From the NCBI RefSeq assembly GCF_026151205.1, contig NC_087080.1:8459720-8523719 (forward strand): a stretch of DNA of 64,000 nucleotides. Reading direction: 5' to 3'. Shown in pieces: positions 1-64,000 of the stretch (its first letter is position 1; each line of letters starts with the position of its first letter). The position numbers and the translations under genes were made by a program. This DNA is from Bolinopsis microptera. Its lineage: Eukaryota; Ctenophora; Tentaculata; Lobata; Bolinopsidae. The notes beneath the pieces were generated by a model that was not told the origin of the DNA, searched no databases, and saw only the letters and a program-made list of their open reading frames with translations.

Positions 1-3000
1 GGAGGAGTAGTAGTTGGAGGGAGTAGTAGTTGGCGGAGTAGTAGTTGGAGGAGTAGTAGTTGGAGGAGTAGTAGTTGGAGGAGTAGTAGTTGGAGGAGTA
101 GTAGTTGGAGGAGTAGTAGTTGGAGGAGTAGTAGTTGGCGGAGTAGTAGTTGGAGGAGTAGTAGTTGGAGGAGTAGTAGTTGGAGGAGTAGTAGTTGGAG
201 GAGTAGTAGTTGGAGGAGTAGTAGTTGGAGGAGTAGTTGGAGGAGTAGTAGTTGGAGGAGTAGTAGTTGGAGGAGTAGTAGTTGGAGGAGTAGTAGTTGG
301 AGGAGTAGTAGTTGGAGGAGTAGTAGTTGGAGGAGTAGTAGTTGGAGGAGTAGTAGTTGGAGGAGGAGTAGTTGGAGGAGTAGTAGTTGGAGGAGTAGTA
401 GTTGGAGGAGTAGTAGTTGGAGGAGTAGTAGTTGGAGGAGTAGTAGTTGGAGGAGTAGTAGTTGGAGGAGTAGTAGTTGGAGGAGTAGTAGTTGGAGGAG
501 TAGTAGTTGGAGGAGTAGTAGTTGGAGGAGTAGTAGTTGGAGGAGTAGTAGTTGGAGGAGTAGTAGTTGGAGGAGTAGTAGTTGGAGGAGTAGTAGTTGG
601 AGGAGTAGTAGTTGGAGGAGTAGTAGTTGGAGGAGTAGTAGTTGGAGGAGTAGTAGTTGGAGGAGTAGTAGTTGGAGGAGTAGTAGTTGGAGGAGTAGTA
701 GTTGGAGGAGTAGTAGTTGGAGGAGTAGTAGTTGGAGGAGTAGTAGTTGGAGGAGTAGTAGTTGGAGGAGTAGTAGTTGGAGGAGTAGTAGTTGGAGGAG
801 TAGTAGTTGGAGGAGTAGTAGTTGGAGGAGTAGTAGTTGGAGGAGTAGTAGTTGGAGGAGTAGTAGTTGGAGGAGTAGTAGTTGGAGGAGTAGTAGTTGG
901 AGGAGTAGTAGTTGGAGGAGTAGTAGTTGGAGGAGTAGTAGTTGGAGGAGTAGTAGTAGTTGGAGGAGTAGTAGTTGGAGGAGTAGTAGTAGTTGGAGAG
1001 TAGTAGTTGGAGGAGTAGTAGTTGGAGGAGTAGTAGTAGTTGGAAGAGTAGTAGTTGGAGGAGTAGTAGTTGGAGGAGTAGTAGTTGGAGGAGAAGAAGT
1101 TGGAGGAGTAGTAGTTGGAGGAGTAGTAGTTGGAGGAGTAGTAGTTGGAGGAGTAGTAGTTGGAGGAGTAGTAGTAGTTGGAAGAGTAGTAGTTGGAGGA
1201 GTAGTAGTTGGAGGAGTAGTAGTAGTTGGAAGAGTAGTAGTTGGAGGAGTAGTAGTTGGAGGAGTAGTAGTTGGAGGAGTAGTAGTTGGAGGAGTAGTAG
1301 TTGGAGGAGTAGTAGCTGGAGGAGTAGTAGTTGGAGGAGTAGTAGTTGGAGGAGTAGTAGTAGTTGGAGGAGAAGTAGTTGGAGGAGTAGTAGTTGGAGG
1401 AGGAGTAGTTGGAGGAGTAGTAGTAGTTGGAGGAGTAGTAGTTGGAGGAGTAGTAGTTGGAGGAGTAGTAGTTGGAGGAGTAGTAGTTGGAGGAGTAGTA
1501 GTTGGAGGAGTAGTAGTTGGAGGAGTAGTAGTTGGAGGAGTAGTAGTTGGAGGAGTAGTAGTTGGAGGAGTAGTAGTTGGAGGAGAAGTAGTTGGAGGAG
1601 TAGTAGTTGGAGGAGTAGTAGTTGGAGGAGTAGTAGTTGGAGGAGTAGTAGTAGTTGGAGGAGTAGTAGTTGGAGGGGTAGTAGTTGGAGGAGTAGTAGT
1701 TGGAGGAGTAGTAGTTGGAGGAGTAGTAGTTGGAGGAGTAGTAGTAGTTGGAAGAGTAGTAGTTGGAGGAGTAGTAGTTGGAGGAGGAGTAGTTGGAGGA
1801 GTAGTAGTTGGAGGAGTAGTAGTTGGAGGAGTAGTAGTTGGAGGAGTAGTAGTTGGAGGAGTAGTAGTTGGAGGAGTAGTAGTTGGAGGAGTAGTAGTTG
1901 TAGGAGTAGTAGCTGGAGGAGTAGTAGCTGGAGGAGTAGTAGTTGGAGGAGTAGTAGTTGGAGGAGTAGTAGTTGGAGGAGTAGTAGTTGGAGGAGTAGT
2001 AGTTGGAGGAGTAGTAGTTGGAGGAGTAGTAGTTGGAGGAGTAGTAGTTGGAGGAGTAGTAGTTGGAAGAGTAGTAGTTGGAGGAGTAGTAGTTGGAGGA
2101 GTAGTAGTTGGAGGAGTAGTAGTTGGAGGAGTAGTAGTTGGAGGAGTAGTAGTTGGAGGAGTAGTAGTTGGAGGAGTAGTAGTTGGAGGAGTAGTAGTTG
2201 GAAGAGTAGTAGTTGGAGGAGTAGTAGTTGGAGGAGTAGTAGTTGGAGGAGTAGTAGTTGGAGGAGTAGTAGTTGGAGGAGTAGTAGTTGGAGGAGTAGT
2301 AGTTGGAGGAGTAGTAGTTGGAGGAGTAGTAGTTGTAGGAGTAGTAGCTGGAGGAGTAGTAGCTGGAGGAGTAGTAGTTGGAGGAGTAGTAGTTGGAGGA
2401 GTAGTAGTTGGAGGAGTAGTAGTTGGAGGAGTAGTAGTTGGAGGAGGAGTAGTTGGAGGAGTAGTAGTTGGAGGAGTAGTAGTTGGAGGAGTAGTAGTTG
2501 GAGGAGTAGTAGTTGGAGGAGTAGTAGTTGGAAGAGTAGTAGTTGGAGGAGTAGTAGTAGTTGGCGGAGTAGTAGTTGGAGGAGTAGTAGTTGGAGGAGT
2601 AGTAGTTGGAGGAGTAGTAGTTGGAGGAGTAGTAGTTGGAGGAGTAGTAGTTGGAGGAGTAGTAGTAGTTGGCGGAGTAGTAGTTGGAGGAGTAGTAGTT
2701 GGAGGAGTAGTAGTTGGAGGAGGATTAGTTGGCGGAGTAGTAGTTGGAGGAGTAGTAGTTGGAGGAGTAGTAGTTGGAGGAGTAGTAGTTGGAGGAGTAG
2801 TAGTTGGCGGAGTAGTAGTTGGAGGAGTAGTAGTTGGAGGAGTAGTAGTTGGAGGAGGAGTAGTTGGAGGAGTAGTAGTTGGAGGAGTAGTAGTTGGAGG
2901 AGGAGTAGTTGGAGGAGTAGTAGTTGGAGGAGTAGTAGTTGGCGGAGTAGTAGTTGGAAGAGTAGTAGTTGGAGGAGTAGTAGTTGGAGGAGTAGTAGTT

Positions 3001-6000
3001 GGAGGAGTAGTAGTTGGAGGAGAAGTAGTTGGAGGAGTAGTAGTTGGAGGAGTAGTAGTTGGAGGAGTAGTAGTTGGAGGAGTAGTAGTTGGAGGAGTAG
3101 TAGTTGGAGGAGTAGTAGTTGGAGGAGTAGTAGTTGGAGGAGTAGTAGTTGGAGGAGTAGTAGTTGGAGGAGTAGTAGTTGGAGGAGTAGTAGTTGGAGG
3201 AGGAGTAGTTGGAGGAGAAGTAGTTGGAGGAGTAGTAGTTGGAGGAGAAGTAGTTGGAGGAGTAGTAGTTGGCGGAGTAGTAGTTGGCGGAGTAGTAGTT
3301 GGAGGAGTAGTAGTTGGAGGAGTAGTAGTTGGAGGAGTAGTAGTTGGAGGAGGAGTAGTTGGAGGAGTAGTAGTTGGAGGAGTAGTAGTTGGAGGAGTAG
3401 TAGTTTGAGGAGTAGTAGTTGGAGGAGTAGTAGTTGGAGGAGTAGTAGTTGGAGGAGTAGTAGTTGGAGGAGAAGTAGTTGGAGGAGTAGTAGTTGGAGG
3501 AGTAGTAGTTGGAGGAGTAGTAGTAGTTGGAAGAGTAGTAGTTGGAGGAGTAGTAGTTGGAGGAGTAGTAGTTGGAGGAGTAGTAGTTGGAGGAGTAGTA
3601 GTTGGAGGAGTAGTAGTAGTTGGAGTAGTAGTAGTTGGAGTAGTAGTAGTAGTTGGAAGAGTAGTAGTTGGAGGAGTAGTAGTTGGAGGAGTAGTAGTAG
3701 TTGGAAGAGTAGTAGTTGGAGGAGTAGTAGTTGGAGGAGTAGTAGTTGGAGGAGAAGAAGTTGGAGGAGTAGTAGTTGGAGGAGTAGTAGTTGGAGGAGT
3801 AGTAGTTGGAGGAGTAGTAGTTGGAGGAGTAGTAGTAGTTGGAAGAGTAGTAGTTGGAGGAGTAGTAGTTGGAGGAGTAGTAGTAGTTGGAAGAGTAGTA
3901 GTTGGAGGAGTAGTAGTTGGAGGAGTAGTAGTTGGAGGAGTAGTAGTTGGAGGAGTAGTAGTTGGAGGAGTAGTAGCTGGAGGAGTAGTAGTTGGAGGAG
4001 TAGTAGTTGGAGGAGTAGTAGTAGTTGGAGGAGAAGTAGTTGGAGGAGTAGTAGTTGGAGGAGGAGTAGTTGGAGGAGTAGTAGTAGTTGGAGGAGTAGT
4101 AGTTGGAGGAGTAGTAGTTGGAGGAGTAGTAGTTGGAGGAGTAGTAGTTGGAGGAGTAGTAGTTGGAGGAGTAGTAGTTGGAGGAGTAGTAGTTGGAGGA
4201 GTAGTAGTTGGAGGAGTAGTAGTTGGAGGAGTAGTAGTTGGAGGAGAAGTAGTTGGAGGAGTAGTAGTTGGAGGAGTAGTAGTTGGAGGAGTAGTAGTTG
4301 GAGGAGTAGTAGTAGTTGGAGGAGTAGTAGTTGGAGGGGTAGTAGTTGGAGGAGTAGTAGTTGGAGGAGTAGTAGTTGGAGGAGTAGTAGTTGGAGGAGT
4401 AGTAGTAGTTGGAAGAGTAGTAGTTGGAGGAGTAGTAGTTGGAGGAGGAGTAGTTGGAGGAGTAGTAGTTGGAGGAGTAGTAGTTGGAGGAGTAGTAGTT
4501 GGAGGAGTAGTAGTTGGAGGAGTAGTAGTTGGAGGAGTAGTAGTTGGAGGAGTAGTAGTTGTAGGAGTAGTAGCTGGAGGAGTAGTAGCTGGAGGAGTAG
4601 TAGTTGGAGGAGTAGTAGTTGGAGGAGTAGTAGTTGGAGGAGTAGTAGTTGGAGGAGTAGTAGTTGGAGGAGGAGTAGTTGGAGGAGTAGTAGTTGGAGG
4701 AGTAGTAGTTGGAGGAGTAGTAGTTGGAGGAGTAGTAGTTGGAGGAGTAGTAGTTGGAAGAGTAGTAGTTGGAGGAGTAGTAGTAGTTGGCGGAGTAGTA
4801 GTTGGAGGAGTAGTAGTTGGAGGAGTAGTAGTTGGAGGAGTAGTAGTTGGAGGAGTAGTAGTTGGAGGAGTAGTAGTTGGAGGAGTAGTAGTAGTTGGCG
4901 GAGTAGTAGTTGGAGGAGTAGTAGTTGGAGGAGTAGTAGTTGGAGGAGGATTAGTTGGCGGAGTAGTAGTTGGAGGAGTAGTAGTTGGAGGAGTAGTAGT
5001 TGTAGGAGTAGTAGCTGGAGGAGTAGTAGCTGGAGGAGTAGTAGTTGGAGGAGTAGTAGTTGGAGGAGTAGTAGTTGGAGGAGTAGTAGTTGGAGGAGTA
5101 GTAGTTGGAGGAGGAGTAGTTGGAGGAGTAGTAGTTGGAGGAGTAGTAGTTGGAGGAGTAGTAGTTGGAGGAGTAGTAGTTGGAGGAGTAGTAGTTGGAA
5201 GAGTAGTAGTTGGAGGAGTAGTAGTAGTTGGCGGAGTAGTAGTTGGAGGAGTAGTAGTTGGAGGAGTAGTAGTTGGAGGAGTAGTAGTTGGAGGAGTAGT
5301 AGTTGGAGGAGTAGTAGTTGGAGGAGTAGTAGTAGTTGGCGGAGTAGTAGTTGGAGGAGTAGTAGTTGGAGGAGTAGTAGTTGGAGGAGGATTAGTTGGC
5401 GGAGTAGTAGTTGGAGGAGTAGTAGTTGGAGGAGTAGTAGTTGGAGGAGTAGTAGTTGGAGGAGTAGTAGTTGGCGGAGTAGTAGTTGGAGGAGTAGTAG
5501 TTGGAGGAGTAGTAGTTGGAGGAGGAGTAGTTGGAGGAGTAGTAGTTGGAGGAGTAGTAGTTGGAGGAGGAGTAGTTGGAGGAGTAGTAGTTGGAGGAGT
5601 AGTAGTTGGCGGAGTAGTAGTTGGAAGAGTAGTAGTTGGAGGAGTAGTAGTTGGCGGAGTAGTAGTTGGAGGAGGAGTAGTTGGAGGAGTAGTAGTTGGA
5701 GGAGTAGTAGTTGGAGGAGTAGTAGTTGGAGGAGTAGTAGTTGGAGGAGTAGTAGTTGGAGGAGAAGTAGTTGGAGGAGGAGTAGTTGGAGGAGTAGTAG
5801 TTGGAGGAGTAGTAGTTGGAGGAGTAGTAGTTGGAGGAGTAGTAGTTGGAGGAGTAGTAGTTGGAGGAGTAGTAGTTGGAGGAGTAGTAGTTGGAGGAGT
5901 AGTAGTTGGAGGAGTAGTAGTTGGAAGAGTAGTAGTTGGAGGAGTAGTAGTTGGAGGAGTAGTAGTTGGAGGAGTAGTAGTTGGAGGAGTAGTAGTTGGA

Positions 6001-7083
6001 GGAGTAGTAGTTGGAGGAGTAGTAGTTGGAGGAGTAGTAGTTGGAGGAGTAGTAGTTGTAGGAGTAGTAGCTGGAGGAGTAGTAGCTGGAGGAGTAGTAG
6101 TTGGAGGAGTAGTAGTTGGAGGAGTAGTAGTTGGAGGAGTAGTAGTTGGAGGAGTAGTAGTTGGAGGAGGAGTAGTTGGAGGAGTAGTAGTTGGAGGAGT
6201 AGTAGTTGGAGGAGTAGTAGTTGGAGGAGTAGTAGTTGGAGGAGTAGTAGTTGGAAGAGTAGTAGTTGGAGGAGTAGTAGTAGTTGGCGGAGTAGTAGTT
6301 GGAGGAGTAGTAGTTGGAGGAGTAGTAGTTGGAGGAGTAGTAGTTGGAGGAGTAGTAGTTGGAGGAGTAGTAGTTGGAGGAGTAGTAGTAGTTGGCGGAG
6401 TAGTAGTTGGAGGAGTAGTAGTTGGAGGAGTAGTAGTTGGAGGAGGATTAGTTGGCGGAGTAGTAGTTGGAGGAGTAGTAGTTGGAGGAGTAGTAGTTGG
6501 AGGAGTAGTAGTTGGAGGAGTAGTAGTTGGCGGAGTAGTAGTTGGAGGAGTAGTAGTTGGAGGAGTAGTAGTTGGAGGAGGAGTAGTTGGAGGAGTAGTA
6601 GTTGGAGGAGTAGTAGTTGGAGGAGGAGTAGTTGGAGGAGTAGTAGTTGGAGGAGTAGTAGTTGGCGGAGTAGTAGTTGGAAGAGTAGTAGTTGGAGGAG
6701 TAGTAGTTGGCGGAGTAGTAGTTGGAGGAGGAGTAGTTGGAGGAGTAGTAGTTGGAGGAGTAGTAGTTGGAGGAGTAGTAGTTGGAGGAGTAGTAGTTGG
6801 AGGAGTAGTAGTTGGAGGAGAAGTAGTTGGAGGAGGAGTAGTTGGAGGAGTAGTAGTTGGAGGAGTAGTAGTTGGAGGAGTAGTAGTTGGAGGAGTAGTA
6901 GTAGTTGGCGGAGTAGTAGTTGGAGGAGTAGTAGTTGGAGGAGTAGTAGTTGGAGGAGTAGTAGTAGTTGGCGGAGTAGTAGTTGGAGGAGTAGTAGTTG
7001 GAGGAGTAGTAGTTGGAGGAGTAGTAGTTGGAGGAGTAGTAGTTGGAGGAGGAGTAGTTGGCGGAGTAGTAGTTGGAGGAGTC
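1..7083. repeat. 15-bp minisatellite (GGAGGAGTAGTAGTT)n with higher-order blocks
   Basis: About 470 tandem copies of GGAGGAGTAGTAGTT, running off the left edge. Variant units are 12 bp (one GTA lost) and 18 bp (one GTA gained), with scattered substitutions such as GGCGG, GGAAG, GGAGAAG, AGCTGG and TTGTAGG. The first ~0.95 kb is nearly homogeneous; the rest is variant-rich and shows block duplications. Two indels of one base occur, an extra G near 22 and a missing G near 998. Between them and from ~998 to 7083, all length changes are multiples of three. The array ends at the unique sequence after 7083. It is very G-rich on the plus strand and could form G-quadruplexes. Confidence 0.97.
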
Positions 7084-7175
7084 CTAACTCTCCTCACGTC
7101 CGTAAATGGAGTTTTCTTTGTATCATATAAGTATGTACTATAATATACAATACATAAGCTAATCAATGAAATAAT
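998..7175 (-). other. Candidate mucin-like Pro/Thr-rich coding frame across the minisatellite
   Basis: Read on the minus strand, the register complementary to AGT AGT AGT TGG AGG gives the pentapeptide PPTTT. It has no stop from about 7175 down to the 1-base shift near 998, about 2,050 codons. Variants give Ser, Ala, Asn, Leu or Gln at Thr/Pro positions, or are silent (CGG to CCG, GGT to ACC), which suits an O-glycosylated PTS domain. No in-frame Met exists, so an upstream exon would be needed; a possible acceptor, a TATAG on the minus strand, lies near 7142. I see no signal-peptide exon or flanking domain, so this may only be a satellite. The alternative plus-strand frames (SSSWR, VVVGG) look non-biological. 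Confidence 0.3.
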
Positions 7176-8076
7176 TCATTATGTAAACCAAGTAACGAAC
7201 TATCTAAACTAGAATATTAAACGGAGTTAACATCCATGGTATTCTCACTAGAGAACAGGATAAAAAGCGGGATTGGAGCGAAACCTGCTGTCAATAGAGC
7301 AGTTTTCCTTTTAGTTGAAGTTTATCCAGATCAAATTACATGATCATTTCAATTTTTAATGAATCTACCTTTAAATTTCCTCAATTCATCATCGTATGGG
7401 CCAATTTAGGCACTATAATTCCTGTTGCACTCGGACAACTGAACCTAATCTTGACTTTTCGTAGACAAGGTAGCTTGGGAAACCCAATCAGTCTACCCAG
7501 TTAACTTTGAAACGGCAACTGAACCCAATCGTCAATATCAATCTAGAGATAATTTTACAACCGGAGAAATCGTGACAATTAAACAGGTTTTCAAATGTAG
7601 CTCTAGTTTAGCTGTTCCCTGGTTTCTACTGCTATAATTTCGGAGACAAAACAGAGACAATATTTCAGTAATTTATATTTGAATTGGTAATTGTAATATA
7701 TGATAAATTAATAATCATTACTTAAAATATCTCAGGATAGTGTCCAAAGCACTATAAAGAGAGTTCATAAGCACCTGCTTTGATTTATTCATTGAAATTG
7801 AAGTTTTAAAATCTCAAATTTGAAACACATGTTCCTGAGATCAACATTTTGCTCCTTACTCTTTTTTTTGACGTCAACTGTAGACAATTTCGTGAATTGC
7901 ACTCATTAAATTGTTAACCTTGTATCTCAGCTTTCGAGTGGAAGATCAAAACATACAATATATACTTTTAGTTACATATTATTTAGGACAATACCTTGCA
8001 GAACACGTCATGTGCCAGGTTACAAGGTCTCAAGTTTTAAATTGTAAAACAAGATTAGTTTATCAACTCTTGTCTC
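7131..8076. other. Gene-free AT-rich spacer
   Basis: Unique AT-rich sequence between the minisatellite and the 3' end of the sulfotransferase gene. I see no convincing exon, RNA gene or repeat. It would contain the 3' UTR of the leftward sulfotransferase gene, and the upstream exon of any minus-strand mucin gene would have to lie here or further right. Confidence 0.6.
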
Positions 8077-9117
8077 TTATTCGTCATTTTCACTGTCAGT
8101 GTAATAATTAGGAAATGGAAAGTTTGGATCGCTAAAGTTGCTGTAATCAAGGAGCTTGAAATCCCATTTATAAATTTCATAAAACTTGTCTACCAGTTCC
8201 TTATCCAATGTAGAAAATAGTTCCCTTGCTTTTACTACTGATGTCTGTAATCTTGGATCACTTTGTCTGTCATAAGATCCTGGCAAAGGAATTTCTATTC
8301 CCACTTTCTTGAAGAACTCAGTGGACATTTGTTCCGCAAACTCCATCGGTAAAATATAGTCATATCGGACTTTGTCCACCACTAAAAACCTGTGTTGAGG
8401 AATGAAATGTGGATCTGTCAGGATTTTCTCGTTTCCTTTTACTGTATACCTTACATACTCCTCGAACGTTGGAGTTACTATCCCGGTTTCTATTAAATGC
8501 ACTAGTTTGTTAAGAGAGATGTGAGTGACATCCCGCTCGGATTGTAGGATCGCCAACTGAAGTTTTGGCAAAGTGTTTCCTTGTGTTTTCTCGCTGGATA
8601 ATTTCTGTCTGTATCCAGAAACAGCTCTAACCCAAGGGTTTCTCAATGCCACAATACTGGTCGCTGTGTTGATCTTCTCGTCGTATTTTCCTTTCCATAT
8701 TATAGCAAAATTAGGAAGTCTGTAAGGAAATGAAAGTTCACTGTGTACATCAGGCAGATACTCAAGTCGACTTTGTAGTACGCCCTCTGCTTGTAGGAAG
8801 AGTTCTTTCCAGTGCGAACACCCTGTTTTAGGTATTCCCGTGAAAATTATGTTAATATTGGGGAAATAATACGTTTGATTGACTGAGGTATGAATCCAGT
8901 CAGATGGCGGCTGGTAGGTACTGTACAGTTCATCATAGAATCGGTTTAACTGTTCTTTTAACCACTCTTGAGATGGGATCTCGTAATCAATCATGGATGA
9001 AACTGCTCTTAAATTGAGCTCGAACTTTGTCTTTATGATTTCCAGATAAAGTATCGAAAAAAAAGAACAAAAAGCAATCGAAATAAAAATAGATTTGTAA
9101 AATTTTGACGAGACCAT
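8077..9117 (-). CDS. Carbohydrate sulfotransferase, HNK-1/chondroitin (CHST8-14) family
   Basis: A single-exon gene of 346 residues starting at the ATG at 9117 and ending in TAA. It should transfer sulfate from PAPS to a glycan hydroxyl in the Golgi lumen. Residues ~10-28 form one hydrophobic segment near the N-terminus, giving the type II membrane topology of this family. The 5'-phosphosulfate loop is PKTGCSHWKELF (about residues 96-107), matching the family pattern PKxGCxxWK. The 3'-phosphate site is ALRNPWVRAVSGYRQKL (about 157-173), matching RxPxxRxxSxYxxK. The length is typical for the Sulfotransfer_2 family (PF03567). The acceptor glycan cannot be read from sequence. The upstream neighbour on this strand is far away, so it stands alone. 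Confidence 0.9.
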   Translation of the reverse strand: MVSSKFYKSIFISIAFCSFFSILYLEIIKTKFELNLRAVSSMIDYEIPSQEWLKEQLNRFYDELYSTYQPPSDWIHTSVNQTYYFPNINIIFTGIPKTGCSHWKELFLQAEGVLQSRLEYLPDVHSELSFPYRLPNFAIIWKGKYDEKINTATSIVALRNPWVRAVSGYRQKLSSEKTQGNTLPKLQLAILQSERDVTHISLNKLVHLIETGIVTPTFEEYVRYTVKGNEKILTDPHFIPQHRFLVVDKVRYDYILPMEFAEQMSTEFFKKVGIEIPLPGSYDRQSDPRLQTSVVKARELFSTLDKELVDKFYEIYKWDFKLLDYSNFSDPNFPFPNYYTDSENDE

Positions 9118-9535
9118 CAATAAACGTGAACGTTAACGAGAATATAAGAGTAATCTGTAATTATACACAATGTCTATACTGGCTAATATTGTCCAATCCA
9201 CCGTACCATCTTCAAATGATGTGCCCATGTGTTTTTGTTCATAAGTATTGAATTTCGGTCGTTAATTTTTATAGTTATTGACCGAACCGCAAGCGAAAGG
9301 AGTATTTACGGTACACAACCACTTAGATTAGTTACATTATAATACAACTGCAGTTGTGTTAGTAGCAGAACCGTTATTGCACTATTCACACTCTGACATC
9401 TATACTTTATAGTGTTCTGTTTTACAAATGTAACGTACAATACTTTTACTCTCTGGGGCACCACAACTATTACACCTCATCACTCGCGTGTTTTACTATA
9501 TTCCTACCCATTCTTCCATTTCTATATTAATTACC

Positions 9536-9627
9536 TTTTGATGATAGTTGGTAACGAAGTGAGAGTTTCCACTCAGTGTTATAACACTGAGTGGAAACTC
9601 TCACTTCGTCACCAACTATCATCAAAA
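9536..9627. repeat. 92-bp near-perfect palindrome without spacer
   Basis: Arms 9536-9581 and 9582-9627 are reverse complements with one mismatch (A at ~9553 against the C at ~9610). The centre is CAGTGTTATAACACTG, so there is no loop. Outside it, ATTAATTACC on the left and GGTAATTAAC further right are also complementary, suggesting a nested foldback element. As RNA it would form a perfect 46-bp hairpin. Confidence 0.95.
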
Positions 9628-9816
9628 TATATGATCGACCCACTCATAAGAGCGAAGAAAGATTACCAATTAATTGGTAATTAACACTTATTATATTCGC
9701 TATATCTTTCACGACATTAAAACACGTGATGTTACCTCATGTTCTCCTTTTCTTTACTTGTTTTATTATTTAATTAATAAATCAATTAATTATCTAATCC
9801 AAAGGTTGTTGTATAA

Positions 9817-10245
9817 AAAGTTGTTCTCTTTTATATTTTGAACACATTGGTTCAATCTAGAACCTTCTACAACATTCAGAAGTCGTTTTATTAGCGGAGA
9901 TTCAATGTGGTAAAAAGTGATAAATAGTGGTTATTCTTTACGAGTTTCGAAAATTTTACAAGTCCAAAATATTGAAGGTGAAAAATTTTATAAAAATTAG
10001 TTCATTATACGTGGAATGTAATTGTGAAAATTTTTTATGAAAATATATTTTTGAAATATTTGAAAATTTATTAATTATTTAATTAATTAATTAAACAATT
10101 TATTTTTGAAAAAGTTGTTGAAGAAAAAGTTGTTCTTCTTTGTTTTTTTAAAAACACAATGCTTTAAACTAGAATCTTCTAGGATATTCAGAACGTGACT
10201 TATTTGCAGAAAACCAAAGTGGTAAAAAAGGTGGTAAAAAAGTGG
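9817..10245. repeat. Diverged direct duplication, ~310 bp apart
   Basis: Segment 9817-9929 and segment 10128-10245 share an ordered series of words: AAGTTGTTC, then AACACA, CTAGAA, TTCTA, ATTCAGAA, then GGTAAAAA. The match is interrupted by many changes, so this looks like an old tandem duplication or two copies of a decayed element. No coding potential is seen. Confidence 0.5.
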
Positions 10246-10460
10246 TAATTGTGGATTTTCCTGAAGTCGAGGATTTTGGGAGCTCTCTGGAATGATTCCT
10301 TGGACCTGTCCCGATCATATCCCGTTAAAATCGCTTTGTTGCGAATTTTGTCCGACAAAGGCTTAAATTAGGACGGATTTGACTGTACTAGTTTAAACTT
10401 CCTCACCTGTGACCTGTCTACGCAGAGTCACTAAATATAGGAAAATTGAGACCTTAAGAG

Positions 10461-10490
10461 CTTAAGGGGGTGAACCCCCACCCCCTTAAG
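10461..10490. repeat. Short GC-rich hairpin
   Basis: CTTAAGGGGGTG (10461-10472) pairs perfectly with CACCCCCTTAAG (10479-10490) around a 6-base loop. Orientation and role are unknown; no gene end is evident beside it. Confidence 0.7.
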
Positions 10491-11900
10491 GTCTTCCGTA
10501 AGGGCTGCGATCACCTTCAGATTGCAATTTGGTGGAAAGGAAAATAAGACGGTAAATCGGGTTTTTGATGTTAGAGTCCCAGTCGGCTCTTTGCTTGTAG
10601 AATAAACTGGAATGTTGGGCAAAGTTGATCGTATCCCAGCATGTGTATATATAATAAGTAAAGTACATATTATATAGATGAGCTTGACCAAGCGTTCTTG
10701 GTAGACATATGAAGAAGCGTAGGGTGCTCACTAAATTTATTGCTAATTGAGCTATTAATTAATTGCTAATTAAGATGTTAATTTCAGGGGGAGCAGGTAT
10801 CTGGACACCCTCACGGTGTTCTGTAGTCGATACTTGAAACGGAATTCAATTTATTCTGCTATCTACCACTGCTCCAAACAGATAAACTCTGATGAGGTTT
10901 GATTAAACGCAATTAATGGAGTTATTTGGATGGTTTCCCTATTGGAATTATACTAATAGCTTATTAGTATAGATTGTTAAGAGGCAAATATTCGCCAAGA
11001 AACTGAAATACTTAAATTGAAAGAGCTTGAGAGCATGTTCTATTTTACAGGGTGTTTCATAAATAGTGTCCTTTTTTGATTTATTGTCAAATTTAGTACA
11101 ATGAAAAAACCTTTCAAATTTTAAGAATCGTCCCTTTAAATCTAATTTGTTTCTAAAGTTCTTTCTGTCCCCAACAAGTTAACTGCTCAGGGAGAGGTAG
11201 ATAAGGAGATCGTATCTTCCAGTGATGCGTCAGGGGAGGAATTGTTTAGCTTCGGTTGTCAGAGATATGAGGATCCTTTAACTATCGCAGGTTGTACAAT
11301 ATATATATCGAACTGCTGCACTTAAGATAGGATTATTGGTGGGTTTAAAAGGATCGATTTTTTCCTTTTCACCCTTTTGAAAAAAGGCAATAGTGAAAGG
11401 TTACGAATGGACGTTTTTGCAGAAAAACGTGGATTTTGGGGATTGCAGTAGGTGGGTCAAATATATGTCGTGTTGCTTCCGTTCGTTACCATGTCAACTT
11501 GCCGCGCACACGCGCGCGAGGATTGCTTGCGGAGATGTGGTGTATAGCTAGTCTGTGGTCAATGAATGCGCGGCGCACGAGCGTATTTTAATGTATACTA
11601 GTAATGTATAATATTTTGTAATAAGCCCAACTTGAACGTGGCACGCGTAGTGTATTGATGTTTCAATATTATTATTATAAGGTGAGCTGATTAGAGCTTA
11701 TATTAATAGTTATAGTGAAATGGAAATCTAGCGTCCGCCAAGACGAAACAACGGGCGCAATTCTTGTTCCTTTTCTGATCCGAATTTTAAAAACAAAATC
11801 TTGAGCTGGCCCGTGCTGCGCTGTTATGGTACTGAACTTAAGAAGTCATAAGTTCAGTTTTTATCACGGTTTGTTAACCTTAATTAAGTAATTATTACAG

Positions 11901-14900
11901 TGCAGACATGCGATGTTAAAGTTGTAGCTAGACTTTTACTCTACGGAGCTGGACTGAACGTTACACCCTGTCCTCTACAGTCCTATCCTGAAGATCAGTC
12001 TAAAGAGGTATTTTTCTTACATTCTCCTTATATTCTGCTTACTTTAATTCGCATAATTTTCTTTCGCATTCGATACACAAAAGTTGTATCTATGCTGATA
12101 GTCTGTCGTCATTATTTTCATGTCTCATCATGATAAACTTTGCAAGTTTGTGTCTGTATTTAGTGTAACAAGGCAAAATAGGTTTATACATTTCCCTGTT
12201 TCCGCACACTGTTCGAGCATAATATGTATCTTTGGGTGTAAGCGAGCCACTTCAAACACGCAATAAATGCTGCTGCGATTGCGCGCCAAACGTATGTAAC
12301 GCGCGTCCGCCGAATTGTTATCAACTGATGAAATTATGAGAGCGACTATAAGTAACTGGCAGTGTGGCGGTCACACCCTGCCGTATTCGGCCCTGTACGC
12401 AGATTTTAGTTTGTCCAAGAAGTGCGCGCAAAGTGCTCGCAAAAGTGATGGCGAAGTGATGGAGGTGATTCAAAAGTGATGGCAAAGTGACCTCAATGCG
12501 CACTGATTTTTTCCCGATCCATGACTCAAAGTGCCGAAGGCACAAAAGAGTCAAGGACAAGGGTTAGCTATCGAGGTTTTTTAAAAATATGGTAGCTTTG
12601 CGACCGTGTGTGCGACCGTGTGTGCGACCGAACGTGCCTGCGAGCACTGTTATCGCCCACGTGACTACCTGCGCAAAGTTATTTTGCGTGACAATCAGAA
12701 TTATATAATTGTTGGCGCGCGGCGCTGAACCAACCAAGTACATTATTAATTTCATCATGTACGTATCCCACTAGGCACTAATTAATAGCATATTATTATT
12801 ATTTTGAGTTAGTATTACTATTTTGCACAGTTCCGTGTCAGGTTGCATAAACAATAAACATATGGTTACATAGAAGTATACATGATACACGATTTTCAAA
12901 TTCAATATAGAATTATATTAACTGGGCGGCGCTCGGCAGTCGGCATGTCACTTCGCCATATTTGCATGTTTATATAAACAGTAAAGACTGGGCCGTCCCC
13001 AGGTTGTATGGAATATGATAAATACGCCATCACGGATCGGGAAATTGAGCGGCCATCCACAAAAGAAAAGCGGCCGCATTTCTTGTTGATGCGGATATGA
13101 TGGCAAAGTGATTGCGTAAATGATTGCGAAGTGAGTCAAAATGATTACGAGTGATGCGAAATGATTTGAAGTGATAGATAAATGCGAGGTATTGTGATAG
13201 TTGAAGTGAATTTCTCAACGGCCAGGTAGCTCAGTTGGTTAGAACGCAGTTCTTAGAACGCCAGCAATCGTGAGGTTGCAAGTTCAATACCGGCTGTCTA
13301 CCTAGTCGTGGGGTGAGCGTCGTCGGCGTTCTGCTAAGGATCTCATAGGATTTATGCAGCCTCCCGGTCCACCCAGCCGAATGCTCGAGAAATCGTGTGT
13401 GAGGGTTAAATGGGGAGCTGTGCAATATAGTACAGCGAAAAAGCAAAACTCAATGGATGGTTACCGTAATGGGTGCCACATGCCTAGCATGAAATATTTA
13501 CCTACTTACTTACACTTGTGTAGGTCTGTAGAAGCATTAGAATCGGGCGTTGCCTGCCACAGGCTATCCCGAATTTAGAAGCTTGCTTTCATCATTCATC
13601 ATGAAGTGAATGCAGAAATGATGGCGAATGTGATGGAAAAGTGATGGAAACTCGCTGAACGTCGTTTTGGCGATGTATAAATCCAGATCACAGATGAAAC
13701 ATTTTTGATTTTTTTTGTTGCTCCGATTGTCTTCAAATTTTCGACTTAGCAGTTTTTTGGCCTAAAAAGATGATTGAACCGGGGTAAAATTGTAAAAACT
13801 AAAAGGAAAAGCCGCTATAACGTGATTCATGTCCAAAATACTGTTTTAACGGTTAATGATCTCTTCACTTAGGGATGTATGTGAGTTTACTATTGCACCA
13901 ACCCATACCTGCAGATATTGAAGCAATAATTGTCCACTACAACTCCTCTATTATACCGAGACGTCATGTCATTTTTTTTTATCTAGACACTTATTTTACT
14001 TCGGTGTATTCCAACAGCCACAATGTTACACAAGTGCAACCAGCCAATTACAGGAAGCCGAAGGATCTTTTTGGCCAGTGACGGTTAAGGTAGTGTGTAC
14101 CATACTTTCTTCGTCCGAGACTTTGCTGCAATGTGCAGCTCCTCATTTAACCCTCACACCCGATTTCTCGAGTATTCGGCTGAGTAGACCGGGGGGCTGC
14201 ATAGACCACTCATGATCCTTAGCTGAACGTCGACGACGCTCACCCCACGACCAGGCAGTCAGTGGGTTTCGAACTCGCAACCTAACGATTGTAAGACAGG
14301 CGTTCTAACCAACTGCGCTACCTGGCCGTTAAAATATATATATAGTATATTTATTTTAGAATGCATGTGCAGCACATGTATAATAATAAATAGCTATAGC
14401 AGCTATAGCTGTATGGTATACTATAAAATATCGTCGATAGAATGCAAATTGGGATGATTTATATGATAGTAGTGTGGTTACACACCACCTGAACCTCGAC
14501 CTCTGGAAATGTTTCATTTTGCTCGAGACTTATGATGTTATTCTTCATTTGAGAGAACTTTTTAGTGATCGTAGATATTGGAGTGAACTTTTCAAGTTTG
14601 AGTTTTGGGACATATTATCTTACAAAGGATCACGTTTCGGTTCTAAATTATTTCAGGATTGTTGACATTTGTAAGATTTAAATGTTTGATGATAATAATG
14701 TGGTGAGAGAAATATCAGTAATTTACTCAGATTAGCGCAGTTAGTTTGCTCCTCCGTAAATAAGTTCCTTATTTTCACAGGTATTCGCTTGGATGTTGCT
14801 AATGTTCATTGCTGTTGGTTATGAATTCTCTGACGATGACAGAAGAAAGATAAAAGCTAAATTGTCTGGAGTCGAAAGAGAACTTTTCACGAGATATCTT

Positions 14901-15485
14901 GAGGCTAACTCGATGTGTTTAGAGGAAATAGGAGACACCATTCCGGTTAGCAGTTCACATAATACAATCTAACTGTCATAGCGAATAGGTGGAATCGCCA
15001 CAAACATTTCAATTATTTGTCAAATTTGTATCAATTTGTTTCAATCACCGAAATCTTTAGTATTACTTACCAGATAAATCCGTTGAAGATGGTGTTAGAT
15101 AGGAATGATAAGAAAGATTTTAACGATGTTGTAAAGGTAATGATGATAGGTGAAGTGAAGGCTCATTTCCTTCCTCAGGATTCCATTGACATAAACGTCA
15201 GACAGGTATGACGATAAAGACAACAATTTCGTTAAATTTAAGTTAATCATATTATCATAATTTGAATAATTAGAAAACATATTATCATAGCAAGAAAACA
15301 TATTATCATAGTACGCTTAACATTCGTATCTGTACATCCATCAGGTGTTGCATTGTGTACGCAAGAACTGTCACACTTCAAACATGACAGTATCAGCAGT
15401 TCTGGAGATAACTAATTTATTGGACGGTAAAACTCAGAAGAAGGGGTCTAGCAAGCTTAGTCAGAAGATTCGATCTGGAACTCAG
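11901..15485 (+). CDS. Four phase-compatible exons, one ankyrin-like; possible 5' part of the XK-related gene
   Basis: Four stretches have good splice sites and an unbroken frame: 11901-12007 (starts phase 1), 14781-14945, 15074-15205 and 15345-15485 (all phase 0). The first encodes VARLLLYGAGLNVTPC, which resembles the helix-loop end of an ankyrin repeat. The others begin VFAWMLLMFIAVGYEF, INPLKMVLDRNDKK and VLHCVRKNCHTSN and match no family I recognise. The last exon is in phase with an acceptor at 15702, which would run into the XK-related first coding exon (SFTKLLR before its Met). Alternatively, reading through its donor ends at a TAA at 15537-15539. The 2.7-kb gap after the first exon contains the two SINEs. 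Treat the exons as probable and the gene assignment as open. Confidence 0.45.
13219..13445 (+). mobile_element. tRNA-derived SINE, copy 1
   Basis: Begins AACGGCCAGGTAGC with a tRNA-like head. The A box is TAGCTCAGTTGG (from ~13227) and a B-box-like AGTTCAATACC follows at ~13281. After the tRNA part comes a shared body ending in the region GTGTGAGGGTTAAATGGGGA. The same body occurs reversed at 14106-14330. The anticodon arm is enlarged, so this is a SINE rather than a working tRNA gene. The 3' limit is approximate. Confidence 0.8.
13446..14105. other. Spacer between the two SINEs
   Basis: No gene seen. Near 13602-13652, as at 12446-12496 and 13098-13185, there are degenerate runs of AAGTGATGGC-type words, a worn short-period repeat shared by this neighbourhood. 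It lies within the intron if the ankyrin-like exons are one gene. Confidence 0.5.
14106..14330 (-). mobile_element. tRNA-derived SINE, copy 2 (inverted)
   Basis: Reverse-strand copy starting at 14330 with the same AACGGCCAGGTAGC. The A box TAGCGCAGTTGG and B box GAGTTCGAAACC are closer to the tRNA consensus than in copy 1. The body matches copy 1 through GTGTGAGGGTTAAATGAGGA and then diverges. The two copies lie tail to tail with a ~0.66-kb spacer. Confidence 0.82.
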
Positions 15486-15723
15486 GTTTTTATACTATGT
15501 ACTATAATTTTACTATATATGCATCGTTTTAGACGATAAATCTGTTCTGATTCAAATAATAATCTGGTTCAGTATTATTTCTAAACTGAATCGGTTTTTG
15601 CTCGTTTGGACACGGGGCATTCTCACGTATCATAGAGCAGGGAAATTGTGCAATCTTCCTTTAAAATACAGTGTTCCGATAGTTAGAGTGCAATACTTTC
15701 AGTCGTTCACAAAACTTCTAAGG

Positions 15724-18700
15724 ATGAAACCGAGTCAAGTAGCAATCCTTATCTTTCTGTTTGGACTCTTCTCTGAATTCGCCATAGGAATCTTCATGTA
15801 CTATCTAGACGTGATATCAGGTAATTCAGCACCAATCTAAGATATTAAATAATCGAATACATAATCTATTGGATAATCGTATAAATTTGAGACATCTTTC
15901 GATCAGATGTATGAGCATGAACTGTGACATTACCTCTCAGACGTGCTGCTAGCAGTGGAGTTGTATGAGAAAGACTCAGATCTGACTAGCTACACTAACC
16001 AGGCCACTCAAGTCCTCTGTTTTACTTTCATTCCCCAGGGTCTCATCGGCATTTTTCTAGGTAAGTTCTTGAGTCTCCCGGAACTGCGTATTTTGTATTT
16101 GTTTGCCGCGTTGATTTCACTAAGTAGGTCTAATTCATATTCAACGTTTCCAGGGGTTCAATATCTGAAGAAACGCGATATGATGAACGTTATTTTCTCT
16201 CTGCTGTGCTTTGTTGGTCTTGGGCCGGTGGTTGTAGCTTTCGAATGTGTCGCAACTAGTATGAAGTAAGAATATCAATTAAGTTTGAGTAACTCCACGA
16301 GTAACAATGATGGTTTGCTTTATTTTTAGTTCGAACTCAACAGAATATTACAGATATCTCTACATTTATGTTTGTGTTTTTGGCATTTGGCCAAAACTGT
16401 CATTTGAACTCTATTTCAGAAATGAAATATTTTTCTCAGGTGGTATAATGAAGGTCACATCCTTGAATCACACGAAGATAGAGAGAAGAGGGCGAAAAAG
16501 AAACAAAAACAGGAAAAGAAACCGAAGCAAAATCCTTCGAACAGGTTCTCTCCCCCAGAAGGGCCACCTGGCGCCCCCTTTGAACCAGAGTGGACCCACC
16601 CTCTGGATAAGGAGCAAAAACCCCCGAAATCTGGGCGTGATGATCATCCTAAACCTCTCAAGGTCAGAAAATAAAACTCATATTAGTAATAACCGTACAA
16701 TTAATATGTAGTTTTACCAACCTCCGACTATTCTCTAACTAAGATCTAAGAGTCTTGCACTTTCCCCTTTTTGAGTTGAACAGAACATCCTTTACCAAGT
16801 GTTACCACTTACCCTGTTTCTGAGCACTGATGATTAACAGGATCTGTTAGACGAGCAGATAGAACGCTGGAACGCCATTCGTATCTGGGAGGCTTCACTG
16901 GAGAGCGGCCCTGAAATACTTCTCCAACTGTACATCGCCATGTGCACCAACACATACAGTATTCTCTCGTTAGCTCTGTCATTTTTTAGCCTGGTTCAGG
17001 CTGCTGCTGAGTACTATTACTGCAAAGCTTCGGGTAATTCATTTATAATTCCAGGTGGATTCCTTGGAATTTTGAATTTGTGTGGACTTTATTTATGTTT
17101 AAAATGGTAAAAAACCTTAATGGTATTAGGATTTTTATGAAAATGATATTTTAATTTTAAAACGAATAGTGTGTTAAAATTGATAAGGCATTAAGACTTA
17201 ATCGCTCATCAAGCGAATACAACGAACGGCAATTCAAGTAATACAGGCTGCAGACAAAAGACAATGATACTGACTAATGACTATTAAAGCACAATTAATC
17301 AGTAACATCACGTTTCTCACATACGTAATTATCAGTCGCACTGCTGTAAACTCAATTTTTAATTTTCAATCAAAATTTTGCACCCTCTTTCCAAATATTG
17401 GGCATTGGCCAATGATCTGACTTTCATCAGTCACGTAAAACACATTTATTTTACTTAGGTAATTCCACATCATGGCTACTAATCAGTTTGATTGCGTCTA
17501 AATGACCACGTGTTCCCTCAGGTGCAATAGGGATCCCCCACCTAATAATCCTCTCCTCCACCACCACCCTCTTCCTCATATCACGTCTCCTCTCTGCCTT
17601 CTCCTTCATCTTCAAGTACGGAGTAGTCATCCTCTTCCCTCTAGCTGTGTTCTTTGTTACGATAGTCGTGGACATTGCCGTTAACTGGGAGAAAGTGGAG
17701 AATAAGGTCCTCCATGTCACTACTTACCTTTCCAGTCTCTTCATTCTCGTCCGGTAAGTCACTACTTACCTTTCCAGTCTCTTTATTCTCGTCCGGTAAG
17801 TCACAACTTACCTTTCCAGTCTCTTTATTCTCGTCCGGTAAATCACTACTTACCTTTCCAGTCTCTTTATTATCGTCCGGTAAATCACTACTTACCTTTC
17901 CAGTCTCTTTATTCTCGTCCGGTAAGTCACTATTTACCTTTCCAGTCTCTTTATTCTCGTCCGGTAAGTCACTACTTACCTTCCAGTCTCTTCATTCTCG
18001 TCCGGTAAGTCACTACTTACCGGCTAATGGCATTGAAAAGTATTTAACTTTCTTTTTAATTCTTGTTTTATTGTAAGTGTATTTCAGTTGCTGGTAGTGG
18101 TGTGGTCTAATAATTTTATTAGCATGCGCTCTGATTAAGTGATCAGAGCTAGGCGCCGCATTATTAATCACGTTAGAAACATTCCAGTTGCTGATGCAAT
18201 GGTTGCCTGATTTAGATAGTCCTATCGCAAAAATTATCGTTCCACGAAAAAATAATGGCGTCACCATGAAAATTATGAGGTGCAGGAGTTTCATTTTGCA
18301 GCTAATTTTTTATTCAAATCGAATTATCGTGTTCTAGAAAACATTTTAATAAGGTTACAATATTATAATTGATAACGAAAGATAAAATTAACAAGACACA
18401 ATGTTTGCTGATTAAAGCCATGATTTACTACGCACTGTCGAACAACCGTGAGATTTGATTTGTGATAATCTTGTAACATGCTTAAAAGGTTTACAATCAT
18501 TATGGCAGCGGCGACAGGCTTGTAAATTACAATTTCATCACATCACGTGTATTGATATCATTATCAATATCAGCAAATATAGCGTTTTCGCTAAATCATG
18601 ACTCGCCAAGGATATTCACAATTTTGTACGACAGGGCTTCAATCGATGTATTTTGGATGCTGATTCTGAATTACCCTTATGACGCTCCTTCAGTAACTTT

Positions 18701-21025
18701 ATTGGTTAATAAAAAAAACTTGATTACGGCCATGGTTAAGGCTATAATTAGCTTCGGAGTTATGGTCAGGGTTAGGGTTTAGAATGATAGGTATAACCGT
18801 TCTGTTCAGCTGCAAACCCATAATTAAAAGCTCAATTCACGTGATAGCGTACTGTTGAGTGAATTAGTAAATTAGCGAATTAGTAAAAGCCCAAACATGG
18901 TTTTTTGTCAATGCACATTTGCTGCACGCAGCACGGTTAGCACACATCAAAAGGTAAAATTGATCAACCCTAAACGAAAGAGGAACCAAGTTTTTAACTT
19001 TATTTTCAATCAGATCAAAATTCGAGCGGAATTCTTCCGGGCAGCAGATTATGTTTTACATGCTGATGATAATAAGCAATGGTCTGTTGGTGATTCATGT
19101 TGTTTACCCTCCTACCGTTGGTAAGTTGTAATATGAAAACAGCACTCAGGGGGGCTTTATTGTAAACTGTATCCCTCTTAACTACGTTTAAAAAACTTAA
19201 ACAATGCTCATTGCTCAGTTCAGATTAGGTCAGGATGGTGTGACGCTGTTTTGAGCAACCATTGGCCATGATATCTTGAAAAACTAAAACCATTATCATA
19301 TCTACATTTCACCAGGAACCTCACGGGAACAATGTGACTTGTGTCATCAGAGGAACTGCACTTACGAGATCTCAGACCTTACGAACCAGTCAACATTGTC
19401 CAGTGTGACTTATAACAAGGATACGCTGGTCTACAAGTTTTACGGTGAGGATCCCCTGGACAGCTGGGAGTTTACGGTTGTCATGCCAGCTATCATCCTT
19501 TCTTCTTTCGTTGTTGGTCAGTTTATTTTAGAATCCTTATTTTTTTTTGTTCATCTTAATTTCAGATTGGAGTTCAGATTATACTGGTAATCGGTTAATT
19601 TAATCTCGGCGTGAAACATTTCTGGCAAATAATAATGAAATAAATTCCGGTCCGGCGAACTGGATATTTTGCCAGATCTGGTCACGTTCGTTATTGAGCA
19701 AATATTCATTAAAATGATATCGCGATAAGATTGGTTTCTGAGGCGGTACAATGTCGGTTGAGAAATAATAACCTCGTATTCCCTGGAAATAAGAGATAAA
19801 CAACAACTAACATTTTAATAAAGGATTCGTACATTTAAAAAATTTGTAGCAACGTCATTTATCTATTTATGAACGCTCCAAATGATCAAAATGATCAACT
19901 ATTTTCTATTTTCTTATGTTTTAAACTTAAAAACTTTTCGATTTAGGAATCTGTGGGTTAGTATACTACCAACATTGGCTGCATCCTTGGAGACACATCA
20001 TAGCAACAGAGCCTCGATTCAAAACTAAGGATCCAGCCGACTACTCCTCCAAATTCCTTGCTGGGACCCTGGTAGCAACGGTTTTTGCAGTTGGGGATCT
20101 GATACTCCTGGGTGGTATCTGCCTGAAATCTTATCCAGATGATACCTTGCGGGGCGTGCTGTACTTCGTGTTTCCATACGTTGTTACTGCCGTATCCATG
20201 GTGTTCTTTGTTATGATCCTTACCTTTAGTCCCATGAAGATCTCAGACAATCTTAAATTAAAAGCAATAGGACGACCGAATTTCATACTGACCGGTCTGA
20301 TAAACATCTACAAAATATCTGGGATTCAGGGTTCAATATTAGTTGGAATCTTAAAGTTCTACAGAGATGACCTGAATGACGGTATGTTGGATCTTTACAT
20401 AGGACTTTACATAGCTTGCGTCCTGCTTGGGGTTCTCACAACCGTTTGGCTCTACATGGACAGTTCACTGAAACGTAAATTACAGGGCAGATTAGGTCAT
20501 CTTAACACTGTCAGTGATATTTGGAGAGGCGCCAAGAACAACGTCCTGTCGGTTGATCAGAGAGGTTTAAGTCTGAGCCGCAATCGTCCTCGCCCCCCAG
20601 TATTTGATGAGACCCCACCCAACACCCCACCAGCACTACCAGATAGAAAATCTAGTTTGGATGCTGGTATCAGAAAACCTGAACCGATCAAGACGCGGCA
20701 GAGCGAGACACCACTACCTCCTCCTGGACATACACAGCAGAATAATGATAATAATAAGCAACCCCCTCAGATTCGACCACCACCTCCTCCCGCAAGCCAT
20801 CCATCAGGAGCTAAAAAGGGTCCTCAACTTAAAAATGGTAACCCATATAATTCCAGAAAAGGACCAAAAGGTCCACCAACAAAGGGACCTGCTCCCCCAA
20901 AAGGGCGTCCTATTAAGCTGAAGGATCACCCTCCATCTGAACCAGCCCAGCTACCACCTATGGTGGGTCCAGGAGGACACCGTGGTATGCCACCAAGGAG
21001 GCAGCGTCCACCACCGCGTAGGTAA
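15724..21025 (+). CDS. XK-related (XKR) multipass membrane protein, nine coding exons
   Basis: Exons with continuous phase: 15724-15820, 15941-16060, 16154-16265, 16440-16662, 16841-17033, 17522-17753, 19014-19120, 19316-19516 and 19947-21025, giving 787 residues. The family signature is in exon 5: IWEASLESGPEILLQLYI matches the XKR pattern EAxxESxPQLxLQLY. Hydrophobic segments occur in exon 1 (VAILIFLFGLFSEFAIGIF), exon 3, exon 5, exon 6 (LIILSSTTLFLISRLL), exon 7 (FYMLMIISNGLLVIHVVY), exon 8 and exon 9. The chain ends in a ~170-residue Pro-rich basic tail (PPPPP and PKGP runs), unusually long for the family. XKR proteins include phospholipid scramblases and the XK transporter partner; which activity applies here is not visible. 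Exon 4 encodes a Lys/Glu-rich intracellular loop. The start is the first Met; an upstream in-frame extension is possible. Confidence 0.88.
17719..18021 (+). repeat. 42-bp tandem array of exon end plus splice donor
   Basis: The last 35 bases of XKR exon 6 together with its donor GTAAGT are repeated as a 42-bp unit starting at 17754, 17796, 17838, 17880, 17922 and 17964 (this one 41 bp), with a partial unit at 18005-18021. Every unit holds an acceptor-like TTACCTTTCCAG, then 18 exonic bases, then CCG|GTAAGT. Reading through the first donor meets TAA at once, so the exon must splice there unless the downstream donors are used. GTAAGT and ACTTAC in each unit are also complementary. Confidence 0.93.
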
Positions 21026-22495
21026 TTCTTATTCGAGTGAATTGTGATCATAAATAGAACATCAGACTTCAGGTTGCAATCATCCGACTAAAGAATGTTG
21101 AAAGCGGTCAAAGATGCATAGCAGGGTGAAAGTGCCCACTGTATGACTAGATTCTAGCATTCTGGTAACATGAATGAACTTGTCGCCAGTTTCTGAACAC
21201 TTGTTGAGGGGGTAGCAAATTGAACTTGTCTGAATTTTGTCAAGACTTGCAACCAGTAAAATTTAGCACGTGTTCCTTCTATACTATATTTAACATTATC
21301 AGCACATAGTTTTATTGGTGAAGGCACTAGTAGTCTTGTAGAAAGAGCACATATTTTATTTTACAATGTGTGAGTTTGTATCACTTGTTTAGATTAAAAC
21401 AAAAACGCGAAACCCACTGTTTTTCATTTTGTTCTGATTGAACAAAAATTATAAGAAGTATAGAGAGAGGCCATTTATTCCTCAACTTTTGGAAAAATGG
21501 GATCGATGGGGCTGCCCCACCCTTGTTTACTCCGTAATTATGTTAGTGTTAGGGAAATCGAGATAATTTAATTTCGTAGAGATTATAAATAACCCGGTTT
21601 TGAGAAATTAACTTGAATTCAGAAAGTATCAATCATAACATAATTATCATCGTCATTTAGAAATAAGAAACAGTGTAAAACATGTCTGAGAGCCATTTAT
21701 TCTTCAACTTTAGGACAAATGGGCATGGGCATCGATGGGGTTGCGTCTATCGAATTCGAAAAGACATGCGTCACTGACTACACAAGCATTTTAGCAGGAG
21801 TTTACCGACATTTCAGATATAATTTATCAATGCAATCATCTCAGAAACCTGTCTCAGAATCAAATACAGAGGCCAAAACACATAGTTCTCATAATCGAAA
21901 ATTATCGAAATTCTGTTGCCTCACTTAAAGTGTCCGTATGATAGAGAGGGAGGGAAGCCCCGGTTGAGACTGGTCACGTGACTGGTAACGTGGTGGGTGT
22001 GGTGGGGGTTCTCGTAGCTGTGTAGAGTTGTCCTACAGATGGAGTAGTCTTTTAGATTTTAAAATTATAAAAACTAGTGTACAAAACAAAGAAAGCAAAT
22101 GTACAATTGTGCAGAAAACAGTTCTTACTTCTTAGGCAAGTGCCAGGACCTTATGAAAACAGGTTTAAAAATATTTGAAATATTAAAAATAAAAATCCCA
22201 TAAAGGAAACCCTTAGAAGTGTTATTATCTACCTGCTGGCACGGTTTGGAGGGGGTAGAACTTGTCTACCGGGTCTTCCTGTGATCTGTCTGTGTTCCAT
22301 TCCTGAGACACGTGGTTTGTTAACTATCGTAGATTGAAATTTATTTCCGCAAAGAAACAAGACGTACAAACAGGTGAATCATCAATTAAGGGGAGGGGGG
22401 TTCGCCCTGTTTATTTTGTGAAAATTGGTTTCGAGATAGCAGTTGAACTAGGACCGGTGACCGAACCTTTGAGGGGGTCCCGGACCCCAACCACC
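21026..22495. other. XKR 3' region and spacer
   Basis: Presumed 3' UTR and intergenic DNA. A passage around 21466-21540 (GGCCATTTATTCCTCAACTT, then ATCGATGGGG) recurs at ~21689-21745, a diverged direct duplication ~224 bp apart. No further gene is recognised. Confidence 0.5.
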
Positions 22496-23356
22496 AAACG
22501 GTGCTCGCGGGGCAGCCACACCCATATTTTGTCCAAATTAGGCCCAATTTTGCCAAATACCCTGAACATGCCTAAAACCCAGATTTTAGGTGCTATCCTT
22601 GTAGCTAGTGGTCCCCTGGACTCGTATATGAATTTTCATTACGATTGGACAAAAATGACTGAGTTATGAGCTAACAACTATATGCCCATATTTGGGTATA
22701 CACACTAAATTTGGTCGATTTTGGCCCATAAATTGGTAAAATATCAATATTTTTGAATGAAACCAACTTTATATGAAAGGTAAGCTTAAACTACACATTC
22801 CCTATGATTATCAGCTCAGTATCTACCTAACTGTGGATTCTGTGTTCAAATAATCTCAAAAAATGAACAAAATCGCCTATATCTCAGTTCGCGATATTTG
22901 CAAAACTGACTTCGCTCAAAACAATAGAACTCAATAGGGTTTCAACAATTTTTCATGAAATTTTCAGAATCAACGTAGAATCGCCTCATGACCTTAAGTT
23001 TTGTATTGGAATTTTGAGTTAGGCCTTTTAAAAAATTTGGCGGCCAAATTCTGAAAAATGCCCGGCAAATTTCAGAATTTGGCTGCCAAATTTTTTTAAA
23101 GGCCTAACTCAAAATGCCAATACAAAACTGACCAATTTATTGGCCAAATTCGACCAAATTTAGTGTGTATACCCAAATATAGTCATATAGTTTTTTAGCT
23201 CATAACTCAGTCATTTTTTGTCCAATCGTACCTAATGAAAATTCATATACAAGTCCAGGGGACTCGTATACGGGTTTTGGGCATGTTCAGGGTATTTGGC
23301 AAAATTGGGCCTAATTTGAACCAAATATGGGCGTGGCTGCCCCGTGGGCACCGTTT
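22496..23356. mobile_element. Long-inverted-repeat (foldback) transposon, 861 bp
   Basis: The ends are AAACGGTGC and GCACCGTTT. The left arm (~22496-22745) and right arm (~23130-23356) are reverse complements of ~80-90%, including the CATATTTGGG and CATAACTCAGTCATTTTT words. A second inverted repeat sits in the middle (~23018-23112), with GGCCTTT and AAAGGCC arms around AATGCCC. So almost the whole element folds on itself. No coding sequence; target duplication not clear. Confidence 0.85.
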
Positions 23357-23395
23357 AACAGGACATATAATGATATTTTAGATATAATACGCTAT

Positions 23396-23434
23396 AAATT
23401 ATGCGGATAAATTATGCGGATAAATTATGCGGAT
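23396..23434. repeat. Three copies of a 13-bp repeat
   Basis: AAATTATGCGGAT is repeated three times exactly, just right of the foldback element. Confidence 0.85.
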
Positions 23435-23486
23435 CAATAATTTAATTCTATTCGATGGATATTTAAAAATAGGCACATGCAAGTAT

Positions 23487-24735
23487 TCAAGTATGAAAGT
23501 ATGCAAGTATGCAGTGAATCCACCTACCCATCTGCACACATCTGCACTCCCATCTGTCTCCCTGAAGTTCTTTAGAGAGTGAACAGATATAGCAGATAGC
23601 TGTTTTCAGGGTCTGCAACCTTGTTGGTTTCTTGGAGCTGCCTCCTGAATCGAGACAATGTTAAATTATTGACTTCTGACCGGTCGTGCCCCAATATTTT
23701 GTTGCTAAAAATTATCTAATGTGGTTCAATAAATTGGCTCATCAAAATAAATGTCGGTTAAATTTCAAGATAATGTGAATATTTTAGGGAAAAAAGAATA
23801 TAACCACAATTTCACCTCACCTTTCATGAATTCTGGATGTTTTCCATCCTGTATCCTCTCCCTAAGCATATCCACATTCTTCCTGATATCAGCGACCCTT
23901 TTTCTTTCCCGCTCTCCTTTCTCTATCTTCCTACTCCCCCTGTAAACCGTCCTCTCTGAAGAGACACGTACTTTATAATGAAGGCGGTAAATTTATTAGC
24001 CCTATTGCCCCGCCCTATTCGATACAGACGAAAATAATTGATCGCCAAGGATTTATACTTTATACAATATAGGGCGTTGTGCTGGCTGATGTCAGCTGTG
24101 CATAACGTTTATTCAAGTATGACGGTACTGTGGGGCAAAGTCAGATCACAAATCACAACTCACTGCAATTAAATTAATCAGATATCAGATGAAATTCTGA
24201 CAAAAATAAAATGCATGGAAATTCAGATCGGCAATTGGCCTGAAGTTTTGTTTTGTTCACACTTCACACCCGCCGTTGCGGTGAGCCTTTGATTCAATTA
24301 TAAACCTGAGACTGGAAGAAGAACTTGAACAGTGAACTAATAGTGAACTGCGAAAGTCGGCTAAATTTCCAAGTATTAGTAATGAGGGCCGGGGTGCGTG
24401 ATATATATAATTCCATATTCGTCAAGATTTTCGATTCCATTTCCAAGAAAAACTGTTAAAACTCTGACATCATAAGATTTTATTTGCGATGCATATTCGT
24501 ATATATCAGATGAATTAATAACCTAGTCACTAGTTCCACATGAATCAATTTCGATACGTTGCTTCTTACCTGAGTTAGATATGGTGGGACTCTGTATCGG
24601 GATTGTCCTAGGAGAGTTCTTGGAGTTGTGACAGGATGCAGCTTCGTAGCTCATCACCTTCTCTCTCTGTTGGTTGTGGTCGTAAGGACTTGTGCACGAA
24701 GAGGTGCCGGAAATTGGGGACCGCTCAACAAACAT
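23487..24735 (-). CDS. bHLH transcription factor, three exons, 152 residues
   Basis: Reconstructed on the minus strand: exon 1 24735-24570 (ATG to phase 1), exon 2 23955-23821 (phase 1 to 1), exon 3 23644-23487 (ends TGA). All three junctions have GT-AG and the frame is continuous. Exon 2 encodes the basic region and helix 1, with GERERKRVADIRKNVDMLRE resembling the class A pattern NERERxRVxxxNxxFxxLR; the Glu and Arg contacts of the E-box are present. A loop of about 18 residues leads into exon 3 with helix 2, RLQTLKTAICYICSLSKEL, matching the pattern LxTLxxAIxYIxxL. It should bind CANNTG as a dimer in the nucleus. It is short and divergent: Gly replaces the usual Asn, and helix 2 contains two Cys. 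The nearest family may be achaete-scute/Twist-like, which is a guess. Exon 3 could instead splice on at 23528. Confidence 0.75.
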
Positions 24736-25810
24736 TTCAATCGGAATGACTTAAAAGTTACGTTCTGCTAAAGATCAAAAATTAAAATCCGTCTAATAAT
24801 AATATTCAGATGCTTTGTTTTATAGCGGTTTCACGCTCCTTTTCACCTCTTAACGCCCATTTGTCAATTCTTATCTACAGGGATCGGACGTTGAGATAAT
24901 GAGTTATCTTAAATTAAATCCTAATACAATTATCTAATTGGGTACGTGTGCACTGTGCACTGTGCCTGCACCTCTGAGTCTAGCACGTGGTCTATGGAAG
25001 AGGGTCTACATTTAGCGGCGATTGTAATCGTGTAAATTCATGACTGGACTGGTCCTCTTTTCTCCTTGGTCTTCATGATATATGCCGAATTTAAACAACA
25101 TGGCTTAGTTTGGAACTGGCATGTCATGAAATGCTGCCTAGGATTTTAGACGCCCTAGGTCGGAGCAACGATATAGCAATTAACCTATAATTCTTGGTGT
25201 GTTTATGAAAATACTGTTGATTTGTTCGAGGAAAGTATGTACTATACAAGTATCAACGCCCCTTTTCTGGCCCTAATTGTCAAATGTTTTTAAAAAAATT
25301 ATTTTTCGGAAAGAAAACCAATCATTGAATAATTTATGACAATAATTTATGACATAATAGTATTGCGGACTTCACAGCAAATAATAAAAACGTCATAAAA
25401 TTCATTAATTTGAAGGACATAAAATATACAACATTTTGGGCGGTCTTACGTTTTCTATTAACTGACAGGGAGGTGAAAAGTGGACCCCCACAACCCGACC
25501 CCACCCCCGCCCCCACCCCCGACCCCAAGTTCCCCAATCCCCGCTTCCGAGCTCGCATAGCAATCAAGGGAAGCCTCGATACCAAGATAAGATCGTAAAT
25601 CGAGCTGTAAATAAATGTTGATCAAAATAGGTATTTTTGATGACGACAAAATTTCCAAACCGCCTCCCCTTCGGCTGCTGAACCCTCCCAATGAAGATGA
25701 GATTTTTTAAATTACAAATACAATCTAGAGGTAAAATCTGTGTTATTTCTTAATTAGAGCGAGAATCAGTTTCACATATAACTAGTGTAATAACAAAATT
25801 ACACTAGCAA

Positions 25811-25816
25811 AATCAC

Positions 25817-25847
<31 letters not shown>

Positions 25848-25856
25848 TTAGTGATT
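25811..25856. repeat. 28-base C run inside a 9-bp inverted repeat
   Basis: AATCACTAA (25811-25819), then 28 C (25820-25847), then TTAGTGATT (25848-25856). The arms are perfectly complementary, so the C tract forms the loop of a hairpin; the C/G strands could form i-motif or G-quadruplex. Run length is error-prone in sequencing. Confidence 0.9.
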
Positions 25857-27927
25857 ACGTAATATGTGAACGAGCCCTTAAATCGTAGTCATAGAATCCA
25901 AAAAATTACAAGGACATTAGCAGACATCCGCCTCCAAACAGTTGTGCCCCGCCTCCATCAGTATAACTATAAATGTATTTCATGATATTGCCTAATATGG
26001 TCATGTCACGTGTCAAAACAAGTGTAGTCCTCCTTTGAGACACAAACTGATCTCACCCGCTAATTCAAAGTCTCTAGACTATAGTACTATAGTAGTTGTA
26101 GAACTACTACAGGAGTAATCCCGATAACACTCGACCTCTGCTTGATCCAGAGGATGTCGCCATTTTACCTTCACACAGACATCGAACGCTGTAAGAAGAT
26201 GACGATCAGACCTCGTTATCTCTAGACTATAGGTGGTAAGTTTCAATTGGTTGTGTCCATCAAAAATTAACGGAAAGAGATATTTTGATTCTTTTCATAA
26301 ATTCACCATTCATAAAGTTGAGTTGTTCTTTAAATTCACATCATTAATCCTGGACTCTGCAGTTAGCACTGCAGCTATTTTTATTCAAACTTTAACTTTT
26401 CGACCAGTTTTCACTTTTCAACGACCGGTTTCCAGCTTATGTTAAAATTTGTAAAATTTATTCACTTCTCTTCTCGCTGGACTCCTCTGCTCACGAGATA
26501 GCGCCCTTAAGCTAGCCTTTGTGTCTACGGATGCATGGGAACCCTTTTGCCGATATTCGCCATTGTCGGTTTCTTTTAATCTTAAGGGCTCTATTTTTGG
26601 AATAACTAGTATTTCTACCAACTGGTTGGTACTGAGTTGTACTTGAAATACAGGGGGCTTGTCCCTGAAATTGAAAGTCGCGATAAAATTAGAGATTGTT
26701 AGGGCCTATCAATTTTTGGAGCCAGATTCACTCATGCACATAGAAAACTTCAAATTTTTATCGCAGACTCATCAAAATAAGTATGAAAGTAATTACAAAA
26801 ACATTTATTTTTGATAAATCAGGGTACAACTTTTCGTGGAAACATTTGTTCATTTTAGGAATTCATCCCCTAAGGAATTGTTCTCATATGTGAGAATGAA
26901 GATGGTATCGAACAGTGCCAATTATTTTTAAAAATGAAACCAATCTGTATCCTGGAAAAACTGTCGGTATACCGGTGTTATAAAGGTGCCTGGTAGTACT
27001 AGTGGGTCTTGGTATGAAGATGACCCATGTTTGTTCTGACACGTGACTGTGATTTAATTTTACAGATTTACCGATTAAAACCAAGAATTAGTGTCACGTG
27101 TCATGGGAATATGGTTCACCATAATATTTATTCACACACAGCAGGTCTTCCTCTGGGCTCTGACTGCCGAGTCAAGAATGTCAATGATTGTTAAGATTTA
27201 TCTTGAATACAATTTAAAGTCATAACTCAAACTGTAAGACCTTATTTCTTCCAATCACTGTTTTAATTGAATTTATTTTGATTTTGAATTGATGTGAATC
27301 GGATCGCTTTCAAAATTCTAATAGTCTTGATAACTGATAATACTGAGGGGATGGAGGGGGGTTGGGTCAAGAGTTATAGTAATCGGTGCAGTGAAAGTCC
27401 TTTGCAAGGCTCTACATTTCTACACCTCAATTTATTAGGGAGAGTTGCCTTAACCCTTGTAAACGATTGTGCAGCTGTGTCAAATTACTTCAAAATATAT
27501 GAGGCTGAATACACATCCAATTCTAAACCGATCATTGAACCCGTGGATATAGTTTTCATTGGAAAATACTAAAAACCCCAGAACGAGCAACGAACCTGAA
27601 TTTCCGCGTCTCGTTCCAACTCAATCTGTTGGTGCACCACCTCTAACGAGAAATGCATGATAATGATAAACAAAAGCTGTAGTGATACTGTTCGAGTGAT
27701 GATGAGGGGCGAGGGTAGTGGGGCTCTGTGGTGATCTGGACAGCTGCGAACACATGCTATACTAGAGTAGAGCAAACCAATTATTTTTCTGAAATACAAC
27801 TTATAACTCTATTGCAGCCCCTTAATTAATATTACCTGCCTTACAATTTGATGAAATTCTAGTCGCAAATCCATCTAAATGATCACGTTTACTGGCTAAA
27901 TACAATGCCAGACTAGCTTGAGCTGGC

Positions 27928-27970
27928 TCACGTGACGTCACGTGGTGTGTGACGTCACATCACGTGACGC
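27928..27970. promoter_or_regulatory. Overlapping CRE and E-box palindrome cluster
   Basis: In 43 bp there are three CACGTG E-boxes (27929-27934, 27939-27944, 27961-27966) and two full CRE palindromes TGACGTCA (27933-27940, 27950-27957), interlocked so that sites share bases. A GC-rich GGCGCGCGC follows. Such sites are bound by bZIP (CREB/ATF) and bHLH-Zip (USF/Myc-type) factors. This looks like a promoter or enhancer core; the gene it serves is not evident. Confidence 0.7.
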
Positions 27971-28967
27971 AATTGCGGCGCGCGCACGCTCATAAGTAAT
28001 GTTCACGTGGGCTGTACCCCCAGATGCACGTGCTGGTAATCTGTTTTTAATGAGTAAATCAAAGTAGTCGTGTGCCACGGGTTGTACAGAGATTTTAATT
28101 ACAGTCTTAATTACGATGGGGAACGTGCCTGAAATTTGTTTCTCGTCCCGTAACTACTATAGTACCATATACTAAGTATTGGTGTTAATCAGAAAATTTT
28201 ACGCCAAATGATCACCATACAGTAAACCATAAATTCGTAGTGTTTAGAACCATCAAATTATTATGTACTAACAATTGTCATTGGTCAGGACGTTCACTTA
28301 AAGCCATGATCAGGTCAAAGAGACTGCTCGCGGAGCGGTCGTCATTATAGCTCACCTCAAAGAGACTGTCCCGCATAATATTTCGAATGATTACCCACCA
28401 TGCTGCACGGACTTGTACTCCAGCTCAAATTCAATGTGAGCCATTGTGATGGCAATATTTTCACGGTACCCAGGCGGATACAATGTGGTATTGTGAGGCT
28501 GTGTCACGTCACGTGATTTACGGTAAGGACCTTCTGGTGCACGAACCATCTATATTCTATAATAGATCTATGTTACCGTTCTACTCATACTGATACTGCA
28601 GTCGCTAGGATTAGCAAACTGAACATGTTACGGCTTTAGTTTACTGGGTACGCTGTGTGCTTATAAGTGTGGTACACTGGAGGTGAAACTGCCTAATTGA
28701 AGATATAGCCATTTGGGTGCAGCTGAAGTTAAAAATCTAGGGGCAAGAAATAAGGAGTTGCTTTATTTCAATTATTATTAAATTTAACAAAACAAAAATT
28801 AAAAACAAAAAATTCTAATAAAATTACGATTTTTAGAATGATAAAATATTAAAAGCTGAGTACTAGCTCATTTTTTCATTTTTTAACGAAAGATAAAGGA
28901 ATTGGTAAAAATTAATCTCTTCGGGTTAAAAAAAACTCAAAAACATCACTAGAACAGAAAAAAATCC

Positions 28968-30282
28968 CTACTGTTGTATATTGTCAAGCAGTGCCATGAG
29001 ACCAGCTACATTCTCCTCTGCTGTCTCCAATATCTGGTCCTCAGGAAGCTCGAAAGCGAACTCCCCCAGGTCCCTCAGCTCTATCGTATAGGAGTCAGTA
29101 ACGTTGAGATCCTGGTAAGCCCAATCAGCACTTACCCCACTAGCAGGGTACATATCAGCGAAGGACTGAGCAGTGTAGGTCCTACCGTGTTTGTCTTTGA
29201 TGGCCGCTACAACTGCTGCTCCAACAGTGAGGTGGTGGTCTCTGTCAGGTGGAGGATCCACAGTGTAGGCTAGGGGCAGGAGGAACAGTTGGGAGTAACT
29301 GTGGTAGCTAATGTATCCTTTCAGCTTGCTTTGTTGTTCTTCCAGATAGGTTTTAACCATCATGACGTTGTCTTGGTCGAAGGGAACTTTGCCAGGGTAA
29401 AATATGCTGCAAGGATCTGTGCTGACGGATTCCTTGCCCCAGTCGGTGCTCCAGTTCCGGTTGGAGTCTGCTCCGAAGCAGGCCCTATAAAAACAGCCCC
29501 CAAACCAGTTGTACTTGTTTTCCTTGCACCCTGTTGGTTTACGGGTCTTTCTCCACAATCTATCTTCTCGTGAGTGTACTCGTAACCGTCAGGGTTGATA
29601 CTGGGAGCTATCACGAACTGGTACTTCTCCAGGAGTAGTGCCATGTCAGCTGACCTGTCCTGTTCCTGTTCCCGAGCAGAGAGTCGATGATGTACATGAC
29701 GGTGGCTGGAGACACCCACTCTCTGGCGTGGATACCTCCATCAATCCAGATCATGGGCCGGACTTTTGAAGTGGGGGCGGTGATATTAGCAGTGATTCTT
29801 ATCACTTGAATCTTTCTTCCTTCATAAGTTGTACCAGTGAGGTTGAAGGTCTCTGCTTTGTCGTTGTGTGACGCTGCTAAAGCGTCAAGGTGATCATACA
29901 AGACGTTTAGTCGATGGTAAGTGATGTATGAGATGCTTCCCTTAACGACATTTGCTGCTGATAAGAGTACACCCCTTTCTTTTCTTACCTCCGATCCAAC
30001 ATTATCATTGATAATCTGGAAGGGCAAACCCTGAGATTCAAACACACGCTGACATCTATCCAACTTTTCAGGTGATATCAATACATCCAAGATTCTGGAC
30101 CGACTCTCTGAAATGACCTCCAGACCATCTTCTGCTTCAAGGTTGTGAATAGATTTATACTCTGTATCAGACGCTGTGGTTACTCTGAGAATCTTGTATT
30201 CATCGTACGACTTGTAGGCGTGGGAAGTTAAACCGAAACTCAAGATCAAGCAATATTTATATAGAGCAGCAACGTGTGACAT
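28968..30282 (-). pseudogene. Carboxypeptidase A-type M14 metallopeptidase, intronless, two frameshifts
   Basis: Leftward gene from the ATG at 30282 to TAG at 28968. In order it shows a signal peptide (residues ~1-22), an activation propeptide (to ~110) and the peptidase domain. Zinc ligands are in GGIHAREWVSP (His and Glu, about residues 185-188) and in YISYHSYSQ; the catalytic Glu is in YTIELRDLGEF. Substrate-site motifs NPDGYEYT, DSNRNW and SGVSADWAYQ are present. It would remove C-terminal residues outside the cell after propeptide cleavage. Two single-step frame changes interrupt it, one in the slippery repeat at 29654-29672 and one near 29560-29572, where a G appears missing before the DRLWRKTR motif. 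No introns are seen, so it may be a retrocopy. Either a young pseudogene or two assembly indels in a working gene. Confidence 0.85.
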
Positions 30283-30650
30283 ACCGACATTGGCTTTTCT
30301 GGGATTGAGGCTTTGATTTACCAGTCATGTTTTCACACTTATGCTCTAACCTTATTTTATATGCCACATTAAAACATTCGAAAGTGTTTCTGTTGTTACA
30401 GTGACAAATCAAGACACGAGATTTAATTAACAAGTCTATGCCTAAAGTGCCACTTAATCACCTGTTACCTGGGGACCCCAGGCTATTATGCTCACAAACA
30501 TAATAGAATAGAGGTTCGGATAGAGATTCGGCGGAATGACAGGTTGAGCGCCGTCCAGTTAAATGACCTGTTACTTAATGGCCGTGGAACAAAATGTTGT
30601 AATTGGCAAAAAAAGTCTCATGAGGAACAAAATGTTGTATACATAAATTT

Positions 30651-31022
30651 GACCAAAACCCATAATTATGGGTAGAGTGGACCGCGGCCAGTGTCTCTCT
30701 TTTCCAAACAAAAGGAAATGATTTTAATTTTAATAACCGTCCGCAAATGCAAATTGATATCGAGAATGAAATCGGTCGCTCGCTTTTCCCATTCATTCAC
30801 GGCTTACGAATTGTAATAAAGCTTATTGAATGGGAAAAGCGAGCGACCGATTTCATTCTCGATATCAATTTGCACTTGGCAAGTGCAAATTGATATCGAG
30901 AAATTGATATCCGCAAGTGACTTGCGGACGCAGGACGGTTATTCGAATTAATATCATTTCCTTTTGTTTGGAAAAGAGAGACACTGGCAGCGGTCCACTC
31001 TACCCATGATTATGGGTTTTGG
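30651..31022. mobile_element. Foldback element, ~372 bp
   Basis: The left arm (30651-~30800) and right arm (~30827-31022) are inverted copies sharing CCATAATTATGGGTAGAGTG, AGTGTCTCTCTTTTCC and CGGTCGCTCGCTTTTCCCA. The right arm carries an extra internal duplication of GATATCAATTT and an added hairpin CCGCAAGTGACTTGCGG. The unpaired centre is only ~30 bp. No open frame; classed as non-autonomous. Confidence 0.85.
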
Positions 31023-32524
31023 TTAAATATCATCTCTTTTTGATTATAATGTCAGAATTATTTACTAAGTCGAAATGTAAACTCATAACTTCATTAATAT
31101 TAATATTAATGAGCTGAGGTAATTTCAACAATTTCGAAATTTTACCTTTGAAAACATTTCCTTGTGTTTAGGTAAGCATATCTGTCGATAACTGACTGAA
31201 TATGGCACTTTTTACGCATTCAAGTTGGCATTACATTAATATACTGCTATTTAAAATATCGTGGGAAAGCAGAATTTATTCGAAATCACAAATAAAATGC
31301 TTTCGAGAAGAAAGCGGCGCGCGCTACTTCGAAGAAATTTAGACGAGTAACATCCGTCAAGTAAATTGTGACGTTATACTTTAAATCTCAAACTTACAAA
31401 TTTCGACAAATAGACTAGACTGTAGAGGAAATAAAGTAATTTCAAGTATATTAAGAAAAGTTAGTTTACTCCATTGCATATAAACGTCTTCGGGTTTGAC
31501 CTAAATAAAAATGTAATTGTAACCCCTTGCGATCTTGGTCAGTACCCACGCTAGTCACTATGACTAACCAGTAACCACGCACGCGTGTTGCGGGAAGCAC
31601 ATTTTTTGGCAATATTCCACCATACAAAGCCAACTTTCGTGAACATTTTGATATGGGCACGTGATTACCTGTTTCCGTATTTTTTTTAAATGCGGCAATT
31701 TTCAGAAAAAAATTCGTACGCGAATTTAATTCGAATAATACGTTTAGTGCGAATTCAACAGCATTGGCGGAAAGTCGCGTTAAATTAAAGTTCATTCCGT
31801 GGTGTCACTGTCAGTAAAATGGTACGGATATAAAACACATCCATATATCCATTTATATCTTCTCACTTTATATATAAGTATATAGTATTAGTACTAGTAG
31901 GATGTAGGACTAGGATGACGCAGTGAAACTATCGGACTACGAGTACGATGTATGGGGACTTGTCACCCCGGCCCATGGCAACATTAAAATATATATATTA
32001 TACAGAGTCAATATATTGACTCTGTTACATTGTTTCCTGTTAATATAAAACTCCGTTACAAATTGAACTGGGATCTGGCAATACTACTCCTTAGATCAAT
32101 AAAATATGATAAAGTAATGTATAACTAGACTTAAGTAAAAGTCTGATACTGATTGATTAAAGCTTAATAATGAACTGTGAAAGAGTGGTTAATAGATTAA
32201 AAAGAATTGTAATAGATTAAGAAGAACTAGTATCAGTAGTCAATGACTACACAGGGTTATTGAAAATTACAAAGAATAAAATGGCGTCTGGACTTGGGAC
32301 CAGCTCATAGTACATAGTATAGTATATACTTATATAGTATTTAGAGGTAAATAGTATAGTGAGTATAATGGCGGCGGTCGTGCTTGCCAGCACTGTGATA
32401 TCGCGTGATCGAGACAGTTTTTCGCCAATATTTTGCCAGGGGAGCATTTTTATAACCCTATGTCATGAGGGTGATTCAGAATCAGCGTCCGAAGATACAT
32501 CGATTCAAGTTGGGTTCAACTGTC

Positions 32525-32550
32525 GGGGGGGGGGGGGGGGGGGGGGGGGG
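32525..32550. repeat. 26-base G run
   Basis: An uninterrupted poly-G tract following AACTGTC and followed by AGGTAGC. Quadruplex-prone; the length may be inexact. Confidence 0.9.
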
Positions 32551-33617
32551 AGGTAGCACGCTCGAGTTATAATCTATATTGAACAACCATTACATAATAA
32601 TAATATAACTTATAGTGCTCTGATACGCACATGGGACACAATTCAGGAATAATAACTCCCACGTGACACAGGGATGACACCCACGTGTTGCATTTCGTCC
32701 CGCTCACAGCAACGCAATACTAGAACGTGTCACAAATATATTTCCACGTTCCGCATTACCTATATATTCTCGTTCCTACAATGCGCACGACTAATTGTGG
32801 GTCATATATCAGTGACCTCATACTCTCTTTGTCACTCCGTTTTTTGTCTGTTTGTTGTTGTGTCTTTAGTTACATGAAAACAACTATAGCCGTACCATGT
32901 TTACATTGTAAATTCAGCGATTTAATGAATCGAGCACATGGTCCGTGTTTGTGCGAGATCTTATCAGTACCGAGTATTAACTGCAGTATATGTTAGCAGT
33001 TCTGAGATCCGGGCTCGATCAGTTAATTATCTGCGCCGGCTAGGTATTTTATAGATACACGTTGTATCGGGAATTGCACTAAAGCAGGTTTTTTAGGAAA
33101 CAATGGCAGAAATAATGGAATAAATGGTCCATCGGAGGGGGTTCTGCAAATATGTTCTTTTTTTTAACGATTCCCGCAAGCAAACATTATTTAATGTTAT
33201 TAGTTTAAATATAGATTTTTACATATAACTGATCCTTAAACTAGGATTATCAAATCTTATACATATCGTCTCGCTTTATAATTATATGACGATTCGAGCT
33301 AGTTTAAATATTATGGTGCATATCCTAGTACTATGATGAGTCTAGATGACTTTATTTGAACGGACGCAAGGACCTCTATCGTTCGATTAATGTCCGTTCA
33401 AATAAGGTCCGATAAGGTAGTTACTATCGGCAATGTGCCGTGAAAGGAAACAGTGCCTCCCCCGCCAAATCTAAAAAAGGCAAGGCCAAGTCTATTTTTG
33501 CCGCCCCTTCTATACAGCTTTTTGCCGTCCTCACTGGAGCAGTTTTACCCCTAAATTTTTTTCCGTGTCGACCGAATGTTACTTACTTGGGTTACGTGGG
33601 GTTGCTTCATAGATCCT

Positions 33618-36600
33618 CTATCGGGTCATCAGAACGGCTGACCACCCGTGCAGCGAAGTTGCTGTCTTTTCTGCGCTCCAGTTCAATAACGAATTCCCGT
33701 TCTGGCAACAATATCCAGTAACAGGAGGTTCGTCCGGAATAGATGTAACAAACTCCGTCAACAATGACTTGAAGCGTAGGGGGTCCTCGATAAGGTGCAG
33801 GTTTGCGGGAATGATATTCCACAATCGAGGCCCCATCACTACAAATGAGCTGTCAAAGATCGATTGATTCCTTTGGCTACTGGACGTTGACAAGCTAGGG
33901 ACTACTGCTTTCTGGCCATAACGGAGTGTATCTGTAAACTGAACGTTGACATCATTAGGACACTTCTTGTGTAGGATCTTCCACATATGAATGATAGTGT
34001 AACGTTCTCTCCTCCGTTGAAGTGACATCAATTTTAAGGCCTTCAGTCTCTGCCAATAGTTCAGATGTTGCACACCATGTATTTTGGACGTAAATGTACG
34101 TTGTACTCCCTCTAGCTCAGCGATATCAGCTTGCTTAGTTGAATTCCAGAGGGGACAACAGTACTCGAGATGGCTTCTGACTAATGACTTGTAGAGGGTC
34201 AGCATAGTGATCTTGTTTCTCGATCTAAAAGCGCTCAGAACCCAAGAGGCAACTTTACGGGCACGATCTGCTATCATAGTAACATGGGAGCTCCAAGACA
34301 AGTCCGCCGAGATCAAAACCCCCAGGTCTTTGACTGAATCCGTAGGGTACATTATGTTACCATGCGAAACTTGATAAGTTTGCGTCAGGATGGCAAACGG
34401 GAGGTCTTGCAAGCTGTTTCGGGGACAGTGTTTGTGCACACGTATCTCAAATTTATCCTCATGCAATGACATGTTATTGCATCTTGCCCAGTCGATGACA
34501 GATTTGAGATCATTTTGCAGTATACTTGCATCTTCAAGTGTATAGATGTGCCTCAAAATCCGTGTATCGTCAGCAAAGAATCTAATGACACATCCTGTGA
34601 TGCACAGCTTCATGTCATTAATGAACAAAATGAATAGCAGCGGGCCCAAAACTGTACCCTGTGGCACTCCGCTTATGATTGCTGCAGCAAGTGATGACAT
34701 CCCGTCCAACACAACACACTGTGTGCGGTCACTTAAGAAGGATTCGATCCACGACACCACCTTTTCGTGAATTCCCATTCTTCTAAGCTTCTTAATAAGC
34801 AGTCGGTGATCCACTTTATCAAATGCTTTCGCAAAGTCAAGGTATATGGCGTCAGTATCAGCGTTTTTCACCAATCCTTGAACAATGTCATCAACGTGAC
34901 TGAGCAGTTGGGTGAGACAGCTCCGCCCAGATCGAAAGCCATGTTGATTATCACAGAGTAATCCGTTCTTCTCTATGAAGCTAACCATCTTGCCACGCAG
35001 TAGGTATGCGTTCGCACACTTTTATAACGTGAGATGTGAGCGCCACCGGCCGGTAGTTGACAGCTTTCGCCCGATCACCCTTTTTGTATAGAGGAGTGAT
35101 GTAGGTATCTTTGTAGAACTTAGGTACTTCACCACGCTCAAAGGATTCGCTCCAGATGAGCCGTATCGGCTCGCACATCTCTTTTGCACAGCTCTTTAAG
35201 AGGATAGCAGGTATTCCATCAGGTCCGCTAGCAGAGTTAGGAGGAATATTCCCAATTGCAGATATGATATCGTCATCCATGATGCAAAAATCTTCAAGAG
35301 TTTGCGGATGTTCGATCATAGGTAACGGGAAATCTGGGTCCTTGATATCAGGAGAGCTTGGATCACTGAACACGGAGCTAAACTGCTCCTGAAGTAAGTC
35401 CGCCATCTGCTTTGTGTCAGTAGTGATCTCCTGGTTTGCATCAAATAGCATGTTAATACTGGATTTGATAGTTGAGAGGGATCGGGCATAACTATAGAAG
35501 AACTTCGGATTACTTTTAATCTTCTCGATGGCTCTATTCTCCTTCTCATCTAGTTTCTTGGTATGTGCAGTCATGATGTCGTACTGTAAGAGTGCAACTT
35601 TATTCCTGACTGCCTTGATCTGGTCTTCTGAAGCATTCTTGTCAATTAATGCTTGGAGTCGTGCTTTTTGCCGGTTGCATTTCCGTCTCAACGCGTTGCT
35701 GTGCTTAGGACGTCCAGAGGGCACCGATTTCTGAGGAACACACGAACAGCAAATCTGGAACAGGGTCTCCGTAAAAAGAGCAGGAAACTCCTCAAAGGAG
35801 CATGAGTCACGAAGCTGAGACCAGTTAACTTCCTGTAACTCCTCCTTTAGTGCATCAAAATCCGCCTTAAAAAAGTCAAGAGACCTGAAGCTACTTTCGT
35901 CAAACTTAGGGATGGTAGCCTCCTTTCGGGATAGCGGATTGGTAGCGAGCATAACATCCACCAGATGATGGTCAGACAGTGAGGTAGCTTGTGCCTGAAC
36001 ATTAGTAACAAGTCTGCTGTTATTCGTGATGAACAAGTCTAGAACATTGTTACCTCTGGTTGGACAAAGGACGTATTGACTCAGCAGATGCTTGGCCATG
36101 AAGTTGAGAAGGGAGTGAGCTGATAGCTGAGTCTCACTGGAACCTCCTGACGACACGGATACAGTCTGCCAGTCTATTGAGGGTAAGTTGTAGTCACCTG
36201 TGAGCATAATATCGTAGCTTTCATCATTAACACGGTGAATACACGTGGAGATAAACTCCAAAAGTGAGCTGAAACTGCTGAGGGGGGCATTTGGGGGTCG
36301 ATAAGCCACTACAACACATGTATTAATCGTGCTGAATCTGCAAAATAAACCCTCGCAGGTACCATCATCAAACGTATCACACTCACTTACAGGTATGTTG
36401 ATGTGGGAATAGAGCAAAACTCCGCCTCCGACCCGCCCACTTCGGTCACATCGGGAGACTGTATACCCTGGAACATGTAGTTGGGCATCAGCCATATAGG
36501 GTTTGAGCCAAGTCTCAGTGAGCGCTACAAAAGGTAAGGAATGATTTCTCGCTCGTTCATCGTTAATGTAAGCGGAAATATCGGGCACCTTCCAACGGCT

Positions 36601-36624
36601 TGTACTTGAAGCGCTCGGATTCAT
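33618..36624 (-). CDS. LINE ORF2: AP-type endonuclease and reverse transcriptase, one frameshift
   Basis: Starts at the ATG at 36624, 11 bases after the ORF1 stop and in a different frame. The endonuclease half shows LTETWLKPY, VVVAYRPPN, LTGDYNLPSIDW and SDHHLV. The reverse transcriptase half shows DAIYLDFAKAFDKVDH, SGVPQGTVLGPLLFILFIND and the catalytic FADD. The protein nicks target DNA and copies the element RNA onto the cut end. One frame change lies near 35005-35015, between VIKVCER and the RGKMVSFIEKN segment (by family pattern one extra base). Apart from that the ~1000-residue chain is intact, so the copy is young. All family motifs are present. Confidence 0.92.
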
Positions 36625-36635
36625 GGACTGCACGT

Positions 36636-37757
36636 TTAAGACAAGGCATGAGGAATAGTGGGCACGTTCTGCATCATCTGGGCATGGGTAGGGAGCAGAG
36701 GTGTCGGATAGGGGTACTGGCGCTGTGGGTACGCCAATCCTGACTGAAGGTGTGGTGGGGGAAACTGGTATTGAGGGTTGGGGCGGAGACTGGCACGGAT
36801 TTCCGAGATTTCCCGAGTGAAGCAGGTTTGCATCCTGTCCATCAGTCTCGCTAACTCTAAAAAAGAAGCCCCATAATCAGCAACTGAGATAGAATCCTTG
36901 GAATCCTGGGTAGCTGTAGGGGCGGGGGCAGCTTTATCACCTTTCTTGGGCCGAGGAGCATCACCATTCTCCTTTCTCCGGGTCCCTTTCAGGTGGATAA
37001 ATGTGCACTCTGAGTTAGTACACAGCTTGTATTTGACAGAGAACTTACAGAGCACGGGATGAAAGAACTTGCAGCTGGAACCCTTATTGTAACCGAAGTT
37101 ACGCTGAGTACCAAAGCGGCAGTACTTATCACAGTATCTAGGGTGTTCGAACTCACAGACACGTCCTTCATGTTCTTTCTTCCCCCTTAAACCATGCGGA
37201 CATTTTCCTCGCTTATACTTCTCACACACCCGTTCTCTGACAACTTTATCCAGTTTTGAGTTGAGATCATTAAGATTTAACTTCTCCTGGTTCTCCTTGA
37301 AAGATTCCGATGTTTCGTTGTGAGGCAAGGAAACTTGCGAAGAAGATATAGTGTCAGCATTAAGTCTCGCAAGGATAGCGGGGTCCGTGATACTCACGCT
37401 ATCATGGGGAGTTTTCCTCTTTCTAGACACAATAGGCACACTAGACTCGTTGCAAGATTTGCACAGCCAAACGTAGCTAGAAGGTAGGTCTATCGAAGCC
37501 TGAGTTAAAACATCATGTAAACCAGATACAACAGCACAATCGTGAGATCCCCGAAAACACATATGGCAGTGAAAAAGCGGTTTCTGTTCCGGCTCGAGAT
37601 CTATCACGTATTTCTGGTTACACTCCGGGCATTGTGAGGGGAGCAAAGCGTTTAACCGGAACAGTATTCTACTGGCAAGTGTTTCCTTTGTGTAAATCTT
37701 ATTACGATCACTGTCAGCTAAGTTAATACACACAAATTCAGCACAATGCTCCAACAT
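36636..37757 (-). CDS. LINE ORF1: zinc-finger RNA-binding protein
   Basis: 373 residues. Near the N-terminus, Cys/His pairs CPEC (43-46), CHMC (64-67) and CKSC (99-102) make a PHD-like zinc module. Residues ~178-256 carry successive CCCH-type fingers (YKRGKCPHGLRGK, CRFGT...NKGSSCKFFHP, LCTNSECTFIHLKGTRR). This set is typical of ORF1 in CR1-like elements of aquatic invertebrates. A short helical stretch (FLELARLMDRM) and a Pro/Tyr/Gln-rich tail follow. It should coat the element RNA. Intact, with no stop. Confidence 0.85.
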   Translation of the reverse strand: MLEHCAEFVCINLADSDRNKIYTKETLASRILFRLNALLPSQCPECNQKYVIDLEPEQKPLFHCHMCFRGSHDCAVVSGLHDVLTQASIDLPSSYVWLCKSCNESSVPIVSRKRKTPHDSVSITDPAILARLNADTISSSQVSLPHNETSESFKENQEKLNLNDLNSKLDKVVRERVCEKYKRGKCPHGLRGKKEHEGRVCEFEHPRYCDKYCRFGTQRNFGYNKGSSCKFFHPVLCKFSVKYKLCTNSECTFIHLKGTRRKENGDAPRPKKGDKAAPAPTATQDSKDSISVADYGASFLELARLMDRMQTCFTREISEIRASLRPNPQYQFPPPHLQSGLAYPQRQYPYPTPLLPTHAQMMQNVPTIPHALS

Positions 37758-38210
37758 TTCAAGATTAGACGACTTTAATGCTTTGAGATTTTTAGCTCGC
37801 TATTTTGAATGATCAAACTTCGAGATGACTTGTTTTACTATTTTGTTCGTTCCCGCACGGAGAAGCAAGTTCCCGATCGATAATTCATTCGATAACTCTA
37901 TTTCAGATAATGTACAACCACTTGTGTATAGCCACACTCACAGTACAATGTATGCACAATGATAGCACAGTGCGATTATCAACAACTGATAAGAGAGCGA
38001 CTAAATCAACGCAAAAGCAATTATGTAATATTGATCTTCGATTTTAGAATCCTAGGGCCGGGATGGGATAATATACAAATTGAACGTTTTTTCTTTTAAA
38101 ATAAAAAAGACCTGAAACTCAGGAAAAATATGACTCCAGCCCCCTCCCATGAAACTTGCATTTATTTTTGCATCAACCTGAATTCACGAACTGTGCAACA
38201 TAATACTTAC

Positions 38211-39554
38211 TATACTATTTTATACTATTTTATACTATTTTATACTATTTTATACTATTTTATACTATTTTATACTATTTTATACTATTTTATACTATTT
38301 TATACTATTTTATACTATTTTATACTATTTTATACTATTTTATACTATTTTATACTATTTTATACTATTTTATACTATTTTATACTATTTTATACTATTT
38401 TATACTATTTTATACTATTTTATACTATTTTATACTATTTTATACTATTTTATACTATTTTATACTATTTTATACTATTTTATACTATTTTATACTATTT
38501 TATACTATTTTATACTATTTTATACTATTTTATACTATTTTATACTATTTTATACTATTTTATACTATTTTATACTATTTTATACTATTTTATACTATTT
38601 TATACTATTTTATACTATTTTATACTATTTTATACTATTTTATACTATTTTATACTATTTTATACTATTTTATACTATTTTATACTATTTTATACTATTT
38701 TATACTATTTTATACTATTTTATACTATTTTATACTATTTTATACTATTTTATACTATTTTATACTATTTTATACTATTTTATACTATTTTATACTATTT
38801 TATACTATTTTATACTATTTTATACTATTTTATACTATTTTATACTATTTTATACTATTTTATACTATTTTATACTATTTTATACTATTTTATACTATTT
38901 TATACTATTTTATACTATTTTATACTATTTTATACTATTTTATACTATTTTATACTATTTTATACTATTTTATACTATTTTATACTATTTTATACTATTT
39001 TATACTATTTTATACTATTTTATACTATTTTATACTATTTTATACTATTTTATACTATTTTATACTATTTTATACTATTTTATACTATTTTATACTATTT
39101 TATACTATTTTATACTATTTTATACTATTTTATACTATTTTATACTATTTTATACTATTTTATACTATTTTATACTATTTTATACTATTTTATACTATTT
39201 TATACTATTTTATACTATTTTATACTATTTTATACTATTTTACACTATTTTATACTATTTTATACTATTTTATACTATTTTATACTATTTTATACTATTT
39301 TATACTATTTTATACTATTTTATACTATTTTATACTATTTTATACTATTTTATACTATTTTATACTATTTTATACTATTTTATACTATTTTATACTATTT
39401 TATACTATTTTATACTATTTTATACTATTTTATACTATTTTATACTATTTTATACTATTTTATACTATTTTATACTATTTTATACTATTTTATACTATTT
39501 TATACTATTTTATACTATTTTATACTATTTTATACTATTTTATACTATTTTATA
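38211..39554. repeat. 134 exact copies of a 10-bp satellite (TATACTATTT)
   Basis: A 1.34-kb run of TATACTATTT with only one substitution seen (TACACTATTT at 39241). The open frame across it is a by-product of period 10 (three units equal ten codons). The flanks are unrelated AT-rich DNA, with the LINE 5' end ~150 bp to the left. Confidence 0.98.
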
Positions 39555-40705
39555 TAACATCTTTGGTTTTATGTGTACGATTTATAACCAAAAGTCGTTC
39601 CACTCCACGAACGAAAGGCGACCATGAAGCCATAAGTGTACAATTTTAGTCATCCCGATTCCACTTTTTTTGTTTTTAATGTTTCGTTAAGATTATATAT
39701 TTGTTTACAAAATACTATTAAGTCAAACATGTAATACGGATAAATACGACTTTAAGCATTGACTGTTTCTGAAATTTACTTTCTGAATCAATATTTAGTT
39801 AGTTTGAATCTACAAATAGATTAAATTGATTTTACCTTTCAACAAATATAACAAAAAATATTGCAAAAGCAAAAGTAATAATATTCTTTTTCGTACCGGT
39901 CACTTGTCACCTCGTTACCCTAGGTTACGAATTCACCGTCGCGTACGGTAATATAAATGTTCCTTGTTAACTGAAATACAAATCAACCCAACTCAACCAT
40001 GCCCGAACGTTGAAATTGAAATGAAGTGTGCTCGCATATTTCTGCAGCATTATCCTATTATCGTATACCAGAAGTCATTTTGTCATCTATATTTTCTATA
40101 TTTATATGGACACTATATATGATCGTTGATGCAGCTATTTTGGCCTGCATTTAACTGCTAGTTCGAGTTCCTTGGGCGAGAATCAATGTGAATTGGCTTT
40201 ATCATTAAAAATAACTGAACAAAGGGGCCACTACCCTCTCCCCCTATTTTAATTTTACTACCACATGGGAGAGTAAAATCTCAAGTCACAAAAAGTGTAA
40301 CTTAACACCATGTGGATTGTGGCCTTTCTTCATCCTCACCATCATCTCAATTTTTAATTTTCGTATTTCGATTGCTGTTGGGTAAATATATCGTTTTTTT
40401 GCTTATTTTCATTTTCTATTGTTTCATATCAAAATGGATACGTTTCTACTTCATGATCTTACTGCTTAGAATAATAAGACTCGTAACTTCTTTTTTTTTA
40501 ACGCTAGCCATTACACCCGAAATCATTCTCTTATCAAAACCAGAATAAAACGTAGAGGTTCGTGTTTAATTGTCATGCTGTAATGTATGTACTGATGCGG
40601 CTTTAAAAATTGACTTATCGTTCTTTTATTTATATTTTTCCACTTCAAGCGCTAAGGAATAAAAAGACGTTGCAAGAACTGCGATAAACATTCTAGGAGC
40701 TGGCT
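39555..40705. other. Upstream region of the Ig-array gene
   Basis: AT-rich, without exons I can support. It should include the promoter of the gene starting at 40706. No clear TATA or initiator could be singled out among many AT-rich words. Confidence 0.45.
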
Positions 40706-43700
40706 ATGCTACGAAACTTGCTTTTCAGTGTGTTAGTACTTCAGGCTCTTCACGACTTCAGAGGTTAGTCAAAGTGAAGCGAAAGCGAGCTAACGTTCAT
40801 TTCTATAGTTTACGTATCCATTCGTTCCAGCAGCTCGAGAAATATCAAAGCAAGCAGGACCCTCGACTAAATCTGGACAGGCTTATTTTGTATCTACAAC
40901 ATGCGAAGACATTTATTTTAATCATTGCGACAATCCATCAATTAACGGTATATGTTCAATATGGAGCGCTAGTGCCCATTTTATTTCCGATCAGTGAACG
41001 TGATATAAAAGTTCAACTGTATCGTTCACTCTGAGGAGGATGAGATGGAGTCTACCCTTGGTTTTTACTGAATAGAAACAGAGTTTTCTAAAAGTAAATT
41101 AGTGTCACAAACCTTATAAACTCTCCAAGCACCAAGCTTTACTCTAAATGAAATCTCCGTCAGGACTCATAACTTTATAAGTTCCAAGATCTTCGTATTT
41201 TATCGCCTCAAAAAAAATCTTTATCAATTTCTTATCACAACTAACACATCGTATCCGCAGCGACGAGTTGTGATCCACTAACGGGAAATGTCGACAACAT
41301 GGTTCCCGCCCAAGATACTTACGCTTTAAACGATCAAGCCACAGTAACGTGCCTAACGAACTATATAGTTTCCTGGGCAGCATCTGCAGCTGATAACAGT
41401 GCAGAGATAAAATGTGGAGCTGGTGATTCATGGGCTCCTGAGCCCTTGGTAGATAGTTTTAGTGATGCTGTTGAATGTGTTGGTGAGTGTTTTCTTACTT
41501 GTTTTAATAGTAATACATTATATGCAAGTGTTTTCTAGCTCAGTTTATTGATTAAGTGAGTGTTAGTTATTCATTTTATTGATTAGTGTTTGTTGCCAAT
41601 TGAATAGTTTTTTTAGATAGGTGAGTGTTTAATTAGAGAGTTTAAACTTAGTTTTGATATTAATTTCGATCGTGAATTTTGCCAAATTTCTGTGACATTT
41701 GGTGTTTTTGTGCTGTGCTGATTGCTGAATTATGATGCCACTCGCTTGATAGAGTACTTTTTTTTGATCTTTTCTTACTGTGTTTTGGGTCAAGGTACTG
41801 AAGTCTATTTTTTCTTATATTTTATAGTAATCTGAATATTTTCTTCAGAATGTAATAGTGCTGTGTCCTGTACGGACGGAACGTGCAACGCTGGAGTGTG
41901 CGAATGTAATGACGGTTATGAGAAGTCTGATATTAGCGATCCAAGATTATGCACCCTTGTAATTCAGTGTCCTGCACTTACTCTCACCAATCAAGCTGCT
42001 GATGTCACTGGACCATATGACCCAACCACTACAGTCACTGTTACGTGTAGTGCAGGATATTTTGTCGAAGGAGCAGCTGACACTGATACAGTACAAACTG
42101 TAACATGTAACCAAGGGGGAGCTTTTGATGTAGACCTAGCGCCGTGTGTTGGTGAGTTAATTTTGAATGGTAAATACTTAAAGTGAATGCAAATCAGTTT
42201 ATACCTTTGTATATACAATACCATGATGACTATTTCAATACAATCTGAATGTTATTTTCTTCTTCAGCATGTGCTGACGGCATATCAGACTGTACGGACG
42301 GAACATGCAACGCTGGAGTGTGCGAATGTAATGATGGTTATGAGAAGTCTGTTATTAGCGATCCAAGATTATGCACCCTAATTCAGTGTCCTGCACTGAC
42401 TGGTCTCACCGACCAGACTGTTGATGCCACTGGACCGTACGATTATAACACTCAGGTAACTGTCACGTGTGCAGATGGATACTATGTCGGAGAAGTTGGT
42501 ACTAAAGATCAAATATTAACTTGTGGTAGTTCGGGTGATTTGGAACCAGCCCTTGAGGCGTGTGTTGGTGAGTAAATATTAAAGATGATAAGAGTTAATT
42601 CATTTTTTCAAAACAGAGACACTGTACACAAAACTGTACATTCTGAAGTGGTGGTTTTATAGTCTTTGTAAATGTAAAGAGAACTGTTCACTGTTATTCA
42701 CTGCGCTCGAGTGTCGCGCATTTATTTCCATTAATAAAATATTTATTAAAAGAAGATACTGCTTTGACGTGATGGGGCGTAAATTGTCAATTTTTTATAA
42801 ATTTTTTCACAAATTGACAATTTCAATTGTTATGTGTTTTTTATTAGTGCTTTTAATAACTCTGGTTTTAAATCTGTCATATTTTCAGAGATTCCAGAGT
42901 GTGACGTATTAACCACTGATGTAAATGTGGTTGAAATGTCCCCCTTTAGTTCCGATTTCACTTACAGCGATGGTGCTAGTGCAGCAATCACTTGTTCTGA
43001 GAACTACATTATTTCCTGGGCTACATCTATAAATGATAACAAAGGGAAAGTTGAATGTGATGCTGGTAGTTTTGTTCCTGATCCCGTAGATGGATTCGCT
43101 GGTACAGTTGGATGTGTGGGTAAGTGCATTTGATGAAGACAATCCAAGGGGGCCTTGAATAGACTGTTGTTTTCCAAATAAGATGAAGAATGTGTTGATG
43201 GTTCTGTTTTTGGTTTCAACTAGGATCCTATTTAATACCCCCGACTTTCACGAAGTCCGTCGATTCGTATTTTATACGATATCTTTTATCTTAATGCGTT
43301 TTCGTTTGTCGAAGCCTGAATTTTTTGAGAAATATATTATATTACATTTTAGTTACCTTGTTCAATATTAAATTGAGTTGTTTTATATAATCTGTTACAA
43401 ATTGTGTCCTTCAGCCTGTATTGACAGTGTAGCGGAATGTGTAGATGGAACATGCACAGATGGAGTGTGTGTATGTGAAGCCAACCATGAGACGCCTAAC
43501 GATAATCCAAGACTGTGTACTATTATTCAGTGCGATTTCAAGTCTCTCTCCAATCAAGAAGCTAGTGCGGAAGGACCGTATGATGTAGACGCTGTGGTCA
43601 CTGTCACATGTACAGATGGATATCATGTCTCAGGAGGACCTAAAGATGTGGATGTACAAACATTGACCTGTGCAAACACAGGATATTTTGACGAACCCCT

Positions 43701-43714
43701 TATGCCGTGTGTCG
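40706..43714 (+). CDS. Exons 1-6: signal peptide and sushi/EGF modules
   Basis: Exons 40706-40763 (signal peptide), 41261-41482, 41849-42151, 42268-42567, 42889-43119 and 43415-43714, all joined in phase 1. Exons 2 and 5 each encode a sushi/CCP-like unit (ATVTCLTNYIVSWA; AAITCSENYIISWA). Exons 3, 4 and 6 each encode a short EGF-like unit (CTDGTCNAGVCECNDGYE) fused to a CCP-like unit (VTVTCSAGYFV; VTVTCADGYYV). Exons 3 and 4 are close duplicates, and the pair 5-6 repeats the pattern of 2-3, so this part grew by exon duplication. Cys spacing is shorter than in vertebrate sushi domains, so the domain calls rest on pattern only. Confidence 0.83.
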
Positions 43715-46700
43715 GTGAGTGAAAAAATACTAAAAGTAAAATATGTATACAACAATAAATATATGCTTTTGATTTAGTGATTGACACTTTAATGCTACCA
43801 ATTTATTCGAATAGCTTAAAATCTATCAGTCGTTTAATAGTTATGTTATCTTCATTCAGTGTGTGCTGACGATAGTGATTGTACTGAGGGAACATGCAAT
43901 AATAACAAAATATGTGAATGTGATGCAACTAGAGGTTTCAAGCTGGTAAGTGCATTTTCAAGGATACCTGGAACTCTGTAAAGTGAAAAGTCGTCAAAAA
44001 TGTCATTCTTATTTTCTTTGTGTATGGGTCATTTTGTAAGCAGACCACACTGTGGAGATGTGGCTGTTGTTAAACATTTTAGTTTACAAAATTCACACAA
44101 CCCTCAATTTACAATATAATTTTAGAAAGAAGATGATTTGAACGTCTGTGAGGAGGTTACTTGTCCTGATAATTACTGTGCCAATTGGGGCGAGTGTTCT
44201 GTTAAAGATCTTGAATTGGAGTGTGACTGTCCATTGGGAACAGAAGGAGACATATGTGATGAATTCACGTCGTAAGTTAAGACTAATAGTTGGTGGTGAT
44301 TTTTAAAATGATACTCATGTTACTGGATAATGTTGAATGTTGGAAATAACAAGACTTTGTACAATTTTATTTCATCTAACTTCCAATCACTGTTCGTAAA
44401 GTTATCAATATTTATTGTCTTATATTTAAGTTTTGTAAACAGGCAACAGCAACTTGTGATTTTTATTAAATTTCAGAGACCCCTGCGTCCCAGATCCCTG
44501 TAAAAACGGTGCAACATGTAGCCGTGTTATGACTAACCCTACGGACTTCACTAAACATGCGTGTGCCTGTACTGATGCTTTTAATGGGGACAGCTGCGAA
44601 TTTGCTAACAATTTCCATGTTGGGTTGGTAACCTTTCAGTTAGTTTTCTTTAAACTCAGTTGTTTTTGTGAGATTCACTTATGAATATCACACTGCTTCA
44701 AAAGTGACTTGAAATATAACTGTTTTTAAGCACAGTGACTCCAAAGTTTCCAAACCTTATATTTTCAGAGTTGGAGAGAAAGGTATCGAAATATCAGATA
44801 CGAGTGTGAATTCAGTCGAATTTGGCGTTGTTACTGCTAGTGGAGTAGGGGCGATGTATATTGCTTTATTAAAGGTTCGCTAATACAAATTATAATTCAT
44901 TCAGTTGATATTATGATCTTATAGAGATCGATCATTTTTAACAGGATCCCTATTATTTGACAGGGTCCCTGATTTCAAGGTCGGTTATCCACTGAAACTC
45001 ATTTTTGTTTATCCTATAAGAACGTACTGTGTACATCTATTTTATCATGCTGATGATATCGTTACCATACTGGCACGAAAACTTGGTACTGATTGTAAGG
45101 CTGTCTAATGGAGCTGCACATGATGACACTTTATTACAGGTGGTAGAAATGGATGGAAAAGAACATAAAGTCCTTCTGCTCAAGTCTGATGAAAGCACTA
45201 TTACGCTTAATGTAATTGGTGAAGAATCTGTAAAAATAGAGGGATTAACTTTAGACGGTAGCGTTGTAAGAGCCAAGATTCATGTTAATAGTGTTAGTAA
45301 ACTGCAGTTAGACGTAGCTGATAAGAGTGTTTCCACTGAACTTACTGTGAGTTTCATAAAATCATTGGCGATGGGTGGGACTGGATGTGCTTGGAATGAT
45401 GCCAGCTGCTCATTTGGAATATCTAGAATTTTCTACCACTCATTTGTAGGATACTTCGGAGTTATATCGATTGACGGAGATAAGAAGACTTTCGAAGATA
45501 TCTCAAGTATTAGTGCCAGTAAGTTACGCTATACTATTGTTAGATTTATCCCATCATTGATATATTTATCCCTTAAACTGGTACTCTTTTTAGAATAAAA
45601 TACTACGAGACCACTGACCAAAACTTTACATATTTCAGACGAAGCAGTAGCATCAGCGTTGGATTGTGCTACTTTCACTTGTGAAAATAGCGGAAAATGT
45701 GACTCTGCCTCTGGTCAAATAACCTGTTCATGTCCCGCGGGTATGGCTTAGTTTCGTTCATTAAGTATTGACTCATCTTGATCAGTCAGGAGTGAATTTC
45801 TATAATTTTTGTCGAAATAAGTAATTAGCGGAACTGCTTTCTAAGTGTTACATTCCGAATGTAGACAGTTGTTGGGAAATGAGAATTCCAAAACATTAAA
45901 GATGTGTTAAATTGTGCTGAAAAACCACCCTAATCACTAATCATAACGAGTACCGATTATCTCAGGATTCACAGGGTTTGACTGCGGCACCTATAATGGT
46001 GGTGTTTCGTTTAACGGATACACCAGTGACTTTAGTTTTGGTGCCACCACTGTGCCGATAGTCGAAGGAGATCAAACTGTGTCAATCGGTAAGATAGCTG
46101 AAATTAATAAACTTACCCAGAAGCATATTTCTTTAATTGGATACTGGTCGTTATTCATTCATATTTCAACGCTAGATTTAATCATTTGATGCAAATAATA
46201 GATGAATCTGTTACTAACTTTAGTAAAGATGTTTGCTATATTTCACGACAAAGTTCGCTGAAATTCTTCTCTAGAGGAATTGATTGATTAATTAATGAAC
46301 TTTTCTGTAACAGTCAGGTTATGTTCAATGTTCATTGTTCGTACTAAGATTTGCTAAAATTTGTTAACTTTCAGATTTTGATAAATCTGCCGAAGAGATT
46401 GGCGAGATGGCTAACATAAAAGTTGGTGACTGTAACATAGTTCTCAAAGCAGCTGGAGGTAAAATTTTTACTTCTTATTCTTCATCACTGACATATTCAG
46501 TTCAGTTTCAGTACATTATACATTTAATTCAGCTATCAGTGACACATTAAACTCAGCTATAAGTAACATTTTTAGTTCAGTAGCACATTTAACCAAACGA
46601 CCCGGGTTTTTCTGATCGGTTTCCTATGTTGTATTTCCGTTGCATACTTACTCCAAACAGTCGTACAATCAATCCACTTAAAGACTTAAATTGTGCAGGA

Positions 46701-49700
46701 ACTTCTTACAAAGTGGGGGATACTGAGGTAATAATTGAGGGGAGCACAATAACCATGACTCTTGATGGTACCGATGTGAAGATTGGTGCAGATGTTGTTA
46801 TGTCTTGCGCTCTGACAAAAACAGACTTGTCTGCTGAAGTTACGGTATGTGAAAATATGTTATTCCTAATTGTGCGTGCAGGTTTTCTTTACACGCGATA
46901 TGTATTTTGTAATCTCCCTTTAGACTTTGTTTTTTATTGGAAATTCAGCCGGTATGTAATTGTACAATGTATCGTTCCATTGACCAGATATTAGAAACTT
47001 TATAATGTTACTGATGAATACCGAGATAGAGCCACAAGAATAAAGTTCTGAAGCTAGACTATGATTTAAATTTCTTCAGGAATCACTGGGAGGTATTGAC
47101 CCAGTGGATGGTTCAGTAACACTCCAAGACTCAAGATACCAGGGCTGCATCAGAAAGATAACGGTTAACGGTATGGATATCATGCAAAAAACTGCCGACA
47201 ATGTGAACAATAACGCTGACACAGTGCAGTGTATTAGTAGCTTGAACCCTGAAGATCCCTGTGAGGGAGATGGTAATCCGTGTCTGAATAATGGAGAGTG
47301 TAGTATTGAGCCGGCTGACTACTCAGGTAAAAGAACAAATTAATAACAGAATTAAGTACTTTATTAAGTTTTAATTTGGTATTAATTCAACAATGCTTAC
47401 GTATTTTAACTGAGATGTTTGTGTTTAACTTTCTTTAACGCCTCTGGTGTTAGTGTTTAGATTTTACTTATGGCCGGAACTTTTATCAGATTTTATTATG
47501 TATCATTTTACTACTCACCCTGATCTAAATGCTAACACCTCTCGTTGATTTCAGCTAAGTGTGCTTGTACCGTGCCATACACCGTCGGCGAAACTTGTAC
47601 CCGACAAGCGTTTTGCACAAAAGGCCACACGTGCACCGAAAACGGTACGTGCACAGAATTGGATTCAATAACAGACTGCGAAGCAGCAAAAGAGACGAAA
47701 GAGGAGCTGACTTGTGGAGAAGGAGACAGATGGTACTACTATTGTAGCTGTAATGAAGGTTGGCAGGGCGACAATTGTGACGTGGAAATAGGTATGAATT
47801 CTAGATTTTTGTTTACGTCGATAATACAGACATTTATTTTCAATTTCAGCACTTAATAGTGCTATTACCTTACTCGGGATTATTACGACGGGTTTATTAA
47901 CGACCGGTTAAAATATGGTTCGGGAAAAATATGGCGAAATTGCTCAAAACCCACCACATTTTCCCGGTCGCCATTTTACCGGTGTCCAACCTTTCAATTT
48001 TAGATTCAAAAATTTGTCTCAGATGTAAATTTCCTTATTAGAGATAAGCAAGTTTAGAAATTTTTGCATTGCTAAAACTTGTGAAACAAGTCGAATTATC
48101 AATAATTGTTGAAAGTAGACAGAAATAATGACTCGTGGTTAATCAAACTAGACGGAAAATAATTGTCTTCGAAAGAATGCATCGTTCACATTGTTTAGAA
48201 TTATGAATAAATGACTGATGAAACTGATTCATGTTACTGACAGTTTTAATTAATCCAAGTTTTAATTTAACTGTTACTTTTACTTTGAGTCCTATTTCAT
48301 TATGTAGAGATAGTCAATACCTAAGAAATTAAAAATTGGCCTATTTAAATCAACTTTGACAATAAGGATATATGACAAGAATTGGGCAAAAAGGTGAATT
48401 TTTTGTAATTTTAGCCAAATGAAGTCGAAAAACCTACAACAAGTGTCCCAATAGTCTTTTTTAGTGAATATAAGACAACGATTAAAATATGAGCACCCAT
48501 ACCCCTTGGGAACCCTAAAAGCTGAGTCGGCGGGTTTATTAACGACCGGTGAAAATGTGGTTCGGGAAAAATATGGCGAAATTACCCTAAACCCGCCACT
48601 TTATCCCGGTCATAATAATCCCGAGTAAGGTAAATATTAATTTCAGCGGTAAATGCTGTGAACAAAGAACAGCTAACAGGCACGATTGCAAGAATATCGT
48701 GTACTGTTACGGGTTTGACAGAGGAGCTTGGTGTCACAAAATGGACCACTTCTGAGGATGTTGATGTGACGAGTCTAGAAGGCTACACCGTTGTTCCGGG
48801 ATCGTTGGAAGTAGATACTCAAACTACCACTCTGACTATTCCTGCTGATAAGAACAACAATGATGCAACTTACTGGTGTGTTATCACTTCCACTGAACAT
48901 GGTTTAGCAGATCAGAAAACTGAAGTCAGTTCCAAAGTTTTTAGTAAGTATTGTAACTTAAATTTGTATGTAATGTATATCCTGAAGGTAACGTTTTATT
49001 AATATTTAAACTTGTAAAAGTGTAGTCCTTGAGTGGTGTAAATGTGTGTTTGTACAAATAATTACATATGTATAATAAAGATAATATGTTATTAATTATA
49101 TATAATTACGTCTAGTACAGGGAGTACTTAGTGACCGGGACAATGTAGCATAAGGAGTGATTTAACACGCTCACACAGGCTGACTTTCAGCTCCACCGCC
49201 ACCGGCCACCTGCTTAGATAGGTGATGGTAGAAGTTATTTTCAGCTGCAGAAATAGCGGTGTCCCGCCTACTTAATGCTCGAACTAGCTCTTTCCTAGTT
49301 TCCACCGGAAGCGCCATATAGAGAATTTCCTTGGATAGCTGTCACGTGACAGTCACGAGATATCGATTGAGCGCGTTTACTGGTTGGATATGTAGCGCGT
49401 GATATTGATCTATTATGCAGACCCAATTACGCACCATATAAGGCGTAATTACTGGCTGCATCTAGCACGTGATATTTGTAAAGCCAATTACACATCCATA
49501 TAAGGCGTAATTAAGAGCTCGGAGTTGCAGTGGAGTTGCAGGGAGTTGTAATAGCGTGAAATTGGGTGGTAATTCGTTGATAAGGGGTACATACAAGTAA
49601 ATGTTTCGTGAACTATGTTGGTATAAAGCCAACTTTGGTTTTAGAACAGTGTGTGAGGGCGCGTACAGATGGAAGTGCACTGATTTGTTGTTCAGATGGT

Positions 49701-52700
49701 TAGAATAAAGATTTGTCCGAACCGGCTGAAATCGTTGTTACGTTGAAAACTGTTTCGATTACCTTGTTACCTAGCTAGTAACTTGGTATGAAGAGAGAGT
49801 GCAAACCAGACGAAAGTAAGACGAAGTCTCGGGGATCGGGGATGCAGCCTACAATGGGCATGAATATATAGAGGGCCCTAGGTTGCTCCCCAGATCGGCA
49901 GTCCAATAACACATTTTCTGAAAATTTCTAATTTCTAAACTTTTCATCAGTCCTACGCCACTGGGGAATGATAGAAAGATGCGATCGTGCTGACTGAATC
50001 ACTCTACGGAACATTTAAAGCAAAATTCTTTAAATGCTCATTTTTGTATAATTTCCGACTTGATATCTCAAAATAATGGGTTTCATTCGCTATCCTTCCG
50101 TAACAATTAACGACACTTTTCGACAACATGTCATGTCGCTTTTGATGCATAAAGCGAAGCATACAACCTTACCAAAACCGATCTTAGTTGACTTAAAATA
50201 GAAATTAGACGCAAGAGTTGAATTTTTTACAAAACATATTATCAGTATAATTTCATCACAAACCAGGAATTAAAGTTTTGTTGATAACTGATCAAATCAT
50301 AATACACGTAATCTATATAGTACCCATTAAAAATCTTTTAACTGTTTAATTATAATGCCTTGCACTCTTAGTAAATGTGTGGCTGTACAAATAATTATAT
50401 ACGTATAATAAAGATAATATCCTCTAACATGAACCAAACAATTCAGCTGTCACCTCAACACCCAAGTCTATAACGACCGCTGTAGATCAGACGTTGACTT
50501 GCAATATCGGAGGTCTAGACAATAGTGGATCCCCTGCTACTGTAACTTGGAAGGATAGTGCTGGACAAGAAGTTATAAGAACGGATACCACCAACTATGG
50601 TTGGAACCAAGGGACGGTAGATAGCAGCGGAAATCAAGCAGCAGAACTGACTATCAAAACTGCAAAGCTGGATGGTTTTAGTAGTCCATCATCATTCACC
50701 TACAAGTGCTCAGTCAAATCTTCCCAATACACAGATTCTCCTGCATCTGACTACGTAGATGTTGTAGCTAATATTCTAAAATTGGGTGAGTTTAGAATAT
50801 GTCATACTGTTAATCAAGGAAGTTCAAAGATTGTCGGACACTCAGTGGTAAGTTATTCTAACTAAATATTAATTTCAGAGGTAAATGCTGTGAACAAAGA
50901 ACAGCTAACAGGCACGATTGCAAGGATATCGTGTACTGTTACAGGTTTGACAGAGGAGCTTGGTGTCACAAAATGGACCACTTCTGAGGATGTTGATGTG
51001 ACGAGTCTAGAAGGCTACACCGTTGTTCCGGGATCGTTGGAAGTAGATACTCAAACTACTACTCTGACTATTCCTGCTGATAAGAACAACAATGATGCAA
51101 CTTACTGGTGTGTTATCACTTCCACTGAACATGGTTTAACAGATCAGAAAACTGAAGTCAGTTCCAAAGTCTTTAGTAAGTATTGTAACTTAAAGTTGTA
51201 TGTAATGTATATCCTGAAGGTAACGTTTTATTAATATTTAAACTTGTAAAAGTGTAGTCCTTGAGTGGTGTAAATGTGTGTTTGTACAAATAATTACATA
51301 CGTATAATAAAGATAATATCCTCTAACATGAACCAAACAATTCAGCTGTCACCTCAACACCCAAGTCTATAACGACCGCTGTAGATCAGACGTTGACTTG
51401 CAATATCGGAGGTCTAGACAATAGTGGATCCCCTGCTACTGTAACTTGGAAGGATAGTGCTGGACAAGAAGTTATAAGAACGGATACCACCAACTATGGT
51501 TGGAACCAAGGGACGGTAGATAGCAGCGGAAATCAGGCAGCAGAACTGACTATCAAAACTGCAAAGCTGGATGGTTTTAGTAGTCCATCATCATTCACCT
51601 ACAAGTGCTCAGTCAAATCTTCCCAATACACAGATTCTCCTGCATCTGACTACGTAGATGTTGTAGCTAATATTCTAAAATTGGGTGAGTTTAGAATATG
51701 TCATACTGTTAATCAAGGAAGTTCAAAGATTGTCGGACACTCAGTGGTAAGTTATTCTAACTAAATATTAATTTCAGAGGTAAATGCTGTGAACAAAGAA
51801 CAGCTAACAGGCACGATTGCAAGGATATCGTGTACTGTTACAGGTTTGACAGAGGAGCTTGGTGTCACAAAATGGACCACTTCTGAGGATGTTGATGTGA
51901 CGAGTCTAGAAGGCTACACCGTTGTTCCGGGATCGTTGGAAGTAGATACTCAAACTACTACTCTGACTATTCCTGCTGATAAGAACAACAATGATGCAAC
52001 TTACTGGTGTGTTATCACTTCCACTGAACATGGTTTAACAGATCAGAAAACTGAAGTCAGTTCCAAAGTCTTTAGTAAGTATTGTAACTTAAAGTTGTAT
52101 GTAATGTATATCCTGAAGGTAACGTTTCATTAATATTTTAACTTGTAAAAGTGTAGTGTTTAACTGGTGTAAATGTGTGTTTGTACGAATAATTATATAC
52201 GTATAATAAAGATAATATCCTCTAACATGAACCAAACAATTCAGCTGTCACCTCAACACCCAAGTCTATAACGACCGCTGTAGATCAGACGTTGACTTGC
52301 AATATCGGAGGTCTAGACAATAGTGGATCCCCTGCTACTGTAACTTGGAAGGATAGTGCTGGACAAGACGTTATAAGAACGGAAACCACCAACTATGGTT
52401 GGAACCAAGGGACGGTAGATAGCAGCGGAAATCAAGCAGCAGAACTGACTATCAAAACTGCAAAGCTGGATGGTTTTAGTAGTCCATCATCAGTCACCTA
52501 CAAGCAGGGACAAAAGGATTTCGCGGCATGTACGAAATCGCGAAATTTCCCATTCTCCGCGACAAATTTTATGTATAGTTTAATGTATAGCCTGTTAAAT
52601 TTCGCGGTATCGCGAAATTTGGCCAAAATAATCGCGAAATCCTTTTGTCCCTGCCTACAAGTGCTCAGCCAAATCTTCCCAATACACAGATTCTCCTGCA

Positions 52701-55700
52701 TCTGACTACGCAGATGTTGTAGCTAACATTCTAAAATTGGGTGAGTATAGAATATGTCGTACTGTTAATCAAGGAAGTTCAAAGATTGTCGGACACTCAG
52801 TGGTAAGTTATTCTAACTAAATATTAATTTCAGAGGTAAATGCTGTGAACAAAGAACAGCTAACAGGCACGATTGCAAGGATATCGTGTACTGTTACAGG
52901 TTTGACAGAGGAGCTTGGTGTCACAAAATGGACCACTTCTGAGGATGTTGATGTGACGAGTCTAGAAGGCTACACCGTTGTTCCGGGATGGTTGGAAGTA
53001 GATACTCAAACTACTACTCTGACTATTCCTGCTGATAAGAACAACAATGATGCAACTTACTGGTGTGTTATCACTTCCACTGAACATGGTTTAACAGATC
53101 AGAAAACTGAAGTCAGTTCCAAAGTCTTTAGTAAGTATTGTAACTTAAAGTTGTATGTAATGTATATCCTGAAGGTAACGTTTTATTAATATTTAAACTT
53201 GTAAAAGTGTAGTCCTTGAGTGGTGTAAATGTGTGTTTGTACAAATAATTACATACGTATAATAAAGATAATATCCTCTAACATGAACCAAACAATTCAG
53301 CTGTCACCTCAACACCCAAGTCTATAACGACCGCTGTAGATCAGACGTTGACTTGCAATATCGGAGGTCTAGACAATAGTGGATCCCCTGCTACTGTAAC
53401 TTGGAAGGATAGTGCTGGACAAGAAGTTGTAAGACCGGATACCACCAACTATGGTTGGAACCAAGGGACGGTAGATAGCAGCGGAAATCAGGCAGCAGAA
53501 CTGACTATCAAAACTGCAAAGCTGGATGGTTTTAGTAGTCCATCATCATTCACCTACAAGTGCTCAGTCAAATCTTCCCAATACACAGATTCTCCTGCAT
53601 CTGACTACGTAGATGTTGTAGCTAATATTCTAAAATTGGGTGAGTTTAGAATATGTCATACTGTTAATCAAGGAAGTTCAAAGATTGTCGGACACTCAGT
53701 GGTAAGTTATTCTAACTAAATATTAATTTCAGAGGTAAATGCTGTGAACAAAGAACAGCTAACAGGCACGATTGCAAGGATATCGTGTACTGTTACAGGT
53801 TTGACAGAGGAGCTTGGTGTCACAAAATGGACCACTTCTGAGGATGTTGATGTGACGAGTCTAGAAGGCTACACCGTTGTTCCGGGATCGTTGGAAGTAG
53901 ATACTCAAACTACTACTCTGACTATTCCTGCTGATAAGAACAACAATGATGCAACTTACTGGTGTGTTATCACTTCCACTGAACATGGTTTAACAGATCA
54001 GAAAACTGAAGTCAGTTCCAAAGTCTTTAGTAAGTATTGTAACTTAAAGTTGTATGTAATGTATATCCTGAAGGTAACGTTTTATTAATATTTAAACTTG
54101 TAAAAGTGTAGTCCTTGAGTGGTGTAAATGTGTGTTTGTACAAATAATTACATACGTATAATAAAGATAATATCCTCTAACATGAACCAAACAATTCAGC
54201 TGTCACCTCAACACCCAAGTCTATAACGACCGCTGTAGATCAGACGTTGACTTGCAATATCGGAGGTCTAGACAATAGTGGATCCCCTGCTACTGTAACT
54301 TGGAAGGATAGTGCTGGACAAGACGTTATAAGAACGGAAACCACCAACTATGGTTGGAACCAAGGGACGGTAGATAGCAGCGGAAATCAAGCAGCAGAAC
54401 TGACTATCAAAACTGCAAAGCTGGATGGTTTTAGTAGTCCATCATCAGTCACCTACAAGCAGGGACAAAAGGATTTCGCGGCATGTACGAAATCGCGAAA
54501 TTTCCCATTCTCCGCGACAAATTTTATGTATAGTTTAATGTATAGCCTGTTAAATTTCGCGGTATCGCGAAATTTGGCCAAAATAATCGCGAAATCCTTT
54601 TGTCCCTGCCTACAAGTGCTCAGCCAAATCTTCCCAATACACAGATTCTCCTGCATCTGACTACGCAGATGTTGTAGCTAACATTCTAAAATTGGGTGAG
54701 TATAGAATATGTCGTACTGTTAATCAAGGAAGTTCAAAGATTGTCGGACACTCAGTGGTAAGTTATTCTAACTAAATATTAATTTCAGAGGTAAATGCTG
54801 TGAACAAAGAACAGCTAACAGGCACGATTGCAAGGATATCGTGTACTGTTACGGGTTTGACAGAGGAGCTTGGTGTCACAAAATGGACCACTTCTGAGGA
54901 TGTTGATGTGACGAGTCTAGAAGGCTACACCGTTGTTCCGGGATGGTTGGAAGTAGATACTCAAACTACTACTCTGACTATTCCTGCTGATAAGAACAAC
55001 AATGATGCAACTTACTGGTGTGTTATCACTTCCACTGAACATGGTTTAACAGATCAGAAAACTGAAGTCAGTTCCAAAGTCTTTAGTAAGTATTGTAACT
55101 TAAAGTTGTATGTAATGTATATCCTGAAGGTAACGTTTTATTAATATTTAAACTTGTAAAAGTGTAGTCCTTGAGTGGTGTAAATGTGTGTTTGTACAAA
55201 TAATTACATACGTATAATAAAGATAATATCCTCTAACATGAACCAAACAATTCAGCTGTCACCTCAACACCCAAGTCTATAACGACCGCTGTAGATCAGA
55301 CGTTGACTTGCAATATCGGAGGTCTAGACAATAGTGGATCCCCTGCTACTGTAACTTGGAAGGATAGTGCTGGACAAGAAGTTATAAGAACGGATACCAC
55401 CAACTATGGTTGGAACCAAGGGACGGTAGATAGCAGCGGAAATCAGGCAGCAGAACTGACTATCAAAACTGCAAAGCTGGATGGTTTTAGTAGTCCATCA
55501 TCATTCACCTACAAGTGCTCAGTCAAATCTTCCCAATACACAGATTCTCCTGCATCTGACTACGTAGATGTTGTAGCTAATATTCTAAAATTGGGTGAGT
55601 TTAGAATATGTCATACTGTTAATCAAGGAAGTTCAAAGATTGTCGGACACTCAGTGGTAAGTTATTCTAACTAAATATTAATTTCAGAGGTAAATGCTGT

Positions 55701-58700
55701 GAACAAAGAACAGCTAACAGGCACGATTGCAAGGATATCGTGTACTGTTACAGGTTTGACAGAGGAGCTTGGTGTCACAAAATGGACCACTTCTGAGGAT
55801 GTTGATGTGACGAGTCTAGAAGGCTACACCGTTGTTCCGGGATCGTTGGAAGTAGATACTCAAACTACTACTCTGACTATTCCTGCTGATAAGAACAACA
55901 ATGATGCAACTTACTGGTGTGTTATCACTTCCACTGAACATGGTTTAACAGATCAGAAAACTGAAGTCAGTTCCAAAGTCTTTAGTAAGTATTGTAACTT
56001 AAAGTTGTATGTAATGTATATCCTGAAGGTAACGTTTCATTAATATTTTAACTTGTAAAAGTGTAGTGTTTAACTGGTGTAAATGTGTGTTTGTACGAAT
56101 AATTATATACGTATAATAAAGATAATATCCTCTAACATGAACCAAACAATTCAGCTGTCACCTCAACACCCAAGTCTATAACGACCGCTGTAGATCAGAC
56201 GTTGACTTGCAATATCGGAGGTCTAGACAATAGTGGATCCCCTGCTACTGTAACTTGGAAGGATAGTGCTGGACAAGACGTTATAAGAACGGAAACCACC
56301 AACTATGGTTGGAACCAAGGGACGGTAGATAGCAGCGGAAATCAAGCAGCAGAACTGACTATCAAAACTGCAAAGCTGGATGGTTTTAGTAGTCCATCAT
56401 CAGTCACCTACAAGCAGGGACAAAAGGATTTCGCGGCATGTACGAAATCGCGACATTTCCCATTCTCCGCGACAAATTTTATGTATAGTTTAATGTATAG
56501 CCTGTTAAATTTCGCGGTATCGCGAAATTTGGCCAAAATAATCGCGAAATCCTTTTGTCCCTGCCTACAAGTGCTCAGCCAAATCTTCCCAATACACAGA
56601 TTCTCCTGCATCTGACTACGCAGATGTTGTAGCTAACATTCTAAAATTGGGTGAGTATAGAATATGTCGTACTGTTAATCAAGGAAGTTCAAAGATTGTC
56701 GGACACTCAGTGGTAAGTTATTCTAACTAAATATTAATTTCAGAGGTAAATGCTGTGAACAAAGAACAGCTAACAGGCACGATTGCAAGGATATCGTGTA
56801 CTGTTACAGGTTTGACAGAGGAGCTTGGTGTCACAAAATGGACCACTTCTGAGGATGTTGATGTGACGAGTCTAGAAGGCTACACCGTTGTTCCGGGATG
56901 GTTGGAAGTAGATACTCAAACTACTACTCTGACTATTCCTGCTGATAAGAACAACAATGATGCAACTTACTGGTGTGTTATCACTTCCACTGAACATGGT
57001 TTAACAGATCAGAAAACTGAAGTCAGTTCCAAAGTCTTTAGTAAGTATTGTAACTTAAAGTTGTATGTAATGTATATCCTGAAGGTAACGTTTTATTAAT
57101 ATTTAAACTTGTAAAAGTGTAGTCCTTGAGTGGTGTAAATGTGTGTTTGTACAAATAATTACATACGTATAATAAAGATAATATCCTCTAACATGAACCA
57201 AACAATTCAGCTGTCACCTCAACACCCAAGTCTATAACGACCGCTGTAGATCAGACGTTGACTTGCAATATCGGAGGTCTAGACAATAGTGGATCCCCTG
57301 CTACTGTAACTTGGAAGGATAGTGCTGGACAAGAAGTTGTAAGACCGGATACCACCAACTATGGTTGGAACCAAGGGACGGTAGATAGCAGCGGAAATCA
57401 GGCAGCAGAACTGACTATCAAAACTGCAAAGCTGGATGGTTTTAGTAGTCCATCATCATTCACCTACAAGTGCTCAGTCAAATCTTCCCAATACACAGAT
57501 TCTCCTGCATCTGACTACGTAGATGTTGTAGCTAATATTCTAAAATTGGGTGAGTTTAGAATATGTCATACTGTTAATCAAGGAAGTTCAAAGATTGTCG
57601 GACACTCAGTGGTAAGTTATTCTAACTAAATATTAATTTCAGAGGTAAATGCTGTGAACAAAGAACAGCTAACAGGCACGATTGCAAGGATATCGTGTAC
57701 TGTTACAGGTTTGACAGAGGAGCTTGGTGTCACAAAATGGACCACTTCTGAGGATGTTGATGTGACGAGTCTAGAAGGCTACACCGTTGTTCCGGGATCG
57801 TTGGAAGTAGATACTCAAACTACTACTCTGACTATTCCTGCTGATAAGAACAACAATGATGCAACTTACTGGTGTGTTATCACTTCCACTGAACATGGTT
57901 TAACAGATCAGAAAACTGAAGTCAGTTCCAAAGTCTTTAGTAAGTATTGTAACTTAAAGTTGTATGTAATGTATATCCTGAAGGTAACGTTTCATTAATA
58001 TTTTAACTTGTAAAAGTGTAGTGTTTAACTGGTGTAAATGTGTGTTTGTACGAATAATTATATACGTATAATAAAGATAATATCCTCTAACATGAACCAA
58101 ACAATTCAGCTGTCACCTCAACACCCAAGTCTATAACGACCGCTGTAGATCAGACGTTGACTTGCAATATCGGAGGTCTAGACAATAGTGGATCCCCTGC
58201 TACTGTAACTTGGAAGGATAGTGCTGGACAAGACGTTATAAGAACGGAAACCACCAACTATGGTTGGAACCAAGGGACGGTAGATAGCAGCGGAAATCAA
58301 GCAGCAGAACTGACTATCAAAACTGCAAAGCTGGATGGTTTTAGTAGTCCATCATCAGTCACCTACAAGTGCTCAGCCAAATCTTCCCAATACACAGATT
58401 CTCCTGCATCTGACTACGCAGATGTTGTAGCTAACATTCTAAAATTGGGTGAGTATAGAATATGTCGTACTGTTAATCAAGGAAGTTCAAAGATTGTCGG
58501 ACACTCAGTGGTAAGTTATTCTAACTAAATATTAATTTCAGAGGTAAATGCTGTGAACAAAGAACAGCTAACAGGCACGATTGCAAGGATATCGTGTACT
58601 GTTACGGGTTTGACAGAGGAGCTTGGTGTCACAAAATGGACCACTTCTGAGGATGTTGATGTGACGAGTCTAGAAGGCTACACCGTTGTTCCGGGATGGT

Positions 58701-61700
58701 TGGAAGTAGATACTCAAACTACTACTCTGACTATTCCTGCTGATAAGAACAACAATGATGCAACTTACTGGTGTGTTATCACTTCCACTGAACATGGTTT
58801 AACAGATCAGAAAACTGAAGTCAGTTCCAAAGTCTTTAGTAAGTATTGTAACTTAAAGTTGTATGTAATGTATATCCTGAAGGTAACGTTTTATTAATAT
58901 TTAAACTTGTAAAAGTGTAGTCCTTGAGTGGTGTAAATGTGTGTTTGTACAAATAATTACATACGTATAATAAAGATAATATCCTCTAACATGAACCAAA
59001 CAATTCAGCTGTCACCTCAACACCCAAGTCTATAACGACCGCTGTAGATCAGACGTTGACTTGCAATATCGGAGGTCTAGACAATAGTGGATCCCCTGCT
59101 ACTGTAACTTGGAAGGATAGTGCTGGACAAGAAGTTGTAAGACCGGATACCACCAACTATGGTTGGAACCAAGGGACGGTAGATAGCAGCGGAAATCAGG
59201 CAGCAGAACTGACTATCAAAACTGCAAAGCTGGATGGTTTTAGTAGTCCATCATCATTCACCTACAAGTGCTCGGTCAAATCTTCCCAATACACAGATTC
59301 TCCTGCATCTGACTACGTAGATGTTGTAGCTAACATTCTAAAATTGGGTAAGTTTAGAATATGTCATACTGTTAATCAAGGAAGTTCAAAGATTGTCGGA
59401 CACACAGTGGTAAGCTATTCTAACTACCTTACTCGGGATTATTACGACGGGTTTATTAACGACCGGTTAAAATATGGTTCGGGAAAAATATGGCGAAATT
59501 GCTCAAAACCCACCACATTTTCCCGGTCGCCATTTTACCGGTGTCCAACCTTTCAATTTTAGATTCAAAAATTTTGTCTCAGATGTAAATTTCCTTATTA
59601 GAGATAAGCAAGTTTAGAAATTTTTGCATTGCTAAAACTTGTGAAACAAGTCGAATTATCAATAATTGTTGAAAGTAGACAGAAATAATGACTCGTGGTT
59701 AATCAAACTAGACGGAAAATAATTGTCTTCGAAAGAATGCATCGTTCACATTGTTTAGAATTATGAATAAATGACTGATGAAACTGATTCATGTTACTGA
59801 CAGTTTTAATTAATCCAAGTTTTAATTTAACTGTTACTTTTACTTTGAGTCCTATTTCATTATGTAGAGATAGTCAATACCTAAGAAATTAAAAATTGGC
59901 CTATTTAAATCAACTTTGACAATAAGGATATATGACAAGAATTGGGCAAAAAGGTGAATTTTTTGTAATTTTAGCCAAATGAAGTCGAAAAACCTACAAC
60001 AAGTGTCCCAATAGTCTTTTTTAGTGAATATAAGACAACGATTAAAATATGAGCACCCATACCCCTTGGGAACCCTAAAAGCTGAGTCGGCGGGTTTATT
60101 AACGACCGGTGAAAATGTGGTTCGGGAAAAATATGGCGAAATTACCCTAAACCCGCCACTTTATCCCGGTCATAATAATTCCGAGTAAGGTAACGTTTAA
60201 AATTTAAAATTTTTATTTTTATGGCTACAGGTTATTTTGAAATCATATTGGTAAGAAAATTCGTAACTTCAGGGGTAGTCGCAAAAGACAGCGAAGTTCT
60301 CGAGGACACAGCGGCAACAATATCTTGTGTAGTGAACGGCCTGACAAAGCAATTGGACGCGGTAACATGGGAGAAACCTAGTACGGGTGGTGTTATAACT
60401 ACCGGTACTGACGACTATCAGATTGAAGTTGGAACTTACGATTCTGGTTCAAACAGTCAAACTACAATTCTGACAATTTCTGGACCTGCAAACGGGGCTG
60501 ATGCTGTTTACACATGTGTCTTTCAATCTGACGAGCATGGAAAGACATTAGGGTCTGAAGAGAAAACTGATGTTAACTCGAACGTGTTCAGTGAGTATCT
60601 TACTAATATTAACTGTATACGGATGTTCAGAAGTTTAATTTTGTTACTTGTCAATGCACTAACCGTGATACTGCACCAATGGTTTTTATAGCAGCCGGTT
60701 TAGCTAATGATATTAAATGATCTTGAAACCATTTATCTCAAATTATTTCAGCTATTGCTCCTGTTGTCATGTCGGCAACTACTGCTGTGGATCAGACATT
60801 GGTCTGCAATATCGGAGACGTAACTACAGCTGTTACTGTATCATGGACGAGTGGAGATAACACCCCAATAACAGACGGTCAGGGAGGATACACTATCACC
60901 CAAGGGACAGTTAGCACCAATATCCAGGAATCTAGTCTGACCATCACAGCTGCTACGCTACAACAACTGGATACAAGTTCAGTGATATGGAAGTGTGCAG
61001 CTAAGTCCTCACACTACCCAGACTCAGAGCAGTCTGAATACAAAGATCTCACTCTCACTTTCCTTACTTTAGGTTTGTTCTTTAGATCGGTTTGTATGGA
61101 AATTGAAAAGAAACCTAGATAAACAGTGCATAACGTTTAAAATTTAAAATCTTTATTTTTATGGCTACAGGTTATTTTGAAATCATATTGGTAAGAAAAT
61201 TCGTAACTTCAGGGGTAGTCGCAAAAGACAGCGAAGTTCTCGAGGACACAGCGGCAACAATATCTTGTGTAGTGAACGGCCTGACAAAGCAATTGGACGC
61301 GGTAACATGGAAGAAACCTAGTACGGGTGGTGTTATAACTACCGGTACTGACGACTATCAGATTGACGTTGGAACTTACGATTCTGGTTCAAACAGTCAA
61401 ACTACAATTCTGACAATTCCTGGACCTGTAAACGGGGCTGATGCTGTTTACACATGTGTCATTCAATCTGACGAGCATGGAAAGACATCAGGGTCTGAAG
61501 AGAAAACTGATGTTAAATCGAACGTGTTCAGTGAGTATCTTACTAATATTAACTGTATACGGATGTTCAGAAGTTTAATTTTGTTACTTGTCAATGCACT
61601 AACCGTGATACTGCACCAATGGTTTTTATAGCAGCCGGTTTAGCTAATGATATTAAATGATCTTGAAACCATTTATCTCAAATTATTTCAGCTATTGCTC

Positions 61701-64000
61701 CTGTTGTCATGTCGGCAACCACCGCTGTGGATCAGACATTGGTCTGCAATATCGGAGACGACACTACAGCTGTTACTGTTTCATGGACGAGTGGAGATAA
61801 CACCCCGATAACAGACGGTCAGGGAGGATACACTATCACCCAAGGGACAGTTAGCACCAATATCCAGGAATCTAGTCTGACCATCACAGCTGCTACGCTA
61901 CAACAACTGGATACAAGTTCAGTGATATGGAAGTGTGCAGCTAAGTCCTCACACTACCCAGACTCAGAGCAGTCTGAATACAAAGATCTCACTCTCACTT
62001 TCCTTACTTTAGGTTTGTTCTTTAGATCGGTTTGTATGGAAATTGAAAAGAAACCTAGATAAACAGTGCATAACGTTTAAAATTTAAAATCTTTATTTTT
62101 ATGGCTACAGGTTATTTTGAAATCATATTGGTAAGAAAATTCGTAACTTCAGGGGTAGTCGCAAAAGACAGCGAAGTTCTCAAAGACACAGGGACGACAA
62201 TATCTTGTGTAGTGACAGGCCTGACAAAGGGATTGGACGCAGTAGGATGGAAAAATCCGGATGGTTTTATAACGCACGGTTCTGACGATATCGATGACTA
62301 TCAGATTGAAGAGGGGTCTTACATTTTTGGTTCAAAAAGTCAAACTACAGTTCTGACAATTCCTGCAACCAAAAACACGGGTGATGCTGTTTACACATGT
62401 GTCATTCAATCTGCCGAGCATGGAAAGATATCAGGGTCTGAAGAGGAAAACACTGTTAACTCGAACGTGTTCAGTGAGTATCTTACTGATTTTAACTTGT
62501 TACGGATGTTTAGAAGTTTAATCTTGTTACTTGTGAAGGCACTAACCATGCTATATCAATGGTTTTTCTAGTAGCTGGTTTAGCTAATGATATTAAAATG
62601 ATCTTTAAATTATTTTATCTAGTACATTTTATTTTACAAAAGTCCAAAGGTCCTTCGCATTTGGTCGTTTCACTATTTCTGAACGAAATGTTTGTCCACA
62701 TTTTATTTTAAATAGTTCTCGTGAAATCTTGCTCCTATGTAAGATAGCAGATCCCAATACCATTATTACTAATATTAATGAGACAGTACAACTTTTCTTG
62801 TTAACATTGTACAATGTTTGTAATTTACGGACCGAAAATCGCCATTTCAAAAGAGAATAAAGCCTCTATTGCCAGAAATTGATCCTTAATCCTCGCCTAC
62901 AAATCTTCTCTAACAATAATTATCTAACCATCTTGTTAAGATGACCAATATACTCATAATATTCATCATGATATTCCTCATCATAATAATTGAAACTACA
63001 TCAGTTGGACATTGGGTCAGCTAATGAAATAAACTTTAATTGATCTTGAAACCTTGTATCTCCAATTATTTCAGCTATCACTCCTGTTGACATGTCGGCA
63101 ACCGACGCTGTGGACCAGACATTGGTCTGCAATATCGGAGACGTAACTACAGCTGTTACTGTATCATGGACGGATCAAGATAACACCCCAATAACAACCG
63201 GTAATGGATACACTATCACACCGGGGGCAGTTGACGGTGTCACCAATATCCAGGAATCTAGTCTGACCATAGACACTACTACGTTAAAAGAACTGGATAC
63301 AAGTTCAGGCTCCGTGATATGGAAGTGTGCAGCTAAGTCCTCACAATACCCAGACTCAGAGCAGTCTGAATACAAAGATCTCACTGTCACTTTCCTTACT
63401 TTAGGTTTGTTCTTTAGATCTGTATGTATGGAGATTAAAAAGAAACCTATATAAACAGTAGGGGTCGCCCTCTGTTATGAGGTGCTTTAATCAATTAGCC
63501 CCACGTCAGATCGTGTAGTCGATAATTTTTCCTACACGGGGATACCAAGATTTTAAAAATTGACCAATGTCAATAACGTTATGCACTGTTTATTAAACAG
63601 TGCATAACGTTTAAAATTTAAAATCTTGATTTTTACGACTACATTTTATTTTAAAATCATTTGGTAAGAAAATTCGTAATTTCAGCGGTAGAAGCAAAGG
63701 ACAGCGAAGTTCTCAAAGACACAGTGGCGACAATATCTTGTGTAGTGACAGGCCTGACAAAGCAATTGGACGCAGTAGCATGGAAAAATTCGGATGGTTC
63801 TATAACGCACGGTTCTGACGCTACCGTCGACTATCAGATTGAAGAGGGGACTTACATTCTCGGTTCAAAAAGTCAAACTACAGTTCTGACAATTCCTGCA
63901 ACCGAAAACAAGCATGATGCTGTTTACACATGTGTCATTCAATCTGACGAGCATGGAAAGACATCAGGGTCCGAAGAGGATGAAACTGTTAACTCGGACG
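40706..64000 (+). CDS. Large modular secreted/cell-surface protein: sushi, EGF, LamG and >=27 Ig-like domains
   Basis: One gene model with continuous reading phase. A signal-peptide exon (MLRNLLFSVLVLQALHDFR) leads into 16 exons of sushi, EGF-like and LamG modules to 47791, then two arrays of Ig-like exons that leave the window on the right. Nearly all modules sit on symmetrical phase 1-1 exons, so cassettes can be duplicated or skipped without frame loss. No transmembrane segment or stop is reached in the window, so it may be secreted or anchored further on. The mix of domains suits adhesion or recognition at the cell surface or in extracellular matrix; I recognise no specific orthologue. 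Parts are described in separate entries. Confidence 0.85.
43860..44623 (+). CDS. Exons 7-9: EGF-like domains
   Basis: Exons 43860-43945, 44126-44271 and 44477-44623. The reading phase runs 1-0, 0-2, 2-2. They encode Cys-rich EGF-like units: CTEGTCNNNKICEC, then CPDNYCANWGECSVKDLE and CDCPLGTEGDICD, then CVPDPCKNGATCS to CACTDAFNGDSCEF. The last exon must use the weak donor GG|GTTGGT at 44623 to stay in phase with the next exon; a better-looking GTAACC 4 bases later would break the frame. Confidence 0.78.
44769..47326 (+). CDS. Exons 10-16: two LamG-like domains separated by EGF
   Basis: Exons 44769-44874, 45140-45518, 45639-45740, 45966-46088, 46375-46458, 46684-46844 and 47080-47326. Exons 10-11 form a first laminin-G-like beta-sandwich (VEFGVVTASGVGAMYIALLK; ...GYFGVISIDGDKKTFED). 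Exon 12 and the start of exon 13 hold an EGF (CENSGKCDSASGQITCSCPA). Exons 13-16 form the second LamG, ending in the typical YQGCIRKITVNGMDI, followed by the start of an EGF (CLNNGECSIEPADY). LamG domains bind glycans or partner receptors. The acceptor of exon 11 (45139) and of exon 15 (46683) were chosen by phase. Confidence 0.8.
47555..47791 (+). CDS. Exon 17: EGF-like pair before the Ig arrays
   Basis: A phase 1-1 exon of 237 bases with 12 or more Cys: CACTVPYTVGETC, CTKGHTCTENGTC, then CSCNEGWQGDNCDVE. It closes the EGF begun in exon 16 and adds another. Its donor faces two possible acceptors: 47849, which runs into the transposon and a stop at ~47908, and 48646, which enters the Ig array. 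Confidence 0.8.
47868..48630 (+). mobile_element. Non-autonomous TA-target transposon, copy E1 (763 bp)
   Basis: Terminal inverted repeats begin CCTTACTCGGGATTATTA and end with the complement; TA lies on both sides (47866-47867 and 48631-48632). Near each end, a ~50-bp module with GGTTCGGGAAAAATATGGCG occurs in the same direction. The inside is AT-rich with no coding frame. The TA target is like the Tc1/mariner group, but the ends are not diagnostic. It is almost identical to copy E2 at 59427-60190. Confidence 0.88.
48647..50785 (+). CDS. Ig unit 1: exons A1 and B1
   Basis: A1 48647-48943 and B1 50447-50785, both phase 1-1, one Ig-like domain each. A has ISCTVTGLTEELGVTKW, then TLTIPADKNNNDATYWCV, the B-strand Cys, core Trp and F-strand Cys of an Ig fold. 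B has LTCNIGG, VTWKDSAGQEVIRTD, ELTIKT and FTYKCSVKSS. A1 is distinguished by LADQ where others have LTDQ. Its A-B intron is 1503 bp instead of 170 bp. Confidence 0.85.
49038..50420. repeat. 1333-bp extra intron segment between 50-bp direct repeats
   Basis: The intron of unit 1 has a 50-bp direct repeat at 49038-49087 and 50371-50420. The segment from one to the other is 1333 bp, exactly the excess over the 170-bp introns of all other units. Inside lie a tandem of ~100 bp around ATATAAGGCGTAATTA (49400-49515) and a stretch with GGTATAAAGCC (~49620) and AATAAAG (~49705) resembling LTR promoter and poly(A) signals, too weak to call an LTR. Confidence 0.85.
50879..51684 (+). CDS. Ig unit 2: exons A2 and B2
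   Basis: A2 50879-51175 (PGSLEV form) and B2 51346-51684 (EVIRTD, FTYKCSV form). Compact 170-bp intron. Spaced 899 bp from the next unit; the protein matches unit 1 except at LTDQ. Confidence 0.87.
51778..52740 (+). CDS. Ig unit 3: exon A3 and MITE-broken exon B3
   Basis: A3 51778-52074 is intact (PGSLEV). B3 52245-52740 is the DVIRTE variant and carries the hAT MITE, which shifts the frame and gives a stop at ~52703-52705 within the exon. Skipping B3 would keep the frame, since it is a phase 1-1 exon. Confidence 0.87.
52505..52653. mobile_element. hAT-type MITE, copy 1 (149 bp) inside an Ig exon
   Basis: Perfect terminal inverted repeats of 21 bp beginning CAGGGACAAAAGGATTTCG, and an 8-bp target duplication CCTACAAG at 52497-52504 and 52654-52661. 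Both the CAGGG end and the 8-bp duplication are typical of the hAT superfamily. It adds 157 bp, so the reading frame shifts. Confidence 0.95.
52834..53639 (+). CDS. Ig unit 4: exons A4 and B4
   Basis: A4 52834-53130 (PGWLEV form) and B4 53301-53639 (EVVRPD, FTYKCSV form). Together with unit 3 this makes the 1955-bp higher-order repeat. Confidence 0.87.
53733..54695 (+). CDS. Ig unit 5: exon A5 and MITE-broken exon B5
   Basis: A5 53733-54029 (PGSLEV). B5 54200-54695 (DVIRTE) contains the MITE at the same position as B3, with the same frame break. Confidence 0.87.
54460..54608. mobile_element. hAT-type MITE, copy 2
   Basis: Same insertion site and same CCTACAAG duplication as at 52505, exactly 1955 bp downstream. 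It was therefore copied with the unit, not inserted anew. Confidence 0.95.
54789..55594 (+). CDS. Ig unit 6: exons A6 and B6
   Basis: A6 54789-55085 (PGWLEV) and B6 55256-55594. B6 is the EVIRTD form of units 1-2, unlike B4, B8 and B10 (EVVRPD), which marks a conversion or exchange event within the array. Confidence 0.87.
55688..56650 (+). CDS. Ig unit 7: exon A7 and MITE-broken exon B7
   Basis: A7 55688-55984 (PGSLEV). B7 56155-56650 (DVIRTE) with the third MITE copy and the same frame break. Confidence 0.87.
56415..56563. mobile_element. hAT-type MITE, copy 3
   Basis: Same site as copies 1 and 2, with one internal substitution seen (CGCGACATTT in place of CGCGAAATTT near 56451). Confidence 0.95.
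56744..57549 (+). CDS. Ig unit 8: exons A8 and B8
   Basis: A8 56744-57040 (PGWLEV) and B8 57211-57549 (EVVRPD, FTYKCSV). Confidence 0.87.
57643..58448 (+). CDS. Ig unit 9: exon A9 and intact exon B9
   Basis: A9 57643-57939 (PGSLEV). B9 58110-58448 has the diagnostic residues of the MITE-bearing exons (DVIRTE, VTYKCSAKSS, DYADVV) but no MITE and a single clean CCTACAAG. It shows what those exons encoded before insertion. Confidence 0.88.
58542..59347 (+). CDS. Ig unit 10: exons A10 and B10
   Basis: A10 58542-58838 (PGWLEV) and B10 59009-59347 (EVVRPD). Its donor is GGTAAGT where earlier B exons have GGTGAGT. The following intron is cut by transposon copy E2 at a TA. Confidence 0.87.
59427..60190 (+). 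mobile_element. Non-autonomous TA-target transposon, copy E2 (764 bp)
   Basis: Same element and orientation as E1. I see only two differences: one extra T in the run near 59570, and a C-to-T change in the right terminal repeat. TA lies on both sides. Left flank is the array-1 intron (TTCTAACTA); right flank is an array-2-type intron (TAACGTTTAAAATTTAAAAT). Confidence 0.9.
60273..62012 (+). CDS. Ig array 2, units 1-2: exons A'1, B'1, A'2, B'2
   Basis: A'1 60273-60590, B'1 60752-61072, A'2 61213-61530, B'2 61692-62012, all phase 1-1, period 940 bp. A' shows ATISCVVNGLTKQLDAVTW and AVYTCV; B' shows TLVCNIGDVTTAVTVSW and SSVIWKCAAKSSHYPDSE. They are diverged homologues of A and B (shared TTAVDQTL-CNIG in B'). 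The two units are near-identical, so this pair is a recent duplication on an older base. Confidence 0.86.
62153..63404 (+). CDS. Ig array 2, unit 3: exons A'3 and B'3
   Basis: A'3 62153-62473 and B'3 63075-63404. Both differ from units 1-2 by several substitutions and small in-frame length changes. The intron is 601 bp rather than 161 bp. The extra ~440 bp again lies between partial copies of a local sequence (AGCTAATGA...GATCTT), as in unit 1 of array 1. Confidence 0.85.
63455..63611. repeat. Insertion ending in a 37-bp palindrome
   Basis: Compared with the other units, the intron has ~135 extra bases. At its right end AACGTTATGCACTGTTTA (63575-63592) faces its complement (63594-63611), an inverted copy of the normal CAGTGCATAACGTT intron sequence. 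This is an inverted duplication or a foldback insertion. Confidence 0.8.
63686..64000 (+). CDS. Ig array 2, exon A'4 (partial)
   Basis: Begins after TTTCAG at 63685 in phase 1 and encodes AVEAKDSEVLKDTVATISC, then VAWKNSD and AVYTCVIQSDEHGKTSGSEED. The window ends inside the exon, so the gene goes on. Confidence 0.85.

Follow-up and report, generated by a model that had tools for sequence, protein, structure and literature searches.

How did a large block of immunoglobulin-like (Ig) exons, with a copy of the same transposon at each of its joints, come to lie within a single intron of a cell-surface gene? We addressed this question in a 64,000-nucleotide stretch of Bolinopsis microptera DNA (contig NC_087080.1; referred to here as the window) and in the sequence that follows it. 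We consider it probable (roughly 0.72) that a chimeric Ig block of 35.9 kb was assembled by means of this transposon, element E, and was inserted into one intronic TA of the resident gene. The parts of the locus are as follows (window numbering).

46011..47867, + strand: X, the resident gene part up to the edge of E1 (95.2% identity to paralogue L071)
47868..48630, + strand: E1, a 763-bp TA-target MITE copy of the 764-type, joining X to array 1 (U)
48631..59426, + strand: cassette 1, equal to array 1, with paired Ig-like exons (ten A and ten B)
59427..60190, + strand: E2, 764 bp, apparent sister of E1, joining array 1 (U) to array 2 (Y)
60191..64000, + strand: start of cassette 2 (Y...Z), with array 2 and further Ig exons in the order of C7:10.788-10.806 Mb
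82927, + strand: end of cassette 2, past the window, followed by E3
82928-83725, + strand: E3, the third copy, beyond the window, joining Z to X'
from 83726, + strand: X', beyond the window, adjoining E3 on the right
87966-88195, + strand: predicted transmembrane exon of X', beyond the window

The linear order is X-E1-[array 1]-E2-[array 2...Z]-E3-X', with X' found 35 kb downstream of X, to the right of E3. The two-cassette block (C9:8507587-8543444) occupies a single TA, and its three joints (X-E1-U, U-E2-Y and Z-E3-X') each carry E, all in parallel orientation.

Element E is ~0.8 kb in size, and E1 and E2 run from CCTTACTCGGG to CCGAGTAAGG with TA flanks on both sides; exact TAs likewise border E3 at either end. 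Terminal inverted repeats are present in E1, its initial 25 bases pairing at 92% with the final 26, and 35 of 38 copies matched both end patterns including the flanking TA when up to three substitutions per pattern were allowed. Genome-wide, one end pattern was found at 467 places in the forward and 433 in the reverse direction, against 0 for a control. These ~900 ends in 264.65 Mb correspond to ~0.06 copies expected per 36 kb, assuming that each copy has kept two ends. The only open reading frame of at least 90 residues listed inside E1 encodes 102 residues on the minus strand. With both a TA duplication and inverted repeats present, E is by its sequence a TA-target (Tc1/mariner-type) MITE, putatively non-coding.

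The first-pass annotation had counted two differences between the parallel copies E1 and E2 in ~763 bp, and alignment bears this out: one substitution and one single-base indel separate them, a divergence of 0.26%. Four substitutions are common to E1 and E2 and absent from 35 other aligned copies, and a 42-base stretch with two of these private substitutions occurs exactly twice in the genome with one mismatch allowed. Because they share four private substitutions, E1 and E2 look like sister copies from one parent rather than unrelated insertions. The outer copies E1 and E3 differ in subtype (764 versus 798). Two separate insertions, which had been named as the outcome that would overturn the earlier proposal, were considered as the main reading and rejected, since the private substitutions are held in common and native halves are re-sorted at each E.

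This re-sorting is seen by comparison with paralogues, which yield four native sites, X|X', U|U, Y'|Y and Z|Z'; the native halves on either side of each E copy do not match. In L071 (C9:13.89 Mb), the one partial paralogue from which the empty site X|X' is known, X is joined directly to X' via one TA with 95.2% identity on each side; the homology begins at 46011 and ends exactly at the edge of E1. At the other end of the block, two non-self matches, L076 and L077, extend as far as E3; in each of them homology to Z breaks exactly there and the sequence continues into another exon, Z'. The other 16 match rows are partial and end short of this edge. The remaining array-2 introns carry AAACAGTGCA before Y. 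For the Y'|Y site, AAACAGTGCATAACG is present in each of the three later array-2 introns located in the window, the third of which diverges further upstream, and in eight introns of the C7:10.79 array; a copy of the site on C4 has TG instead of TA. A possible similarity between the tail of X (AATAGTGCTATTAACG) and the array-2 intron (AACAGTGCATAACG) raised X|Y as a candidate native junction, which L071 and X' contradict. E was found in none of 15 other loci (13 of the Ig families and two of the X paralogue; 66,472 bases, some overlapping).

The order of cassette 2 parallels that of the C7:10.788-10.806 Mb locus, and on this similarity array 2 is part of a second, putatively imported cassette with a paralogue on C7 at ~10.8 Mb. 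These comparisons recast the original picture of the locus. That the left flank of E1 and the right flank of E2 form the junction of the locus with array 2 holds within the window, but the junction is not native: X leads to X' in L071, and Y is preceded elsewhere by AAACAGTGCA. For the same reasons an ancestral site in which a single E joined exon 17 to array 2 finds no counterpart, as the paralogue joins X to X' and, elsewhere, Y' stands ahead of array 2. The idea that a non-coding transposon added a block of Ig exons in one step survives in so far as the exons are joined through E; two cassettes appear to have been imported, and one crossover would not be enough because the empty site is X|X', X' lies to the right of E3, and array 2 falls in the second cassette.

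Cassette 1 consists of units of ~899 bp, and the same intron TA is cut at both ends of the array. When the right flank of E1 (TAAATATTAATTTCAG) and the left flank of E2 (TTCTAACTA) are brought together over one shared TA, they yield the intron that is found intact at nine of nine other array-1 inter-unit positions in the window, in agreement with the first-pass annotation. Nine further matches to U|U lie on C7 (≤4 edits). The A exon gave a weak Ig_3 match below the Pfam cut-off, and the B exon gave no Pfam match. Array-1 units differ by 2.2-3.3% from the single aligned C7 unit while E1 and E2 differ by only 0.26%; therefore, either the immediate source is something other than the C7 arrays, or E1 and E2 were homogenised later. 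No haplotype copy on contigs beyond C13 was seen among the 85 array-1 matches listed (at least 85 in total).

All block segments agree in strand and splice phase. The three introns bearing E are of phase 1, and the frames are open across all three joints when spliced at the predicted sites, which were chosen by eye. The last exon of X, with a phase 1 donor at 47792, gave a weak EGF-like match that falls short of the curated Pfam cut-off; Sushi and EGF-like matches also fell below curated cut-offs, and Pfam gave no match for Laminin-G-like content of the upstream exons. No transmembrane exon was found in the 8,215 bases examined of the L071 copy, and the sole other genome-wide match to that of X' at an E-value of ≤0.01 lies on C2 (49%). 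The predicted product is potentially an in-frame chimeric receptor, with a stalk from X, two Ig arrays, further Ig exons and the transmembrane exon of X'.

In the reading that we prefer, E copies would have settled in Ig-gene introns and then acted as joints. Cassette 2 would derive from a gene resembling the C7:10.8 Mb locus, comprising its ectodomain but no transmembrane exon, and would have reached X|X' along one of two routes, recombination with a resident E or composite transposition via the outer ends of two different E copies; both routes are possible for the outer block ends. Cassette 1 would most likely have entered when an E within array 1, perhaps carried by an excised circle, recombined homologously with an E already beside cassette 2. 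Recombination between E copies fits cassette 1; integration of a circle is possible for array 1, as is an intermediate X-E-Y from an earlier step.

Within this reading, the chance that homologous recombination did all of the work, between an E resident in X|X' and others in Ig-gene introns, partly via excised circles such as the first-pass annotation put forward for array 1, falls slightly short of even. The array-1 ends rejoin into an intact intron, E1 and E2 are nearly identical across 763 bp, and each joint lies inside a parallel-orientation E with flanks from different native sites, the configuration looked for under NAHR. This route requires, however, a prior E in four separate TA sites, and neither an E-Z' nor a Y'-E scar was matched in this assembly (short patterns, ≤3 mismatches). 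Nor was there a second U-E junction, the 14 matches being E2 (one mismatch) and 13 places with three mismatches. Compared at six majority sites, of which one is divided 4 of 7, and in the middle, E1, E2 and E3 show no visible chimaera of the 764 and 798 types; a crossover outside E1 positions 184-613 would be invisible in this comparison. Composite (alternative) transposition, in which E1 supplies the left and E3 the right terminus of one large element and no resident E is needed, is a credible route to which we give somewhat less than an even chance. A target duplication frames its outer ends, at a site whose empty form is known: the outer flanks compared with L071 give a perfect single TA, and the outer copies are of different subtypes; a transposase would nevertheless have to synapse ends over a large span, and E2 at the U|Y joint demands a second event. 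In maize, alternative transposition of Ac/Ds produced Composite Insertions that measured ~14, 19 and 24 kb, and a further one was inferred to reach 36 kb or more; they contain transposon ends and target duplications, and their internal junctions can arise by recombination (PMC4270019). As in those insertions, host DNA here is flanked by transposon ends in a target duplication, with internal joints that recombination can repair. The maize cases are observed alleles with a known transposase (PMC4270019), unlike the putatively non-coding, TA-targeting E, which is known from sequence alone. The present block further differs from them in that it holds Ig exon cassettes of two gene lineages with E at the internal joint.

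Two explanations would dispense with assembly through E. Misassembly, by which unrelated places were joined at repeat copies, gains from the presence of a repeat at all three joints and from an assembly made with wtdbg, gap-closed and haplotig-purged (PMC10232365), yet appears improbable: E measures merely ~0.8 kb, the window and the next 40 kb contain zero N, E1/E2 can be told from E3 by their subtypes and private changes, and strand and splice phase are common to all segments. Independent insertion of E into introns that were already chimeric is very improbable, even though E is repetitive and targets TA. The homology breakpoints coincide with the E edge on every side tested, and E1 and E2 share private substitutions. 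The three E-bearing introns contain 12, 18 and 360 TAs, and three chance insertions exactly at existing chimeric breakpoints have a probability of ~1 in 78,000 under uniform choice among TAs.

Ectopic recombination between dispersed repeats is a known route of exon shuffling, in which intronic repeats join phase-matched exon blocks. The locus resembles this general class in using intronic repeats as joints and combining phase-matched blocks; it differs in the apparent transfer of a whole tandem exon array, in three repeat joints that can still be read, and in paralogues that contain the flanks' native partners. Arthropod Dscam also carries tandem Ig-exon arrays in one gene, and similar Ig exons are arrayed within one gene here too, although close relatives of these arrays occur on other chromosomes. 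Among the matches listed in a literature search limited to open-licence papers, none dealt with these arrays.

Exon shuffling by transposons is usually deduced from joints that are old and eroded. The joints described here look young, with the element still present at each and with empty or native forms of the flanks elsewhere in the same genome. Since E is retained and these native forms exist, sister species and further individuals offer a direct test of the order in which the steps took place. A broader role for E, as a recurrent portable joint whose intronic MITE copies would repeatedly load, swap and stack Ig exon arrays from different chromosomes in open-ended building of new recognition receptors, is a doubtful extension. 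If our best reading is true, the block is a clear example from nature of exon shuffling built by a transposon, and its occurrence in a ctenophore would bear on the diversification of immunoglobulin receptors in early-branching animals.

The block of Ig-like exons lies between two parts of a resident cell-surface gene, X and X', and is joined to them, and divided internally, by three same-orientation copies of E, a non-coding MITE with TA as target (numbering is that of the window, C9:8459720-8523719, and continues beyond its right edge).

46011-47867: X, resident gene left of E1; 95.2% identity to its paralogue L071
47868-48630: E1, MITE copy at the left edge of array 1; same orientation as E2
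59427-60190: E2, MITE copy at the right edge of array 1; same orientation as E1
82928-83725 (continued numbering): E3, third E copy, left of X'
87966-88195: X' exon, predicted transmembrane and tail; one other genomic relative, on C2 (49%, open frame)

The homology between X and L071 (C9, 13.89 Mb) ends exactly at the edge of E1. In L071, X continues into X' via a single TA, and at the block locus X' starts at C9:8543445, directly right of E3. The order is therefore X-E1-[array 1]-E2-[array 2 ... Z]-E3-X', and the block measures 35,858 bases. The matches listed in the similarity search for E (best 40 of 795) did not include E3. L071, the sole X paralogue found, is a partial copy whose homology stops ~1.8 kb into X'; the transmembrane exon was not found in 8.2 kb of its locus.

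Alignment of E1 and E2 bore out the two differences reported by the first-pass annotation for these like-oriented copies, namely one substitution and one single-base indel. Its claim that the right flank of E1 and the left flank of E2 restore an array-1 intron also held: with one TA in common they rebuild U, the inter-unit intron, in the form intact at all nine other inter-unit positions. E1 and E2 have four substitutions in common (E1 positions 298, 370, 388 and 592) that occur in none of 35 other aligned copies (those having both ends, out of 38 retrieved), position 298 being comparable in just 8 of them; beyond these, each carries one private change. A 42-base stretch including the middle two was found genome-wide at exactly two places, E1 and E2, with one mismatch allowed, which supports the absence of a closer relative; such a relative would be expected to rank first among the best 40 of 795 candidates scored. 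In a tree of 37 copies (E1, E2, E3 and 34 others) the two cluster with a support of 0.972. Judged by these comparisons, E1 and E2 are sister copies.

E has terminal inverted repeats of ~25 bases (92%) with TA on either side. Its end pattern, allowing up to two mismatches, gave 467 forward and 433 reverse matches in 264,652,675 bases (232 contigs; C1-C13 each 15 to 26 Mb) and 0 with a reversed control, which suggests ~450 family members if two ends are kept per copy. Same-strand E-type ends at C1:17733769 and C1:17739951, 6.2 kb apart with an identical short left flank, are perhaps another E-linked duplication. Majority-site typing (six sites and the middle) places E1 and E2 in the 764 type and E3 in the 798 type, with 5 or 6 changes from the subtype majority in E1 and E2 and 2 in E3. 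Because X and L071 differ by ~5%, against these few changes, the E-free X|X' form in L071 is most simply read as the older state.

Z, the right end of cassette 2 (to 82927), matches C7:10.805 Mb at 95.7% and C9:9.757 Mb at 92%, and at the same TA both paralogues pass from Z into exon Z', which by eye looks like a membrane-spanning exon. This native Z|Z' order comes from two matches, the other 16 non-self Z matches being partial and ending short of the E3 edge; a search for Z' in 104 kb around the block locus gave no match. Y, the left end of cassette 2 (from 60191), is elsewhere preceded by Y' (AAACAGTGCA): in full in two array-2 introns of the window, a third diverging further upstream, and in 8 introns of the array at C7:10.79 Mb; the Y'|Y site on C4 has TG instead of TA. 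From Y to Z the block is collinear with C7:10.788-10.806 Mb, identity ranging from about 85 to 97%. Block stretches at ~65179-66392, 66477-67153 and 72043-79060 have no counterpart there, nor has ~0.7 kb of C7 in the block; the stretch at 72043-79060 is a 7-kb insert inside cassette 2, beyond the window, with 299-base direct repeats (99.7%). The joints are thus X to U at E1, U to Y at E2 and Z to X' at E3, and given the paralogue partners of X, Y, Z and U, none of the three E copies lies between matching native halves.

Among the matches listed, those nearest to array 1 lie at 1.0 and 1.17 Mb of C7. Array-1 units differ from one aligned C7 unit by 2.2-3.3%, far above the E1-E2 difference, so that either C7 is not the direct source or E1 and E2 were homogenised. 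Array 1 contains a higher-order repeat (50699-58369; period 1,955 bp), aligning at 99.5% over 5.7 kb, which points to recent amplification within the cassette. In three of its ten units (W2, W4 and W6) the B exon is interrupted by an extra 157 bp (52505-52661, 54460-54616 and 56415-56571), read by eye as a probable 149-bp MITE plus an 8-bp target duplication, CCTACAAG; W8 does not have it, yet is the same as W2 and W6 across aligned columns. The first unit has an extra ~1.3 kb (49088-50370) with ends overlapping by 50 bases.

From these arrangements we infer that E copies in introns served as joints. Recombination between E copies, possibly through a circle, is the favoured route for array 1, since both array ends close to an intact intron. 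For the outer insertion, recombination with a resident E at X|X' would fit, and so would a transposase acting on the left end of E1 together with the right end of E3, comparable to maize Composite Insertions (PMC4270019); the 764/798 typing does not separate the two because crossovers outside E1 positions 184-613 would be traceless. Insertion of E into introns already chimeric is unlikely: with E removed, the introns contain 12, 18 and 360 TA, so that uniform choice would strike the breakpoint all three times with a chance near 1 in 78,000, and the origin of the chimeras would be left without explanation. A misassembly joined at E keeps a low probability; against it, the window and the following 40 kb contain no N bases. 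The two scars expected from E-mediated joining (E-Z' and Y'-E) were not found in the assembly, nor was a second U-E junction genome-wide. The first-pass proposal of one crossover between an array circle and a resident E between exon 17 and array 2, or of an unequal exchange between two E copies, was right in kind, in that an Ig-exon block was joined via E; it was wrong in its details, the one X paralogue found having X' after X, and X' lying here to the right of the third copy, E3.

With splice sites set by eye, donors and acceptors of all three E introns are in phase 1, and the predicted translation is open at E1 (...NCDVEI-AVNAVNKEQ...), at E2 (...VVANILKL-GVVAKDSE...) and at E3 (...NSSIAT-GNSILLIGW...), where it enters the X' exon predicted to encode a transmembrane segment and tail. 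Pfam gave strong Ig support for cassette 2 exons (Ig_3, E 5.7e-20); in both arrays the A exons had a weak Ig match under the curated threshold, and B exons alone had no match at 0.01. Elsewhere the window holds a very long minisatellite (1-7082; unit ~15 bases), an almost perfect 1.3-kb satellite array of a 10-base unit (38211-39554) and, on the minus strand at 33618-37799, long frames resembling by eye a LINE-type reverse transcriptase and endonuclease.

E was found in 0 of 15 other loci searched (13 Ig-family and 2 X-paralogue, partly overlapping), and these loci thus do not support a general role for E. On the sequence evidence, the process belongs to a known class, of which the present locus is a new and unusually complete variant.
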